This document shows, in pieces, positions 1 through 53,803 of a DNA stretch of 53,803 nt. The stretch's first letter is position 1, and each line of letters opens with the position of its first letter. The position numbers and the translations under genes are program-made. This DNA is from a virus: IMG/VR virus record IMGVR_UViG_3300010883_016180, positions 1 through 53,803 of that record. One strand, 5' to 3'. The notes under the pieces were generated by a model. The model was given only the letters and a program-made list of their open reading frames with translations, was not told the DNA's origin and did no database searches.

Positions 1-16
1 AGAACAATCCTGTTCT
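1..16. promoter_or_regulatory. 16-bp palindrome before first gene
   Basis: A perfect inverted repeat, AGAACA-N4-TGTTCT, lies 12 bases before the first start codon. It could be an operator or the remains of a hairpin. It does not fit the LexA boxes I know, because the spacing between the GAAC and GTTC halves is 6 rather than 4. The window edge cuts off its upstream context. Confidence 0.25.
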
Positions 17-28
17 GTAGCTTCAAAA

Positions 29-928
29 ATGGAAAATAAAATGTCAAACGGAAATCAAATAAGCCTTTCAGATGTTCTCAATATGGGAATCGAAAAAGCA
101 ACGAAGACACGTAGCATCACAAAGAAGATTATTCACAATCTCGCACAACAACAAGATGCTGATCTGGCTTTGTCATTTGGAAAAATGAATCGTCCGGATA
201 TGCTCTCTGTGCTTTTTGAATTGAAGATCACAAAGAAAGACGCACAAACACAAAAAGCAACAGGCTGGAATCTCCGTGCCGATTTCATCAAAGGAGCATC
301 GGAAAATACATATGCAGATTTCAAAAATGTAACATTTGCCCACGCTCTCGTTCGTTCCACAGATTTTGATTACGGATATAAGCCTTCAAAGACGAAAAAG
401 AATAGCCGTAATTACATTTTTGAGAATAGCGATCATACGGGAAATGTCGTTACATTTTCGGCTATGCTTGACGCTATCATGGCCGCTGATCGTGTTGGCC
501 AATCCATGGGGAAAAAGCCATGTGGACATATGATCCAAGGGAAAACAGAGATAGAACAAAAAGACATTTATTTCCCTTCCCCAAAAATGATAGCAGATCA
601 CAAAAAGGATACAGGAAAATTGCTTTGTGACGTTGGATGTCCCTCACATCGTGCTGGCCATACGTCAAGCTTTTTCAAGCACGGAGCAACGGATTGCGGC
701 TTCTCTTATGCTACAGGACAAAGCCTGTTAGCGAATGGGCTCGTTATCTTTGTGATTCCGTTCGTGGGATATTGGATATGTGAGATATCCGATGATGAAA
801 TGTTAGCTATTATGATCGCCTCCTCTCAATTCTCCGTTGATGGCAATTTGAACGCAAAGGCAAAGAAGCTAATCGCATGTGTTCAAGCAAAGGATTCCGA
901 ATGGAATAACGGCAAAAAATTCATGTGA
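29..928 (+). CDS. Hypothetical protein, unknown family
   Basis: A 299-residue open frame with normal protein-like composition. I do not recognise the family. The N-terminal half is lysine-rich and polar. The middle holds a cysteine/histidine group (KPCGHMI near 163, then LLCDVGCPSHRAGH near 200, then TDCGFSY), which could bind metal. A hydrophobic stretch at about residues 235-250 (LVIFVIPFVGYWI) could be one membrane-spanning or buried segment. The start at 29 has no clear ribosome binding site. The ATG at 41, with GGA about 8 bases upstream, is an equally good choice and gives 295 residues. The DNA looks less AT-rich than the plus-strand island. A strong hairpin follows the stop. The gene is surely translated, but its function is unknown. 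Confidence 0.7.
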   Translation: MENKMSNGNQISLSDVLNMGIEKATKTRSITKKIIHNLAQQQDADLALSFGKMNRPDMLSVLFELKITKKDAQTQKATGWNLRADFIKGASENTYADFKNVTFAHALVRSTDFDYGYKPSKTKKNSRNYIFENSDHTGNVVTFSAMLDAIMAADRVGQSMGKKPCGHMIQGKTEIEQKDIYFPSPKMIADHKKDTGKLLCDVGCPSHRAGHTSSFFKHGATDCGFSYATGQSLLANGLVIFVIPFVGYWICEISDDEMLAIMIASSQFSVDGNLNAKAKKLIACVQAKDSEWNNGKKFM

Positions 929-941
929 GAATTGGATCAAA

Positions 942-972
942 AGGATCGGATCTCAAAGGCAGATCCGATCCT
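942..972 (+). terminator. 12-bp perfect hairpin after first gene
   Basis: AGGATCGGATCT and its exact reverse complement are separated by a 7-base loop, 14 bases after the stop of the preceding gene. A run of ten C (974-983) follows, and a run of nine T comes only at 998-1006. The stem is very stable but the T-run is not adjacent, so it is either an atypical terminator or an mRNA 3'-end stabiliser. The rest of 973-1100 holds no gene I can support. Confidence 0.5.
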
Positions 973-1100
973 GCCCCCCCCCCTATCCCCGAATAAATTT
1001 TTTTTTATAGCCCATGTTCTTACCTTCCGTTTTATTTCTGTAAAAATTACGGTAGTGTCAATGATGGGGTTAATTAGTTATATTGTATTGAGGAAATTCT

Positions 1101-1370
1101 ATGAAATGTCCAAAATGCGGAAACAAATGGCATGTAATAAACACGGCATCAAATGGAGACACATCTCGGTTATATTTGCGTAGTATGATAACGGAGTTGT
1201 TGTCTTGGTATACGGAAGATTTTGTAGTACGTCATCGTAGTTGTAGTAGTTGTAGTTATGCATCAATCACAGTAGAGTTAGAGCGATCAGATTTGATAGA
1301 GGTATGTAATATAGTGAGTGAAGAGGGATTGCCGAGGGTGTTGGTTCGCCCTTCTGTTTCAGAAAGTTAA
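1101..1370 (+). CDS. Small zinc-ribbon protein
   Basis: An 89-residue protein that begins MKCPKCG and carries a second cysteine pair (CSSCSY) near residues 48-51. This is a four-cysteine zinc ribbon. The spacing, with basic residues (RHR) just before the second pair, resembles the N-terminal zinc ribbon of NrdR and of other small phage zinc-finger regulators. The ATP-cone that follows in NrdR is absent: the protein ends about 38 residues after the ribbon. The start is supported by GAGGA 7 bases upstream. The gene runs convergently into the terminase gene and overlaps its 3' end by 4 bases. A DNA- or RNA-binding role is inferred from the fold only. Confidence 0.7.
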   Translation: MKCPKCGNKWHVINTASNGDTSRLYLRSMITELLSWYTEDFVVRHRSCSSCSYASITVELERSDLIEVCNIVSEEGLPRVLVRPSVSES

Positions 1371-3025
1371 AAACTGCTGAAAGTTCCTGTCATAGAGCAT
1401 AGATCGAATGCTGCTCTATCGTATACATCAGAGAATCTAAAGTGGTCAGCAGCCGAGCCTTCGGCCCATATTATTCTAGATTTTTGTTCATCGAGAATTC
1501 TAACGGGAGCTTTCATTTGTTCGTGGTATCCGAGGATAGTATTTACGTCTTTTGGTATTTCTCTTTTGGTGTATCTAATTTCATCGAAAGTAGCGTCCAT
1601 AATTTGCGTTCTATCGACTGTGATTACCCTATCTCTCCAGTTAAGTTTTCGTCCGTATTTTTGGTTTCCTATTCTTGGTGTAGGATAGAATCGGCATAAC
1701 CAGACGTATATTCCGATAGATGTTCCCCAATCTCTTAGTTCCTGAGATTTTCTAGTTTCAGGCATAGAGTCGATTACGCATACGTCCACATGGAATCTAG
1801 AGATAATATCTTGTAGTTCGGAGAATTTACGGACGGTCATAATGAGCAGAGTTTGCCTAATGGCTTCCCCGTCTTTTTCGATAGTTTTAGATACTGTGAC
1901 ATTAAGAAGTGAGCCAACATCAACTCCCATTGAGATGATTTCGTTTTTATAGTCATCGCTTCCTCCATAGTCTAGGTTGTAGTTCCCTTGGCAGTTATAG
2001 ATCATTTCGGAAGTTATTCTAGCCCCAGCGTACTCGAACGGCATCCCTAGGACCGAGGTATAGAAAGTAGAGATGCGGCTAGTATTTCCTTGTGCGAGAA
2101 TCCATTCGACGTAAAGTTCGGACAAGTTTTGTGAGAGAATATCTAGTCTAGACATAGAGTATCCAGCGGTATCTTTTGAAGGGAATTTGGCGACCCATTC
2201 TCCGTGGTCTTGTCGTTGAAAAGGTCTTTCGCATTTAGCGCATACTGCTTGTACCTTTTCTTTAAACGTGTCGATTTTGCCGAGTATTACTTTATCTTTG
2301 GCAAAAGGGTCTTTTGGTAGCCAATCGCCCAAATCATTTTTCTGCACAATATTTTGGAACCAATCTAGGTTTTGCCAAAAATTGCAATGTGGGCATTTAG
2401 TAAACCATGTTCTTTGGTCTGTGCCCATGTATATTCTAGATATGCCTATAGTTGGCAGAGTGGGGTTTCCGAGCCTATATATACGCGGGTCTTCCGATGC
2501 TCGAATTCTGTCTTTAGCTTTAGCAAGGTTATCGGAATCGCATTGGTCTATTTCGTCTACGATGATTGTATCGGCAGAGAATTCAACGAAGTCTCCGGTT
2601 GTATTAGAGCCTAGAAACAGAATAGAACCGCTACCGAATCTTTTCATTCGGTTGTTTCCTAAATCCCTGCCTCTTGGAATTAGCTGTCTATATTCCTTGG
2701 TTCCCATTATTATTTTGTTTATGCGTTGATTGACGAAACGGTCCCGAACAGAGAATGTAGGTAAGATATAGGCGACTATTTTGCCTTTCCATCCACTATG
2801 CCAAAGTGTGAGGCATATAAAGAGTTCAGACAGTCCTGTTTGTACCGCTTTTCGTATGGCAACATTATCTAAGTTTGGAATATCCCTATACATAGGAGCG
2901 AGGTATGGCATATCTTTAAAGATCATTGGTTGCCCTCTTGTATTTTTGTGGTACATGAGAGCTTGTCCGATCAATGGAAATCGGGAACAGGTTTCGGCCA
3001 ATACGCTTTTATAGTTATCAATCAT
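1367..3025 (-). CDS. terL: Terminase large subunit, GpA type
   Basis: The DNA-packaging motor, an ATPase plus nuclease that cuts concatemeric DNA and pumps it through the portal. The product has 552 residues from the ATG at 3025, which has GAAGG 5 bases upstream. A TTG 12 bases further up is in frame but less likely. In order there is a degenerate P-loop region near 60-68 (AVQTGLSEL), a Walker B strand ending in Asp-Glu near 157-158 (TIIVDEID), two CxxC pairs near 211-214 and 262-265 (CPHC, CAKC) forming the zinc-binding insertion typical of the lambda GpA family, and a nuclease part opening with GVDVG near 367-371, followed by CVIDSMPE and a C-terminal DHFRFSDVYD. Length and motif order fit the family. 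No small terminase was recognised in the window. Confidence 0.93.
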   Translation of the reverse strand: MIDNYKSVLAETCSRFPLIGQALMYHKNTRGQPMIFKDMPYLAPMYRDIPNLDNVAIRKAVQTGLSELFICLTLWHSGWKGKIVAYILPTFSVRDRFVNQRINKIIMGTKEYRQLIPRGRDLGNNRMKRFGSGSILFLGSNTTGDFVEFSADTIIVDEIDQCDSDNLAKAKDRIRASEDPRIYRLGNPTLPTIGISRIYMGTDQRTWFTKCPHCNFWQNLDWFQNIVQKNDLGDWLPKDPFAKDKVILGKIDTFKEKVQAVCAKCERPFQRQDHGEWVAKFPSKDTAGYSMSRLDILSQNLSELYVEWILAQGNTSRISTFYTSVLGMPFEYAGARITSEMIYNCQGNYNLDYGGSDDYKNEIISMGVDVGSLLNVTVSKTIEKDGEAIRQTLLIMTVRKFSELQDIISRFHVDVCVIDSMPETRKSQELRDWGTSIGIYVWLCRFYPTPRIGNQKYGRKLNWRDRVITVDRTQIMDATFDEIRYTKREIPKDVNTILGYHEQMKAPVRILDEQKSRIIWAEGSAADHFRFSDVYDRAAFDLCSMTGTFSSF

Positions 3026-3094
3026 TTTTACCTTCAATCAAGATATGCCTTCATGGTAATGCAATTTACTTCTTTAAACCACAGATATGAACCT

Positions 3095-3193
3095 ATGAAA
3101 GTTTTAATTGGTTATATTGTTGATAAATATAATGGTGTGATTGCTACAGAAAGTTTCGTAACTAATGATAAAGATAATAGAACAAAGCTTTAA
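3095..3193 (+). CDS. Possible 32-residue peptide
   Basis: A short frame (MKVLIGYIVDKYNG...) sits in the gap between the terminase start and the next plus-strand gene and overlaps that gene's first codons. It has no clear ribosome binding site and no recognisable family. It is listed only because it fills the gap and could be a leader peptide. Chance is a realistic explanation. Confidence 0.15.
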   Translation: MKVLIGYIVDKYNGVIATESFVTNDKDNRTKL

Positions 3194-3539
3194 TTTTAAC
3201 TGCATTTTACAGCGTGGTGTTTATTCCTCTTCTATATTAACGAAATTCGATGAGCAAAGTATTTTGGTTTCCTGGCTATTGGAAAACTATAAACTCCCGA
3301 AAGAAGTTGATTTTATAGTACATCGCATAAAAGATACCTATAGCGGAATTGTTGAAATAAATAAAGCTCCATGTTTGGGTATTAAATTCAAAAAACAAGA
3401 ACTTTACTTATGCCCATTATCGACACACTGTGAGATAAGTTATTCTGAGTGGTGTAAGATATGGCTGTATGACACCAGGGTACAAGCCAGTGTTGGGGTC
3501 TTAATTGAATGTATAAAGAAATACGAGAAGGTACATTAA
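3165..3539 (+). CDS. Hypothetical protein
   Basis: A 124-residue protein of unknown family with mixed alpha/beta-like composition, four cysteines and a lysine-rich C-terminus. No signal peptide, membrane segment or known motif is visible. The start has no strong ribosome binding site and overlaps a short upstream frame. The gene stands alone on the plus strand between divergent TerL and a convergent small gene, and hairpins ending in a clear terminator lie downstream. Confidence 0.55.
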   Translation: MIKIIEQSFNFNCILQRGVYSSSILTKFDEQSILVSWLLENYKLPKEVDFIVHRIKDTYSGIVEINKAPCLGIKFKKQELYLCPLSTHCEISYSEWCKIWLYDTRVQASVGVLIECIKKYEKVH

Positions 3540-3701
3540 TAACAAATATATAGCGAATGTAATATGTTTTTTATTTAAACGGTATGTACAATAAAAATGT
3601 ACGTGGGTGCCACGAAATATTTTTTTGAAAATGAATTATATGTTATCGTGTAATTACAAACAATTTGTTCCATAGATCTGTTGATCTTTTTTGTGATGTT
3701 T

Positions 3702-3730
3702 AGATAGGGGGGTGGTTCCCCCTATCTTTT
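3702..3730 (+). terminator. Rho-independent terminator (plus strand)
   Basis: AGATAGGGGG and CCCCCTATCT form a 10-bp stem with a 6-base loop, followed by TTTT-G-TTT. The orientation suits the 3165-3539 gene. Two weaker hairpins lie upstream: CGTGG/CCACG at 3602-3614 with a T-run at 3620-3626, and AGATC/GATCT at 3674-3687 running straight into T residues. The 209 bases 3540-3748 therefore look like a tandem termination zone without a gene. Confidence 0.7.
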
Positions 3731-3748
3731 GTTTCTCTTGCGTGGCTT

Positions 3749-4063
3749 TTAAACTTCTTTTTTCTTTTCTATAAATTCTTCAACTTTTCCTTTTTCTTTC
3801 GTTTCTTGTTGTTTTCTCTTTCTAGAGCGTTCTAAAGCTTCAAAGAGTCCTTCGCTTTCTTTTTTTAATCCACCAGAAACATAGTATTCTATTTGTTCTT
3901 TAGGAATAGACATTTCCTTAATATCTAAAATAGGTAGGAAATTGTCTTCTATCATTTTGGTTCCTTTTAAAACAATATGATTATCTAATAAAGAGGATTG
4001 TTCTATCTCTTCACAGACAAGTGGAACTGTTTCTTCTCCAAACCTTACATAGCATATAAACAT
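3749..4063 (-). CDS. Small charged protein at end of tail operon
   Basis: A 104-residue protein of unknown family. The N-terminal half is globular-looking (MFICYVRFGEETVPLV) and the C-terminal 45 residues are almost all Lys, Glu and Arg, probably helical or disordered. I chose the ATG at 4063 because a strong AGAGGGGG ribosome binding site lies 6 bases upstream. A longer frame from 4090 would start inside the preceding hairpin. It is the last gene of the minus-strand tail run. Its ribosome binding site is the 3' arm of a terminator-like hairpin, so expression may be set separately from the fibre gene upstream. Confidence 0.7.
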   Translation of the reverse strand: MFICYVRFGEETVPLVCEEIEQSSLLDNHIVLKGTKMIEDNFLPILDIKEMSIPKEQIEYYVSGGLKKESEGLFEALERSRKRKQQETKEKGKVEEFIEKKKEV

Positions 4064-4069
4064 AAAAAT

Positions 4070-4097
4070 CCCCCTCTTGTAAAATAACAAGAGAGGG
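4070..4097 (-). terminator. Terminator-like hairpin containing an RBS
   Basis: On the minus strand, CCCTCTCTTGT and ACAAGAGGGGG form an 11-bp stem (one G-U pair) with a 6-base loop, followed by ATTTTT and then directly the ATG at 4063. The 3' arm is the ribosome binding site of the downstream gene. The element can act as a terminator after the fibre gene, as a translation block, or as both. Confidence 0.65.
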
Positions 4098-4125
4098 AAT
4101 TTGTTTCAATTATATAGTGTTCAGT

Positions 4126-6177
4126 CTATATCATATAACGAACTTCCATTTGATCCCCATTACCAAGGTAGCCATCAAAGACAACAGTTATTCGATTAGA
4201 AGCAATTGTGACACCGTATTTACCGCTAAGAGTACCTGTTCCTGCGGTTGTTGCTGCATCGGGAAGCATGGTCTGACCATTTCGGAAAACGAAAACCGAT
4301 TCTGGTCCTTGAAATCCAGCATTATCGGTATCAGCATCAACCGCTATTGAGTTGGTTATTGTATCACCGACTACTGCGACTTTACTCTTCCATCTCCACC
4401 CTGCTTGTTCGATCTCAACGGCATCAGCAGCAAGTTCGTTTGTATCAACACCATTAACATTGATCTTCAGACCACCAACACCAACAAGTAATGAATCGCC
4501 ATCTAAATTAACAGAGACAGTGTTTCCAGCGATAGAGATACCATTTCCAGCAGTAAGATGACCTGCTCCTGTAACCTGCACAAAAGCAATAGCTGTGGTT
4601 CCGATCACTGGATCACTATCGTTAGTACAGACCCAACCCGTATCGCCAAGATCAGTTCCTGCTTTGACAAATACGGCAGCAGAAGGAAACTCAATCGCAA
4701 CATCCATATCAGTTGAACGTGTCAGCGTTCCATTCCCTGCAACCTGTCCATTAGCGAAGTTGACAAATGTTGCTTCCCCAACAGGAATAGCGGAAGTAAT
4801 AGTTCTACCGTTACCTGTTGTTCCCGTCACTGCTTGGGTAACAGTTAGAGAAGTCGGAGCAGCACCATTTACCGAAGCTGAAAAGTTACTATTCGCATTA
4901 ATACGGGTCGATAATGATGATGCGGAACCTGCTGCGTTGGTCCCTGCTCCAGCATTGAACTGATCTCCATCTGCACCTGGAACACTCGCAACAGCAGAGA
5001 AGACACTACTTGCTCCACCCGCATTTTGGATCGTAATTACATCGCCAACTGTACCTGTTGTCATATTAGCAGAGGAGAATGTTATATTCCCCGTAGAAGT
5101 AGTCGCTATAGATGGAGTACCTGTCGGAGGCCCCGTCGTAGAAGCCCAAATATCTCTTACGGCACCAGTACCACTTGTTTGGAAGTCTACTTGTAGGGCA
5201 ATATCTCGCGCCATATTTGCAGCAGTCCCATTGTTATCGATTCCTTTTTGTATTTCAAATGAACCAGGACTCGTACCGTTAGGGACGAAGGTGAAGACCT
5301 TAGCCACATCGCTCTTATTGTCGATTGTCAAGGTATGACCGATTACCCCACCAGCGAAGGCACCGAAAGTCAGTCCCGTACCTGACCCTGAACTTTGGGT
5401 GATGGCATTAGCATTTCCCGTCGTTCCCTTGGAAGGGTAGGTAACTGTGACCACAGCCCCAACTGCTACTGCGGCAAAATTTACGTTAGTGTTAATTATA
5501 GAGGCAATATTGTTCGCAGTCTGATTGTTATTATCTGTTACTTTTGCCCATTGTCCACCACCGCTTCCTTCGACAAAATCTACATTTCCTCCACCTTGGA
5601 TTATGACTCGTATCGTATCACTAGCTTGGATATTATTTGAGTTAGCGACTGTTATTGTTCCTGCTGGAGCTACTGCCCCTGTGATGCTGCCAAAGGTCAC
5701 TACTGTGGCTGTATATTTACCTTTCACTCCTGCTGTCATAGTGTTAGGAGCAATCATGGTAATAGTACCAGAGGCTCCAAGAGCAGATCCATCTGTTGAG
5801 AGGGTATAGATCCCGTTCTGAAACGAAGTTGTTTGGTCTTTGACCAGAACTCGTTGTCCAGCAGTTACCGTAATATCATCCAAGACCAAAGCACCAGCAC
5901 CAGTGAGAGCGAGCGCGGCCCCTACTCCAAGAACCCCATTGGTATAAGTTCCTACAATATTTGCTTCGGATGACGCTGATACCGCATCTTTCCAAAACAG
6001 CCCATTTGCAACACTGTCTACATATGATTTTGGTGCAGCATAATTCGCTCCAGATCCAGAAGTAATGTCTGCAACCTCAACAATTCCAGATGTAAAGGTA
6101 AAAGTACCAGATGTATCAATCTTTGCTGCTGTAATAGCCGCGTCTTTGATCTGAGTTGTAGTAAACTGAATAGGCAT
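4126..6177 (-). CDS. Tail fibre-like virion protein
   Basis: A 683-residue protein very rich in Gly, Ala, Thr, Ser, Asn and Val and poor in charge, as in trimeric beta-rich phage fibres. The N-terminus (AAKIDTSGTFTF, then PKSYVDSVANGLFWKDAV) and the C-terminus (FRNGQTMLP, then GYLGNGDQMEVRYMI) match patterns I know from phage structural proteins. The middle is made of many short beta-type units such as GTTGNA/GTVGDV/GTTGNG followed by TI, probably a repeated fold. The start has GGGGAA about 10 bases upstream. Base composition is clearly richer in G+C than most of the island genes, which may reflect repeats or separate acquisition. It is likely a host-contact or decoration protein; the receptor is unknown. 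Confidence 0.7.
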   Translation of the reverse strand: MPIQFTTTQIKDAAITAAKIDTSGTFTFTSGIVEVADITSGSGANYAAPKSYVDSVANGLFWKDAVSASSEANIVGTYTNGVLGVGAALALTGAGALVLDDITVTAGQRVLVKDQTTSFQNGIYTLSTDGSALGASGTITMIAPNTMTAGVKGKYTATVVTFGSITGAVAPAGTITVANSNNIQASDTIRVIIQGGGNVDFVEGSGGGQWAKVTDNNNQTANNIASIINTNVNFAAVAVGAVVTVTYPSKGTTGNANAITQSSGSGTGLTFGAFAGGVIGHTLTIDNKSDVAKVFTFVPNGTSPGSFEIQKGIDNNGTAANMARDIALQVDFQTSGTGAVRDIWASTTGPPTGTPSIATTSTGNITFSSANMTTGTVGDVITIQNAGGASSVFSAVASVPGADGDQFNAGAGTNAAGSASSLSTRINANSNFSASVNGAAPTSLTVTQAVTGTTGNGRTITSAIPVGEATFVNFANGQVAGNGTLTRSTDMDVAIEFPSAAVFVKAGTDLGDTGWVCTNDSDPVIGTTAIAFVQVTGAGHLTAGNGISIAGNTVSVNLDGDSLLVGVGGLKINVNGVDTNELAADAVEIEQAGWRWKSKVAVVGDTITNSIAVDADTDNAGFQGPESVFVFRNGQTMLPDAATTAGTGTLSGKYGVTIASNRITVVFDGYLGNGDQMEVRYMI

Positions 6178-6336
6178 AATAAGAATTCCCCGTAAGATTT
6201 CGCTTCATTGATAATTATTTCATCTTATTATATACAGGTAATTGTCAGATGAAAACCAGCTATCCGTATCTGGAGTGGAAAATATCTTGTTTGGAGTTTT
6301 TTATGTTTTAAGCTTGTTTTTGACAAGTAAATTGCT

Positions 6337-8205
6337 TTATGTGTTTCCGAATCCAGCGATCTTTGTTTCGATCATAGAATTAAATTGTTGTTCGGCAGTT
6401 TTTGCGAAGCCTTCTAGCGGTTGTGTCCCGTAGAATCTGTCATACTGTACAGTTAGATAATCTGAGGCTCCAGGTACGAATGAAGTAGTAAAGGTTTTCT
6501 GGCTTGTTTCTGTAAAAGTGACACCTTTTACTTGTTCCTGTCCGTTCCAAGCACATTGTAAAGTACCCCTTACATATGTATAGGTTGTAGAAAAGACAAC
6601 TTTAGAGCCACCTGTTTGAGAACTAAGGTCTTCTGCAAATACAACCGATTCTCCTACTCTAGAGTATGGGCTAAACCCTGCTGTCCAACCTTGATCAAAT
6701 GTTTCGTTCTTTCCAGAAGTAAATCCTGTTCCTTTGTCCCATCCATTGTATCCAACGTCTTCGTTTATGTTTTCGGTAAACATAATAGATTTTTTTCCAG
6801 CATACCATCCGTTGTATCCAAAATCATCAAATGACTCTACCCCAAGACAACCTGTTTTTTGTTTTCCTATTAAAATATTATTTTCTGTTAAGAATGTTGT
6901 TGTAATTATAGAAACATCAGAAGATATTGAAATTTTTGCAAATACATTAGATTTAACTCTTTTAGATGTATTGTATAATTTTACCGATCCAATATCTAAG
7001 TTTGATTTTTTTGTCTTTAACCTTGTTTCACCAGAGCTTGATATAAATTCTGTCATATGGGCAATTAATTGTTCTGCTTGAAAATCCGTAGTTGAGTTTC
7101 CAGCAATTCCATCTGTAGAAATTCCAGCAATTCGTTTGACAGTTATTCCGCTTTTGCCACCGTCTCCTTGTGTAAACATAGGGTTTCCAGAAAAGGAGTC
7201 GTTTACGCTTATCATTCTAGTTGCAGAGACATTGGTTGGAATTTCCTTCCAAGTAAGATTTGAATTTGATCGTTGTTCTCGAACAGCTTCATTCTTTTGT
7301 TCATTTGTATTTGATAAAACCATCTCTTCTCCAAGACGGTATTGAGTTACAGAAGCAGCAAGGTTCATGTTTTTTGATAAAGCGAGAATTTTGATTGTAT
7401 TGTTATCAAGTACTTTACCTCTTTCTTGTGATAGTAAAGCTATTCCTGGCACTCTGTCAATAACTCTAGAGTATGTTTCCGCTACATTTGCATATACCCG
7501 TTCTAATTTTAAATAATTATTTGAGTATATATTCTGCGTTTCTCCCAATGGATAAGGGATACGGGCTGTTGTTAGAAATTCTGTAGTGGTTTGTTGTCTA
7601 TATTCTGAAACAGGTCGACTTATCCACTCCCAAGTCCATGCTTTTTCTAGAACTATATTTCTTCCTGGTCTTTCTGGGGTTAATTCTAATTGCCAATTAG
7701 ATTCAATTGTTCCTAGTACATCTGGTGTAACACCAGAAGGGACGATGAGCGTAACATCTCGACTTGGTGTTAATCCTTCTTCTCTTTGGATACCGGAACC
7801 TTGGTCAACATAAACATTACTAGAACCTCCTGTACCTGTAATGTCATAATTCCAGTTTCCCGTTATTAAGTCATCCCCAAATTCGGACTCTTGGGAAATA
7901 CCTACTTGTGATCCGATGAAACTAAGCCATCTTCTAAGGAGTGCTATTCCTGAAGCTGGTATATCGTTTAGGGATTTGATTTGGGATGAGACACAATCTG
8001 TTTCCCTTAAAATCATGTGATCTTCGATATAATACCAACTATGATTAACTGAGTCGTAATATGCTCTTTCGTCAGAAGGTATTGCTCCTATTATATTTAC
8101 CGCTACTGTGTCATAAGCAGTATTTAACTCGCTGTATAAAACAGTAATAGTTCCTGATTCATCGTAAGAAAGTCTATTTATACTCAATTTACCATATACT
8201 GCCAT
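6337..8205 (-). CDS. Tail/baseplate protein with GW repeats
   Basis: A 622-residue protein located directly after the putative hub gene in the tail operon. I do not know the exact family. Around residues 455-520 there are imperfect repeats centred on FGYNGW, VGYNGW and FDQGW, each followed by a phenylalanine-containing strand (IMFTENI, VVFAEDL). Similar aromatic GW repeats occur in long phage tail-tip proteins. The last 100 residues (GVTFTETSQ, then YDRFYGTQPLEGF) look beta-rich. The start at 8205 follows the stop of the upstream gene by 7 bases with GAG upstream, so the genes are translationally close. A structural role is inferred from position and composition. Confidence 0.6.
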   Translation of the reverse strand: MAVYGKLSINRLSYDESGTITVLYSELNTAYDTVAVNIIGAIPSDERAYYDSVNHSWYYIEDHMILRETDCVSSQIKSLNDIPASGIALLRRWLSFIGSQVGISQESEFGDDLITGNWNYDITGTGGSSNVYVDQGSGIQREEGLTPSRDVTLIVPSGVTPDVLGTIESNWQLELTPERPGRNIVLEKAWTWEWISRPVSEYRQQTTTEFLTTARIPYPLGETQNIYSNNYLKLERVYANVAETYSRVIDRVPGIALLSQERGKVLDNNTIKILALSKNMNLAASVTQYRLGEEMVLSNTNEQKNEAVREQRSNSNLTWKEIPTNVSATRMISVNDSFSGNPMFTQGDGGKSGITVKRIAGISTDGIAGNSTTDFQAEQLIAHMTEFISSSGETRLKTKKSNLDIGSVKLYNTSKRVKSNVFAKISISSDVSIITTTFLTENNILIGKQKTGCLGVESFDDFGYNGWYAGKKSIMFTENINEDVGYNGWDKGTGFTSGKNETFDQGWTAGFSPYSRVGESVVFAEDLSSQTGGSKVVFSTTYTYVRGTLQCAWNGQEQVKGVTFTETSQKTFTTSFVPGASDYLTVQYDRFYGTQPLEGFAKTAEQQFNSMIETKIAGFGNT

Positions 8206-8212
8206 AATAAAC

Positions 8213-9934
8213 TCATGTAATAACTGATAATTTTTCTAATTTATCTTGAATAATCCACATATCTACAGTGATTATCATTTCTTTTTTATTGTAGATGATT
8301 TCTGTTATTGTTGAAGTAATTCCTTCTAATCCCATTTCTTCGTCTGTTATTTTTATATTATCCCCAACACTTAAATATAAGAACAAATCTGGAGCAACGG
8401 TATATTGAACAATATACCTTGGGAGAGAAATATGGGCAGCAAGCCAATTCACGATATAGATAGCTGTTCTGTCATCAAATATAGTTACTGATTCTAATAA
8501 ACCATACTCTCTATGGCCTAATCTAGCTGCGGATATTTCACACAATTTATTATTAGTATAATCTGCAGTGATCATTTTTGTATAAACATCGTTTGCTGTA
8601 TCGTATGCGTATTTTAGGACAAATGAATTAAAAACCTCTTCTGTTGATGTTTCTGCAAACTGTGAAGCCCTGTCTATTATTCCTTTTTGTCCTTTTATAA
8701 AGCTTTGATAAACAGTGGTGTTTCTTCTATCTGTGTAAATTACTCCAATTCCAATTCCAGTATAGATTAGGGATACCATAGGGAATGAGTCACTAATAGT
8801 TGACTGTATATATTCTAATACTGTAGTGCTATCTATTGAAGTAGAGCCATTTATAAGTGTTTGTATTTTTAATCCTGGGTCTTTAATTATAGCTCTATTG
8901 TACGATGGTATATCGAAACCATCTATTCCAAATCCACTATAATTAGTTATGAAAAACTTTATTTGTTCCATCATGGTTTCATTGTCTGACACAGCAAATA
9001 CAGATCTTTCACCTACTATGGCATAGACATGTGCATTATCTACCCATTGGAATTCATAAACTTCGGCATTGTCTATATTTGGCTGAGTCCATTCAGGTGT
9101 AGTCATTGAATTTGGGTAAACAAAATCTATATAAGTATACGGAATACCACTTGGCGTAGTAGCTGTTTTTATCTCCCAGCCTCTTTCTATATCGTCTGAT
9201 GGAATATCTCTTCCGTCAAGAACAACTCCCGTAACTTGGATTTGCCACCCATATCCAACAAGGAATTGTGGTCCGTATCTGTTTGCGGTGATCCGTATAC
9301 ACGGAACACCTCCTTCATATCTCCCTATTATTAGTGGGAATTTTTCCCCCATTTGGTCTTCTGGCAGGTCTGGAAAATCATCACCTTTTAATATGTAGTG
9401 ATTTGATTTGGGAATTTTAAAATCTTTTGATAATATTGGATCTGATAAAGTTACAGAGACTCTTTCTGTATCTGTTCCAAATGAAATTCCTCCCGTCATT
9501 TCTCCTTTCATAAGAACAAGTCTATTATTATAAATTCCATCGGCTTTTTGTAAACTTATTTCCCCTATGCCAGCAAGAAAGCTTCCGCTTTGTAAAGCCG
9601 ACATTGGTTTTATTATCCTCCCGTCTATTTCAATAGAAATAGATCGTTGACTCCCATCTCCACTTAAAAAAGTGTAGGAAGAACTTATTTCTGGTTCATT
9701 TACAAGAAAAGGAAGATAGCCAATTGTTTCTGTACCCTTAGATACAGAAAATCTATCTACTGCTAATCTTAGAACTCTTCCAGTAGATAGAATCAAATCT
9801 ACAGTTATAAAAACATTTTCAAAATATGGATTGTTAATGAATTCATTTTTCCAATAATCAGTGATTGATTGTTTGCTTTTTTCTTGTACGAAATATAAAT
9901 CCCTTAATGTTTCTAGTTGGCTTTTTTGTTTCAT
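8213..9934 (-). CDS. Putative baseplate hub / tail tip protein
   Basis: A 573-residue protein encoded two genes after the tape measure, where siphophages carry tail-tip proteins. The C-terminal third has the layout of hub proteins: an acidic strand-rich region, VAPDLFLYLSVGDNIKITDEEMG and a terminal strand pair (TITEIIYNKKEMIITVDMWII), comparable to the pGD-type turn of gpJ/hub-like domains. The N-terminal 150 residues resemble a tail-attachment beta-sandwich. The start codon overlaps the upstream stop as ATGA, so the two are translationally coupled. Assignment rests on position plus this pattern, not on a diagnostic catalytic motif. Confidence 0.55.
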   Translation of the reverse strand: MKQKSQLETLRDLYFVQEKSKQSITDYWKNEFINNPYFENVFITVDLILSTGRVLRLAVDRFSVSKGTETIGYLPFLVNEPEISSSYTFLSGDGSQRSISIEIDGRIIKPMSALQSGSFLAGIGEISLQKADGIYNNRLVLMKGEMTGGISFGTDTERVSVTLSDPILSKDFKIPKSNHYILKGDDFPDLPEDQMGEKFPLIIGRYEGGVPCIRITANRYGPQFLVGYGWQIQVTGVVLDGRDIPSDDIERGWEIKTATTPSGIPYTYIDFVYPNSMTTPEWTQPNIDNAEVYEFQWVDNAHVYAIVGERSVFAVSDNETMMEQIKFFITNYSGFGIDGFDIPSYNRAIIKDPGLKIQTLINGSTSIDSTTVLEYIQSTISDSFPMVSLIYTGIGIGVIYTDRRNTTVYQSFIKGQKGIIDRASQFAETSTEEVFNSFVLKYAYDTANDVYTKMITADYTNNKLCEISAARLGHREYGLLESVTIFDDRTAIYIVNWLAAHISLPRYIVQYTVAPDLFLYLSVGDNIKITDEEMGLEGITSTITEIIYNKKEMIITVDMWIIQDKLEKLSVIT

Positions 9935-12900
9935 ACAATTTCCGAGAATTTAAAGCCCATATTTCCAATTGCAATCCATTCAGAAGTGTTTTCGTTATAT
10001 TTCCATCCTTGATTTTTAAAGTCACTTGAGCTATCAAATTGAACTAATGAAAGATTTTCTTCATAAAGACTTCTATTTGGGATTGTTCCAATTGTAGACA
10101 TTGGTGCCAAAGAGATAAACATTGGATTTTTAGAATATTGAGTAATTCCGTCTAGGGTTTTTCTGAATCCATATCTAAATTGTTCACTTAAATCCCCTTC
10201 CATTTTTAGAGATAAAGCCCTTGAAGATGGTCCTTGTGTATTAGTCCATTTGATACCGCTTCTTGTGGTCATTTGTTCTTCATTTGGTGTTTCAACATCG
10301 CTCCAATCCCAATTCAAAGGAGGCTTAAATTCTTTTTTAATTCCACCAATCATAGTTCCAATTCTTATTGAATTATTGTCTGCTCTTTCAAATGGCGTAG
10401 CAACGACTTTTACATACTTTGCCCCCAAAGGACTTGGAGTTAAAGAGGTATCAAGTTCTTTCATTCCTCTATCTGAGTAAATTCTAATAGAGGAACCAAC
10501 TGCATATGATGGAATTAAGCAAGTTGCTGCTGATATTGGATAGTAAGAAGCAGCGTTTTTAGTGGATATTTCTATATCACTTTCATGCAGAAGGATTCCA
10601 CTTCTATTAACTTGACCAATTTTGTATTCTCTAACAATATCATAAGCTACTTTTAGTTCCCAAGTAGTTCCAACACTACCTACACTGTCTTTATAGAGAT
10701 ACCAATTTCTTTTGGATGAGGAAGTAAGTAATCCATCCCTAAGTATTTTATGAATAGGAGTTCCATAGTATGCATCTGTTGCGTCCCATCTAATTCTTAG
10801 AATATTGTTCCTTACTTCTTGTACAGATCCAGTAATAATTGTACCAAAGTCTAAGGTATCTACAGGAGATGAGTAAGTTATCCCATCATTACTATAAGAG
10901 AATTCGAGCTTCTTAGCTCTACAGTTTGTTGATGCAAAATGATTCAAATACATAACTGTATTTTCTTTTGATGAAACAACAAACTCAAAGTCGGTAAAAC
11001 TATTAGCATCGGTACTTTCAAAAAATACTCTTGGACTATTAAATTTAAGCATATTAGTAAGAGCATAGTTGTGATCTACTTCCATATTAAATTGATCACC
11101 TACTGCTCCTGTTGATCCACCCCATACTGTACTTAGATTTTTCTCTATCCCAATAGGGAATGGGCTTAATGGTCCTCCGAAATTACGACTATACGACTTT
11201 AAATTAGCAACAGGATTAAGATCTGGGGAAACATAAGAGAGGGTATTTAAATCGTTACCTGCGTGGATGCCAACGAAACTCCATCTGCTTTTATTGGTAA
11301 CATTAGCGGCAACTGTGTCGTGTCCAAAATAAAGCATTTGATTTAATAAAATACGGGTTGCTGGATAATCCATGTTTATATCAGTATCGTTATATACATC
11401 TCCAGTTGAATACCATTGATCTGTTCCAAGTTGTTTAGCTATCATAGAAATATATGGATTACTTGATTCATTAGAGGTTGTGCCTAAATACCTCCAAGGG
11501 GTGATACCAACCCTAATTTCCCATTCCTTTAATAAAAGACCAGTATCTGATCCAGTATCAATTCTTCCGATTCTGGTAGGACCAGCAAGATTTCTTACAT
11601 CTATTAAATCAATAGTACGAGTTCCTACTCTGACTTCTATATTTAATACTCTTGTAGTCCCTACTCCACCGGTCAATAGATTTTGACCTAGATAAGTAGA
11701 TATTCCACACACTATAGGGCTATTTTCACCATATAGAGTAACCCCTGTTCCATGAGTATCCGAGGCTGAATTTTGAGCAGAAACAATAAATCTTAAACAA
11801 GAACCACTACCCCATCTTGAAAGTTTTACCTTATCTCGATCACTTAAAGCATTATATGTAACTGATGATCCATTCATTGTTGGTATAAATCCCCAACATG
11901 GTATTGGAAACTCTTTATTTGCTTCTGGGAGAGCCATACCTTGCCCCCCCCATCCTCCATCTACTACTGGAGCGTTTGCGCCAGTATCCCAATCTCTACC
12001 TGAATCTGGTACATGAAAATTAGTTATTCCACCTGCTGCTAAATCTGACTCATATTGTGAAATTCCAGCACCCGGTAGTGATGGGTCATATGGAGAATGG
12101 TAACTAGGAGAAGAATAACTATGTAGAGAGAGGTAGTTATAGAGCAAGCCACCTGTGGTGGTTCCAGTAGTATTATCGCTTATTTCTATATAAGCTGGAT
12201 TCCAAATAACAGATGAGTTGCCTCTTACTATGTTCCATGGAGATTTATCCTCAGACGAATAAAGAAAACCATTAGAGTAGTATCCCCCCGTAGGAAGACC
12301 CATAAATGGCTGGAATTCGACTTCATAAAGTTTAATAGGAGTGTTAATATAATTTTGTTGTTGTAGATAGTTTTGTCCTTGTTCAATTCCTGTATTTGCA
12401 TAATTTAAGCTTCTTACAGGATTAGTTTCCCAGCCTCCCATTCTAAAATAAACAGGTGGAACTGGAACGGCTCCAGACCTACATGGGGTATCCCCCCAGC
12501 TATTTCTTAATAGAGCAGTAAATGAAATACCCCCATTAGGATTAGGGTATCCATTTAAATCAGTAAAACCAAAGTGCCCCCCCCCAGAGAAGGAAGTAAA
12601 TCCATAATCACTTCCTGATGGGCTAAGGTTTACCACATCTGTACCAAGTGTAAATTTTACCTTTTCTAACCATCCTACAGACAGTTCAAAATTGACTAAA
12701 GAAGCATATGTATTATTGATTTGATAGGCTTCTGGAAGCATATTTTCATCTCTTGGAAAATATGTACTAGATATAAAATATACTCTGTCTGGAGTGTTTA
12801 TAATGACAGGTTTTAACATATATGTACTATGATGATCAAATCCATAAACATACTCAAATGGCTGCGCTCCAGAGGCTACCAATCCGATCAATTTTGGAGT

Positions 12901-13989
12901 AGTGCTTGTTGTGCTTTGGTTCCAAAGAATAAAGGTTCCTTCGTCATCTAAGGAGCCAAGACACCAACAATCAGTATTCCAATATATGTCACCAGGATTT
13001 AAGCCACTCCAATTTGGAGCATCTATTTTACCAATATCTAGCTTCTCACTTTGTTTTCGGTATGACCAAGTAACACCCTGATTTGAACTAAAAAAAGATT
13101 TAATACTTGGAATTACCATCTCCTGTAGGAAACTACCCACAATACTATTGTTTTCAAATATTAATGTTTTTTGGGCTCCAATGGCAATACTTACATAATT
13201 GCCGCTAGAAACCATTTCTATTCTACTTATTTGTACTTCTGTTAAAGACGATGAAGATACTAATCCTTTACATATAGTTGTGAAATTTAATCCATCAGTT
13301 GAAGAATAAATATTTATGTCTCCACCTGTTGAGATAGCTAATAGAATAGTTCCATTTTTTAAAGCACAGACAGTAAAATCAAGACCAAAATACTTTGCAA
13401 GACGACCTGATGATACTTGACAAGGTGTGCCCTCTAAATTTAGAGAAGAATACCAAATCTTACCATCTGGAGAACTAGTTATTCCATCAATAGAAATAGT
13501 TGGAGTTGTCCAAGGATTTGAAATAGAATCAGAATTTCTTTTGTAATCTCTATAAACCACACTAATGAAGCTAGTTCTCTTTGTTGTGTAACAAATCTCT
13601 TTCTGTGTGTTTTTACAGTATATTGTTTGCGGGTATGTAAATTCCTTTATCCAACCCCCCTGCCACCCCTCTATTGTTTGAACAGTATGCATTTGTTTAA
13701 GGTCTGGTGTTCCCTTCCAGTTTTCATCGCTTTCTGATGATTTTTTCCAAATAAAGCTTCCTTGTTGTGTAGCATCTTGACTTTTTTGAATCTTAAATTC
13801 ATAAGTGCTATTTGTTGTTGGTGTTCCTGTTAGAAACAAAGAGGAATCACCAACATTAGATACTGCTCCAACAGCGGGTCCAGTTTTCTTTGATTTAATA
13901 TTATCAACTGAAGCTGTAGCTGGTGTTACAGTAGCTTCTTTAAAATTCGGATCATTTACAATTACAAATTGAGTGGGAAATTCAGCCAT
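9931..13989 (-). CDS. Large tail protein with Asp-box motifs
   Basis: A 1,352-residue protein directly downstream of the tape measure gene. Two sialidase/BNR-type Asp-boxes are visible near residues 229-236 (SSTDGLNF) and 301-308 (SSNQGVTW), each in a strand-turn-strand setting, suggesting at least a partial beta-propeller in the N-terminal third. The rest is rich in Gly, Ser, Asn, Tyr and Trp, as in virion adhesins, with a middle region of many aromatic-glycine turns. No catalytic residues of a sialidase were identified, so binding rather than cleavage is the safer reading. The gene has unusual G homopolymers on its coding strand, including nine G at 12577-12585 and eight at 11944-11951. The start has GAGA upstream. 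Confidence 0.6.
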   Translation of the reverse strand: MAEFPTQFVIVNDPNFKEATVTPATASVDNIKSKKTGPAVGAVSNVGDSSLFLTGTPTTNSTYEFKIQKSQDATQQGSFIWKKSSESDENWKGTPDLKQMHTVQTIEGWQGGWIKEFTYPQTIYCKNTQKEICYTTKRTSFISVVYRDYKRNSDSISNPWTTPTISIDGITSSPDGKIWYSSLNLEGTPCQVSSGRLAKYFGLDFTVCALKNGTILLAISTGGDINIYSSTDGLNFTTICKGLVSSSSLTEVQISRIEMVSSGNYVSIAIGAQKTLIFENNSIVGSFLQEMVIPSIKSFFSSNQGVTWSYRKQSEKLDIGKIDAPNWSGLNPGDIYWNTDCWCLGSLDDEGTFILWNQSTTSTTPKLIGLVASGAQPFEYVYGFDHHSTYMLKPVIINTPDRVYFISSTYFPRDENMLPEAYQINNTYASLVNFELSVGWLEKVKFTLGTDVVNLSPSGSDYGFTSFSGGGHFGFTDLNGYPNPNGGISFTALLRNSWGDTPCRSGAVPVPPVYFRMGGWETNPVRSLNYANTGIEQGQNYLQQQNYINTPIKLYEVEFQPFMGLPTGGYYSNGFLYSSEDKSPWNIVRGNSSVIWNPAYIEISDNTTGTTTGGLLYNYLSLHSYSSPSYHSPYDPSLPGAGISQYESDLAAGGITNFHVPDSGRDWDTGANAPVVDGGWGGQGMALPEANKEFPIPCWGFIPTMNGSSVTYNALSDRDKVKLSRWGSGSCLRFIVSAQNSASDTHGTGVTLYGENSPIVCGISTYLGQNLLTGGVGTTRVLNIEVRVGTRTIDLIDVRNLAGPTRIGRIDTGSDTGLLLKEWEIRVGITPWRYLGTTSNESSNPYISMIAKQLGTDQWYSTGDVYNDTDINMDYPATRILLNQMLYFGHDTVAANVTNKSRWSFVGIHAGNDLNTLSYVSPDLNPVANLKSYSRNFGGPLSPFPIGIEKNLSTVWGGSTGAVGDQFNMEVDHNYALTNMLKFNSPRVFFESTDANSFTDFEFVVSSKENTVMYLNHFASTNCRAKKLEFSYSNDGITYSSPVDTLDFGTIITGSVQEVRNNILRIRWDATDAYYGTPIHKILRDGLLTSSSKRNWYLYKDSVGSVGTTWELKVAYDIVREYKIGQVNRSGILLHESDIEISTKNAASYYPISAATCLIPSYAVGSSIRIYSDRGMKELDTSLTPSPLGAKYVKVVATPFERADNNSIRIGTMIGGIKKEFKPPLNWDWSDVETPNEEQMTTRSGIKWTNTQGPSSRALSLKMEGDLSEQFRYGFRKTLDGITQYSKNPMFISLAPMSTIGTIPNRSLYEENLSLVQFDSSSDFKNQGWKYNENTSEWIAIGNMGFKFSEIV

Positions 13990-14002
13990 TTGAAGTCTCT
14001 AA

Positions 14003-17000
14003 TTAATAGTTATTATATTTGCCTCTATTGAATCCAACAATTACTCCTGACGCTGCTCTAAGCTTTCTTTTCATTTTTGGTGCTTTTCCACTATTAATAG
14101 CCCGAACTTGTATGTCATCTAAAACCCGTCCTTCAGCGATTACCGCAATATTCAGATTTTGTGTGCGTGTAGCAGAATCAGTAGAAGCAATAGGGCTAAC
14201 TAGCGGAGTAATTGCTGTAGCAACAGCCCCACGTAATGCACCATGTGTACTCCTGCCAAGGAGTTCAAGTGCTTGTGATGCTACGTTTAACGGCTCTTGT
14301 GCGGCTATTACATAGTCACCAGCTTGGAACCTAGCAGCAAGACCATCTGTGCCAGCGAGAATAGGTCCAGGGGTATCTCCCCACGTTTCTGTTTCTGCAT
14401 CACCTCCCGACGTTAGTTCGTTCCAAGTATCACCTATAAACCGACCCATCTTTTTGAAGTATACTTGGGAATCAGTTAGCTCTTCATCAGGTGTATCTTG
14501 GAAACCCCCAGGTAGTGCGTCTTTAATTCTTTCGATTACGTCATCCCACATTTTACGCAAGGGCTCCCAAAATTCGCCATCTAAAGTCCATACCTCTCTT
14601 ATGCTCTCTACTACCCCTTCGAGGGCACCACCGATCCCTTCTATAATACCTGCTATTAATTCGTAAACTATCTCTGGTAACTTAAACAAAATATCAGTAA
14701 TCAATACTGCAACAATAGTTGGTATAGCTGTTAGAAGGTGCATTATCAATACTTGTATAACATCTGGTACTAGTGTAACTAAAGCTTTAATTAATGCTGG
14801 TAATGTCGATATTAATGCCAGGACAACTTGCGGAACGGCTTCAATAATGGCTACTATTAACAAAACAGCCATAGCTAATATTTCTTCAATAAGATCTGGT
14901 AAAGCTTCAATAATTTTTGCAACAAGCATAGGTACTTCTTTGGCAATAATTACAATAAGATCCAGAACTCCTTTCAGAAGAACCAGAATCAACCCTGGTA
15001 ATGCCATCAGAATGAACATTAGTAGATCTGGTAGTGCTTGTAAAACAGCTTCTATTAGCTTATTTGCACCTGCTAATAGTCCCTCAATAAGCTCTGGTAA
15101 AGCTGTCACAATACTTTGAACAATACCTGGAACAGCTTTCACAAGATGAACTACAAGATCACCTATTCCTTCTATAATTTTCAAAGCCCCTGCAACTATA
15201 GCTTCAACTAGCGTATCAAATAGAGTTTGAGACTGTTTTGCAAATTCTTCTTCGCTTATCTTTCCCTCGGCAAGTGCGGCTTTTAAATCATCTATATTTT
15301 CGCCTGATAGCGGTGCAAATAATGTATCGAAGATACTAGTTAAACCTGTCACTAATGCGTCAATAATATCAGGTAATTTATCTGTAATTAAGAATATTAA
15401 GGTAGTTACAAGATTAGGTAATTCAGTAACGATAACGTTTACAAGTTCTGGAATTAGAGCAATAAGCATGTTCACAACACTTGTTATGACGGGACCAATT
15501 CCCTGTAATAACGCTGTTAGAACCACTGGAATTCCAGCAACAATAGCACTTAGAAGTTCTGGCAACTTATCTATAAGTCTTTGAACAACTATAGGTGCAG
15601 CGGTGACGATAGCGTCTACAAATTTTAGAGCTTTATTTACTGCATCATCAACGAACTGTGTTGCTGCTGCTTCTGGGTTCGCGGTTCCTACTCCCTCGGC
15701 TCTTGCTTCATCATATTCTCCTTGTGTTATTGTTCCAGCCGCAAGTTCATCATCCAATTCTTTAAGTCTTGCTGCTGCATTTTCAGAGTCTTCCAGAATA
15801 GCGTTTGCACCACCTTGCATCATATCTAAAAGATTTAAACTAAATCCACCTGTCATAAACGAAATAGCTTGATTTGTCATCTCTGCTATTTTCATAATGG
15901 CTTTTCCAACCATAGATGCAGCAGAAGCAATACCTTTAAACGCTGCTCCCGCTGCTCCTACCATTGCTCCAAGAACAACCATAAAGCCTTTTACGCTTAT
16001 CTTTCCTAGTGTTGCAGCAATTTTCGGTCCTAGTTCACCAAATTTTCCAGCTATCTTTCCTACTGATTCTCCAACACGTTCTTTGACGTTTCCGATTATT
16101 CCTGCTAACTTAGGAAATTTATCTTTAGCTGCGCCTATCATCCCACTAAGCGCACCTTCAAGCGGTTTTGCCAGGAATTTAAAGCCCTCAAAAATCTTAC
16201 CTATTCCACCTTTCCATGCTTTTATATATGCCCCAAGTGCTTTCATAGTAAGTTTATAAAAGCGCGTATCGGTCAGCATTTTTGCTTTATCGTTTTCTGC
16301 TTGTGCTTCTCCTAATGTTCTTAGTCTTTCAGTTTGCTCCATTAGTTTATCAAAATCTGCACCTCCGTCTGGAAACATCTTTGCAATATCATTTTTTCTT
16401 CTATTATAGTCCAGTTGGATTTTTATCCGTTCTTCGTAAAAGTCCATTTCAGAATTAATTAGTTCTGTTTGGTTTTTCTTCAAAGCAACGAAAAGAGCTA
16501 TGCCCATTCCTGCTAGTACGCTTAAAGCACCAGAACCTTTTAAGATTCCTATTAGTTTATCTTGGCTATCTTGAAGCCCCTGTACAAATTGTGCGCCACC
16601 TTCTGTTTCTGCTATGCCTAGATCGGCATACATTTTACCAACTATGGCTGTGCGTTCGGCAGCATACTGTTGTTCAATGAGTAGTTTTGCTTGTGCAGCT
16701 TTCGCAGTTATATCTATTCCATGGTCTTCTGCGGCTTTGATAATGTCATTTAGGTGATCAAATTGGTTGTCTTTCCAGTCTACTAGTTGTGTTAATGCAG
16801 CTTGTTCTTGTCCAGCGGAGGTTGTTAATTTCTCAATCCTTTCATCTATAATCCCGTTGAGTTCAACTGTTGTTCCTCTATTTATTCTTACTTTTTCTTC
16901 CCCCATGCGTTTGTCATGTTCTAGTGTAGCCTCACCCGCTTTTTGTTGGTGATGTTGTTTAATGCCTTCCTCAGACATTAGTAATTGTGTAGATTTGAGT

Positions 17001-20000
17001 TCTCTAGCGTCTATTGTTTGTTTTGCTGCTGTATGTTTACCTACATAGTCATTTAAGGCTTGATTTGCTGTAGTATAGGCTTCACTGTCAACGGCTATTG
17101 CTTTAGTTTCAAATTTTCCTTCTAGTAATTTTTGCGCTGTAATAAAGTTGTTGACATAATTGTTAAGTGTATACTCTGCCTCATTAAAACCAGTTTTATT
17201 AATCGTATCTACAAATCTTGCATGATTCTGAGTTGCTTCGTTTACAAAGCCTCCAAATTTAGCAGTAAATTCGTCGGTGTTCATTTCAGGCATTTCCACT
17301 ACAAATGAACCATCAGCTATTGATAAGTCATCTACATTAGGTGGACTCCACTCAACACCTTTGGCTACTTCTTCTGCAAATGCTCGTTCTTCAATACTAG
17401 CGTTCTTCCACGCTTCTGATAGTTCTTGAACTTCCTCTGTTAATTTAGCTGGACCCGCTGCTGTTAGTGCATCACGCAATGCTTTTGCAGTTTCATCTGC
17501 CGCCAAATCTACTTCTGTCAATGCCTTTGCATTTTCTCTCTCTTCTTCCGAAAGTTCGCTCCATTTTTTGGCATGAGCATCAAGTAAAGATTGTTGTTCT
17601 TTAGTTACTTTTCCTGTTTTGCGAAGACTTTTCCTAACCGCTTCCCCCCAATCTGATTTAGGAGGTGGCATCCCTATTGAATCAAAGAGTTGTGATGACC
17701 TAGATTTTAATTTTTTAAAGCTCTCTAAAGCTTGTTTTTCCTCTTGCGTAATAGCTTCAAGTAGACCAGATAATTCCTTTTTATGTTTATCTTCTGATAT
17801 TTGTAGTTCTCGATCTGCTTTATTTCTTAAAATATCGACAACTTTATCGCTTGCGTCTTGTTCTATTTCTAATATTTCTTTCTCTTTTGCTTTTGCTAAA
17901 TTAATCATTTTTTGATTAAAAGCCGCAGCAATTAGCTTCATTGCTAACCGACCGTCCCTGTAGACCTCTACCCTTCTTTTTGAAGATACCTTTCCAAGTT
18001 TAAGCAGATCATTTATGACCTTTATTTCTTCTTTTTGTAAGTCTTTAAAAACTTTTGCAGATTGTTGAGCTTCGGCAATACCAGCCTCACTTGGATCAAT
18101 CAATTCTGCTACTTCTTGTTGTAAAGAAATAATTATTTGAATTCTTTTATCTTTTAGTTTTTCTAATTTATCAAGAAGTGATTTTAGTTTATTAGCGGCA
18201 CTATCTGCTTCTGCTCCTACTTTTCTTATACCCTCACTAACAGGAGTAACGTCTATATCCAACATTCCCATAAGAGCGTCATGCCATTTCTGATTTAGCT
18301 GAATCCAATGCGCGGTTGATGATTGTATATTTACAAATGATGGTTCTAATTGTGTGTTGAGTACCGATATGAAATTATCAAGATCATCAGTATCAGTTAC
18401 CGTTCCAATTATGCCTTTAACGTCATGCCACGCAGTTAAATCAATTTGTGGTATTTCTGGAATGGTGATTATATCTGCTTCTCCTAGATCGTTAAGAAGC
18501 TCTTGTAGGTCTTTAAGATCTTCTTCAATTTCTCCTATTAATAGACGTTTTGCACCACTTTCTGACTCACTAACTGAATCCAAAAACCCTGGATCAGGAA
18601 GTTCTGCATACTCTTTGCTTTTAGTAACAACATCTTGTAGAGCGTCTTTTAATGAGGTATTTGCATTTTGGTATCGATTGATATTTTCTATCTTTTTGTC
18701 GCTTTCTGCTAGAATATCGGCTTCAATACCCCTCATGTTCATAAGTTGTGGATTTAATTCACCAGAGTAATCGTCAGCGAGATTACTTACCGCTATTCCT
18801 TGCTTCTTCAAAGTCTCTGCAAACGCGATTGATGCTCCTTCTATTTCTGTACTAGATCCACCAAGATCTTTAAATACCTTAATTCCATCTTTCATTTCAG
18901 TTGTAAATTTTTGTACTCCTTGTGTTCCTCCTTCCATAGTGTCAGAATAGTCTTTAAGACTTATCTGTGCGCTCTTTAGCTCTGTGCTACCAAAACGAAT
19001 ATCTCCTGTAGCTTTATCTACTGAGCTAGCAAATCTTTCAGTTGATAAAGCAGCAATATTTTCTGCACCTACAACTTCATCTAAAGAGGTTTCTTGGAGC
19101 TTTCTTGCTGCAACAAGGTCTAATACTACATCGTATAGTTTACCCCCTGCCATTATTTGTGTATTAAAATATTTTTCTGGTGCGGCTTGTTTCTGTTCCT
19201 CAGTTAGATTTCGTAAATTATCTAAAGTTGTTTTTAACGATACATTAAGTTCGCCTCTTACGTCCAGTTCATCGCTAATTGCTTTAATGCCTACTCGTTG
19301 TTCTACGTTGCTTACTTGATTAAGATACTCTTCTAGAACTTTAGTAAATTCTGTATATGCTGTCTTTTGTGCCACAATCTTTTGGGTAAGCAAATCTGTT
19401 TTATCCGCTGCTGCTCTGCTAGCAATTTCTATACCTCCCATAGCCCCTATAAATAGACCAAGTGCTGCCACGATCCCAAGGGGTCCAAGTAAGGCTAATT
19501 GAGCTTCTGCCAAACTTGCGGCTAATGTATGAAATGCCAGAGATGCTGTTGTGGCTGTACCAGCTAGCAGAATCAGTGCTTTTATGAATCCATATACTGC
19601 TGCTGTCATTGAAACTATACTAAAGCTAGCAAACATTACTGCCAATAATTTAGTAATGGTCGCAATTACAGAGATCCAATCATATAAAGCTTTAGCAAAA
19701 CTCATTGCATGTAAAACATTTTTTACTAAAGTAGCAGCAATTACTTCGCTGTTTGACTTTAACTTATTTGCTACATCACCAAAAATAGCCCCTGTAGATT
19801 TTCCTATTTCATTTAATGATATTTTAAAAGCTCTAATTAAATCATCTACAACTGATTTTAGTCCTTGGATTACATGTTTAATACTTGCAAATTGCTCTTC
19901 TGTTCCAGTAGGTCCACCTTTTAAGGCATCAAATAAAGTTATTTGTAGTTCTTGAAATGCAGATTGTAATATTTGAAACTGACCAACTGTACTGGCTTTG

Positions 20001-21034
20001 ATCATATCGTAGGTCTTTTTAGTAACCCCACGCATTTCAGACATTTTATTCATCAAATCTTGAACAGGAGTTATTGTCTCCTTTGAGTTTTCTCCAAGAT
20101 CTCCAACTGCTGTACTAGCGTCATGCAATTGAGAAGAGATTTTTGCTACGTCTGCTGCTGAAATCTTATTTACAATAGGTACAAGTTGATCTGCTGTTAA
20201 TCCCGCTTTTCCTAATCTTAAAAACGCTTGTTCTAGACCAACTACTCTTGGGTTTACTTCTTCCAGTGGTATATTTAATGCCGCGAGTGCTTTTTTGGCT
20301 TTATATGTCGGTGCTGAAAGAGCTAGCATTGATTGTCTGAAACGAACACCAGCCATTGAAGATTCAAGACCAAGGTTTCTAAACTGAGCCAACATAGCAA
20401 CAGTCTCTTCTAAAGACGCACCTAGAGAAGACCCTGCCGAACCACCATACCGCATTGATGTGGCTAGTCCCTCAATGTTATAAAGAGAGTTCTGAGCAGC
20501 GGTAGTCATAACATCAGTAATTCGTGTAGCGTCTTGTGCAGCAATACTAAATTGCTTCATAGTTGCAGCAACTAAAGTAGTGGATTGGTTCATTGATATG
20601 AAGTTTGCACCAGCGAATTCTAATGCGGTTCCAGAAGTTGCTATAATGTCAGCCATCGACATACCAGCGCGAGCCAATTTCTGCATCCCTTCTGCCGCTT
20701 GGGTTGCTGTAAACAGGGTAGATTGCCCCAACGACCTAGCTTGATCTTCTGCCCCTTTAAGGGAGCCTGTAAGTGGATCTATTCCCCTAATAGAACCCAA
20801 GGTATACATAGCATTTTCAAATTTTGCACCAGCTTCAACAGCAGTTACTCCGAATTTAGCAACAGCAACCCCGGCTAGTGCTGCTGAAGCTGCCATTACA
20901 CTAAAGGCTTTTTTACTTTGTTTAGAAACAGTCGTGGAAAACCTGTTCATGTTTCCAATGGCTTTATCTAGCTTTTTATTAAAATCCCTAGAATTAAGCC
21001 CAATCTCTACATCTATTCTTTCTGCCCATGCCAT
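14003..21034 (-). CDS. Tail tape measure protein
   Basis: The longest gene in the window (2,343 residues). It sets tail length and is ejected during infection. Residues about 45-340 match the TP901-type tape-measure core: VEAGAKFENAM, then SLGQSTLFTATQAAEGMQKLARAGMS, and an SMRYGG/LEETVAMLAQF block. Hydrophobic segments follow at about 435-545. Charged coiled-coil regions lie around 980-1150 and 1450-1560. From about 1810 to 2130 there is a remarkable series of amphipathic units of roughly 20-25 residues, each beginning with a Pro-containing turn such as LPELL, VPDVI or LPDLI. The gene follows the frameshifted chaperones by 12 bases with AGGGA upstream of the ATG. At about 0.15 nm per residue it predicts a tail near 350 nm (inference). 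Confidence 0.95.
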   Translation of the reverse strand: MAWAERIDVEIGLNSRDFNKKLDKAIGNMNRFSTTVSKQSKKAFSVMAASAALAGVAVAKFGVTAVEAGAKFENAMYTLGSIRGIDPLTGSLKGAEDQARSLGQSTLFTATQAAEGMQKLARAGMSMADIIATSGTALEFAGANFISMNQSTTLVAATMKQFSIAAQDATRITDVMTTAAQNSLYNIEGLATSMRYGGSAGSSLGASLEETVAMLAQFRNLGLESSMAGVRFRQSMLALSAPTYKAKKALAALNIPLEEVNPRVVGLEQAFLRLGKAGLTADQLVPIVNKISAADVAKISSQLHDASTAVGDLGENSKETITPVQDLMNKMSEMRGVTKKTYDMIKASTVGQFQILQSAFQELQITLFDALKGGPTGTEEQFASIKHVIQGLKSVVDDLIRAFKISLNEIGKSTGAIFGDVANKLKSNSEVIAATLVKNVLHAMSFAKALYDWISVIATITKLLAVMFASFSIVSMTAAVYGFIKALILLAGTATTASLAFHTLAASLAEAQLALLGPLGIVAALGLFIGAMGGIEIASRAAADKTDLLTQKIVAQKTAYTEFTKVLEEYLNQVSNVEQRVGIKAISDELDVRGELNVSLKTTLDNLRNLTEEQKQAAPEKYFNTQIMAGGKLYDVVLDLVAARKLQETSLDEVVGAENIAALSTERFASSVDKATGDIRFGSTELKSAQISLKDYSDTMEGGTQGVQKFTTEMKDGIKVFKDLGGSSTEIEGASIAFAETLKKQGIAVSNLADDYSGELNPQLMNMRGIEADILAESDKKIENINRYQNANTSLKDALQDVVTKSKEYAELPDPGFLDSVSESESGAKRLLIGEIEEDLKDLQELLNDLGEADIITIPEIPQIDLTAWHDVKGIIGTVTDTDDLDNFISVLNTQLEPSFVNIQSSTAHWIQLNQKWHDALMGMLDIDVTPVSEGIRKVGAEADSAANKLKSLLDKLEKLKDKRIQIIISLQQEVAELIDPSEAGIAEAQQSAKVFKDLQKEEIKVINDLLKLGKVSSKRRVEVYRDGRLAMKLIAAAFNQKMINLAKAKEKEILEIEQDASDKVVDILRNKADRELQISEDKHKKELSGLLEAITQEEKQALESFKKLKSRSSQLFDSIGMPPPKSDWGEAVRKSLRKTGKVTKEQQSLLDAHAKKWSELSEEERENAKALTEVDLAADETAKALRDALTAAGPAKLTEEVQELSEAWKNASIEERAFAEEVAKGVEWSPPNVDDLSIADGSFVVEMPEMNTDEFTAKFGGFVNEATQNHARFVDTINKTGFNEAEYTLNNYVNNFITAQKLLEGKFETKAIAVDSEAYTTANQALNDYVGKHTAAKQTIDARELKSTQLLMSEEGIKQHHQQKAGEATLEHDKRMGEEKVRINRGTTVELNGIIDERIEKLTTSAGQEQAALTQLVDWKDNQFDHLNDIIKAAEDHGIDITAKAAQAKLLIEQQYAAERTAIVGKMYADLGIAETEGGAQFVQGLQDSQDKLIGILKGSGALSVLAGMGIALFVALKKNQTELINSEMDFYEERIKIQLDYNRRKNDIAKMFPDGGADFDKLMEQTERLRTLGEAQAENDKAKMLTDTRFYKLTMKALGAYIKAWKGGIGKIFEGFKFLAKPLEGALSGMIGAAKDKFPKLAGIIGNVKERVGESVGKIAGKFGELGPKIAATLGKISVKGFMVVLGAMVGAAGAAFKGIASAASMVGKAIMKIAEMTNQAISFMTGGFSLNLLDMMQGGANAILEDSENAAARLKELDDELAAGTITQGEYDEARAEGVGTANPEAAATQFVDDAVNKALKFVDAIVTAAPIVVQRLIDKLPELLSAIVAGIPVVLTALLQGIGPVITSVVNMLIALIPELVNVIVTELPNLVTTLIFLITDKLPDIIDALVTGLTSIFDTLFAPLSGENIDDLKAALAEGKISEEEFAKQSQTLFDTLVEAIVAGALKIIEGIGDLVVHLVKAVPGIVQSIVTALPELIEGLLAGANKLIEAVLQALPDLLMFILMALPGLILVLLKGVLDLIVIIAKEVPMLVAKIIEALPDLIEEILAMAVLLIVAIIEAVPQVVLALISTLPALIKALVTLVPDVIQVLIMHLLTAIPTIVAVLITDILFKLPEIVYELIAGIIEGIGGALEGVVESIREVWTLDGEFWEPLRKMWDDVIERIKDALPGGFQDTPDEELTDSQVYFKKMGRFIGDTWNELTSGGDAETETWGDTPGPILAGTDGLAARFQAGDYVIAAQEPLNVASQALELLGRSTHGALRGAVATAITPLVSPIASTDSATRTQNLNIAVIAEGRVLDDIQVRAINSGKAPKMKRKLRAASGVIVGFNRGKYNNY

Positions 21035-21046
21035 GACTAATCCCTA

Positions 21047-21412
21047 TTAAATCTTTAATCCCATGTTTCTAATTCCACTTAATAGGGCAGCATCTTTTTC
21101 TTCTTTACTTTGTTTTGATTTACTTTTGTTTCCAGTGTATTTTTCTTGACCTTTCTTTTTTGCTTTTTTGCCACCCAATCCGATAGAAACGGCATCAAAT
21201 ATTATACCAAGCATATATGACTTATGCGTCATTATAGAAGCTGATGCAAACCGAATATGGTCCCAACTCATATCAAGAACATCATCAAGCGTGTGTCCTG
21301 TGCTTAAAAGAGTTCCGATAACTAGCTCCAAATCATCTACATATTTTTGAGGATTTATTTGTTTAGCACTCTGTTCACCGCTTGGCTTGCTCTTTTCGCC
21401 AAGCGAATAAAC
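21047..21412 (-). CDS. Tail assembly chaperone, frameshift extension (T part)
   Basis: Second part of the G-GT type chaperone. The frame is open well upstream of its first possible start, and the only early starts are rare codons (TTG at 21331) with no ribosome binding site, so it is best read as the -1 extension of the gene upstream. After the slip at 21418-21412 it adds about 121 residues (VYSLGEKSKPSGEQS..., then KYVDDLELVIGTLLSTGHTLDDVL, ending MGLKI), giving a fusion of about 271 residues. The extension contains a lysine-rich linker near its end. In lambda and relatives the minor fused form binds the tape measure while the main form coats it. The position just upstream of the tape measure gene fits exactly. 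Confidence 0.75.
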   Translation of the reverse strand, partial: VYSLGEKSKPSGEQSAKQINPQKYVDDLELVIGTLLSTGHTLDDVLDMSWDHIRFASASIMTHKSYMLGIIFDAVSIGLGGKKAKKKGQEKYTGNKSKSKQSKEEKDAALLSGIRNMGLKI

Positions 21413-21861
21413 AAAGGGACAATGGCAGTAACCAACTCCTCTAGTGCAAAGAGGTCAGCACATGCCATATCCCCTGCATCATAAGGTGTACTATTAGCGT
21501 TAGCGACTTCCTTTACTTGTTCTAAACATGCACCGTGTCCTAATGAAAAACATCTGCATATAATTAGTAAAGCTTGATCATCAGTGGCGATAGATATGAT
21601 GTTGTCAACCAAGCTTCCAACTGAACCATCAGCACTAAATTTAAAGTCAGAACCAATATCTTTAATTTTATCAAATTCTCTTAAAATCTTAATTTGATTT
21701 CTGGCACTGACTGAGCAAGCTAATTCATATGAATTACCAAAAATATCTTCAATAACTATGTTCGTCGGAGGAACGAGAGTAGCTAAGAAGTTTTTGATAG
21801 AATTCAGAAGATCTTGTTGTTCTGTTTCTTTTATTTCTGTGTCGAGTATTTCATCAGACAT
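21355..21861 (-). CDS. Tail assembly chaperone (G part)
   Basis: A 168-residue acidic helical protein located between the tail tube gene and the tape measure gene, the standard place of the main tail assembly chaperone. It chaperones the tape measure until tube protein polymerises. No sequence motif is diagnostic. The call rests on synteny, size, a strong AGGAG ribosome binding site 7 bases before the ATG, and the canonical -1 slip site about 55 bases before its stop, which leads into the frame that follows. A hydrophobic C-terminal helix (VTAIVPLFIRLAKRASQAVN) is replaced in the fusion form. Confidence 0.75.
   Translation of the reverse strand: MSDEILDTEIKETEQQDLLNSIKNFLATLVPPTNIVIEDIFGNSYELACSVSARNQIKILREFDKIKDIGSDFKFSADGSVGSLVDNIISIATDDQALLIICRCFSLGHGACLEQVKEVANANSTPYDAGDMACADLFALEELVTAIVPLFIRLAKRASQAVNRVLNK
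21379..21418 (-). promoter_or_regulatory. Programmed -1 ribosomal frameshift signal
   Basis: On the minus strand the heptamer C CCT TTG (21418-21412) fits the X XXY YYZ rule in the zero frame (Val-Pro-Leu codons). It is followed by a 6-base spacer, TTTATT, and a perfect 8-bp stem, CGCTTGGC/GCCAAGCG (21405-21398 with 21386-21379), with an 11-base loop. The zero-frame stop is at 21357-21355. The layout matches known tail-chaperone frameshift sites. Confidence 0.75.
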
Positions 21862-21920
21862 ATTGAACTCCTACCTCATCGGGTATTTGTGGAATTAATA
21901 ATCTAAGTATTTAGATTAAA

Positions 21921-22532
21921 TCAAGGTGCATACCATCTATTAAAACGAATAAGCTGTTCATCAGTTCCTAAAGCTTCTCCACCCCATTCATATTCAGATC
22001 TAACTACTTTAAAACCGAATTCAAATGAATGTTCATCAGCACCGAAAGGTATACTGAAACCGGATTCAGATTGGACTTTCCAGCAAAACAGGGTGAGAGT
22101 ATCGCCTGTCGTTGCCATCTGGTGTTGAACAACCATAGCAACTACGTCGTTTAGTGCATTACCACCGAAAGCAAAAGTATCGGTAGAACCAGCAGTACCA
22201 GTTCCAGCGGTTGCCCCTGCTCCAAGCGCACTGGAAAAATTATCAAAATCCCATTGAATTGATGAAAACTTAACTGTGGCACCTTGAGCTTGACAGAAAG
22301 AATAATTGATTAGTTTAGGATTTCCTTGGGTGATGTCCTTTTTTTCTGAGGATAGTTCTACCGTAACCCCATCTTCTCCAATCCAACCTACATCGTTGCT
22401 TGCGATTGTGTTTGGTGTAGCCATTGGAGTTGTTGACCAATCTGCGTCATATCCATCAACAATCTTACTCATGAAAACTCTGGCAGGTCCAAAACTAACG
22501 TTGGATGCCTTTCCACTTGGTATATTTAACAT
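21921..22532 (-). CDS. Major tail (tube) protein
   Basis: A 203-residue beta-rich protein that should form the tail tube. The N-terminal MLNIPSGKASNVSFGPARVF, the VGWIGEDGVTVELSSEKKD strand pair, the ITQGNPKLINY segment and a central W-containing strand are the pattern seen in siphophage tube proteins. It lies immediately upstream of the two chaperone frames and the tape measure, the normal order for tail genes. AGGAG lies about 8 bases upstream of the ATG. An Ala/Gly/Thr loop (GAGATAGTGTAGSTDT) near 105-120 is probably surface exposed. I saw no C-terminal Ig-like domain. Confidence 0.75.
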   Translation of the reverse strand: MLNIPSGKASNVSFGPARVFMSKIVDGYDADWSTTPMATPNTIASNDVGWIGEDGVTVELSSEKKDITQGNPKLINYSFCQAQGATVKFSSIQWDFDNFSSALGAGATAGTGTAGSTDTFAFGGNALNDVVAMVVQHQMATTGDTLTLFCWKVQSESGFSIPFGADEHSFEFGFKVVRSEYEWGGEALGTDEQLIRFNRWYAP

Positions 22533-22587
22533 CTAATTATCTCCTAAGTTCAATAGTATAATATGCTAATTTTTTAAATTTGTCCAT

Positions 22588-22932
22588 CTATATGTTGTCG
22601 CCATTATCAGTATATCTTACTTCATTGATATGTGAACATCCTCTACATACAATTTTTAGATAACCATCAATTCCTGGTTTCCACCAAGCAAAAAAATCTC
22701 TATAACGAACTCTTAGCTCATCTTTTTCCTTATCATATATACCTAGTCGTGATCCACATTTTTCACAACCCCAAATCTTATCTTGTCTTGTAATATGTTT
22801 ATTTTCTATAAAAGAATTTAATCCTGTTGTGTTTTTTAATTCTTTCTCTATTTTCTTCATCGAAGTTTCTACATTTTGTAGTCGAGAAAGAATATCTTGA
22901 TTGATTTTTTTTATTTGATTTGTATCGTTCAT
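22588..22932 (-). CDS. Zinc-ribbon protein with coiled-coil N-terminus
   Basis: A 114-residue protein from the ATG at 22932, two bases after the stop of the upstream LamG-like gene; a longer frame to 22998 would overlap that gene. Residues 5-40 form a likely coiled coil (INQDILSRLQNVETSMKKIEKE). Residues about 56-105 form a zinc ribbon with WGCEKCGSRL and, after an aromatic loop (RDFFAWWKPG), IVCRGCSHINEV. This CxxC...CxxC-N arrangement resembles the Com translational regulator of phage Mu, though Com is shorter and lacks the coiled coil. The role could be regulatory or structural; it is encoded inside the tail operon. The ribosome binding site is poor, suggesting translational coupling. Confidence 0.6.
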   Translation of the reverse strand: MNDTNQIKKINQDILSRLQNVETSMKKIEKELKNTTGLNSFIENKHITRQDKIWGCEKCGSRLGIYDKEKDELRVRYRDFFAWWKPGIDGYLKIVCRGCSHINEVRYTDNGDNI

Positions 22933-22934
22933 TT

Positions 22935-24230
22935 TTATAAAAGTGGCGCATAAGAGCGGTAAGGATGAGTAGTAGGAAGTTGTGCAGATAATCTCCATTT
23001 ATGTGTAAGATAACCTTCTATTTTTTGTCTGTCGTCAGTAGTCAAAATTCCGTCATAGACAATAATTTCACCTATTTTACCTTCTTTAAATTGAACGTCT
23101 AGAACATTTGCATTTGCGACACCATTTACAGCAGTTGTGGGACCAGCTTCTACCCCGTTTAAATAGAAATTTGATCCACTGACAAGTTCAATAAGTTGAA
23201 TAGAATTTGCGCGATTAATTGATGTGCTAGTATCTGTTGTACTGGTTTGATATTCAACGGCATTGGCTGTTGTTAAAGCAAGCTCATAATTTGTTCCTTT
23301 TGTCACAATAAGTCTTTCTGCTGGAACCCCCATCGTTGGTGCTACTACAATAGCAAATAGGGTAATACCGCTAGTTATATCTAAAGATGCTGTATCGCTA
23401 GCAGACAGAATATGATTCGTTGCAGTAAAAGATACAATTGGGAGATTTGCTATATATGTTTGAATATATTTTGGTTTATCGGCTGGTGTTGCTTGTGATA
23501 AATTATTTGCATTACCACTTTGATCTGCCCATGCAGAAATGTCCCCACCCGACTCAGTTATACCAACATCTGATTTCCACCAAGCAGCTAAAGTAGTAGC
23601 TGAGTTATTAGGCAACCAAGCTACAGCGTCTTTTCCGTCTTCCTGATATTTAATAATTGTAAAATTATCCACATAGCTAGTCCCACTGTTTGCATGAATT
23701 CCTGGGAATCCAGATGATAGCAAGGAACTAGAAGAGTCTCCATAAGTACAATAAATAGTATTATCTACTGAAAATTGAAGGGTTACTGGATTGGTTCCAT
23801 AACATTTAAACTCCATCCCATGCTTCATTCCTTTACCAATTACATCGGAAGGAACATTTGCTTCACTTAAAATAGTTTCAGTGTTTTGGTATCGTTTTAC
23901 AATACTTATTTTTCCTGTTTCTATATTAAACTTTCCTATATAAGCATCATAAGCCATGGGTATATTAGCAATGAAATTGCTAGCCCTAGCGATTAGCCCT
24001 AATTCACCCATAGCAAGTGGATGAAGACCACTTCCCATGCCCCACCCATAATTAATCATAACTGAATAATGATTTTCAACGAATGGTACGGTGGTTCCTG
24101 GGATTTGTGTAAGATAATCTTCTGTTGTTGCTGATAAACCAGAAGTTACTACTAAAACCTTTCCATTAAGAACGCCTGTCGGATCGTCAATTGAAGCCCA
24201 TCCAGACGTTCCTTTCCAATTACTCTTCAT
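22935..24230 (-). CDS. LamG/lectin-like virion protein, short paralogue
   Basis: A 431-residue protein paralogous to the larger one encoded just upstream: both start with NW.G.SGW...DDPTGVLNG and end with a VEGYL/IEGYL-HKW-L...LP-THPY motif. Residues about 1-190 form a beta-sandwich-like domain. Residues 210-431 resemble a LamG/concanavalin-like jelly-roll, opening WWKSDVGI and closing with EIIVYDGILTTDDRQKIEGY. This C-terminal motif is common in secreted jelly-roll proteins and in phage virion proteins. A carbohydrate-binding decoration or fibre is the likely role. GGAG lies 7 bases before the ATG, and the gap to the upstream gene is 2 bases. Confidence 0.6.
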   Translation of the reverse strand: MKSNWKGTSGWASIDDPTGVLNGKVLVVTSGLSATTEDYLTQIPGTTVPFVENHYSVMINYGWGMGSGLHPLAMGELGLIARASNFIANIPMAYDAYIGKFNIETGKISIVKRYQNTETILSEANVPSDVIGKGMKHGMEFKCYGTNPVTLQFSVDNTIYCTYGDSSSSLLSSGFPGIHANSGTSYVDNFTIIKYQEDGKDAVAWLPNNSATTLAAWWKSDVGITESGGDISAWADQSGNANNLSQATPADKPKYIQTYIANLPIVSFTATNHILSASDTASLDITSGITLFAIVVAPTMGVPAERLIVTKGTNYELALTTANAVEYQTSTTDTSTSINRANSIQLIELVSGSNFYLNGVEAGPTTAVNGVANANVLDVQFKEGKIGEIIVYDGILTTDDRQKIEGYLTHKWRLSAQLPTTHPYRSYAPLL

Positions 24231-24232
24231 TT

Positions 24233-27200
24233 TTAATCTCCGACTTTAGGTGTTTGTGATGAATAAGGATGTGTTGAAGGAAGAACAGCATTAAGACCCC
24301 ACTTGTGGGCGAGATAACCCTCTACCTTCTGTCTTTCTCCTGTAGAAAGTTCTCCCTTATAAACCAGAATTTCACCAAGTCCACCTAATAAAGTAGTAGA
24401 AAGAGTAGCGTCTTTAGTTGCACCGATAGAAAGTATATAACTGTTATCCGCAGTTGTACTGATGCCAGTTAGTGATTGGCTAGAAGTTCCATTTATATAG
24501 ATTCCATCATTTGTAATGACTTCTGCCAAAAATAGTGCTTTTGTCCCAAATTTAACAGTTGAAGGAGATCCGTATTCTGCATCTGCATTAACAAAACGAA
24601 GTTGATTTTCTTTGACAAGTATTCCATAACTGTTTGATTTTTGTAATACTATTTGTTCATCACCTCCAACCAATTGAATATTTGAATACATAATTGCAAA
24701 TATAGATGCACCAGAAGAATCTAGGTCTAGAGTAGAAGAAGCAGCAACCTTTAATAGAGAAGGAAAAGCACCACCACCACCTGGACCTATTTGTGCAACA
24801 GAGAATGTTTGATATTGTGCGTTCCATATTTCGCTTGATGTTGTATCTTTTAGGCTACCGTTAATTTGGAATAAAAAATCAGCGGGAGTTCGTTCATTTC
24901 CGATGCTGAAACTTTCTTCTAGGTTTCTATTTTTTCCATCTTTCTCTACTGTTCTCCAAAAATGAATTAAATTACCGGAATCACTATGGGTAGCTGGATC
25001 AAGCACACTACCAGTATTGTACAATTCAGTAACAGCGGGAGCATCTAATACTGCATCAAATACAACAATAGAATAAATATTATGTCGTATTTCTTTTGAT
25101 ATACTAAGTTTGCTATCAGAAAAGAAGATGAATTCAGTTACTGATCCCAAAGCATAATTAACAGCTAGTGCTGGATTGTTTATAGTTGTGCTACTGGTAC
25201 TTTGAACAACACCATCAACATATACTGCAACTGCTGTATCTAAGGATGCTGCAACTCCATCCCAAGTTATTACAACATGATGCCACCCTGGTGAAGTAAA
25301 AGCATTATCGTCATATTCTAATTGGCAGTAAATATCTCCTGGTGTTGCGGTATAGCTATCGCTTCTTGCATAAACTCTAAGTTCTGGGTGTGATGGCCCA
25401 TTTTGATCTGTTTCAACATAGAAAATATCTGTTCCACTTTCATTTTGAGCAGTAAATAAACGTTTATTTTCTAATGTTCCACTTTCTATTTTTATCCAGA
25501 AAGCTATTGTTATAGCAGTTCCTTCTGCTATTAAGCTGGTTCCATCAGTAAAAGATAAATATCTGTAACTTCCAACAGGTGCAGCAGCAGCGGGTTGACC
25601 CCAATACAATGATCCTTGTCCTCCTGTGGGTGCATCTTTTTCAAACAATGGAATATAATTTCCACCAAAATAGTAGCTGCTTCCTGTTCCTTGTTGTGGA
25701 GAGGAACCTTCTGTCGGCACTTCCCTCATAAAAGTCCACCAGTCAGGTGCTTGTAAGTTTGATGTTCCTTTTAAATCGGGGAACAAAACAGCATTTTTTC
25801 TTTTTCTTGGTCCTCCAAATGTTTCTTCAAATTTCCACCAATCTGTTAAATTGGCATATGCACTATGTAGAGATAAATCTAAATAATTTCCAGAGTTATA
25901 TAATTCTGTTACTTCGGTGCCTGTTAATACTTGGTTCCAAAAACTTACATCAGCTATGAATCCATTATCAATTCCATACCCACCTGTACTATCGCCATCT
26001 ACCGCATTTACTAAAAAATGAGTACCAGGAGCTTGAAGACCTACAGGAGAACCACCACCAGGATTTCGGTCATTTTGGCTACTAAATGTTATTGGAACTC
26101 CATTAAGATATACTTTTAAATTTAAATCATTAACTAGATTTGACTGTGTTCCAGTATAAGTAAATGTCAGATTAGCCCATGTATTTAGAATACCTGTAGT
26201 AGTAATTCCGGTATAAAAAGCATCATTTTGAGAGCTTGTAGTGGTACAATCAGCATGTATATACATTTGAAGAGAAGAAATTTTGCACCAAAACACCTTG
26301 TCCCATGAAGCACTATCTAAAAATGAAAACAAATCTTGTGTGCTTGTCGAAGATGTTAAATAAACCCACATGCTTACAGTAAAAGGTGTTGTATTGTTCA
26401 TAGTCTTAGCGACATAAAAACCTTGATTTGTTCCAGCCCCAGAATTGGCTGGACCTGTAAAGAAAGAAGAGGTTCTTTGATCTCCTACTTGGTGTTCCCA
26501 ATTTCCTCCTTCTAAATTATTCTTCCATTCTTCTACATAAGTAGGACGTTGATATACCGAGGTTGATCCATCGTTTGAATTTCCAGAAATATCATCCCAA
26601 TCTGATATGCGTTTCTTGCTTTCTGCGTCTAGTACAACAGTTTTATTGCTGTCGCTTAACCATAGACTAAGATTTAATCCAAGCAGAGCAGGGGTCCATT
26701 CTGAAGGGCTTTTAGCGTCAACCGTATATCTAATAACAGAAAATGAATCTATATATAATGTTCCTCTTTGAACTAAAATTCCTGGGAATCCAGAAGTTAT
26801 TTGACTTGTTCCTATATCTGCATGAGTAAGAATAACATTTCCATCTATTTCTAATTCAAGCGTAGTTGTGTTGGTTCCAAAGGTTCTGAATTTTATTTCA
26901 TGTAATTTAGATCTAGTTATTACTGGTGAGTTAGATGTCATTTTAGCTACGCTAAGAAACTCCCACTCCACACTGTTGAATTTTGCTATCGTAATGGTTC
27001 CTCTTTGAATATCGAATCCAGCAGCATAACAGTGTACTAAGTTGCTTCCAGAGTATGATGCCCTCGATAACAAATAAAATAAACCTGATTGAAATTGCCA
27101 ATCATCTTGAAAAGCATAATTAGTAGTTATTTCATAATGATCAATATCAAAGGCTGTTGATGTTGATATTTCTTGCGTCAGAATTTCAAAAGATGGTGTT

Positions 27201-27298
27201 TCAAGACCACCTTCTGCAATAAGGCAACGCCCGTTTAAAACGCCTGTTGGGTCATCGGTTGTTTTCCAACCACTTAATCCAGCCCAATTAGAAAACAT
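24233..27298 (-). CDS. LamG/lectin-like virion protein, long paralogue
   Basis: A 1,021-residue multi-domain protein. The N-terminal 200 residues and C-terminal 200 residues match the shorter neighbour, and the middle holds two further LamG-like jelly-rolls: one near 290-480 (TPFTVSMWVYLTSSTS, then VTELYNSGNYLDL) and one near 570-760 (TAITIAFWIKIESG, then GWHHVVITWDG, then VYVDGV, then ELYNTGSVLD). The GWHHV and YVDG strands are classic LamG features. The gene seems to be the parent form into which two domains were inserted, or the short copy lost them. It lies second in the operon after a membrane-anchored protein, with AGGAG before the ATG. A glycan-binding virion role is inferred. Confidence 0.65.
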   Translation of the reverse strand: MFSNWAGLSGWKTTDDPTGVLNGRCLIAEGGLETPSFEILTQEISTSTAFDIDHYEITTNYAFQDDWQFQSGLFYLLSRASYSGSNLVHCYAAGFDIQRGTITIAKFNSVEWEFLSVAKMTSNSPVITRSKLHEIKFRTFGTNTTTLELEIDGNVILTHADIGTSQITSGFPGILVQRGTLYIDSFSVIRYTVDAKSPSEWTPALLGLNLSLWLSDSNKTVVLDAESKKRISDWDDISGNSNDGSTSVYQRPTYVEEWKNNLEGGNWEHQVGDQRTSSFFTGPANSGAGTNQGFYVAKTMNNTTPFTVSMWVYLTSSTSTQDLFSFLDSASWDKVFWCKISSLQMYIHADCTTTSSQNDAFYTGITTTGILNTWANLTFTYTGTQSNLVNDLNLKVYLNGVPITFSSQNDRNPGGGSPVGLQAPGTHFLVNAVDGDSTGGYGIDNGFIADVSFWNQVLTGTEVTELYNSGNYLDLSLHSAYANLTDWWKFEETFGGPRKRKNAVLFPDLKGTSNLQAPDWWTFMREVPTEGSSPQQGTGSSYYFGGNYIPLFEKDAPTGGQGSLYWGQPAAAAPVGSYRYLSFTDGTSLIAEGTAITIAFWIKIESGTLENKRLFTAQNESGTDIFYVETDQNGPSHPELRVYARSDSYTATPGDIYCQLEYDDNAFTSPGWHHVVITWDGVAASLDTAVAVYVDGVVQSTSSTTINNPALAVNYALGSVTEFIFFSDSKLSISKEIRHNIYSIVVFDAVLDAPAVTELYNTGSVLDPATHSDSGNLIHFWRTVEKDGKNRNLEESFSIGNERTPADFLFQINGSLKDTTSSEIWNAQYQTFSVAQIGPGGGGAFPSLLKVAASSTLDLDSSGASIFAIMYSNIQLVGGDEQIVLQKSNSYGILVKENQLRFVNADAEYGSPSTVKFGTKALFLAEVITNDGIYINGTSSQSLTGISTTADNSYILSIGATKDATLSTTLLGGLGEILVYKGELSTGERQKVEGYLAHKWGLNAVLPSTHPYSSQTPKVGD

Positions 27299-27307
27299 AG
27301 ATACTCC

Positions 27308-27751
27308 TTATTGACCGCTTTTAGCTGTAGTAAGTATTCTATTAAATCTGTCGAAGCACTTATTATACTCATCTGTTGATTCTTGGGTTATTTTACAGTG
27401 TTCTGTAACTATAGTTATGAATTTCAAAGAATTATTCATATTGCTTATACCAGAACAATCTACTGCTGATGTTTTAGAATCAATACCCCTTTGTTGCATA
27501 CGACAAAACAATTCTCGACATAATAGGTCGGAATTCTGTTCAATATAGTCTTTACTGCATGGAATTTTAACCAAATCAATGTCTGCTAATTTTTCTCCAA
27601 CTTTTGATCCTGTTACTACAACAGGTACTGGATCTGTATCTTTGTTTAACACTTTCCATGTTATGCCAATACCCGTACCACCACCGACAACAAGACCAAT
27701 AACTAACAAGATCCATTCCATTCTCTCTACCGTCCCTATTGAAAGTTTCAT
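27308..27751 (-). CDS. Small membrane-anchored cysteine-rich protein
   Basis: A 147-residue protein with one N-terminal hydrophobic segment (WILLVIGLVVGGGTGIGITW, residues about 13-32) and a hydrophilic remainder holding seven cysteines, which suggests an exported, disulphide-linked domain. The start at 27751 and the ATG at 27721 (MEWILL) are both possible. The latter begins right before the membrane segment and has a GAGAGA run next to it. It is the first gene of the long minus-strand tail operon. Size and topology would suit a spanin-like or lysis-accessory protein, but no family motif was recognised. Confidence 0.55.
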   Translation of the reverse strand: MKLSIGTVERMEWILLVIGLVVGGGTGIGITWKVLNKDTDPVPVVVTGSKVGEKLADIDLVKIPCSKDYIEQNSDLLCRELFCRMQQRGIDSKTSAVDCSGISNMNNSLKFITIVTEHCKITQESTDEYNKCFDRFNRILTTAKSGQ

Positions 27752-27830
27752 CTGATCACTTTTTGAATTAGATATTTGTTTAAATTTTAATATAACTATA
27801 TTAGTTCAGAATACCTACATTGGAGATAAA
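27752..27830. promoter_or_regulatory. Divergent intergenic region, likely promoters
   Basis: This 79-base, very AT-rich gap separates the start of the leftward tail operon from the start of the rightward island. It must carry or receive transcription in both directions. Several weak TATA-type hexamers occur (for example TATATT at 27797-27802 on the plus strand) but none has a convincing -35 box at 16-18 bases, so I name no exact promoter. Confidence 0.35.
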
Positions 27831-28406
27831 ATGCTTCCCCCTATTCTGGAACAAGTCAAGGCAAAAGGATTCAAAGTTTTTACTGCTGGAAAATGGAATA
27901 TAAATATTGTTGGAGTAAGAAGTCCTTCAAGAAAATCTAATGTATTTGATGATTTTATTCATGTGGTTTTTAAAGATCATTCTAATTCTTTCGTAGATTT
28001 AGTGTTTCAAATTACCACTGACCCAGGATTATATTGGTTGAAGAATCCAAGTAGAGTAGATGGAACTGCTATATTGGTTGGAAATAAACAATATAGAGGG
28101 GTATGGAAGATAGATAAACACCAAGGAAAGTATGATGCGCTTTGTCAAAGAAATGGAAAAGTAACTGTCTATAGAGATCGCAATAAAGATTCTATACTGG
28201 ATATGGATTCAACTTCGATTAGTGAAGGATACTATGGAATAAATATTCACCGATCCTCTTTACATGGAAGTACAGAAGTAAATCGCTATTCCGCAGGGTG
28301 TCAAGTATTTGCTGATCCAAATGATTTTAGCTGCTTTATGTCTCTGTGTAAAAAATCCGCTAAATTGTATGGAAATTCATTCAGTTATACATTACTTGAA
28401 GGGTAG
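27831..28406 (+). CDS. L,D-transpeptidase-like (YkuD-fold) phage protein
   Basis: A 191-residue protein whose C-terminal half has the YkuD-like active-site pattern: GINIH at 136-140 supplying the histidine, and SAGCQVF with Cys157 as the presumed nucleophile, preceded by RGVWKIDKHQGKYDAL. Related proteins occur in many phages, where they probably act on peptidoglycan cross-links during lysis or entry. There is no signal peptide, so release would need a holin or virion packaging. The ribosome binding site GGAG lies 5 bases upstream. It is the first gene of the rightward island and is followed 8 bases later by the MazG gene. A hydrolase rather than a transferase function cannot be told from sequence. 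Confidence 0.6.
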   Translation: MLPPILEQVKAKGFKVFTAGKWNINIVGVRSPSRKSNVFDDFIHVVFKDHSNSFVDLVFQITTDPGLYWLKNPSRVDGTAILVGNKQYRGVWKIDKHQGKYDALCQRNGKVTVYRDRNKDSILDMDSTSISEGYYGINIHRSSLHGSTEVNRYSAGCQVFADPNDFSCFMSLCKKSAKLYGNSFSYTLLEG

Positions 28407-28414
28407 GAGTTATC

Positions 28415-28768
28415 GTGAACAAAAAAGCAACTACATTCTTAGAGTATCAAGCATTGGCAATGGAAACTGCTATTTATCCAACAGATGGAATTTCTGGAAT
28501 TGCGTATACTACAATGGGGCTAGCTGGTGAAGCTGGTGAAGTTAGCGAAAAAGTAAAAAAAATAATTAGAGACAGTACAGATTTAGAAAAAGCCATAAGC
28601 GATAAGAGAACAGAGATAGCAAAAGAACTAGGTGATGTTTTATGGTATGTAGCAGCGATTTGCCGGGAATTTGGTTTATCGCTTGAAGAGGTTGCTGAAA
28701 TTAATATAGAAAAACTAAAAAGTAGACAAAAAAGAGGAAAGTTAAAAGGTTCTGGAGATAACAGATAA
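28415..28768 (+). CDS. mazG: MazG-like nucleotide pyrophosphohydrolase
   Basis: A 117-residue all-alpha protein with the MazG metal-binding motifs: GLAGEAGEVSEK at 35-46 (Glu39, Glu42) and ELGDVLWYV at 71-79 (Glu71, Asp74). It hydrolyses nucleoside triphosphates to monophosphates plus pyrophosphate. In phages such enzymes are thought to adjust nucleotide pools or alarmone signalling. It has the single-domain size usual for phage MazG. The start is GTG, supported by AGGAG 5 bases upstream. It may act alongside the GMP reductase encoded at 51-52 kb, but they are not in one operon. Confidence 0.88.
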   Translation: MNKKATTFLEYQALAMETAIYPTDGISGIAYTTMGLAGEAGEVSEKVKKIIRDSTDLEKAISDKRTEIAKELGDVLWYVAAICREFGLSLEEVAEINIEKLKSRQKRGKLKGSGDNR

Positions 28769-28809
28769 AAGAAGAAATAATATCAAAATAGAAAATTAGA
28801 AAATGAAAC

Positions 28810-29151
28810 ATGAAACATGTAAATAAAGGGTGGGGATACGAGCTTTGGATCGTAAATAAAGAAGAATATTGCGGAAAATTATTATTTATAAGAAAAGACA
28901 AAGAAACTTCATGGCATTATCATAAAATTAAAGATGAAGTCATGTATGTTCAAAGTGGAAAAGTAAAAATACTTTATTCAAACAAAAAAGACATAAAAAA
29001 TGCTGATTCTATGATCCTAAACAAAGGAGACTCGTTCCATATATATACGGGTCTTATCCATAGGATTTGTGCATTAGAAGATACAGAATTGTTTGAATTC
29101 TCTACTCAACATTTTGATAGTGATTCAATTAGATTAATCAAAGGTGATTAG
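28810..29151 (+). CDS. Cupin-domain protein, sugar isomerase-like
   Basis: A 113-residue single-domain cupin. Motif 1 is complete (HYH-x4-E-x6-G near residues 37-50: SWHYHKIKDEVMYVQSG), and motif 2 follows as GDSFHIYTGLIHRI near 75-88. The opening GWGYELWIVNKEEYCGKLL resembles the cupin part of type II mannose-6-phosphate isomerase/GDP-mannose pyrophosphorylase proteins. The role is likely sugar-phosphate or nucleotide-sugar isomerisation, or a regulatory sugar-binding cupin. It opens the glycan-type cassette. Three ATGs lie within 15 bases here; the one at 28810 is in frame with the domain. Confidence 0.75.
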   Translation: MKHVNKGWGYELWIVNKEEYCGKLLFIRKDKETSWHYHKIKDEVMYVQSGKVKILYSNKKDIKNADSMILNKGDSFHIYTGLIHRICALEDTELFEFSTQHFDSDSIRLIKGD

Positions 29152-29274
29152 GTGCCCAAAACATCTATATTATTGCCAAATAGAAAAAGAATTAAATTAT
29201 TAGAAAACGCTTTTTATACCACTAAAAGCACTGCATTACGAAAAAAGATACACACAAACTTATTGATTATTTAA
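29152..29274 (+). CDS. Small basic protein, 40 residues
   Basis: A short GTG-started frame fits exactly between its neighbours. The GTG follows the cupin stop codon with no gap, AAGGTGA lies just upstream as a ribosome binding site, and its stop TAA leads straight into the AAGGA site of the next gene. The product is basic (Lys/Arg-rich, ending HTNLLII) and matches no family I know. The tight fit supports translation; the size is a caution. Confidence 0.4.
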   Translation: MPKTSILLPNRKRIKLLENAFYTTKSTALRKKIHTNLLII

Positions 29275-29287
29275 GGAATTAATATCA

Positions 29288-30028
29288 ATGAATATTTCTC
29301 TATTATGTCCAAGCAGAGGAAGACCAGAATTTATTAGGGAATTGATTTATTCGGCCTTAGAGACTGCAAAATATCCAGAAAAATTAGAGTTTATTTTTTA
29401 CATTGATAATGATGATAAAAAAAGTATTTATTCAATAAAGAATAATTTGGATTATTTTATAGAAGACGTTCTAGAAGAACTTAGAATAAAAAACTTCTGT
29501 AGTCCTAAATTTATTTATGACGAACGAATTGTTCTAAGTGAAATGTGGAATAAATGCTGGTTAGAGGCATCAGCAGATATATTTTTTCATTGTGGTGATG
29601 ATATTAGATTTAGAACGAAGAATTGGGACGAAATAGTTTTAAATAAATTTGAAGAATATAATGACAAAATAGTATTTGTTTACGGAAGAGATGGTATTCA
29701 GCCTAAAACATTTGGGACACATGGTTTTTTACATCGAAATTGGACTAATTTATTTGGTTATTTTGTTCCACCGTACTTTTCCAGTGACTATAACGATACA
29801 TGGTTAAATGATGTTTCAAAAGAAATTAAAAGGCATATTTTTGTAGATATTTATACTGAACATTTACACCCTGTCGTTCATAAACACCATTGGGATAAAA
29901 CCCATAAAGAAAGGATGGTTAGGGGAAAACTAGATAATGTAGATGATTTGTATATTGAAAAAGAACCTGAAAGAAAAGAATGTTGTAAAAAACTTATAGA
30001 ATTTATAAAAACCTTTAATGGAATATAA
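29288..30028 (+). CDS. Glycosyltransferase-like protein (GT-A fold)
   Basis: A 246-residue protein starting MNISLLCPSRGRP, a typical opening of family-2-like glycosyltransferases in phages. An Asp-Asp metal motif, HCGDDIRF, lies at 101-108 and a first acidic strand (FYIDNDD) at 37-43. It probably transfers a sugar from a nucleotide donor; acceptor and sugar are unknown. AAGGA lies 10 bases upstream of the ATG. It is followed after one base by the nucleotide-sugar dehydrogenase gene, which suggests a shared pathway. Confidence 0.7.
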   Translation: MNISLLCPSRGRPEFIRELIYSALETAKYPEKLEFIFYIDNDDKKSIYSIKNNLDYFIEDVLEELRIKNFCSPKFIYDERIVLSEMWNKCWLEASADIFFHCGDDIRFRTKNWDEIVLNKFEEYNDKIVFVYGRDGIQPKTFGTHGFLHRNWTNLFGYFVPPYFSSDYNDTWLNDVSKEIKRHIFVDIYTEHLHPVVHKHHWDKTHKERMVRGKLDNVDDLYIEKEPERKECCKKLIEFIKTFNGI

Positions 30029-30029
30029 A

Positions 30030-31274
30030 ATGAATATAGGATTTATTGGACTTGGGAAACTTGGTCTTCCCTGTGCTTTGGCTATTGAAAAAGCTGGACA
30101 CCAAGTATGTGGATATGACATAAGTACTCAAGTTAAGGAAATATTAGAAAGCAAAATTCTTCCGTACAAAGAGATTCATGCGGATAAATATTTAAAAGAT
30201 CACAATATTGAATTTTGCTCAGTAGAAGATGTGGTTCGACAATCAGACATTATTTTTGTTCCCATACAAACGCCACACAATCCAAAATATGAGGGGGTTA
30301 CACGTTTGCCCAGCGAGCGTGTAGACTTTGATTATTCCTATCTTATAACGGGAATACAGGGGCTTTCTGACGAGATTCAGCGACAACGACAAGATAAAAT
30401 TGTTGTGATTATCTCAACCGTATTGCCAGGAACAATTGAGCGTGAAATTAAACCATTGTTATGTGACCATGTAAAGCTTTGTTACAACCCTTTTTTCATT
30501 GCTATGGGAACAACAATTAACGATTTTGTAAATCCAGAATTCGTTTTATTTGGGGTTGAAGATGAAAACGCTTACGAAGTAACAAAAGACTTTTATTCTA
30601 CCATTCATAGTAAACCGATGTATCGCTGTACTATCGAAGAAGCTGAAATGATAAAAGTTACATACAATACTTTTATTACCATGAAGATTTGTTTAGCAAA
30701 TACTGTAATGGAAGTAGCTCATAAACTTAAAAACATAGATTGTGATAATATCAGCAAAGCTTTAGCTATGGCAGATGAACGAATTATCAGTTCCAAATAT
30801 TTACTTGGTGGGATGGGTGATGGTGGAGGATGCCACCCAAGAGACAATATTGCCCTTAGTTGGCTAGCTAGAGAATTAGATTTATCATATGATTGGTATG
30901 AAAGCCTTATGATTTGTCGAGAAGAACAAACAGATTGGTTAGCAAAATTAATCGTTGAGGAAGCATTAGATAATACTCTTCCTATAGTCATTCTTGGCAA
31001 GTGCTTTAAAAAGGAAACAAATCTTGTAGTTGGAAGTCCTTCTATTCTTCTTAAAAACTTACTTGTTCAAAAAGATATAGAAGTAGAAATGTATGATCCT
31101 TGGATTGATGACTGTAAGCCTCCTTTGAATTTACCTGCTGTGTTTTTTATAGGAACAAACCACGATGTTTTTATGGAATATGATTTTCCTGACAATAGTA
31201 TAGTTATTGATCCGTGGCGAATGAATCTAAGAACCGAAAATGTAAATTATATTCCTGTAGGAAACTCAAAGTAG
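30030..31274 (+). CDS. UDP-glucose/GDP-mannose dehydrogenase family
   Basis: A 414-residue NAD-dependent nucleotide-sugar dehydrogenase that would oxidise the C6 hydroxyl of an NDP-sugar to the uronic acid. The N-terminus carries the Rossmann GxGxxG motif (GFIGLGKLGLP, 4-14). The middle has the conserved EEAEMIKVTYNTFITMKI helix (Lys209, Lys219). The catalytic cysteine lies in GGMGDGGGCHPRD (Cys268), where the family usually has a GGxCxPKD-like sequence. The C-terminal domain contains ILGKCFKKETNLVVGSP, equivalent to the usual LGLAFKPxTDDxRxSP. I chose the ATG at 30030, which starts at the Rossmann strand and follows the upstream stop; an ATG at 30018 overlaps the upstream gene. The exact sugar cannot be told. 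Confidence 0.88.
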   Translation: MNIGFIGLGKLGLPCALAIEKAGHQVCGYDISTQVKEILESKILPYKEIHADKYLKDHNIEFCSVEDVVRQSDIIFVPIQTPHNPKYEGVTRLPSERVDFDYSYLITGIQGLSDEIQRQRQDKIVVIISTVLPGTIEREIKPLLCDHVKLCYNPFFIAMGTTINDFVNPEFVLFGVEDENAYEVTKDFYSTIHSKPMYRCTIEEAEMIKVTYNTFITMKICLANTVMEVAHKLKNIDCDNISKALAMADERIISSKYLLGGMGDGGGCHPRDNIALSWLARELDLSYDWYESLMICREEQTDWLAKLIVEEALDNTLPIVILGKCFKKETNLVVGSPSILLKNLLVQKDIEVEMYDPWIDDCKPPLNLPAVFFIGTNHDVFMEYDFPDNSIVIDPWRMNLRTENVNYIPVGNSK

Positions 31275-31344
31275 AGATATAAATTACAGTCTTTAAAAGA
31301 CCGTGAAAGAATAATTTAGTTTAAATATAAATAATGAGACACAA

Positions 31345-32142
31345 ATGAATAAAGATAAATATTCTGCACTTTTTTCTAAATCAGTAAACGAATGGTCTAA
31401 ACCCCCTATAGATGGAATAGGATACCTTCATAGCGAAGAGCTTTTAAAGATAAACGATTATTCTCTTAAACAGATGGTTCTTTCTTTTGTAAATACTAGA
31501 TATGATATTCATAGTTCTAGAAATCATAATAACTTGTGGAGAAAATACTCTGGCTTGGATTCAACTTTCAATAAAACAGTTATTGATTTTGGTTGCGGCA
31601 GCGGAATTGAATCCCTTGAATTAGCAAAGCTAGGAAACGAAATAATTCTATCCGATATATCTGAAAATAATTTAAAATTAGCGGAGCGAATCCATAATCT
31701 TTTTGGTTTTAAACCTAAAGAATTAGTCTTAATCGAAGGGAATAAACCTTTCTTTGGCTGTAGTAAATTCGATATATTTCATTCCTGTGGTGTTCTTCAT
31801 CATACGCCTTATATGTCTGAAATTATAGAACATTCTATTAGTTTTTTTACTGGAAATCCATATTACAGGGTTCTATTGTATACCGATGTTTGTTGGAAAA
31901 TTAGGACAGATACTGATCTGGATTATAAGACTCCAATACATCTTCAAAAAGGCTTTAAGAGGTTTGTTAAAGCAATGGACGATGTTGGATTTTATGCCGA
32001 TTGGTATGACTATAAAAAGCTAACTTCAATATTACCAGAATCATTAAAGATAAAATCTTTTAATTATATAGGTGGTGACTGTTTGAAAAATCAATATGCA
32101 GTAGTCACAATACAGGGGAAAAACGATGACTCTGAATTATAG
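31345..32142 (+). CDS. SAM-dependent methyltransferase, class I
   Basis: A 265-residue methyltransferase. Motif I is VIDFGCGSGIES at 79-90, followed by a strand ending in an acidic residue (EIILSDIS) that binds the SAM ribose. HSCGVLHHTPYM then fits the motif IV region, with an LHH often seen in small-molecule methyltransferases. The 75 N-terminal residues may form the substrate lid. The gene lies after a 70-base gap in the glycan cassette and overlaps the next methyltransferase gene by 17 bases. The substrate is probably a sugar or other small molecule (inference from neighbours). Confidence 0.8.
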   Translation: MNKDKYSALFSKSVNEWSKPPIDGIGYLHSEELLKINDYSLKQMVLSFVNTRYDIHSSRNHNNLWRKYSGLDSTFNKTVIDFGCGSGIESLELAKLGNEIILSDISENNLKLAERIHNLFGFKPKELVLIEGNKPFFGCSKFDIFHSCGVLHHTPYMSEIIEHSISFFTGNPYYRVLLYTDVCWKIRTDTDLDYKTPIHLQKGFKRFVKAMDDVGFYADWYDYKKLTSILPESLKIKSFNYIGGDCLKNQYAVVTIQGKNDDSEL

Positions 32143-32854
32143 TGAAATATACAAATATAACTATTTTAAAAAATGCGATGGAATGATTTCATGGGACTCG
32201 CAAAAGTTAAAATTTGGGGATGCGTTTGCAGCAATTTGTTATGCTCACGGTATCTATTGGGAACAAATACAAAAATCATTTCCTCAAATTGGGGCACTTG
32301 GAAAAGTTGAAACAACCCCATATACCATTCAAGATCAAATAAACTTTATTCAGTCCAATAAAACGAGAACACCAAAGAAAATATTGGAAATAGGTGGAGG
32401 ACGAGGTGAAGTAACTATATTTCTCGCTAATCTTGGCTATGATGTTGTTTGTATAGAACCAGGAAAAGGAGCAGAAATTTGGTTTAAACAAACAAGTAAG
32501 CTGTTTTTTTCTAAGAAGTTACAGTATACTTTGTTGAATGGGTGTCTAACTGAATATATTAATCATCCATTCATGGAAGATTTTGACACTGTATTATTTG
32601 TTGAAAGCTTAGAGCATATTTTAGAAGAAGATTTTAATAAGTTCTATCCTAAAATATTAAAAACATTAAAGAAAAATAAAGGGACTTTTGTAGTAACCAA
32701 TTGGATGGATTACCATCCACTACCTGTTGGCTGGATGGCACCTCCTGACCAACATTGTCGTTTAATAAATGATGATCTTTACGATGAAATGAAACAACAA
32801 TTTGATGTATGTAATTATAGAAACGGATCTCACCTTTGCCTGTCATTTAGTTAA
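32126..32854 (+). CDS. SAM-dependent methyltransferase, class I
   Basis: A 242-residue methyltransferase with motif I ILEIGGGRGEVT at 86-97, the acidic strand CIEPG, and a motif IV-like stretch VLFVESLEHILEED. The 80-residue N-terminal extension (MISWDSQKLKFGDAFAA) is unlike that of the neighbour, so the two are not a recent duplication. It overlaps the upstream gene by 17 bases with AGGGG about 8 bases before the ATG, which implies translational coupling. An O- or N-methyltransferase of the glycan cassette is the best guess. Confidence 0.78.
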   Translation: MTLNYSEIYKYNYFKKCDGMISWDSQKLKFGDAFAAICYAHGIYWEQIQKSFPQIGALGKVETTPYTIQDQINFIQSNKTRTPKKILEIGGGRGEVTIFLANLGYDVVCIEPGKGAEIWFKQTSKLFFSKKLQYTLLNGCLTEYINHPFMEDFDTVLFVESLEHILEEDFNKFYPKILKTLKKNKGTFVVTNWMDYHPLPVGWMAPPDQHCRLINDDLYDEMKQQFDVCNYRNGSHLCLSFS

Positions 32855-32859
32855 TAAAA

Positions 32860-33702
32860 ATGTATAAAAATAAAAAAATATATGCCGTTTACAGATGTTT
32901 GTATGGAGAAGATTTTATAAAAGAATCTATAGAGTCTATTATAGATTATGTCGATAAAGTATTCGTTCTGTACTCAAAAAAGATCTGGGGAAACGTAACT
33001 TCAGTAGTATATGAAGGCGAGATTATAGAGTTTCCTAAACCGTTTGATAACTTGCTAGAAAAAGTAAAAGAAATCAAAAGCAGCAAGATAATATTATTGG
33101 AGCAAGGAGAATTCTGGACTAACGTTCCATGGAATAATTATACTTCCTTAATAAATGGAATAGTCATACCTAAGTATGGAAAACCAGATGTCTTTGTTTT
33201 ACCAGAAGCAGATCATGTGTTCGCTATAGGTGACTTTAGACCTTCTTTGGATTTGTTTTACGAGTCAGATTTTAAGGTTGCAAAAACCCAACAAATAGAG
33301 CTTTGGAAATCACCTAATCATTGCCTTCCATACAGAGAAAGGATTGGAGTTGTTTTTTGGAGGACAGAAGATTTCGATATTTTTCCAAATACTCATGGAG
33401 GAGGTCAACCAACAACAGATCTTACTTTGAAAAACCATTGTCTTCCAATACCTGTTTATAATCTTGGTTTCATGGTTTCCGAAAAAAGTATGTATTGGAA
33501 AATATTGACAGCAATAGCATTTGCAGAAAAGATAAGAGACAGTCCACCTAATTTAAATTGGTATAAAAATACATGGTTGAATTGGGACTTTTTATATAAC
33601 AATAAAAATTTAGAACCAGCTCTTGGTTATGAGAAAAATATTCCAGAAGCGATTAAATATGAAAACTGTAGACTTCCATTATCTATATTGGAAAGATTTT
33701 AA
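32860..33702 (+). CDS. Glycosyltransferase-like protein, paralogue A
   Basis: A 280-residue protein. The opening MYKNKKIYAVYRCLYGEDF and the following IDYVDKVFVLYSKKIWG look like the first strands of a GT-A fold. PDVFVLPEADHVF near 110-122 supplies an acidic ExDH metal-binding motif. It is paralogous over its whole length to the protein encoded at 35763-36728 (same start, same IPKYG...D, same HNLGF/YNLGF and NWY/NWF...TW segments). The pair brackets a radical SAM and a methyltransferase gene. Transfer of a sugar to an unknown acceptor is inferred. The ribosome binding site is weak. Confidence 0.6.
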   Translation: MYKNKKIYAVYRCLYGEDFIKESIESIIDYVDKVFVLYSKKIWGNVTSVVYEGEIIEFPKPFDNLLEKVKEIKSSKIILLEQGEFWTNVPWNNYTSLINGIVIPKYGKPDVFVLPEADHVFAIGDFRPSLDLFYESDFKVAKTQQIELWKSPNHCLPYRERIGVVFWRTEDFDIFPNTHGGGQPTTDLTLKNHCLPIPVYNLGFMVSEKSMYWKILTAIAFAEKIRDSPPNLNWYKNTWLNWDFLYNNKNLEPALGYEKNIPEAIKYENCRLPLSILERF

Positions 33703-33705
33703 GAG

Positions 33706-35070
33706 ATGAAAAACAAAAAAACTGTAATAAGAAGAGCATCCATTATGGATGGATTAGTTGATTTAGAAATAATAAAAGAAGAAAACTCTGAAAAAGTAAT
33801 AATACACAGGTTCGCTAAAAGGGGTCATGTTTCAAATTACATTGAAAACTATGAGTTTATAGACTCCAATCACGAAAGCAAGATACTTCCATTAACAGAA
33901 GAATACGCAAACAAAATAATTGATAGAGCAGTAGAAGGAATTCCGTACTCTAGTATTTTCATATTTTATTCGGATGATGTTGTTTTTGAAGGAAGTGAAA
34001 GCAAAGAAAAATCAGAAGATGAGCATAGATATACTTCAACAGGAATAAAGTTTTGGCGGCATCAGTCACAAATGCTGGCATACCAAAAAAATACAGCAAA
34101 TTCCATAATATCTACTCATATCTCTCCAGAGGGGGCATGTAATTTAAAATGCCCATACTGCTCTGTTACATATAGAGATACCCATTCAAGATTAGAGTTG
34201 GACACCATTAAGGACTATGTAGAGAAGCTACAGAGCCGTGGACTTAAAGCTGTTATCCTCACAGGTGGCGGGGAACCAACAGCATACAAGAGCTTTAATG
34301 AGCTTGTTCAATGGTTGAAGTATGAAAGAGGTCTTTCTGTTGCGCTTATAACTAATGGAACACTAGCTAAAAAAGTTGAAAAAGAAACACTACAAGCCCT
34401 TTCTTGGCTAAGGGTAAGCATAAACTTATTCAATGGTTGGGAACATAGAATTGGAAACAACTTAGACATAAACCATCTGTCTGATGATTGTATTGTTGGA
34501 TGCTCTATGGTTTATACAGTAGAGCATGAATCTACAGAAGAAATGCTAACAGATAGATTAGAAACCTTAAAAAAGGTTTCAAAAATAGCTGATAGAATTC
34601 AGGCTAGATATATTAGATTGCTGCCAAATTGCTTATTAGAACAAAAGCACTTGGTGTTACAGCACAAGTCTTTAGCCAACATGCTTTCTAAGGTAGATGA
34701 TAAACGATTTTTTCATCAATACAAGGTGCATGGCGCACCCAAGTCCAATGTTTGTCATCAGTCTTATTTTAGACCATATCTAAGTGAAGAGCCTTTTGGC
34801 GACACAGGTGTTGGGGGAACAGTTTACCCATGTGATAGTGTTGTTCTAAATGATTCTTATCAGCATTTTGCTAAAGAGTATCAACTATGTAGACCAGAAG
34901 ATATTTTGGATTATTTGGATGGAAAAATAAAACCAAGATTTGATCCAAGAGAAAGGTGTAAAGGGTGTGTTTTCACTGACAATGTAGATATGCTTGATGA
35001 TTGGAAAAACAATAAGATAAATAAATTTCCACAATTTAAGTCATCTTTAATTCACGAAGAATTTGTATAA
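33706..35070 (+). CDS. Radical SAM enzyme with C-terminal Cys cluster
   Basis: A 454-residue iron-sulphur enzyme. The radical SAM motif is CNLKCPYC (Cys145, Cys149, Cys152), followed by the GGE-type SAM-binding motif TGGGEP (186-191) and an ALITNGT strand. Five further cysteines at about 350, 376, 395, 418 and 421 (last pair CKGC) resemble a SPASM/twitch domain holding an auxiliary 4Fe-4S cluster. About 135 residues precede the barrel and match nothing I know. It would generate a 5'-deoxyadenosyl radical to modify a substrate. SPASM enzymes usually act on peptides or proteins, but the sugar-gene setting also allows a carbohydrate. The gene starts 3 bases after the upstream stop. Confidence 0.85.
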   Translation: MKNKKTVIRRASIMDGLVDLEIIKEENSEKVIIHRFAKRGHVSNYIENYEFIDSNHESKILPLTEEYANKIIDRAVEGIPYSSIFIFYSDDVVFEGSESKEKSEDEHRYTSTGIKFWRHQSQMLAYQKNTANSIISTHISPEGACNLKCPYCSVTYRDTHSRLELDTIKDYVEKLQSRGLKAVILTGGGEPTAYKSFNELVQWLKYERGLSVALITNGTLAKKVEKETLQALSWLRVSINLFNGWEHRIGNNLDINHLSDDCIVGCSMVYTVEHESTEEMLTDRLETLKKVSKIADRIQARYIRLLPNCLLEQKHLVLQHKSLANMLSKVDDKRFFHQYKVHGAPKSNVCHQSYFRPYLSEEPFGDTGVGGTVYPCDSVVLNDSYQHFAKEYQLCRPEDILDYLDGKIKPRFDPRERCKGCVFTDNVDMLDDWKNNKINKFPQFKSSLIHEEFV

Positions 35071-35085
35071 AGATAGTAAGACAAA

Positions 35086-35739
35086 ATGAAAAAGAATAAA
35101 TTTAACGAAGATTATTATGAAAGAGGGCAGCAATTAGGAATCAGTGGATACACTGATTACCGGTGGCTACCAGAGCTTACTATTCCTATGTGCCGCAGTA
35201 TTGTAAAATATTTAGAAATAAAAGAAAAAGACTTATTATTGGATTTTGGGTGTGCAAAAGGATTCATTGTAAAAGGATTTAATGACTTGGGATACAATTG
35301 TTTCGGAACAGATATAAGCCAATACGCAATATCTAAAAGCCCATCCGATATAAGAAATAAAATAATTATGTTTTCAGGATATGAGTCTATAGAAAAAATC
35401 TTGTCGTATTCAGGAAAAGATAAATTTGATTTTATTATTTCAAAAGATGTATTTGAACATATTGAATACTCTGAAATAGAGTCAATTGTTTCTGTTCTTT
35501 CAAGATACTGTAATGCTTTATTTGTTGTGGTTCCACTTGCTTTAAATCAACAGTATGTTGTTACAGAGTACGAGGGGGATGTAACGCATATAATAAGAGA
35601 AGATATGCACTGGTGGCTATCGTTGTTTATTAGGAACGGGTTTCGGGTATGCGAAGCAAAACACCAAGTAAAAGGCATAAAGGAAAACTGGAGTCATTAT
35701 CCAAAGGGGAATGGGTTTTTTAGTCTAAATACATATTGA
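35086..35739 (+). CDS. SAM-dependent methyltransferase, class I
   Basis: A 217-residue methyltransferase with motif I LLDFGCAKGFIV at 51-62, the acidic FGTDIS strand, and motif IV IISKDVFEHIEY. The N-terminal FNEDYYERG is common in phage and bacterial methyltransferases of glycan clusters. It is the third methyltransferase of the cassette and lies between the radical SAM gene and the second paralogous glycosyltransferase. The substrate is unknown. A weak ribosome binding site precedes the ATG. Confidence 0.8.
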   Translation: MKKNKFNEDYYERGQQLGISGYTDYRWLPELTIPMCRSIVKYLEIKEKDLLLDFGCAKGFIVKGFNDLGYNCFGTDISQYAISKSPSDIRNKIIMFSGYESIEKILSYSGKDKFDFIISKDVFEHIEYSEIESIVSVLSRYCNALFVVVPLALNQQYVVTEYEGDVTHIIREDMHWWLSLFIRNGFRVCEAKHQVKGIKENWSHYPKGNGFFSLNTY

Positions 35740-35762
35740 CTAAATAAAAAAGGGAAATATAA

Positions 35763-36728
35763 ATGTATAAAGGGAAAAAAATATATGTGGTTTATAGGGC
35801 TTTTTATGGTGATGATTTCATTGAAGAGTCTTTAAAATCCATACTCCCATACGCTGATAAAATATTTGTTTTTTGGACCGATAGAGCGTTCGGGAAAATT
35901 CATAGTGTTGAGTACAATAATGAAATATATAAGATACCAAAAAAGATAGATAATATAGTAGATAAGATTACTGATTTAAAAGAAGAAAAAATAGTTTTAA
36001 TTAAACAATATTTCAGCACCAATAATAATCAATTTACAATTATGTATAACAATATAATTGTACCAAAATATGGCAGTTCAGATATTTTGATAATGATGGA
36101 AGTTGACCATGTTTTTAGAAAAGATCAAATAGAGATGGCATTAGATGAGTTTATTGAAAGGGAATACTCACAAGCGACTACTGAACAATGGGAGGTATGG
36201 AAGGGATTTAATCACTGTGTTCCACAATTATGTGATCCTCCATTGCCTGATTTAAAAGAACATATAGACAAAATGGGAATATCTATATCGGAATTCTTCT
36301 CTAAATATAAAATTAGATCCCTTAAAAACCCAAGATTTAGATTGTGTAGCATGTTCTGGAATACTGAAAAAATAGGGTTGTTGCCAAGTACACATATGCA
36401 CTGTAACTCTAGCCAATACCCATTAAATAGATTGTCGGCAAGAACACACAATTTAGGATTTGCTTGGTCATATAAAACAAATTTTTGGAAACATGTGATT
36501 AGTTTAGGAATTGCTTCAAAAATTAATGATACAGCAGCAAATCCAAATTGGTTTGAAGAAAAGTGGGTCACTTGGCATCCAACAAAAAACAACACAAATT
36601 TAGAACAAGCTGTAGGTTTTGAATGGCAGATTCCTAAAGCGGTTCCATATTCTATAGAAGAATTGCCAGAATCAATAAAATCAAATTTAGATAAGTTTAT
36701 ATCTGCAAATTATAACGAAGAATTATAG
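35763..36728 (+). CDS. Glycosyltransferase-like protein, paralogue B
   Basis: A 321-residue paralogue of the protein encoded at 32860-33702, starting MYKGKKIYVVYRAFYGDDF. The acidic motif is DILIMMEVDHVF near 107-118. Compared with paralogue A it carries an insertion near 160-200 and a longer C-terminus, so the pair is old rather than recent. GGGAAA lies 6 bases before the ATG. The stop codon shares one base with the GTG of the following DNA methyltransferase gene. It is likely a sugar transferase with a different acceptor or sugar from paralogue A (inference). Confidence 0.6.
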   Translation: MYKGKKIYVVYRAFYGDDFIEESLKSILPYADKIFVFWTDRAFGKIHSVEYNNEIYKIPKKIDNIVDKITDLKEEKIVLIKQYFSTNNNQFTIMYNNIIVPKYGSSDILIMMEVDHVFRKDQIEMALDEFIEREYSQATTEQWEVWKGFNHCVPQLCDPPLPDLKEHIDKMGISISEFFSKYKIRSLKNPRFRLCSMFWNTEKIGLLPSTHMHCNSSQYPLNRLSARTHNLGFAWSYKTNFWKHVISLGIASKINDTAANPNWFEEKWVTWHPTKNNTNLEQAVGFEWQIPKAVPYSIEELPESIKSNLDKFISANYNEEL

Positions 36729-37684
36729 TGAGTAAATTGCAACTATTTCTTGGTGATTGTATTGAGGAAATGAAGAAAATACCTTCAAATTCAATCCATT
36801 CAGTAGTAACAGATCCACCTTACAATTTAGAAATGGATAAGTCCAAATGGGACAACTTTGGCTCTAATGCTCAATTTTCAATGTGGTGTAGAGTGTGGGC
36901 AAAAGAATGTTTTAGAGTTCTTCGTCCCGGTGGATATATGATTTCATTTTCTTCACCTAGAACATATCATAGAATGGTTTGCGGAATCGAAGACGCAAAA
37001 TTCAACATAAAGGATTGCATTAACTGGCTTTATTTTAGTGGTGTACCAAAATCACAACACTACGGTAAGATTGATGCACGATTAGAAGGTTGGTCAACAG
37101 CTTTAAAACCATGTTTTGAACCAGCAGTCTTAGCACAGAAACCACTACAAGAAAAAACTGTAGCTGAACAACTTTTGAAAAGTAGAACAGGAGCTATGAA
37201 TATTGGTGCTACTAGATTTGCTTATGGAGATCCCTGTTGGGTCGGACCACAACACGATCATTCTGGACAATGGGATAAACCGACTTTAACCAATTTTACT
37301 AAAGGTTCTTGTTTAATTAATTCTTCAAGAAGAAAAAGAGTTGATTTAAGTTCTTATAAACCTAAAGGGGGTAGGTGGGCAGGTAATATTTATCATTGTA
37401 AAAAAGCGTCTAGAAAAGAGAAGAATTTAGGTCTAGAATTAACAGAAGGAATGGATCAGAATCCACACCCAACTGTGAAGCCTTTAAAGTTAATTAAATG
37501 GTGTATAAGGCTTATAACAGCAGAAGGTGGAACGGTATTAGATCCTTTCATGGGTAGTGGAACTACTGCTATTGCCGCTGTATTACAAGACTACAATGTT
37601 ATTGGTATAGAACAAAACGAATTGTACTATTCAATAATCAAAAGAAGAATTGAATGGGTTGAAAACAATCTTGTTAAGAAATAA
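36728..37684 (+). CDS. DNA methyltransferase, N6-adenine/N4-cytosine type
   Basis: A 318-residue site-specific DNA methyltransferase. The catalytic motif TDPPYN is at 28-33, and the SAM-binding motif comes late (LDPFMGSGTTAI at 271-282), so it is the circularly permuted beta class. The region between should hold target recognition; an HPTVKP segment just before the SAM motif is also typical. It starts at GTG, overlapping the upstream stop by one base. It may protect phage DNA from host restriction. No restriction endonuclease gene is near, which favours an orphan methyltransferase. The target sequence cannot be predicted. Confidence 0.9.
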   Translation: MSKLQLFLGDCIEEMKKIPSNSIHSVVTDPPYNLEMDKSKWDNFGSNAQFSMWCRVWAKECFRVLRPGGYMISFSSPRTYHRMVCGIEDAKFNIKDCINWLYFSGVPKSQHYGKIDARLEGWSTALKPCFEPAVLAQKPLQEKTVAEQLLKSRTGAMNIGATRFAYGDPCWVGPQHDHSGQWDKPTLTNFTKGSCLINSSRRKRVDLSSYKPKGGRWAGNIYHCKKASRKEKNLGLELTEGMDQNPHPTVKPLKLIKWCIRLITAEGGTVLDPFMGSGTTAIAAVLQDYNVIGIEQNELYYSIIKRRIEWVENNLVKK

Positions 37685-37687
37685 TCA

Positions 37688-39571
37688 TTACTCAGGAATA
37701 TCTTCGGTATCTATTAGTTCTCCTGAGAAATCAATTAGTCCACCCATGCCTTGTAAATGTTCACAGTAGAAATATAGTTTATCAGGTGTTGTATTATCGG
37801 TAATCATTTCAACATATGCACCATCTTCACCTGCTTTTCCGTAATATTTAATTCCTTTCTTATATTCTTTTCCATTTGCATGAATTCCATCATAGGTTTC
37901 ACTAAACCGAAAAGAATGATCCGAATTACTAATATCATTTTGATTAAGAATATAAGTAAATCCTTTTACTAGAACAATTTTATCAATTACATTTCCATCA
38001 AATGCAAATTTATGATCTATAACTGTGATTTCTACATTATTAATTGTTTCTGGTAATGCTATATCTAAATTTTCTAGTTCATCCTCACTTCTACTTTCTA
38101 AAGTAATCGGTTGTTTTATTTCTTCATTACCAAATAAAGGTGGAGGTACCTCCTCTTCTAACTCTTCTAACACTTGATCTATCTCTATTTTTACTTCATC
38201 TTTAGGGGCTTTGCTAACTTCGTGACCTTGTATTATTTCAGCAAGAGCTTGTGGCATTCCCGCTACTTCAACTGTTGGAACATCGCCACCTATAATTGGA
38301 AGAAGACCAAGACCTTCCCGTATTTCGTTTCGTGTCATTATTCCCTGTGTGACATAGTTACGATATGTGCTTGAAAGATGAAGTTGTTCTTGAGTTGATA
38401 ATCTAGATTCTCTATCAAATTTAAATTCAATAAGACGAGCAACTTCTCTGCTTTTTACAATTGCAGGTATAATTTGAGCATTGATTTTAGCTTGAATTAA
38501 TTCCAGTATAGGAGTTACAAGATGAGAAGCAGCAACGTCCATTTGAACAGTAGCGGTAGCTTTGGGGATGCCTTGTGTCATTCCCATTTCAACAGGCATA
38601 ACCCCAAATACGCGATAAATAACTCGCCTAATATCTTGAATTATTTCGTGCATTTGAATGTCTTTGGGGGTTCTTCGCAATTCAAGCCACTTTGCACCTA
38701 TACCAGTTGGATCGGGGGTGGTCATTACTCTTACTTTATGATCTTGTCCTTTTAGGCGTTGCAAATCGGCTTTAGCCTCTTCTGCTGCTTTTCCAGCAAT
38801 TCCAGCTAATATTAAAATACCGGGAGGAACCTCATCGGCATCAAGATTTAACATAGCGTGTTCAGTCGCCCTCATTAACGCTATTACTTGATTGACAAGC
38901 GATTCAATTAAAGGGTTGCCTGATGGCAATGCTGTGTTCTTAAATAATGATAAATACATTATTTGTTTGGCTTTAAACTTTTGTTCTTCTCCAGTGCTAT
39001 TTGATGGGGTCGAGAAATATGTTCCTTCTTCAAAAATATTTTGATCATAATGTAAAAGCCTTCCAAATTCATCAATAACTGGAGAGATAGTACAACCACG
39101 AAGTGGAATTAATTCTTGTAGATTTCCTCTACGATCATATGCAAGCTCTAAAACCCCTGCATCAAAAACTAAACAATCCGTTAGCATAGAAGTCATTATT
39201 TCTTGCCAAGTGTCACCATTTCTGTTTGGGTTTAAAAAGAAATTATTTACACTATGTGCTATTTTTTGAAGCTCTTCATACTCTGGATTTTGTGGACTGA
39301 CTTTGGGAATTACTAACCAATCAAATGTGGCTACTCTTCTAACAATAGAGTCTATACATGCTCTAACATCAGCACATCTTTTATATACTACCCATAAGTC
39401 AGAATCCGATAAAAGTCGATCACTATAGCGATTTAGCCCTACTCCAACACTAGAACCTCCAAAATAACTAGAACTATAATGCAATCCTTTTCTTTTTCTG
39501 GATTCTATTCCCCATGTTCCTTGTTGTTTTTTGAAAGAGTCAAGATTTAATAAATTTGAAGCTAATTTCAT
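37688..39571 (-). CDS. Portal protein with C-terminal cupredoxin-like domain
   Basis: A 627-residue protein. Residues about 40-450 fit HK97/SPP1-like portals, including RACIDSIVRRVATFDWLV, GVLELAYDRRGNLQELIPL, and the QGIMTRNEIREGLGLLPI segment near the end of the portal fold. It forms the dodecameric DNA gate. After an acidic linker (EELEEEVPPP), residues about 513-612 match a cupredoxin-like domain I know from marine phage structural proteins: KFAFDG, then FTYILNQND, SDHSFRFSETYDG, then LYFYCEHLQGMGG. Possible ligands are His552, Cys603, His605 and Met609, though the usual C-x2-H position is Leu. Portals normally lack this domain. The gene is on the minus strand, divergent from the capsid genes. 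Confidence 0.88.
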   Translation of the reverse strand: MKLASNLLNLDSFKKQQGTWGIESRKRKGLHYSSSYFGGSSVGVGLNRYSDRLLSDSDLWVVYKRCADVRACIDSIVRRVATFDWLVIPKVSPQNPEYEELQKIAHSVNNFFLNPNRNGDTWQEIMTSMLTDCLVFDAGVLELAYDRRGNLQELIPLRGCTISPVIDEFGRLLHYDQNIFEEGTYFSTPSNSTGEEQKFKAKQIMYLSLFKNTALPSGNPLIESLVNQVIALMRATEHAMLNLDADEVPPGILILAGIAGKAAEEAKADLQRLKGQDHKVRVMTTPDPTGIGAKWLELRRTPKDIQMHEIIQDIRRVIYRVFGVMPVEMGMTQGIPKATATVQMDVAASHLVTPILELIQAKINAQIIPAIVKSREVARLIEFKFDRESRLSTQEQLHLSSTYRNYVTQGIMTRNEIREGLGLLPIIGGDVPTVEVAGMPQALAEIIQGHEVSKAPKDEVKIEIDQVLEELEEEVPPPLFGNEEIKQPITLESRSEDELENLDIALPETINNVEITVIDHKFAFDGNVIDKIVLVKGFTYILNQNDISNSDHSFRFSETYDGIHANGKEYKKGIKYYGKAGEDGAYVEMITDNTTPDKLYFYCEHLQGMGGLIDFSGELIDTEDIPE

Positions 39572-39600
39572 TTGGAACCAAAATTTAAGATTTGAATAAT

Positions 39601-39628
39601 TTTATAATTCTTTATACTATAACTGTAA
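39601..39628 (-). promoter_or_regulatory. Candidate promoter for portal gene
   Basis: On the minus strand TTACAG (39628-39623) and TATAAA (39606-39601) are 16 bases apart, which would start transcription about 20 bases before the portal ATG. Each box has about four or five matches to the sigma70 consensus. The region is very AT-rich, so chance matches are likely. Confidence 0.3.
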
Positions 39629-39704
39629 TTCTTTGTTACTATACTAGAGTTCATAAAACCAACAGCAGAAGTTGGGGATTGTGTAAATTGTTTTCGTGGG
39701 TTAG

Positions 39705-39710
39705 TATAAT
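39705..39710 (+). promoter_or_regulatory. Candidate -10 box for capsid operon
   Basis: A perfect TATAAT occurs about 46 bases before the ATG of the protease gene, in the 185-base divergent gap 39572-39756. No good -35 box lies 17 bases upstream, so it may rely on a phage activator or another sigma factor. GAGG, 5 bases before the ATG at 39757, is the ribosome binding site. Confidence 0.35.
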
Positions 39711-39756
39711 TATTATGAATTTGTTAGATTTATTGAAGCTCTGGGTTGAGGCATAA

Positions 39757-41901
39757 ATGAACAATACAAAAAATTTCGACTGTGTTGTTAAGGGTGTTTC
39801 CCAAGAGGAAAATGGATCAAAGATTTATCAGCTTTCTTCTGTAGAGAAACAACGCTTTAACATGAGTGTTGCACAGGTAATACCTTTATCTAAAAAAACA
39901 GACACAGAAGAAAACAAAGAATATATAACCATTACAGGAATAGCTAGTAGTACCAGTGTAGACCATTACGGAACCGAAATGAGTTTTAAAGCTCTAAAGG
40001 AAATGGCATCCCAAATTAAAAAAGGAATCGTAATTCTGCCAAGGCATGAAAGCTTAACAGGATCAGGGTTAGCTGAATGGGATGAAGTCATCGGAAGAAC
40101 GTATGATGCAGAAGTTACAGAATCGGACATAGCCGAACCCTCTATTGTAAACCGAAAAGGATTTGTTCTTAAAGTAGAAAGCAGATTGTATGTAGATGAC
40201 ACAAGAACACAAGCATTAATTAAAAGATTGTCAAGAGGTGAACCAATTGGTCAATCTATTGGTGGATGGTTTGAAAATGTGCGAGTTGAAGAAGATAAAG
40301 AGGGTGAAATAAAAAGAGTTATAGTGGAAGATGTTGTCTTAGATCATATAGCTATAACTAGGGCACCAGCAAACCCAGATAGCGGTGGTTTATCTGTGAT
40401 GGGAATTAGAAGTTCAATTCAATCATTTTTAGATAGGAGAAACGCAATGGACCTCAAAACCGAAAATACAGAAGAAATTTTAGGTGACACTAACATCATT
40501 ACGGAAACAACTATTGTTGAAGAAAATCGCGGGGCGACTGCTATAATTGATACTACTCCTTTACTTGTTGCGGCTATTGGAAAAGAAATAGAAGCAACCG
40601 GTGATGCAGAAGCAGACCAATCGGCAGTTCCATTTAAACTTGAATATGAAGCCATGAAAGAAGAACATGAATCCATGAAAAACAAAATGGAAGAAATGGT
40701 AGCAGAGTTTCATAAAATGAAGTCAGATCTTAAAGAATATGCAGATAAAGAAAAAGAGCTAAAACTTGATCTTAACGATGAAGACACAGAAGAAAAGGAA
40801 GATCACGAAGAAGGTGCTATTGCTGATGATGAAGACCATATAGAAGCTTTAGAAAAAGACGAAGAAGAAGACGTTGAAGATTTAGTAGAAGATGAACTGA
40901 AATCTAGAACAGCACTTCCATTCCACGGTGATTTACCTTTAGCAGCAGAAGATGTTCCTTGGACATTTGATACTACTACACAGGATGAAGTTCTTGGTAA
41001 AGGTCTAGACAATTGGGATCGTTACAGAGATGCACATGTATATATGGTTAAGGGTGCTGATTCAGAAACAAAGTCAGCCTATAAATTACCAATCGCTCGA
41101 ATGATAAATAATGAATTAATGGTAGTTCTTAAAGGTGTTTATGCAGCGATGGCAGCACTTAATGGATCAAGGGGTGGGGTTGACATACCAGACAATGATC
41201 GTCGAAAAGTTTATGAAACGTTAAAGAAGTATTATACTAAATTTGGCAAATTTGTTCCTGATCTTGTTGAGCTTTCTGAAAAGCTAGAACAAGATCCTGT
41301 TGCAAAACTTGACAGAACCACTGAATTAAACAATAGTTCAATTGATATACAACCTGATTCCGATACTAGGAGTAATAAGATGAAAGCCGAAGATATTAAA
41401 ACCCTTATTGAGCAGGTAACTAGATCTGTAGTTGCTGAACTCAATACGGAGAAAGCTGGACTTAAAAACGATCCAGTAGAAACTCTAACTCCAATTCCAA
41501 GTATTGATGAAAAACCTGAAATACGTTCGGAAGCAGTGTCAGCAGCTTATGGGGTTAAAGAGCCTACACTTGAAGAATTGAAAGCTCGACTTGAAAGGGC
41601 AGAAGATACTTTGAGCAGAGTTCTTGATCAGCCACTTCGTAAGGGACGACATACCTCAACCACTGTTAGAGGAATCGGTTCAGAAGTAGAATTAGATCAT
41701 TTGATCAATAGTAGCGAGAAAGAAGGAAACCAAAGTCTTGCTACTGTCCTTAAACGAAACAAAAGTCATTTGCTTCGGGATTCAGATGAAGTAATGCCTA
41801 GTACTCTTAATAATCATCAACTAAAACAAGTTTTAACTAGAGGATTGAGGGCAGCATTTCTCGATGGTCTTCTTGGAACTCCAGTCGAAGGCTGGCAATA
41901 A
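39757..41901 (+). CDS. Prohead protease fused to scaffold-like region
   Basis: A 714-residue protein. Residues about 55-215 are an HK97-type prohead protease: ITGIASSTSVDHYG, the His motif PRHES (His97), the nucleophile motif GQSIGGW (Ser167) and HIAITRAPANP at the end. Residues about 285-375 form a highly charged coiled coil of scaffold type. Residues about 385-505 carry a domain with WDRYRDAHVYMVKG, YKLPIARMI and GSRGGVDIP, found next to proteases in some other phages. The last 175 residues include a second helical region. It would cut itself and scaffold during capsid maturation. Combined protease-scaffold genes are known, but this one is long. The next gene is the major capsid protein, 27 bases downstream. 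Confidence 0.85.
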   Translation: MNNTKNFDCVVKGVSQEENGSKIYQLSSVEKQRFNMSVAQVIPLSKKTDTEENKEYITITGIASSTSVDHYGTEMSFKALKEMASQIKKGIVILPRHESLTGSGLAEWDEVIGRTYDAEVTESDIAEPSIVNRKGFVLKVESRLYVDDTRTQALIKRLSRGEPIGQSIGGWFENVRVEEDKEGEIKRVIVEDVVLDHIAITRAPANPDSGGLSVMGIRSSIQSFLDRRNAMDLKTENTEEILGDTNIITETTIVEENRGATAIIDTTPLLVAAIGKEIEATGDAEADQSAVPFKLEYEAMKEEHESMKNKMEEMVAEFHKMKSDLKEYADKEKELKLDLNDEDTEEKEDHEEGAIADDEDHIEALEKDEEEDVEDLVEDELKSRTALPFHGDLPLAAEDVPWTFDTTTQDEVLGKGLDNWDRYRDAHVYMVKGADSETKSAYKLPIARMINNELMVVLKGVYAAMAALNGSRGGVDIPDNDRRKVYETLKKYYTKFGKFVPDLVELSEKLEQDPVAKLDRTTELNNSSIDIQPDSDTRSNKMKAEDIKTLIEQVTRSVVAELNTEKAGLKNDPVETLTPIPSIDEKPEIRSEAVSAAYGVKEPTLEELKARLERAEDTLSRVLDQPLRKGRHTSTTVRGIGSEVELDHLINSSEKEGNQSLATVLKRNKSHLLRDSDEVMPSTLNNHQLKQVLTRGLRAAFLDGLLGTPVEGWQ

Positions 41902-41928
41902 TTTTTAAAATCTATAGGAGATTATATC

Positions 41929-42936
41929 ATGGCTAAAAAACAAAATTGGTTTGGTTCCGATGATGCTACCCGTCAAAGGTTCCAACGAGCAACAGAATTA
42001 ACGGTAACTGATGCAGGTAGTGATCTGCTTCAAACCTTTGTGAATCGAACTGTTCAACAACTTACTCTTCGTGAGTTTGGTCTTCAAGCCGTTCTTTCTC
42101 GTAGACCAGGAACAGGTCAAGCTGAAATTATTAACCAAAGAACTGCTGGAACAACGGGCGGAGCATGGGTTAATGATACTGAGGCGACGACTTCAGAAGT
42201 AGGGGCATACGATAGGGCAACCTTTGAGTTCAAAACCCTTCTCACTCAGGGTCAGGTAACCAGGAAACTTCAGGCAACAGGTCGTTCATATGCAGATATT
42301 CTTGCTTTGGAAATGTCTGCTAAAGCAGAAGATTTTGCAAATGCACTAGAAGACGGAATTATGAACGGAAACGCTTTTAGTGCAGAAAGTAAAAACGTTA
42401 ATGGGTTCTTGACTCTAATTAATGTAAATCTTTCACAGTGTGTGATAAACGGTGGAGTGACTACCTATGCAACGGATTTAACTTTATCAAAACTCGATGA
42501 AGCAATTGATAAGGTAAAAGGATCTGCTCAGAGAAGTGACTTGGTTATTGTTGGGTCTTTTGCTGGAATTAGACAGCTTAATAATGCCCTTCAATCACAG
42601 CAACAGTTCAACAATGTAACTGAAATTGCTGCTGGATTTAGAGTTAGAACTTATGATGGAATCCCATTGATTGTTTCTACTCAGATGGCAAATACAATAT
42701 TAATTGATAGTGCTGGAACTATTTCTAGTGCTTCAGGTACTGGAGTAGAAGCTACTACTGCATTATTGATCCTTAATACACGCTATTCATATCTCTCTGA
42801 ACTTACTCCTGTTACAGTGATGCCTTTAGCTAAAACAAGTTCTCAATTTGATGAGTTTGATATGTATTGGGATGGCGCACCAGTGCTTGCTAATACTCTT
42901 GGTGGAGCATTGCTTTTAGGTCTTAGTGCATCATAG
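41929..42936 (+). CDS. Major capsid protein, HK97 fold
   Basis: A 335-residue protein immediately after the protease-scaffold gene, with a strong AGGAG site before the ATG. Typical segments are the N-terminal helix region, QAEIINQRTAGTTGGAWV as the E-loop-like part, FEFKTLLTQGQVTRKLQ, AKAEDFANALEDGIMNG as the spine helix, and a C-terminal A-domain with DGIPLIVSTQM and NTRYSYLSELTPVTVMPL. Size and order fit HK97-fold capsid proteins. It lacks a long delta domain of its own, consistent with a scaffold supplied by the upstream gene. A strong terminator follows, so it may be expressed more highly than the genes after it. Confidence 0.88.
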   Translation: MAKKQNWFGSDDATRQRFQRATELTVTDAGSDLLQTFVNRTVQQLTLREFGLQAVLSRRPGTGQAEIINQRTAGTTGGAWVNDTEATTSEVGAYDRATFEFKTLLTQGQVTRKLQATGRSYADILALEMSAKAEDFANALEDGIMNGNAFSAESKNVNGFLTLINVNLSQCVINGGVTTYATDLTLSKLDEAIDKVKGSAQRSDLVIVGSFAGIRQLNNALQSQQQFNNVTEIAAGFRVRTYDGIPLIVSTQMANTILIDSAGTISSASGTGVEATTALLILNTRYSYLSELTPVTVMPLAKTSSQFDEFDMYWDGAPVLANTLGGALLLGLSAS

Positions 42937-42970
42937 TAAAAACTGATCTACAATTAATGTGTTAAAGTGT

Positions 42971-42995
42971 GGGGGGGGTAAAACCCCCCTTTTTT
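42971..42995 (+). terminator. Rho-independent terminator after capsid gene
   Basis: Eight G, the loop TAAAA, six C and then six T form a compact classical terminator 35 bases after the capsid stop codon. Genes further right must be reached by readthrough or a new promoter. Confidence 0.85.
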
Positions 42996-43039
42996 ATTGT
43001 TAGAAGCAATATTAAGGTTAAAATAAAATAGGAGAAAAA

Positions 43040-43360
43040 ATGCAAAAAAAGCCATTTGTTTTAAGAAGATACGATAAAGATCCAAAACTAACTTGGATAG
43101 TAAGCACTTATTCAGAAATGCTTAAATCTAAAGCTGTAGAGATAGATGGAATTGTTGCACCAACTATTTTTGCTAATGATGAAAATGGGTTTTTAAGAGC
43201 GCAAAAACTCGGATGGACTGATGAGACAGAAAGATACTATATTTCTGTCTCTAAAAAAGAAGCTAAAACATCTGAAATAAGTGCTGCTACAGTGGAGAAA
43301 AAAGCATCAAATCCAACAAAAGCAACTAAACGCAGAGGGCGACCTAAAAAATCTAACTAG
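43040..43360 (+). CDS. Small protein with AT-hook-like basic tail
   Basis: A 106-residue protein located between the capsid and connector genes. The first 75 residues look globular (KPFVLRRYDKDPKLTWIVS) and are of unknown family. The last 30 are disordered and basic and end KRRGRPKKSN, where RGRP is the core of an AT-hook that binds the minor groove of AT-rich DNA. AGGAG lies 6 bases before the ATG. A role in capsid-DNA contact or head completion is possible; the AT-hook reading rests on a four-residue match in a basic context. Confidence 0.65.
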   Translation: MQKKPFVLRRYDKDPKLTWIVSTYSEMLKSKAVEIDGIVAPTIFANDENGFLRAQKLGWTDETERYYISVSKKEAKTSEISAATVEKKASNPTKATKRRGRPKKSN

Positions 43361-43367
43361 GTGAATT

Positions 43368-43964
43368 ATGACAACTACTATTTTATCTTCTGATACAGTA
43401 AAAACGATGCTTGGAATACCTGCTGGTATTACAAGATATGATGATGCAATAACTATAACTTTAACTGTTTCTGAACAGATACTAGTTGATGAAATTGGAT
43501 TAGATGATTTTGTTTCTACTGTTTATTCAGAAAAGATAGATATATCTCAAAATGGTCTAAATGAAGTAGCCTTGTCTTATATTCCTGTAATTTCTGTAGT
43601 TGGATTAACAATAAAGAACGAGCTTCAAACACCTGTAACTGATTATGAAATTAACGATGAATTAGGAATGATAAAACTTGTTCCTTTATCGTCGTTCTTT
43701 CCTACGGGGAGGGCTTCGGTGGTAATAACATACAATGCGGGATATTCTAGTGTTGGCACTATTCCAAAAGATTTGGTATATGCTGGTCATCTGATCTGTT
43801 GTTCAATGTTTAACCAACAAAGTCATGTTGGGTTTGTCAATGAGAAGGCAGGGAATTATTCATATAGTATGGGAAAAGGAGTGGGATCAACAATTCCACA
43901 ATTGGCCCAACGAATTTTAAGTAAACATAGAAGATTATTTGCTAGAGGGATGAGAATACAATGA
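43368..43964 (+). CDS. Head-tail connector / adaptor protein
   Basis: A 198-residue protein with the usual layout of phage head-tail adaptors of the gp6/gp15 type: N-terminal helices (SDTVKTMLGIPAG, then ITLTVSEQILVDEIG), a beta-hairpin region (VALSYIPVISVVGLTIKN, then ASVVITYNAGYSSVG) and C-terminal helices (KDLVYAGHLICCSMFNQQ). The ITYNAGY strand is a frequent feature. It would form the ring below the portal. AGGTGA lies 5 bases before the ATG, and its stop overlaps the next start as ATGA. Confidence 0.7.
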   Translation: MTTTILSSDTVKTMLGIPAGITRYDDAITITLTVSEQILVDEIGLDDFVSTVYSEKIDISQNGLNEVALSYIPVISVVGLTIKNELQTPVTDYEINDELGMIKLVPLSSFFPTGRASVVITYNAGYSSVGTIPKDLVYAGHLICCSMFNQQSHVGFVNEKAGNYSYSMGKGVGSTIPQLAQRILSKHRRLFARGMRIQ

Positions 43965-44278
43965 ATGTAAAACTAATAAGAAAAGGAAAAAAAACACATT
44001 TCCATACTGGCGCGGGTTCTGTAACAGCTATCATAGAGGCCAATTGTTCTGTAGTTATTTTGCCTTCTAATGATAGAAGAATTAAGTTTTTAAAAGGAAA
44101 ACCATGGAATTTTGTAGAGGTGGTTATAAAAAAGGTTACTCCCATTAAAGAAAGTGCTTCTGTTCCAGTGAAAAAAGCTTCTGTTCCAATGAAAAAACCC
44201 TCTATAATTCCAGAAAAAAAGCCTGTTACAAAGAAGGATACTTATAAAAGGGGTGGTAAGAAGAAGTCTATTAAATAG
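43961..44278 (+). CDS. Small lysine-rich protein
   Basis: A 105-residue protein translationally coupled to the connector gene by an ATGA overlap. The first 65 residues are compact, with PSNDRRIKFLKGKPWNFVEV resembling short connector-like strands. The remainder is low-complexity and basic, with a repeated ASVP-x-KK unit followed by PSIIPEKKPV and a terminal RGGKKKSIK. It is likely a virion neck or head-completion protein with a DNA- or protein-binding tail. No family was recognised. Confidence 0.6.
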   Translation: MNVKLIRKGKKTHFHTGAGSVTAIIEANCSVVILPSNDRRIKFLKGKPWNFVEVVIKKVTPIKESASVPVKKASVPMKKPSIIPEKKPVTKKDTYKRGGKKKSIK

Positions 44279-44286
44279 TAAATGGG

Positions 44287-44305
44287 GATATTGATCATCA
44301 ATATC
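44287..44305. promoter_or_regulatory. Short palindrome after connector genes
   Basis: GATATTG and CAATATC flank a 5-base centre, 9 bases after the preceding stop codon. Without an adjacent T-run it is a poor terminator and may be an operator or mRNA end. The rest of the 215-base gap holds a candidate promoter but no gene. Confidence 0.2.
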
Positions 44306-44378
44306 ACAATTTGTTGTTTAATACTTTGAAAAAAATTAAACAGAAAGAAAGATTTTAAACATAGCCAATAAATTATGT

Positions 44379-44408
44379 TTGTCTGTCATCAACTATTCTT
44401 TTTATAAT
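44379..44408 (+). promoter_or_regulatory. Candidate promoter for glycosyltransferase gene
   Basis: TTGTCT (44379-44384) and a perfect TATAAT (44403-44408) are 18 bases apart in the gap before the large glycosyltransferase gene, leaving a leader of about 80 bases. This is the best sigma70-like promoter I found in the window, but the surrounding DNA is AT-rich. Confidence 0.4.
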
Positions 44409-44493
44409 TCAAGACAACTTAAAAATTAAAACACAAATGAAGAAGCAAATAGAATATTTAAAATAAAAATAAATTAAAAATCAAGGAAAAAAA

Positions 44494-47442
44494 ATGAACA
44501 TAACAAATGGTTCTAAATATAATCATGCGATTATAATGCCAAGTAAAGCGTGTTTTAATACATATGAACAATATTTTACTAGATTTCTAGAATTCACTGT
44601 AAATAGAAAATGTATTATAATCTTATCTTTGGTTAAATCTAATGACGAAGATGAAACCACGCGCATTATTGAACTGTGTAAAAGTTTAAAGGATACAATC
44701 GAAGCCTCTTACAAGTTACAATGCCCAGATATTGATTTTGTTTTATCTGAAAAAGACACAAGTTTTTCTACTGCTGTAAACGTAGGAATAAATCTTTTAA
44801 AAGAAAAATATGCTTTAACTGAATTTCTAACAATCGCACATGATGATTTAATCGTAACCAAAGATTGGTTAAAACACATAGAGAGAGCTTGTGTATCGGA
44901 CTATATCAACACTAAAAACCGTCAAATACAAGATGAACTACCCCTTGAATTAGAAGAGGTATATAACCAAAAAGTCAAAATAGGATTTGCTGGACCGCTT
45001 AGTTATGGAGCTATAGGAAATCAACAGGTAGCCAACGCAGAGATGCTTAGTGGTATAGGTATTGACAAATATTCAGCACAATATCATCGTCATAATGTTG
45101 GAACATATATTGTTACTGAATCCTTAGATGGATTCTGTTTAACATTGAAAAAGGACTTTCTTGAAGAAGTATGGGATAGCTCTATTGGAGGGTTATATGA
45201 TGAGTCTTTACAAGGATATGAACGCCAAGTTGACGATTTGATTTTTAGGGCTAATGAGAAAAATTGGATCGGAGTGATTTGTGCGGATTGTTATATAGGT
45301 CATACAAGACTAGATAAATCTTTGGATAAAAAATATAAAGACAATCTGATAGCAGATAACATATATCTTATTAGAAAATATTCTGAAAAAACTCTAAAAG
45401 AACAAAAAATCATTGCTTGTTATCGTGCTGACCTTGAAACCATAAACGACATAGCCCAATTTAAATCTTCTGTTGCTAGAACAGCTAAAAATGTCGATGG
45501 TATTTCTATAGTTGTTCCTCATAATCCATCGATATGTTTACAGTCATATGATTCGGCTTTAGCTCAACAATTAATTCCACAAGATTTTCAATATTTGAAT
45601 GACTGTTTAAGGGTATCAGCTTCAGAAAATGAAAAAGAAAAAATTGAAGAATTAACTACAAAATGGATAAAAGACAGTCTCGATTTTTGTCAAACCCAAT
45701 ACAATCAATTCATAGATAACAGTCCTGTTAATAATGAAGAAAATATTTATATAAATTACAATGTGGATCTGCTTGTAGAATTCTGGAATAAAGAACAAAA
45801 TCCAAGAGAAGAAACAAATCTTTGTCATACTAATGCATATTCTTTAAACGCTGATTGGATTTTAAGTTTAGATTCTGACGAAATCATTGAAGATCGAATT
45901 AGTTATGAGTTGCTTCATAAGTGGTGTAGAACACCAAACTTAAAAACTCAAACAATCACAACAAGAATATTACATCATTGGGAAAGTACACAATTATTAA
46001 GAACAGACAGAAACTTTGGAAGCATGGTTTCTAACAAATTATTCCGTTGTATACCTGTTCAACAAAAACTTGTAGATGGTACAGAAGAAGGTGTTGGATT
46101 TAGTCATGCACCAGAAACAGGACACCTTAGTGTAAGCGTTGCTGGATTAAGGACAAGAAAATTATCTCATATAAGAACTGGTGATAGAGTAGCAAAGTAT
46201 AATAATTATATGAGTCAAGATGAGTTAGATCCTAAGTTATTTGGAGTAGATGGATTTAATCATATTTTAGATAGACAAGTATCTGTAAGATTTTATATGC
46301 CAAAAAATGGAATTGGTTTATTTATGCTTAGTCATAAAGATGATCAACTATTTGATCTTCATAACTGGATAGATAAGACATATATGTTGTGTGATAAACA
46401 AGTAATCACATGGACTGAAAAATGGGATATTGAAGATCAAATTTGGATAAACCATAGTATAGAAGAATTACCTAAAAAGGAAACATGGAGAGAAGTCTAT
46501 AATACTGGTCCTTCTTGGGAATTTGCTTTTATATGTAAAATATACAGTGTTGATATTTGTCATAGATTACTTTGTAATAACAAAGGATTATCTCATTGTA
46601 GAAATAAGGGAATAGAATATTTAATGGAAAACAATCCAGATTCTCTTATGAGATGGGCTATTTTCTTTGATCCAGACGAAGAACCAGTAGATTATTTAGA
46701 GACATTTCAAGAAATATCAAAACTAGCTGAAAACGAAGATACTTTGGGATACTTCTTCAATTTTAAAAATATCCTTAATGATTTTGATCGTAAAACAGGC
46801 TTACCTAAATCTTCGCCTAGTGAATCTATTAGAATGTTTGTTCTACACCCAAGTATGAAAATGGATGGGCTAGTACATGAAGGATTTGAGAAAGCTATAC
46901 TAAAACTAATAAACACTAAAGAACGATCTACACTGAGAGATTCCGAAATAGTTATTATAAATAGAGGTCTTTCACTTGATGGAAAACAGATGGGTGAAAA
47001 GTTAAAGAAATACGGAGAACTGTTACTAGATCATCTAATAGAAGATCCAAAAGATGCTAAAGCTTGGATCTCTCTAGGGTTACAATTTATAAATGACGGA
47101 AATGTAAAAAACGGAACCATTTGTCTTGAAGAGGCATGTAAACAGTCTCAAAAGTCGGGAGCCTTTTTACCATTTAAAGAAGCATCTATGAATCATCTTA
47201 GAATAGCTTTATTCTATCTAAGACAGGTTCCGATGAGACTATCTAAAAATCATAAATTTTATGATAAAGCAAGGTCAATGATCTTAACACTTGAGAAGTT
47301 AAATATAGAAATTCCGATAATAAACACAGAAGGATATACTATTACATTGGATGAAGATTTATCAGAAAAGATTGAACAAATAGGATTACCTTCTAGTAAA
47401 TTACTTGGTTTGGGTGAGTTGGGAATAACTAATGTCGATTAG
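44494..47442 (+). CDS. Multi-domain glycosyltransferase with TPR-like C-terminus
   Basis: A 982-residue protein. Residues about 10-330 form a GT-A domain with FLTIAHDDLIVTKDWL near 110-125 as the Asp-Asp metal site and a later VDDLIF. A second glycosyltransferase-like region near 330-570 has ADWILSLDSDEII (DxD motif). A third region near 600-860 has RWAIFFDPDEEPVDYL, another acidic strand end. Residues about 865-960 hold helical repeats with TPR-like spacing (AKAWISLGLQFINDGNVKNGTICLEEACK). It probably adds several sugars or one sugar processively. AAGGA precedes the ATG, and the 3' end overlaps the next gene by 11 bases. Its place inside the head-neck operon suggests that its target may be a virion protein (inference). 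Confidence 0.7.
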   Translation: MNITNGSKYNHAIIMPSKACFNTYEQYFTRFLEFTVNRKCIIILSLVKSNDEDETTRIIELCKSLKDTIEASYKLQCPDIDFVLSEKDTSFSTAVNVGINLLKEKYALTEFLTIAHDDLIVTKDWLKHIERACVSDYINTKNRQIQDELPLELEEVYNQKVKIGFAGPLSYGAIGNQQVANAEMLSGIGIDKYSAQYHRHNVGTYIVTESLDGFCLTLKKDFLEEVWDSSIGGLYDESLQGYERQVDDLIFRANEKNWIGVICADCYIGHTRLDKSLDKKYKDNLIADNIYLIRKYSEKTLKEQKIIACYRADLETINDIAQFKSSVARTAKNVDGISIVVPHNPSICLQSYDSALAQQLIPQDFQYLNDCLRVSASENEKEKIEELTTKWIKDSLDFCQTQYNQFIDNSPVNNEENIYINYNVDLLVEFWNKEQNPREETNLCHTNAYSLNADWILSLDSDEIIEDRISYELLHKWCRTPNLKTQTITTRILHHWESTQLLRTDRNFGSMVSNKLFRCIPVQQKLVDGTEEGVGFSHAPETGHLSVSVAGLRTRKLSHIRTGDRVAKYNNYMSQDELDPKLFGVDGFNHILDRQVSVRFYMPKNGIGLFMLSHKDDQLFDLHNWIDKTYMLCDKQVITWTEKWDIEDQIWINHSIEELPKKETWREVYNTGPSWEFAFICKIYSVDICHRLLCNNKGLSHCRNKGIEYLMENNPDSLMRWAIFFDPDEEPVDYLETFQEISKLAENEDTLGYFFNFKNILNDFDRKTGLPKSSPSESIRMFVLHPSMKMDGLVHEGFEKAILKLINTKERSTLRDSEIVIINRGLSLDGKQMGEKLKKYGELLLDHLIEDPKDAKAWISLGLQFINDGNVKNGTICLEEACKQSQKSGAFLPFKEASMNHLRIALFYLRQVPMRLSKNHKFYDKARSMILTLEKLNIEIPIINTEGYTITLDEDLSEKIEQIGLPSSKLLGLGELGITNVD

Positions 47443-47914
47443 AGCGTTTACAAGAGTTCGTATGAAAAACCCGAAGAGTATGAAAAAGGAAATTGGTAAT
47501 TATATATTTAAAGCAGAAAATCGAAAAGTAAAAAAAGCTCTAAATTATTTATTCAAAAAAGTTAAAGAATCTATTACTTTAGAAAGGTGGTCAAAAGATC
47601 AGTTAAAAGCAATGGGTCATCCCTATGCAAAACGTCATGGTTATATACAGAAAGGCGTTATATCTCCAAGATATGTTTACCAAGTAGGTTCTAAAGGAAG
47701 TTTCCCAAAAGGACTGAAAAAGAAATTCATCCCTGCTTCATTTACTAATGATGGGGCTATAGGAAGAATTTATTATGAAGATGGTTCTAAATGGGCAGAA
47801 GCTATTTTTACAGGGTCTAAGAAAATGATTAAACGAAACCCAATAAGAGGTGTCGCCAGAAGTAGGCCAGTAAAAAGAGAAATCCGTAAAATCTTATTTG
47901 GTAAAGCAGCATAG
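47432..47914 (+). CDS. Neck/tail-completion protein, HK97 gp10-like
   Basis: A 160-residue basic protein. The sequence around HPYAKRHGYIQKGVISPRYVYQVGSKGSFP, a later ASFTNDGAIGRIYYEDGSKWAEAIFTGSKKM, and a terminal AR-x-RPVKREI match the HK97 gp10 type of head-tail joining proteins in size and layout. It is encoded between the connector and the tail terminator candidate, the normal gene order once the inserted glycosyltransferase is ignored. Its ATG lies inside the end of the glycosyltransferase gene, which implies coupling. Confidence 0.6.
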   Translation: MSIRAFTRVRMKNPKSMKKEIGNYIFKAENRKVKKALNYLFKKVKESITLERWSKDQLKAMGHPYAKRHGYIQKGVISPRYVYQVGSKGSFPKGLKKKFIPASFTNDGAIGRIYYEDGSKWAEAIFTGSKKMIKRNPIRGVARSRPVKREIRKILFGKAA

Positions 47915-47922
47915 GTGAAATA

Positions 47923-48345
47923 ATGAGTACAACTAATAGTGCTGGAGAAGTTCTATCATTGCTAAGAACAAAAATACTATCAATTTCTGATGTTACGGCT
48001 TTAGTTTCTGAAAGAGTTCTAACAGATCATTTTTATGATTTTGATCAAGGAACTATTACCATGCCTTTAATTATTCTGGACCTTCAAGGTGGAAAAGCTA
48101 ATTATGGAATGGGGGTACAAAGAATACTTATAAATATATATTGCTATAGTAAAACCTCATCGGCACAAACCCTGTCTGTATATGATGCTTTATATAAAAA
48201 CTTAAATGGATTACGGCTTTGGAATGATAATTTAGACCCTAAAGGGTATGTATACGAATCAAAAAGACCTGATACTGGATACAACAAAGAGATTAGAGCC
48301 TGGTATTCATTGGGTGAATTTATTATAAATACGGCAACATCGTGA
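47923..48345 (+). CDS. Tail terminator-like protein
   Basis: A 140-residue protein with the alpha/beta pattern of tail terminator and DUF3168-like proteins: N-terminal helix (EVLSLLRTKILSISDVTALVSERVL), a strand with MPLIILDLQGG, the IYCYSKTSSAQTLSVYDALY helix, and a terminal strand. It would cap the growing tail. It follows the gp10-like gene by 8 bases with AGGTGA before the ATG. Its stop overlaps the GTG start of the next gene. Confidence 0.6.
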   Translation: MSTTNSAGEVLSLLRTKILSISDVTALVSERVLTDHFYDFDQGTITMPLIILDLQGGKANYGMGVQRILINIYCYSKTSSAQTLSVYDALYKNLNGLRLWNDNLDPKGYVYESKRPDTGYNKEIRAWYSLGEFIINTATS

Positions 48346-48731
48346 CTATAAAAAAAGAATGGCAAAGTAACGCGCCTCTATTAGAGGAGGTTTTAATAAA
48401 TTCAACTCCTTTACAGCTTTCGGGACAAGATGAGGTTTTAAGAGTATACACCTTGGGAGGAACAGAAAGCAAAAGGGACGTTAGGTTTTTAGTGGACATT
48501 GAAACACTAGAACACTTAATAGGTGTTGCAAAACAAAGTAATACTAGAAGAGCAATGATTCCTTCTGCTGGTATAACGCTCAAAGTAAGGAGATCACGAA
48601 GGGGACACGTTTACGAAACTCTTCATTTAGATGGTTTCTCACCTGTACCAGAAAATCTTTCAACTACTTTAGATACAAATATATCACGAACCCAATTTCT
48701 CAAATCTTCTGTAATTAATAAGTGGAAATGA
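48342..48731 (+). CDS. Hypothetical protein in head-tail operon
   Basis: A 129-residue protein starting at a GTG that overlaps the stop of the upstream gene (GTGA), so it is translationally coupled. I do not recognise the family. It has a central strand-helix region (RDVRFLVDIETLEHLIGVAKQ) followed by a basic loop (KVRRSRRGHVYETLHL). The position suggests a tail-completion or virion protein. Its stop overlaps the start of the adenine methyltransferase gene. Confidence 0.65.
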   Translation: MTIKKEWQSNAPLLEEVLINSTPLQLSGQDEVLRVYTLGGTESKRDVRFLVDIETLEHLIGVAKQSNTRRAMIPSAGITLKVRRSRRGHVYETLHLDGFSPVPENLSTTLDTNISRTQFLKSSVINKWK

Positions 48732-49279
48732 AATATCAAATAATATATGCAGATCCACCGTGGGACTACAAAGGCCAAACACAACACAACGGAAAAGGTG
48801 GTAGAGATACTGGTGGAGCATTAATTCACTATGAAACTCTAAAATTGAAAGAGCTTAAAAAACTAAATATTTCTGAAATAACAGATGAGAACTGTATATT
48901 ATTTTTATGGGCTACAAGTCCTCACTTAGATCAAGCTATTGAGCTTATGAAAGCATGGGGATTCAAATGGGCTACTGTAGGATTTGTATGGGATAAGGTT
49001 CGAGTTAATCCCGGTTTTTATACTATGAGTCAATGTGAATTATGTTTGATTGGTAAAAAAGGAAAAATACCAACCCCAAGAGGGAAAAGAAATATTCGTC
49101 AATTAGTCAAGTTTCCTAGAGAAAAACATAGTAAGAAACCAGAAGTGGTTAGACACAGAATAAATCAAATGTTTCCTAACCAAAATAAAATTGAGTTATT
49201 TTCAAGACGGAAAGTACCCGGTTGGGATCATTGGGGAAAAGAAATTAACAGCGATATAAAGATAAAGTTTTCTAAATAG
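48728..49279 (+). CDS. MT-A70 family adenine methyltransferase
   Basis: A 183-residue methyltransferase with the MT-A70 signature IIYADPPWDY (DPPW at 9-12), followed by LFLWATSPHLDQAIELMKAWGFKW, WDKVRVNPGF, a CELCLIGKKG strand and a terminal PGWDHWGKE. The family methylates N6 of adenine; phage and bacterial members act on DNA. I start it at the ATG that overlaps the upstream stop as ATGA; an in-frame GTG lies 6 bases earlier. It is unrelated to the DNA methyltransferase at 36.7 kb, so the window has two adenine-type methyltransferases. No cognate nuclease is near. Confidence 0.9.
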   Translation: MKYQIIYADPPWDYKGQTQHNGKGGRDTGGALIHYETLKLKELKKLNISEITDENCILFLWATSPHLDQAIELMKAWGFKWATVGFVWDKVRVNPGFYTMSQCELCLIGKKGKIPTPRGKRNIRQLVKFPREKHSKKPEVVRHRINQMFPNQNKIELFSRRKVPGWDHWGKEINSDIKIKFSK

Positions 49280-49284
49280 AAAAA

Positions 49285-49851
49285 ATGAGAAAAAAAATGA
49301 GGGCAGTAATCATATTAGCAGATGCAGTTTATTCTATACCACTAAGCAAAGTTAGTTTAGTAGAACTAATAAGACATAATTGCAATGATTCGGAAAATCT
49401 AAGTTTTAGATTCATAAAAGGTAACAATTGTAGTGATTTGTCTGTTTCTCTTACTGAACAAATAGAAGATCTTTATTCGTTACGAAAACGATGTTCTTCT
49501 GGAATTGCATATGTTTTATGTGGATTAGAGGAATGTTCTACTGGATATAGTATTCCTTTATTTAGCACCCATGTAAATGGAATCGTTTCGGAGTTAAATA
49601 AAATAAAATATGACGTTACATTTGTGAATTGCAAAATAACTAACGGTTTAAAAGGAAAGATTGGAGGATGGGTTAGCAGAAGTTCTACTGTAATAGCAGA
49701 AACCTGTTTAGAAAGAAATTGTGATGAAATTGTACCTAAAATTACTTTAAAAGTACATGGTGACTTTCCAGTTATTGCTGTAGATGCCACCAGAGACATA
49801 GTTAGTGAAATATGTTATCATATCGAAGATGAAGAATTTTCAGAAGACTAA
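49285..49851 (+). CDS. Hypothetical protein
   Basis: A 188-residue protein of unknown family. It is rich in Val, Ile and Ser with eight cysteines spread along the chain, an alternating strand-like pattern and an acidic C-terminus (YHIEDEEFSED). The start may be 49285 or the ATG four codons later; neither has a strong ribosome binding site. It lies 5 bases after the methyltransferase gene in a tight operon. No signal peptide is visible. A virion or accessory role cannot be decided. Confidence 0.6.
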   Translation: MRKKMRAVIILADAVYSIPLSKVSLVELIRHNCNDSENLSFRFIKGNNCSDLSVSLTEQIEDLYSLRKRCSSGIAYVLCGLEECSTGYSIPLFSTHVNGIVSELNKIKYDVTFVNCKITNGLKGKIGGWVSRSSTVIAETCLERNCDEIVPKITLKVHGDFPVIAVDATRDIVSEICYHIEDEEFSED

Positions 49852-49866
49852 AAAATTGGAATTTTA

Positions 49867-50460
49867 ATGCGACCATCTAGAACAATATATTTGTATTCAC
49901 TTGATGATTTAGATTCGTTCTATGGGATTCTTGGAAACCCACGAAACGAAAGCCTTAGAGCGATTTTTGTTATTGAGAATAGTAAAAAAACTGAAAAGAT
50001 CAGAACAGCTTCAGTTATTACTGTTGGGAAAAACCATTCTGAAAACCAGCCAATATTCGGATTAGAATTAAGTGACTCACATAAAAACAGTGAATATATT
50101 ACTTATACAAACAATAAAGATGATTTGTATTTTCATAATTCACCTCTAAAAGCTTCATTGCATAGAAATCAAGCAATTATTATTATTAAACACTCAGAAG
50201 CAACTGCTTCTGGTATTATTTCGACTCAAAAAGCACAACTAATAAATTCTACTACTAAAATAACAGAATCAATTCTAAAAACCTCTGTGTTTGTAGCGAA
50301 ACCATTAAAATATGATGATATTAAAGCTTCTACAATTCCAAAAGCTTCTACAATTCCAAAAGTAAGATCAGAAGTAATACCAATATCAAAACCAGTAACA
50401 TTAGTTATTCCCAAAAAACCTAGTGAAGCAGCTAAAACTAAAGAGGAAGATGAGGAATAA
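49867..50460 (+). CDS. Hypothetical protein with disordered C-terminus
   Basis: A 197-residue protein. The first 115 residues look like a small beta-rich domain (RTIYLYSLDDLDSFYGIL, then LRAIFVIENSKKTEKIRTASVITVG, then NQAIIIIKHSEATASG). The last 60 are low-complexity, with a directly repeated KASTIP unit and an acidic end (TKEEDEE). The form is that of a virion protein with a flexible tail. GGA lies 6 bases before the ATG. The stop touches the start of the next gene. Confidence 0.6.
   Translation: MRPSRTIYLYSLDDLDSFYGILGNPRNESLRAIFVIENSKKTEKIRTASVITVGKNHSENQPIFGLELSDSHKNSEYITYTNNKDDLYFHNSPLKASLHRNQAIIIIKHSEATASGIISTQKAQLINSTTKITESILKTSVFVAKPLKYDDIKASTIPKASTIPKVRSEVIPISKPVTLVIPKKPSEAAKTKEEDEE
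50323..50358 (+). repeat. 18-bp tandem duplication, two copies
   Basis: The unit AAAGCTTCTACAATTCCA occurs twice in perfect tandem, in frame, inside the gene at 49867-50460, with AAAG of a third unit following. It encodes a doubled KASTIP peptide. The perfect match suggests a recent slippage event. Confidence 0.85.
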
Positions 50461-51072
50461 ATGCTAATAAGTCTTTGCCAATCATTAGTTGATATTTCAA
50501 GAAGAACAAATCTAATAATAGAAAATGAAACTATTGCATCACCAATAACAATAGTTCCTACTGCTACTCCCGACATTAACTGTTCAGTAAATTTTATTTT
50601 TTCTGCAATAAAAACAGGGCAAATAACCATTACAGGAACTTTATCTGGTACTCCACAAAGTGAAGTTATCAATATTAGTCTCAATACTGTTGCTGGTGGA
50701 GTAAAATTATTTTCTTCTATAACAGAATTTCTATTTGATAGTTCTATGCTTATAGGTGCTGGAACTTTTACTGCTAAATATATAGGAGCAGATGGTGGTT
50801 CTATTTCTTCTTCCAAATCTATTGTATCTGGTTACCCTTTGAGGGTGAATAGAGGATCAGAAAATCTATTAGTTCCACAAAGCGGTTCTAATCCAGTAGA
50901 AAAGGCTACTGCGCTTCTTCCTTTTACTGAGGTTTTTGAACCAACAGAAGGAGATATAATAACATTACAACAAACAAGCGTTAAGTTTCTAGTGACAGGA
51001 AATCCATTTATAGAACAAGTGGGATTTAATTCCTATTGGATGCTTAATTTACAAAGATACCAAAATCTATGA
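50461..51072 (+). CDS. Hypothetical beta-rich protein, probable virion component
   Basis: A 203-residue protein rich in Ser, Thr, Ile and Gly with strong strand alternation ([25 protein letters not shown]), typical of Ig-like or tail beta-sandwich domains. The start follows the previous stop directly, with AGGA upstream. The stop overlaps the start of the GMP reductase gene as ATGA. I do not recognise an exact family. A tail or decoration role is inferred from composition and operon position. Confidence 0.55.
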
Positions 51073-52181
51073 GAATAATAGAAGATCTTAAATTAGACTA
51101 TAAAGACGTTTTAATAAGACCTAAAAGAAGCAGACTAAAGTCAAGAAAAGAAGTAGAATTAAAACGAGAATATAAGTTTTTAAATTCCAACAAATCTTGG
51201 TGTGGAATTCCTATTATGTCGGCAAATATGGACGGAGTAGGAACATTTGAAATGCACTATGCGCTTCAACAACATCAAATATTTACTTGTACAGTAAAAC
51301 ATTATTCAAAAGATGATTGGTTAGACTCATACTCGCGTCATACTTCTTCTTCAAAATACGAATTAAATAAAAACTTACTCGCTATTAGTAGTGGAACAAA
51401 AGAGTCAGAATGGCAAAAAACAAAAGACATAATAGGATGCTTAGATTTAAAATGGGTATGTCTAGATATTGCAAATGGTTATTCTGAACATTTTGTAGAT
51501 TTTGTAAAAAACGTAAGAAAGACTTTTCCTGATATAATAATAATCGCTGGCAATGTTGTTACTGCCGATATGACACAAGAATTACTTCTGGCTGGTGCAG
51601 ATATAATAAAAGTTGGAATAGGACCAGGATCAGTATGTACTACCCGAATTAAGACAGGAGTAGGCTTTCCACAACTAAGTGCGGTAATAGAGTGTTCGGA
51701 TGCTGCTCACGGATTGGGTGGTCATATTATCGCAGATGGAGGCTGTGTGTGCGCTGGTGATGTAGCTAAAGCCTTTGCTGCTGGTGCAGACTTCGTAATG
51801 TTAGGGGGTATGTTAGCGGGACATAATGAAGGGTTGGGAGAAGTAACAGAAATAGCCTATAAAACAAATTCCTATTCTGTTAGTGAAGATGGAGAAATAC
51901 TAAATCCTATATATGAAAAGAAAAAATTCATAGAGTTTTATGGGATGAGTTCAAATAAAGCCATGAATACTCATCATGGAGGAATCGCAGCTTATAAAGC
52001 AAGTGAAGGAAGACTTGTAAGAATCCCATATAAAGGAGAAGTTGAGTCTACAATTCTAGATATTCTAGGCGGTTTAAGATCAACATGTACTTATGTAGGA
52101 GCAAAAAGATTAAAAGATCTTAGCAAATGCACTACATTTATCAGGTGTTCACAGCAGTATAATTCGGTTTTTGGAACATAG
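51069..52181 (+). CDS. guaC: GMP reductase
   Basis: A 370-residue TIM-barrel enzyme of the IMPDH/GMPR family. It converts GMP to IMP and ammonia using NADPH. The active-site loop is [20 protein letters not shown] with catalytic Cys190. It is followed by [24 protein letters not shown] and [20 protein letters not shown], which match GuaC rather than IMP dehydrogenase; the CBS domains of IMPDH are absent. The C-terminal [25 protein letters not shown] is also typical. Length is close to bacterial GuaC (about 350). It is the last gene of the rightward structural operon, coupled by ATGA. It could shift purines from G toward A for an AT-rich genome (inference). Confidence 0.93.
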
Positions 52182-52201
52182 AATTAGGGACAGAATTCTA
52201 T
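52178..52201. terminator. Hairpin between convergent genes
   Basis: ATAGAATT and AATTCTAT form an 8-bp stem with an 8-base loop, spanning the stop codons of the convergent GMP reductase and thaumatin-like genes. No long T-run follows on either strand, so it is a weak candidate for a shared terminator. Confidence 0.35.
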
Positions 52202-53188
52202 AGTATAATCAACTATACCGTCAGTTTTACGGCATTGGAATGTTGCTGCTTTATCGTCAAATTGCCATGAGTACACTTCTGGGCAAGAAGACTTTACACT
52301 ATGTATATACGTTAATGCCATTCGATCCCAACCTCTGTTGGAATCGGTACTCCATGGGTCGCAAGTCATGCTTTCGCTATAAGAAGGGGTATGATACGGT
52401 GTGCATCCAAACCCGCCTTCGCAACAAGCATCAGGACAAGTACATGCCTTCTCTCCTTTTGGCGGTGGGTCCATAGTACAAGCGCAACATAGCCTTGACT
52501 GCTCTTCTTTTGGTTGATTAGTGTTTACTGCGTGTTGGCATGGGCTCCAACAAGAGTTTGGCGAATCTTTAACTGCGTACTCTTCTGGACAAGAAAGGGT
52601 TTCTAAACAACCATTTTCTTTGCACCATGGAGCTTCAAGCCCTTTATCTGGGTCAATATTAAACGTTCCTTGATTTGGGTTCATGGATACGGGTACAGAC
52701 CATCCATCTACAAATGAAACATCATAAGTATCATATGGGCCATTGCCACTAGGAGCGTCGAAAGTCATCTCAATTAAAGATGTTGGCGGCTTACCTGAAT
52801 AAGCACATTCAAGACCAAAGGTTTTATTATCGGATTCGAGACAAGATCCAGACGAACAACAATCTACTCCCTCTGTTGGGCAATGCCCTTTATCATTAAA
52901 ACTACAATTGGTTCTGGGCCATATACGCCCTGACCATCCTTGTGGAACCGTCATAGAAGAAGAAGACCCTGCTTCCATTTTCCATCCACCATTACCAAGG
53001 GACGTATGTCCCGTTCCACCTACAGAGCCAATCCATATTGACTCTTTGCACTTGTTTTGGAATGATACCTTATGCTGTGGCACTTCTTCTGTAATAGATA
53101 TAATCTCTACGAGATCTACAGTCTCTACGGGATCTACGGGATGACTACAAGAGAATTGAAACATACATAAAAATAAAAGATTTAGCAT
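52184..53188 (-). CDS. Thaumatin-like protein, probably exported
   Basis: A 334-residue protein. After a short hydrophobic N-terminus (MLNLLFLCMFQFSC, possibly a lipoprotein signal) and a linker comes a full thaumatin domain: VSFQNKCKESIWIG, then PQGWSGRIWPRTNC, LECAYSGKPPTSLIEMTF, YDVSFVDGWSVPV, CP-EYAV, then SSCPEVYSWQFDDKAATFQC and a terminal YTIEFCP. The acidic-cleft residues of the family (Arg88/92, Glu140, Asp156, Asp161) are present. It has 24 cysteines after the signal, more than the usual 16, with a Cys-rich insert near 230-285. In plants such proteins bind or hydrolyse glucans; the phage role is unknown. I start at the ATG one base after the upstream stop. G+C is higher than in the neighbours, a sign of transfer. 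Confidence 0.85.
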   Translation of the reverse strand: MLNLLFLCMFQFSCSHPVDPVETVDLVEIISITEEVPQHKVSFQNKCKESIWIGSVGGTGHTSLGNGGWKMEAGSSSSMTVPQGWSGRIWPRTNCSFNDKGHCPTEGVDCCSSGSCLESDNKTFGLECAYSGKPPTSLIEMTFDAPSGNGPYDTYDVSFVDGWSVPVSMNPNQGTFNIDPDKGLEAPWCKENGCLETLSCPEEYAVKDSPNSCWSPCQHAVNTNQPKEEQSRLCCACTMDPPPKGEKACTCPDACCEGGFGCTPYHTPSYSESMTCDPWSTDSNRGWDRMALTYIHSVKSSCPEVYSWQFDDKAATFQCRKTDGIVDYTIEFCP

Positions 53189-53189
53189 A

Positions 53190-53612
53190 TCAATATCCAA
53201 GCACAGGTTTGGCTTCTGGCATTGCAGAAGAATGATGAGTTAAAATCTTCCAATTACTATCATTGTCTAAGGTAAAAACATAGGTGAAACGAGCCGTTAA
53301 TTCTTCTTGCTCATCGTCACCCCAGGTAAAATTATAGATCCCTGATATAACTATCCCTTTAGATTTTATTTCTTGGCAAAGCTCAAATATTACTTCGCCA
53401 CACAGATTCGGATGGTTGCCAACAAAATCTATGAAGTAATCTGTTATCTCACGAGTTCCTTGCCGAATTTCTTTACTGAGAGTTGGAACCAAAATTGCGT
53501 TCTTATGATAGAATTCAACAATTCTATCTATATTTCTCTCACATAGATTATTCATCCACAATTCAATTAATCTTGTAGTGTCAACTAATCTTGTAATACT
53601 CTCAGAGTCCAT
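53190..53612 (-). CDS. NTF2-like (SnoaL/CaMKII-AD type) protein
   Basis: A 140-residue single-domain NTF2-like protein. The N-terminal helix LIELWMNNLCERNIDRIVEFYHKNAILVPT and the C-terminal strands FTYVFTLDNDSNWKILTHHSSAMPE are characteristic of the CaMKII-association/SgcJ-EcaC-like branch. Such folds bind small ligands or act as oligomerisation modules, and some are enzymes. No catalytic set could be assigned. It is followed by the thaumatin-like gene with a one-base gap, so the two are co-translated. The gene starts at an ATG with GAG about 10 bases upstream. This family is rare next to phage structural genes. Confidence 0.8.
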   Translation of the reverse strand: MDSESITRLVDTTRLIELWMNNLCERNIDRIVEFYHKNAILVPTLSKEIRQGTREITDYFIDFVGNHPNLCGEVIFELCQEIKSKGIVISGIYNFTWGDDEQEELTARFTYVFTLDNDSNWKILTHHSSAMPEAKPVLGY

Positions 53613-53634
53613 AATAATTCGCTCAAATAGAAGG

Positions 53635-53697
53635 TGGTAGGAGAGTCTTCAAAAGATTTAATGAAAAAGAGAAAGATTGGAAGAAGACCTCCTACCA
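53635..53697. repeat. Long imperfect inverted repeat
   Basis: GGTAGGAG-A-GTCTTC (53636-53650) pairs with GAAGAC-CTCCTACC (53683-53696) as a 14-bp stem with one bulged A, extended by a T-A pair, around a 32-base purine-rich loop. It lies in the gap before the NTF2-like gene. No T-run follows on either strand, so it is not a classical terminator; an mRNA processing or regulatory element is possible. Confidence 0.6.
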
Positions 53698-53708
53698 TAA
53701 ATATATAT

Positions 53709-53803
53709 CTACCAAGTAACTAAGGCCGCCCTCTTCCATTCATCAGTATCAGTACAAACATATACATAGCTGTCACCCCATGTGATAGTTCCTTTTGTTC
53801 CAG
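53709..53803 (-). CDS. 3' end of a phage virion-type gene (partial)
   Basis: Only the last 31 codons lie in the window; the gene enters from the right edge on the minus strand and ends at a TAG at 53711-53709. The visible peptide reads GTKGTITWGDSYVYVCTDTD and ends EWKRAALVTW. A W-x-D-x-YVYVC...WKR-ALxTW terminus is a frequent ending of phage tail fibre and other structural proteins. It suggests that another tail gene lies just outside the window. Confidence 0.6.
   Translation of the reverse strand, partial: GTKGTITWGDSYVYVCTDTDEWKRAALVTW

Follow-up and report, generated by a model that had tools for sequence, protein, structure and literature searches.

The two small open reading frames that lie between the major tail protein and tape measure protein genes of the uncultured virus IMGVR_UViG_3300010883_016180 very probably undergo -1 programmed ribosomal frameshifting of the kind known from the G/GT genes of phage lambda, by which a minority of the product would be made as a G-T fusion. 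This reading comes from the entire stretch of DNA analyzed, the 53,803 nucleotides of that record (hereinafter the window), along with 14 distinct relatives of the gene pair, all on viral metagenome contigs, giving a family of 15 members with the window included.

The G/T gene pair and its neighborhood

The gene order on the minus strand of the window is tail tube, G, T and tape measure, i.e. two small ORFs are placed between the major tail and tape measure proteins. Sequence profile searches with the product of the upstream gene (21921..22532), a major tail (tube) protein, recovered PHROG 2175 (annotated as 'protein with Ig domain') at E 3.4e-10, followed by PHROG 117 (annotated as 'major tail protein') at E 1.8e-5; its match to the Pfam model Phage_TTP_17 falls below the cut-off of that model. 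The next gene downstream (14003..21034) codes for a tape measure protein of 2343 residues (PHROG 1272, E 5.3e-50). Gene G (21355..21861) has an AGGAG ribosome-binding site at 21868-21872, as read from the sequence, and specifies a zero-frame product of 168 aa. The T segment, which occupies the -1 frame after the slip (21047..21412), comprises 121 codons and a stop, and the joined translation (21047..21861) gives a predicted G-T fusion of 271 aa, the size that an earlier sequence-only reading of this DNA had estimated. The same reading had held that the -1 frame is open and devoid of a start signal of its own, which is borne out by the 121 open codons and by the candidate starts of the T frame up to codon 50, a TTG at codon 27 and an ATG at codon 47, upstream of neither of which was a Shine-Dalgarno-like sequence found. 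Before the slip, the -1 frame is open for 12 codons back to the last stop. Having no plausible start, the T ORF of the window would be missed or mis-started in a reading of the gene pair.

The prediction that G is a tail assembly chaperone is based mainly on the gene order, to which weak profile and fold matches are added. The G protein of the window matched none of the Pfam and PHROG models, and just one of the 15 members of the family had a match of this kind, a weak one to PHROG 6959 'tail assembly chaperone' (E 0.0031). In a fold search the three best BFVD matches of G were two proteins labeled 'tail assembly chaperone' and one labeled 'frameshift protein G' (E about 0.1, TM-scores 0.26-0.36); the corresponding search of the PDB gave no match at E 0.001, and a BFVD search with the fold of T gave nothing usable.

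Several other features were observed in the window. A block on the plus strand (30018-35736), which has the tail genes on one side and the portal gene on the other, encodes a UDP-glucose dehydrogenase-like protein, two methyltransferases and a radical SAM protein. The 627 aa portal protein (37691-39571, minus) matches tail fibre profiles at residues 531-623, and this C-terminal match is separate from the portal match itself at residues 55-458. A thaumatin-family protein (PF00314, E 2.8e-36) is encoded at 52187-53200 (minus) of this tailed-phage contig. At about 936-983 (minus) a run of ten G is followed by a strong inverted repeat, GGATCGGATCT...AGATCCGATCC, and then by TTTT, an arrangement that is terminator-like.

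The candidate signal in the window

The candidate signal lies on the minus strand at 21418-21379 and was read from the window sequence at the place where the sequence-only reading had put it. Its slippery heptamer CCCTTTG (C_CCT_TTG; 21418-21412) is in phase 2 of the ORF 21861-21355, the zero-frame codons being GTC CCT TTG. It is followed by a 6-nt spacer TTTATT (21406..21411) and then by a proposed stimulatory stem of 8 bp, in which the 5' arm CGCTTGGC (21405-21398) pairs with the 3' arm GCCAAGCG (21386-21379) across an 11-nt hairpin loop, GAAAAGAGCAA (21387..21397). All these elements had been described in the earlier reading with the same frame and lengths, and are exact. An additional U-G pair (21406/21378) extends the stem of the window from 8 to 9 bp. 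Thus, a few nucleotides downstream of the heptamer there is a predicted stimulatory structure, which is a common, though not obligatory, feature of lambda-type pairs.

Taken alone, the heptamer and the stem are weak evidence, only modestly beyond chance. None of 300 dinucleotide shuffles gave a best-stem score as good as that of the window (p 0.003), and the hairpin alone, folded on the transcribed strand, has an energy of -13.3 kcal/mol, a value also reached at 4% of 150 positions drawn at random from the surrounding genes. Folded as the plus strand, which is not the transcribed one, the segment 21379-21440 gave -18.2 kcal/mol (z -2.31), with 5 of 200 shuffles equally stable. Among the 826 XXXYYYZ strings of the window, 32 have a stem of at least 8 pairs 4-9 nt further on, when counted in any phase on both strands, with G-U pairs allowed and a loop of up to 15, rules that are looser than those of the stem test used below. 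Since such a combination is not rare in the window, the case was put to the relatives, and it is the conservation of the signal in them that takes it beyond chance.

We also considered a pseudoknot between the hairpin loop and a pyrimidine-rich stretch in T, which found no clear support across the 15 members. By eye, the loop segment AAAAGAG (21396-21390, minus) can pair with CUCUUUU in T (21312-21306), and in the relative L004 the best match between loop and T falls at the place corresponding to this pair, but for the window itself another partner scored higher (p 0.110), and no clear signal emerged in the family. The lowest p values among the 15 members (L044, 0.030; L004, 0.033; L019, 0.053) would be explained equally well by purine-rich Arg/Lys codons lying opposite Leu-Ser codons.

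Relatives of the pair in viral metagenomes

The relatives were reached by starting from the genes for the tail tube and tape measure proteins and continuing with alignments, the window's own G or T having recovered none when used as queries against the viral contigs. They come from 13 different metagenome ids and are strongly diverged, with identities to the window of 22-42% in G and 26-37% in the T segment, and the G+C content of the members ranges from 34 to 72%. tblastn searches of 50,697 phage records (phage 9g included) with the G of the window, the G of L016 and the T of L022 gave no match, nor did searches of the same records with the L004 and L021 tail tube proteins; likewise, the G and tail tube alignments scanned against 84,980 species genomes recovered no relative. 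The tape measure proteins do match cultured phages, with low identity and partial cover, in 784 records for that of the window and 1366 for that of L019.

Redundant loci were not counted. Those left out were L005, L012, L013, L020, L023, L038 and L039, which are two contigs of L004/L005 that are alike in the region; L006-L011, which are tape measure genes of the L004/L005 contigs; L017, L036 and L037 (as L016); L026 and L027, which are near copies of L025; and L035, L041, L043 and L045, which are the contigs of L014, L018, L015 and L024. Distant tape measure matches accompanied by other chaperone genes (L002, L003, L028, L029 and L030-L034) were also left uncounted. Candidate sites are seen at some of these distant loci, namely TTTTTTG in L028, AAAAAAC in L029 and GGGAAAC in L034. 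Upstream of the tape measure gene, L030-L033 have another pair of small genes whose frames overlap, in which no XXXYYYZ site passed the script filters, which may be too strict for such short ORFs.

Conservation of the slip site

At the equivalent codons 14 of the 15 members possess CCCTTTN, the last base being G in six (window, L004, L015, L016, L019 and L046), A in five (L014, L018, L021, L040 and L042) and T in three (L022, L025 and L044). A slippery X_XXY_YYZ, as expected of a lambda-type pair, is therefore in phase and conserved within the overlap in these 14 members. From the slip site through the homologous T segment the -1 frame is open in all 15. The exception, L024, has GCCTTTT (L024:3403-3409) and keeps an 8-bp stem; the altered first base costs it the first P-site pair. 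The sequence-only reading had named as its refutation relatives that keep the gene pair and lack both heptamer and stem, and none of the 14 relatives is of this kind, as 13 keep CCCTTTN and L024 its stem. A second in-phase XXXYYYZ is seen further down the overlap in L021 (AAAAAAG) and in L022 and L025 (GGGGGGC).

The heptamer is conserved under synonymous constraint, i.e. beyond what the encoded residues explain. The product of codon-usage probabilities over the 14 matching members, with usage taken from long ORFs picked by script rather than from curated genes, is about 1e-23 if they are independent; because the members are related, this combined probability, like those of the family tests given below, is too strong as it stands. 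L046, with 72% G+C, uses TTG even though Leu codons beginning with TT have a share of 0.05 in its own usage. A control along the gene covered every codon column of G with a residue common to 10 or more members, 34 columns in total; the two most constrained are the Pro codon of the heptamer (CCT in 15 of 15, with 6.3 expected) and the codon preceding it (GTC in 9 of 10 Val, with 4.3 expected); the next column has a p of 0.028.

The stem across the family

For each member we sought the best uninterrupted stem with a 5' arm beginning 4-9 nt after the heptamer, with hand-entered Turner stacking energies serving for the stem, arm-swap and pseudoknot scores. Nine of the 15 members have a stem of 8-13 bp whose 5' arm begins 4-8 nt past the slip site. 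Against dinucleotide shuffles, the stems anchored in this manner gave a Fisher p of 2.4e-10 over all 15 members treated as independent, with L004, L014, L015, L016, L025 and L044 individually not reaching p 0.05. When the anchor was shifted to nearby positions, none was as good for seven members and 6-91% were as good for the other eight, among them L004, L014, L015, L016, L022 and L025 with 18-91%. Of 150 random positions at each member's own locus, the fraction with a hairpin as stable as that of the site is 0-0.007 in L018, L019, L021, L022, L040, L042 and L046; it is 0.04-0.08 for the window, L004 and L024, and 0.13-0.32 for L014, L015, L016, L025 and L044.

That the two arms are matched to each other is seen upon swapping them, so that the 5' arm of one member is offered the downstream sequence of another: stacking energies average -15.6 kcal/mol for the real combinations and -11.0 kcal/mol for the swapped ones, and none of 20,000 permutations matched the former. 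When the nine strong stems are compared, 10 positions are covered by five or more members, and each of these positions shows 2-5 pair types; the fourth codon past the heptamer has all four Watson-Crick pairs at its third base. Covariation of the stem in relatives, proposed in the sequence-only reading as a check, is accordingly found for the family as a whole, but fails in five of the 15 members (L004, L014, L016, L025 and L044), whose arms individually do no better than swapped ones, and the distance of the 3' arm varies. Among the nine strong stems the enclosed loop is shortest in the window, at 11 nt, followed by L040 (22 nt) and L019 (32 nt); in L046, L021, L024, L018, L022 and L042 it measures 36-41 nt, reaching 41 nt in L018. 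The short hairpin of the window is retained by L004 in 7 of 8 pairs, including one in which both bases differ, and L016 retains 5 of 8 pairs in that register. The TAG stop codon of G is part of the 3' arm in L018 and L021, where stop and stem therefore constrain each other.

One reading of this pattern is that the slip site is fixed and the 5' arm keeps its position, the 3' arm having been relocated, with selection acting on a stem at a set distance rather than on one inherited fold; we would give it an even chance. As no single fold would then be selected, covariation scans of plain alignments would miss such stems, and RNAalifold, given 11 of the 15 members in such an alignment, did miss them, returning no pairs and no consensus structure.

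Alternatives to ribosomal frameshifting

The arrangement might be thought to arise in the absence of ribosomal slippage if T were a gene in its own right, at which ribosomes initiated internally or re-initiated past the stop of G, and the heptamer were incidental. Some ATG, GTG or TTG is indeed present in the T frame 26-49 codons past the slip in 14 of the 15 members, and in two of them a TTG has a suitable sequence ahead of it (GGAG 6 nt upstream in L025 and AGGA 3 nt upstream in L016). The remaining 13 members, the window included, lack a start with a Shine-Dalgarno-like sequence up to codon 50, and in L021 the 26-49-codon stretch contains no start codon of any kind; further, a separate start accounts neither for CCCTTTN in 14 of 15 members nor for the matched stem arms, and we hold it to be very improbable. 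The break between the frames might instead be a sequencing error or mark a decayed single gene, given that the window is a metagenome contig, in which an indel can yield two ORFs in neighboring frames; the break is however at equivalent codons in 15 distinct members, with relatives of 22-42% G identity from 13 metagenome ids. A sequencing artefact is excluded because the break recurs in independent relatives, and an origin by error or decay is exceedingly improbable.

The shift could also be made by transcriptional slippage, for which the six T in a row after CCC in L044 would be favorable. The window, however, has only TTT, where a longer homopolymer would be wanted, and an in-phase XXXYYYN site followed by a stem is in keeping with slippage of the ribosome, such that we consider a transcriptional shift highly improbable. 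A contribution from an upstream Shine-Dalgarno stimulator, which would be an addition to ribosomal frameshifting, is not claimed; in most members the relevant words fall on conserved Glu-Glu/Asp codons. GGAG ends 17 nt before the slip site in the window, L004, L016, L022 and L046, and that of the window is coded by conserved Glu codons; other Shine-Dalgarno-like words are found 16-20 nt before the site in L015, L018, L024, L025, L040 and L042, and a GGAG at 7 nt in L021, with no such word upstream of the slip site in L014, L019 and L044.

Predicted mechanism and comparison with known systems

Under -1 ribosomal frameshifting, most ribosomes translating G would terminate at its stop and a minority would slip back by one base. 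The Pro tRNA would be on CCU and the Leu tRNA on UUG when the ribosome is held up by the hairpin 6 nt ahead; both tRNAs might then move back by one base to pair with CCC and UUU, after which translation would continue in the -1 frame into T, giving much G (168 aa) and little G-T (271 aa). The fusion is predicted to yield the Glu-C junction peptide LVTAIVPLVYSLGE, or LVTAIVPFVYSLGE when the slip precedes the addition of leucine. By analogy to lambda, the role of G may be to bind the tape measure protein, and that of the T tail to recruit the tail tube protein.

These predictions are highly reminiscent of lambda, the slip site of which is G_GGA_AAG and thus unlike the CCCUUUG of the window. A second difference is that only one of the 15 members here matches a chaperone profile, PHROG 6959, and that weakly. 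In lambda G/GT, according to PMC5009743, the frameshift makes the tail assembly chaperone fusion. The sequence-only reading had remarked that CCCTTTG is not among the most commonly cited phage slip sites, and this can now be refined. In PMC4066793, C_CC.U_UU.G is one of 18 heptamers selected for a negative z-score and for shifting at >0.10% in E. coli without stimulators; coliphage 9g is reported (PMC4276943) to use CCCUUUUUUU in its tail chaperone G/T genes. The two phages are alike in a slip motif starting with CCCUUU in these genes, and differ in that the authors infer a -2 shift for 9g at CCCUUUUUUU, where the window has CCCTTTG and a predicted -1 shift. The slip site is therefore not exotic; 9g was the one related phage case for a CCCTTT/CCCUUU slip site, with none other on phage tails among the literature matches listed.

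The architecture of heptamer, short spacer and downstream structure as stimulator is also that of the dnaX -1 signal. It is shared with the -1 signals of the IS3 family as described in PMC4066793. Unlike the IS3-family and dnaX signals, that of the window has no well-placed upstream Shine-Dalgarno, its GGAG 17 nt away being at the edge of the 6-17 nt range searched in PMC4066793.

Thus, both the mechanism and its place in the genome are well known, and what is new is the phage family and the varying place of the 3' arm. The family adds a divergent lineage of uncultured tailed phages in which a -1 frameshift in the chaperone pair is readable from evolution alone. Should the relocation of the 3' arm be real, a frameshift stimulator can keep its place as its partner strand moves, which would bear on how such signals are searched for.
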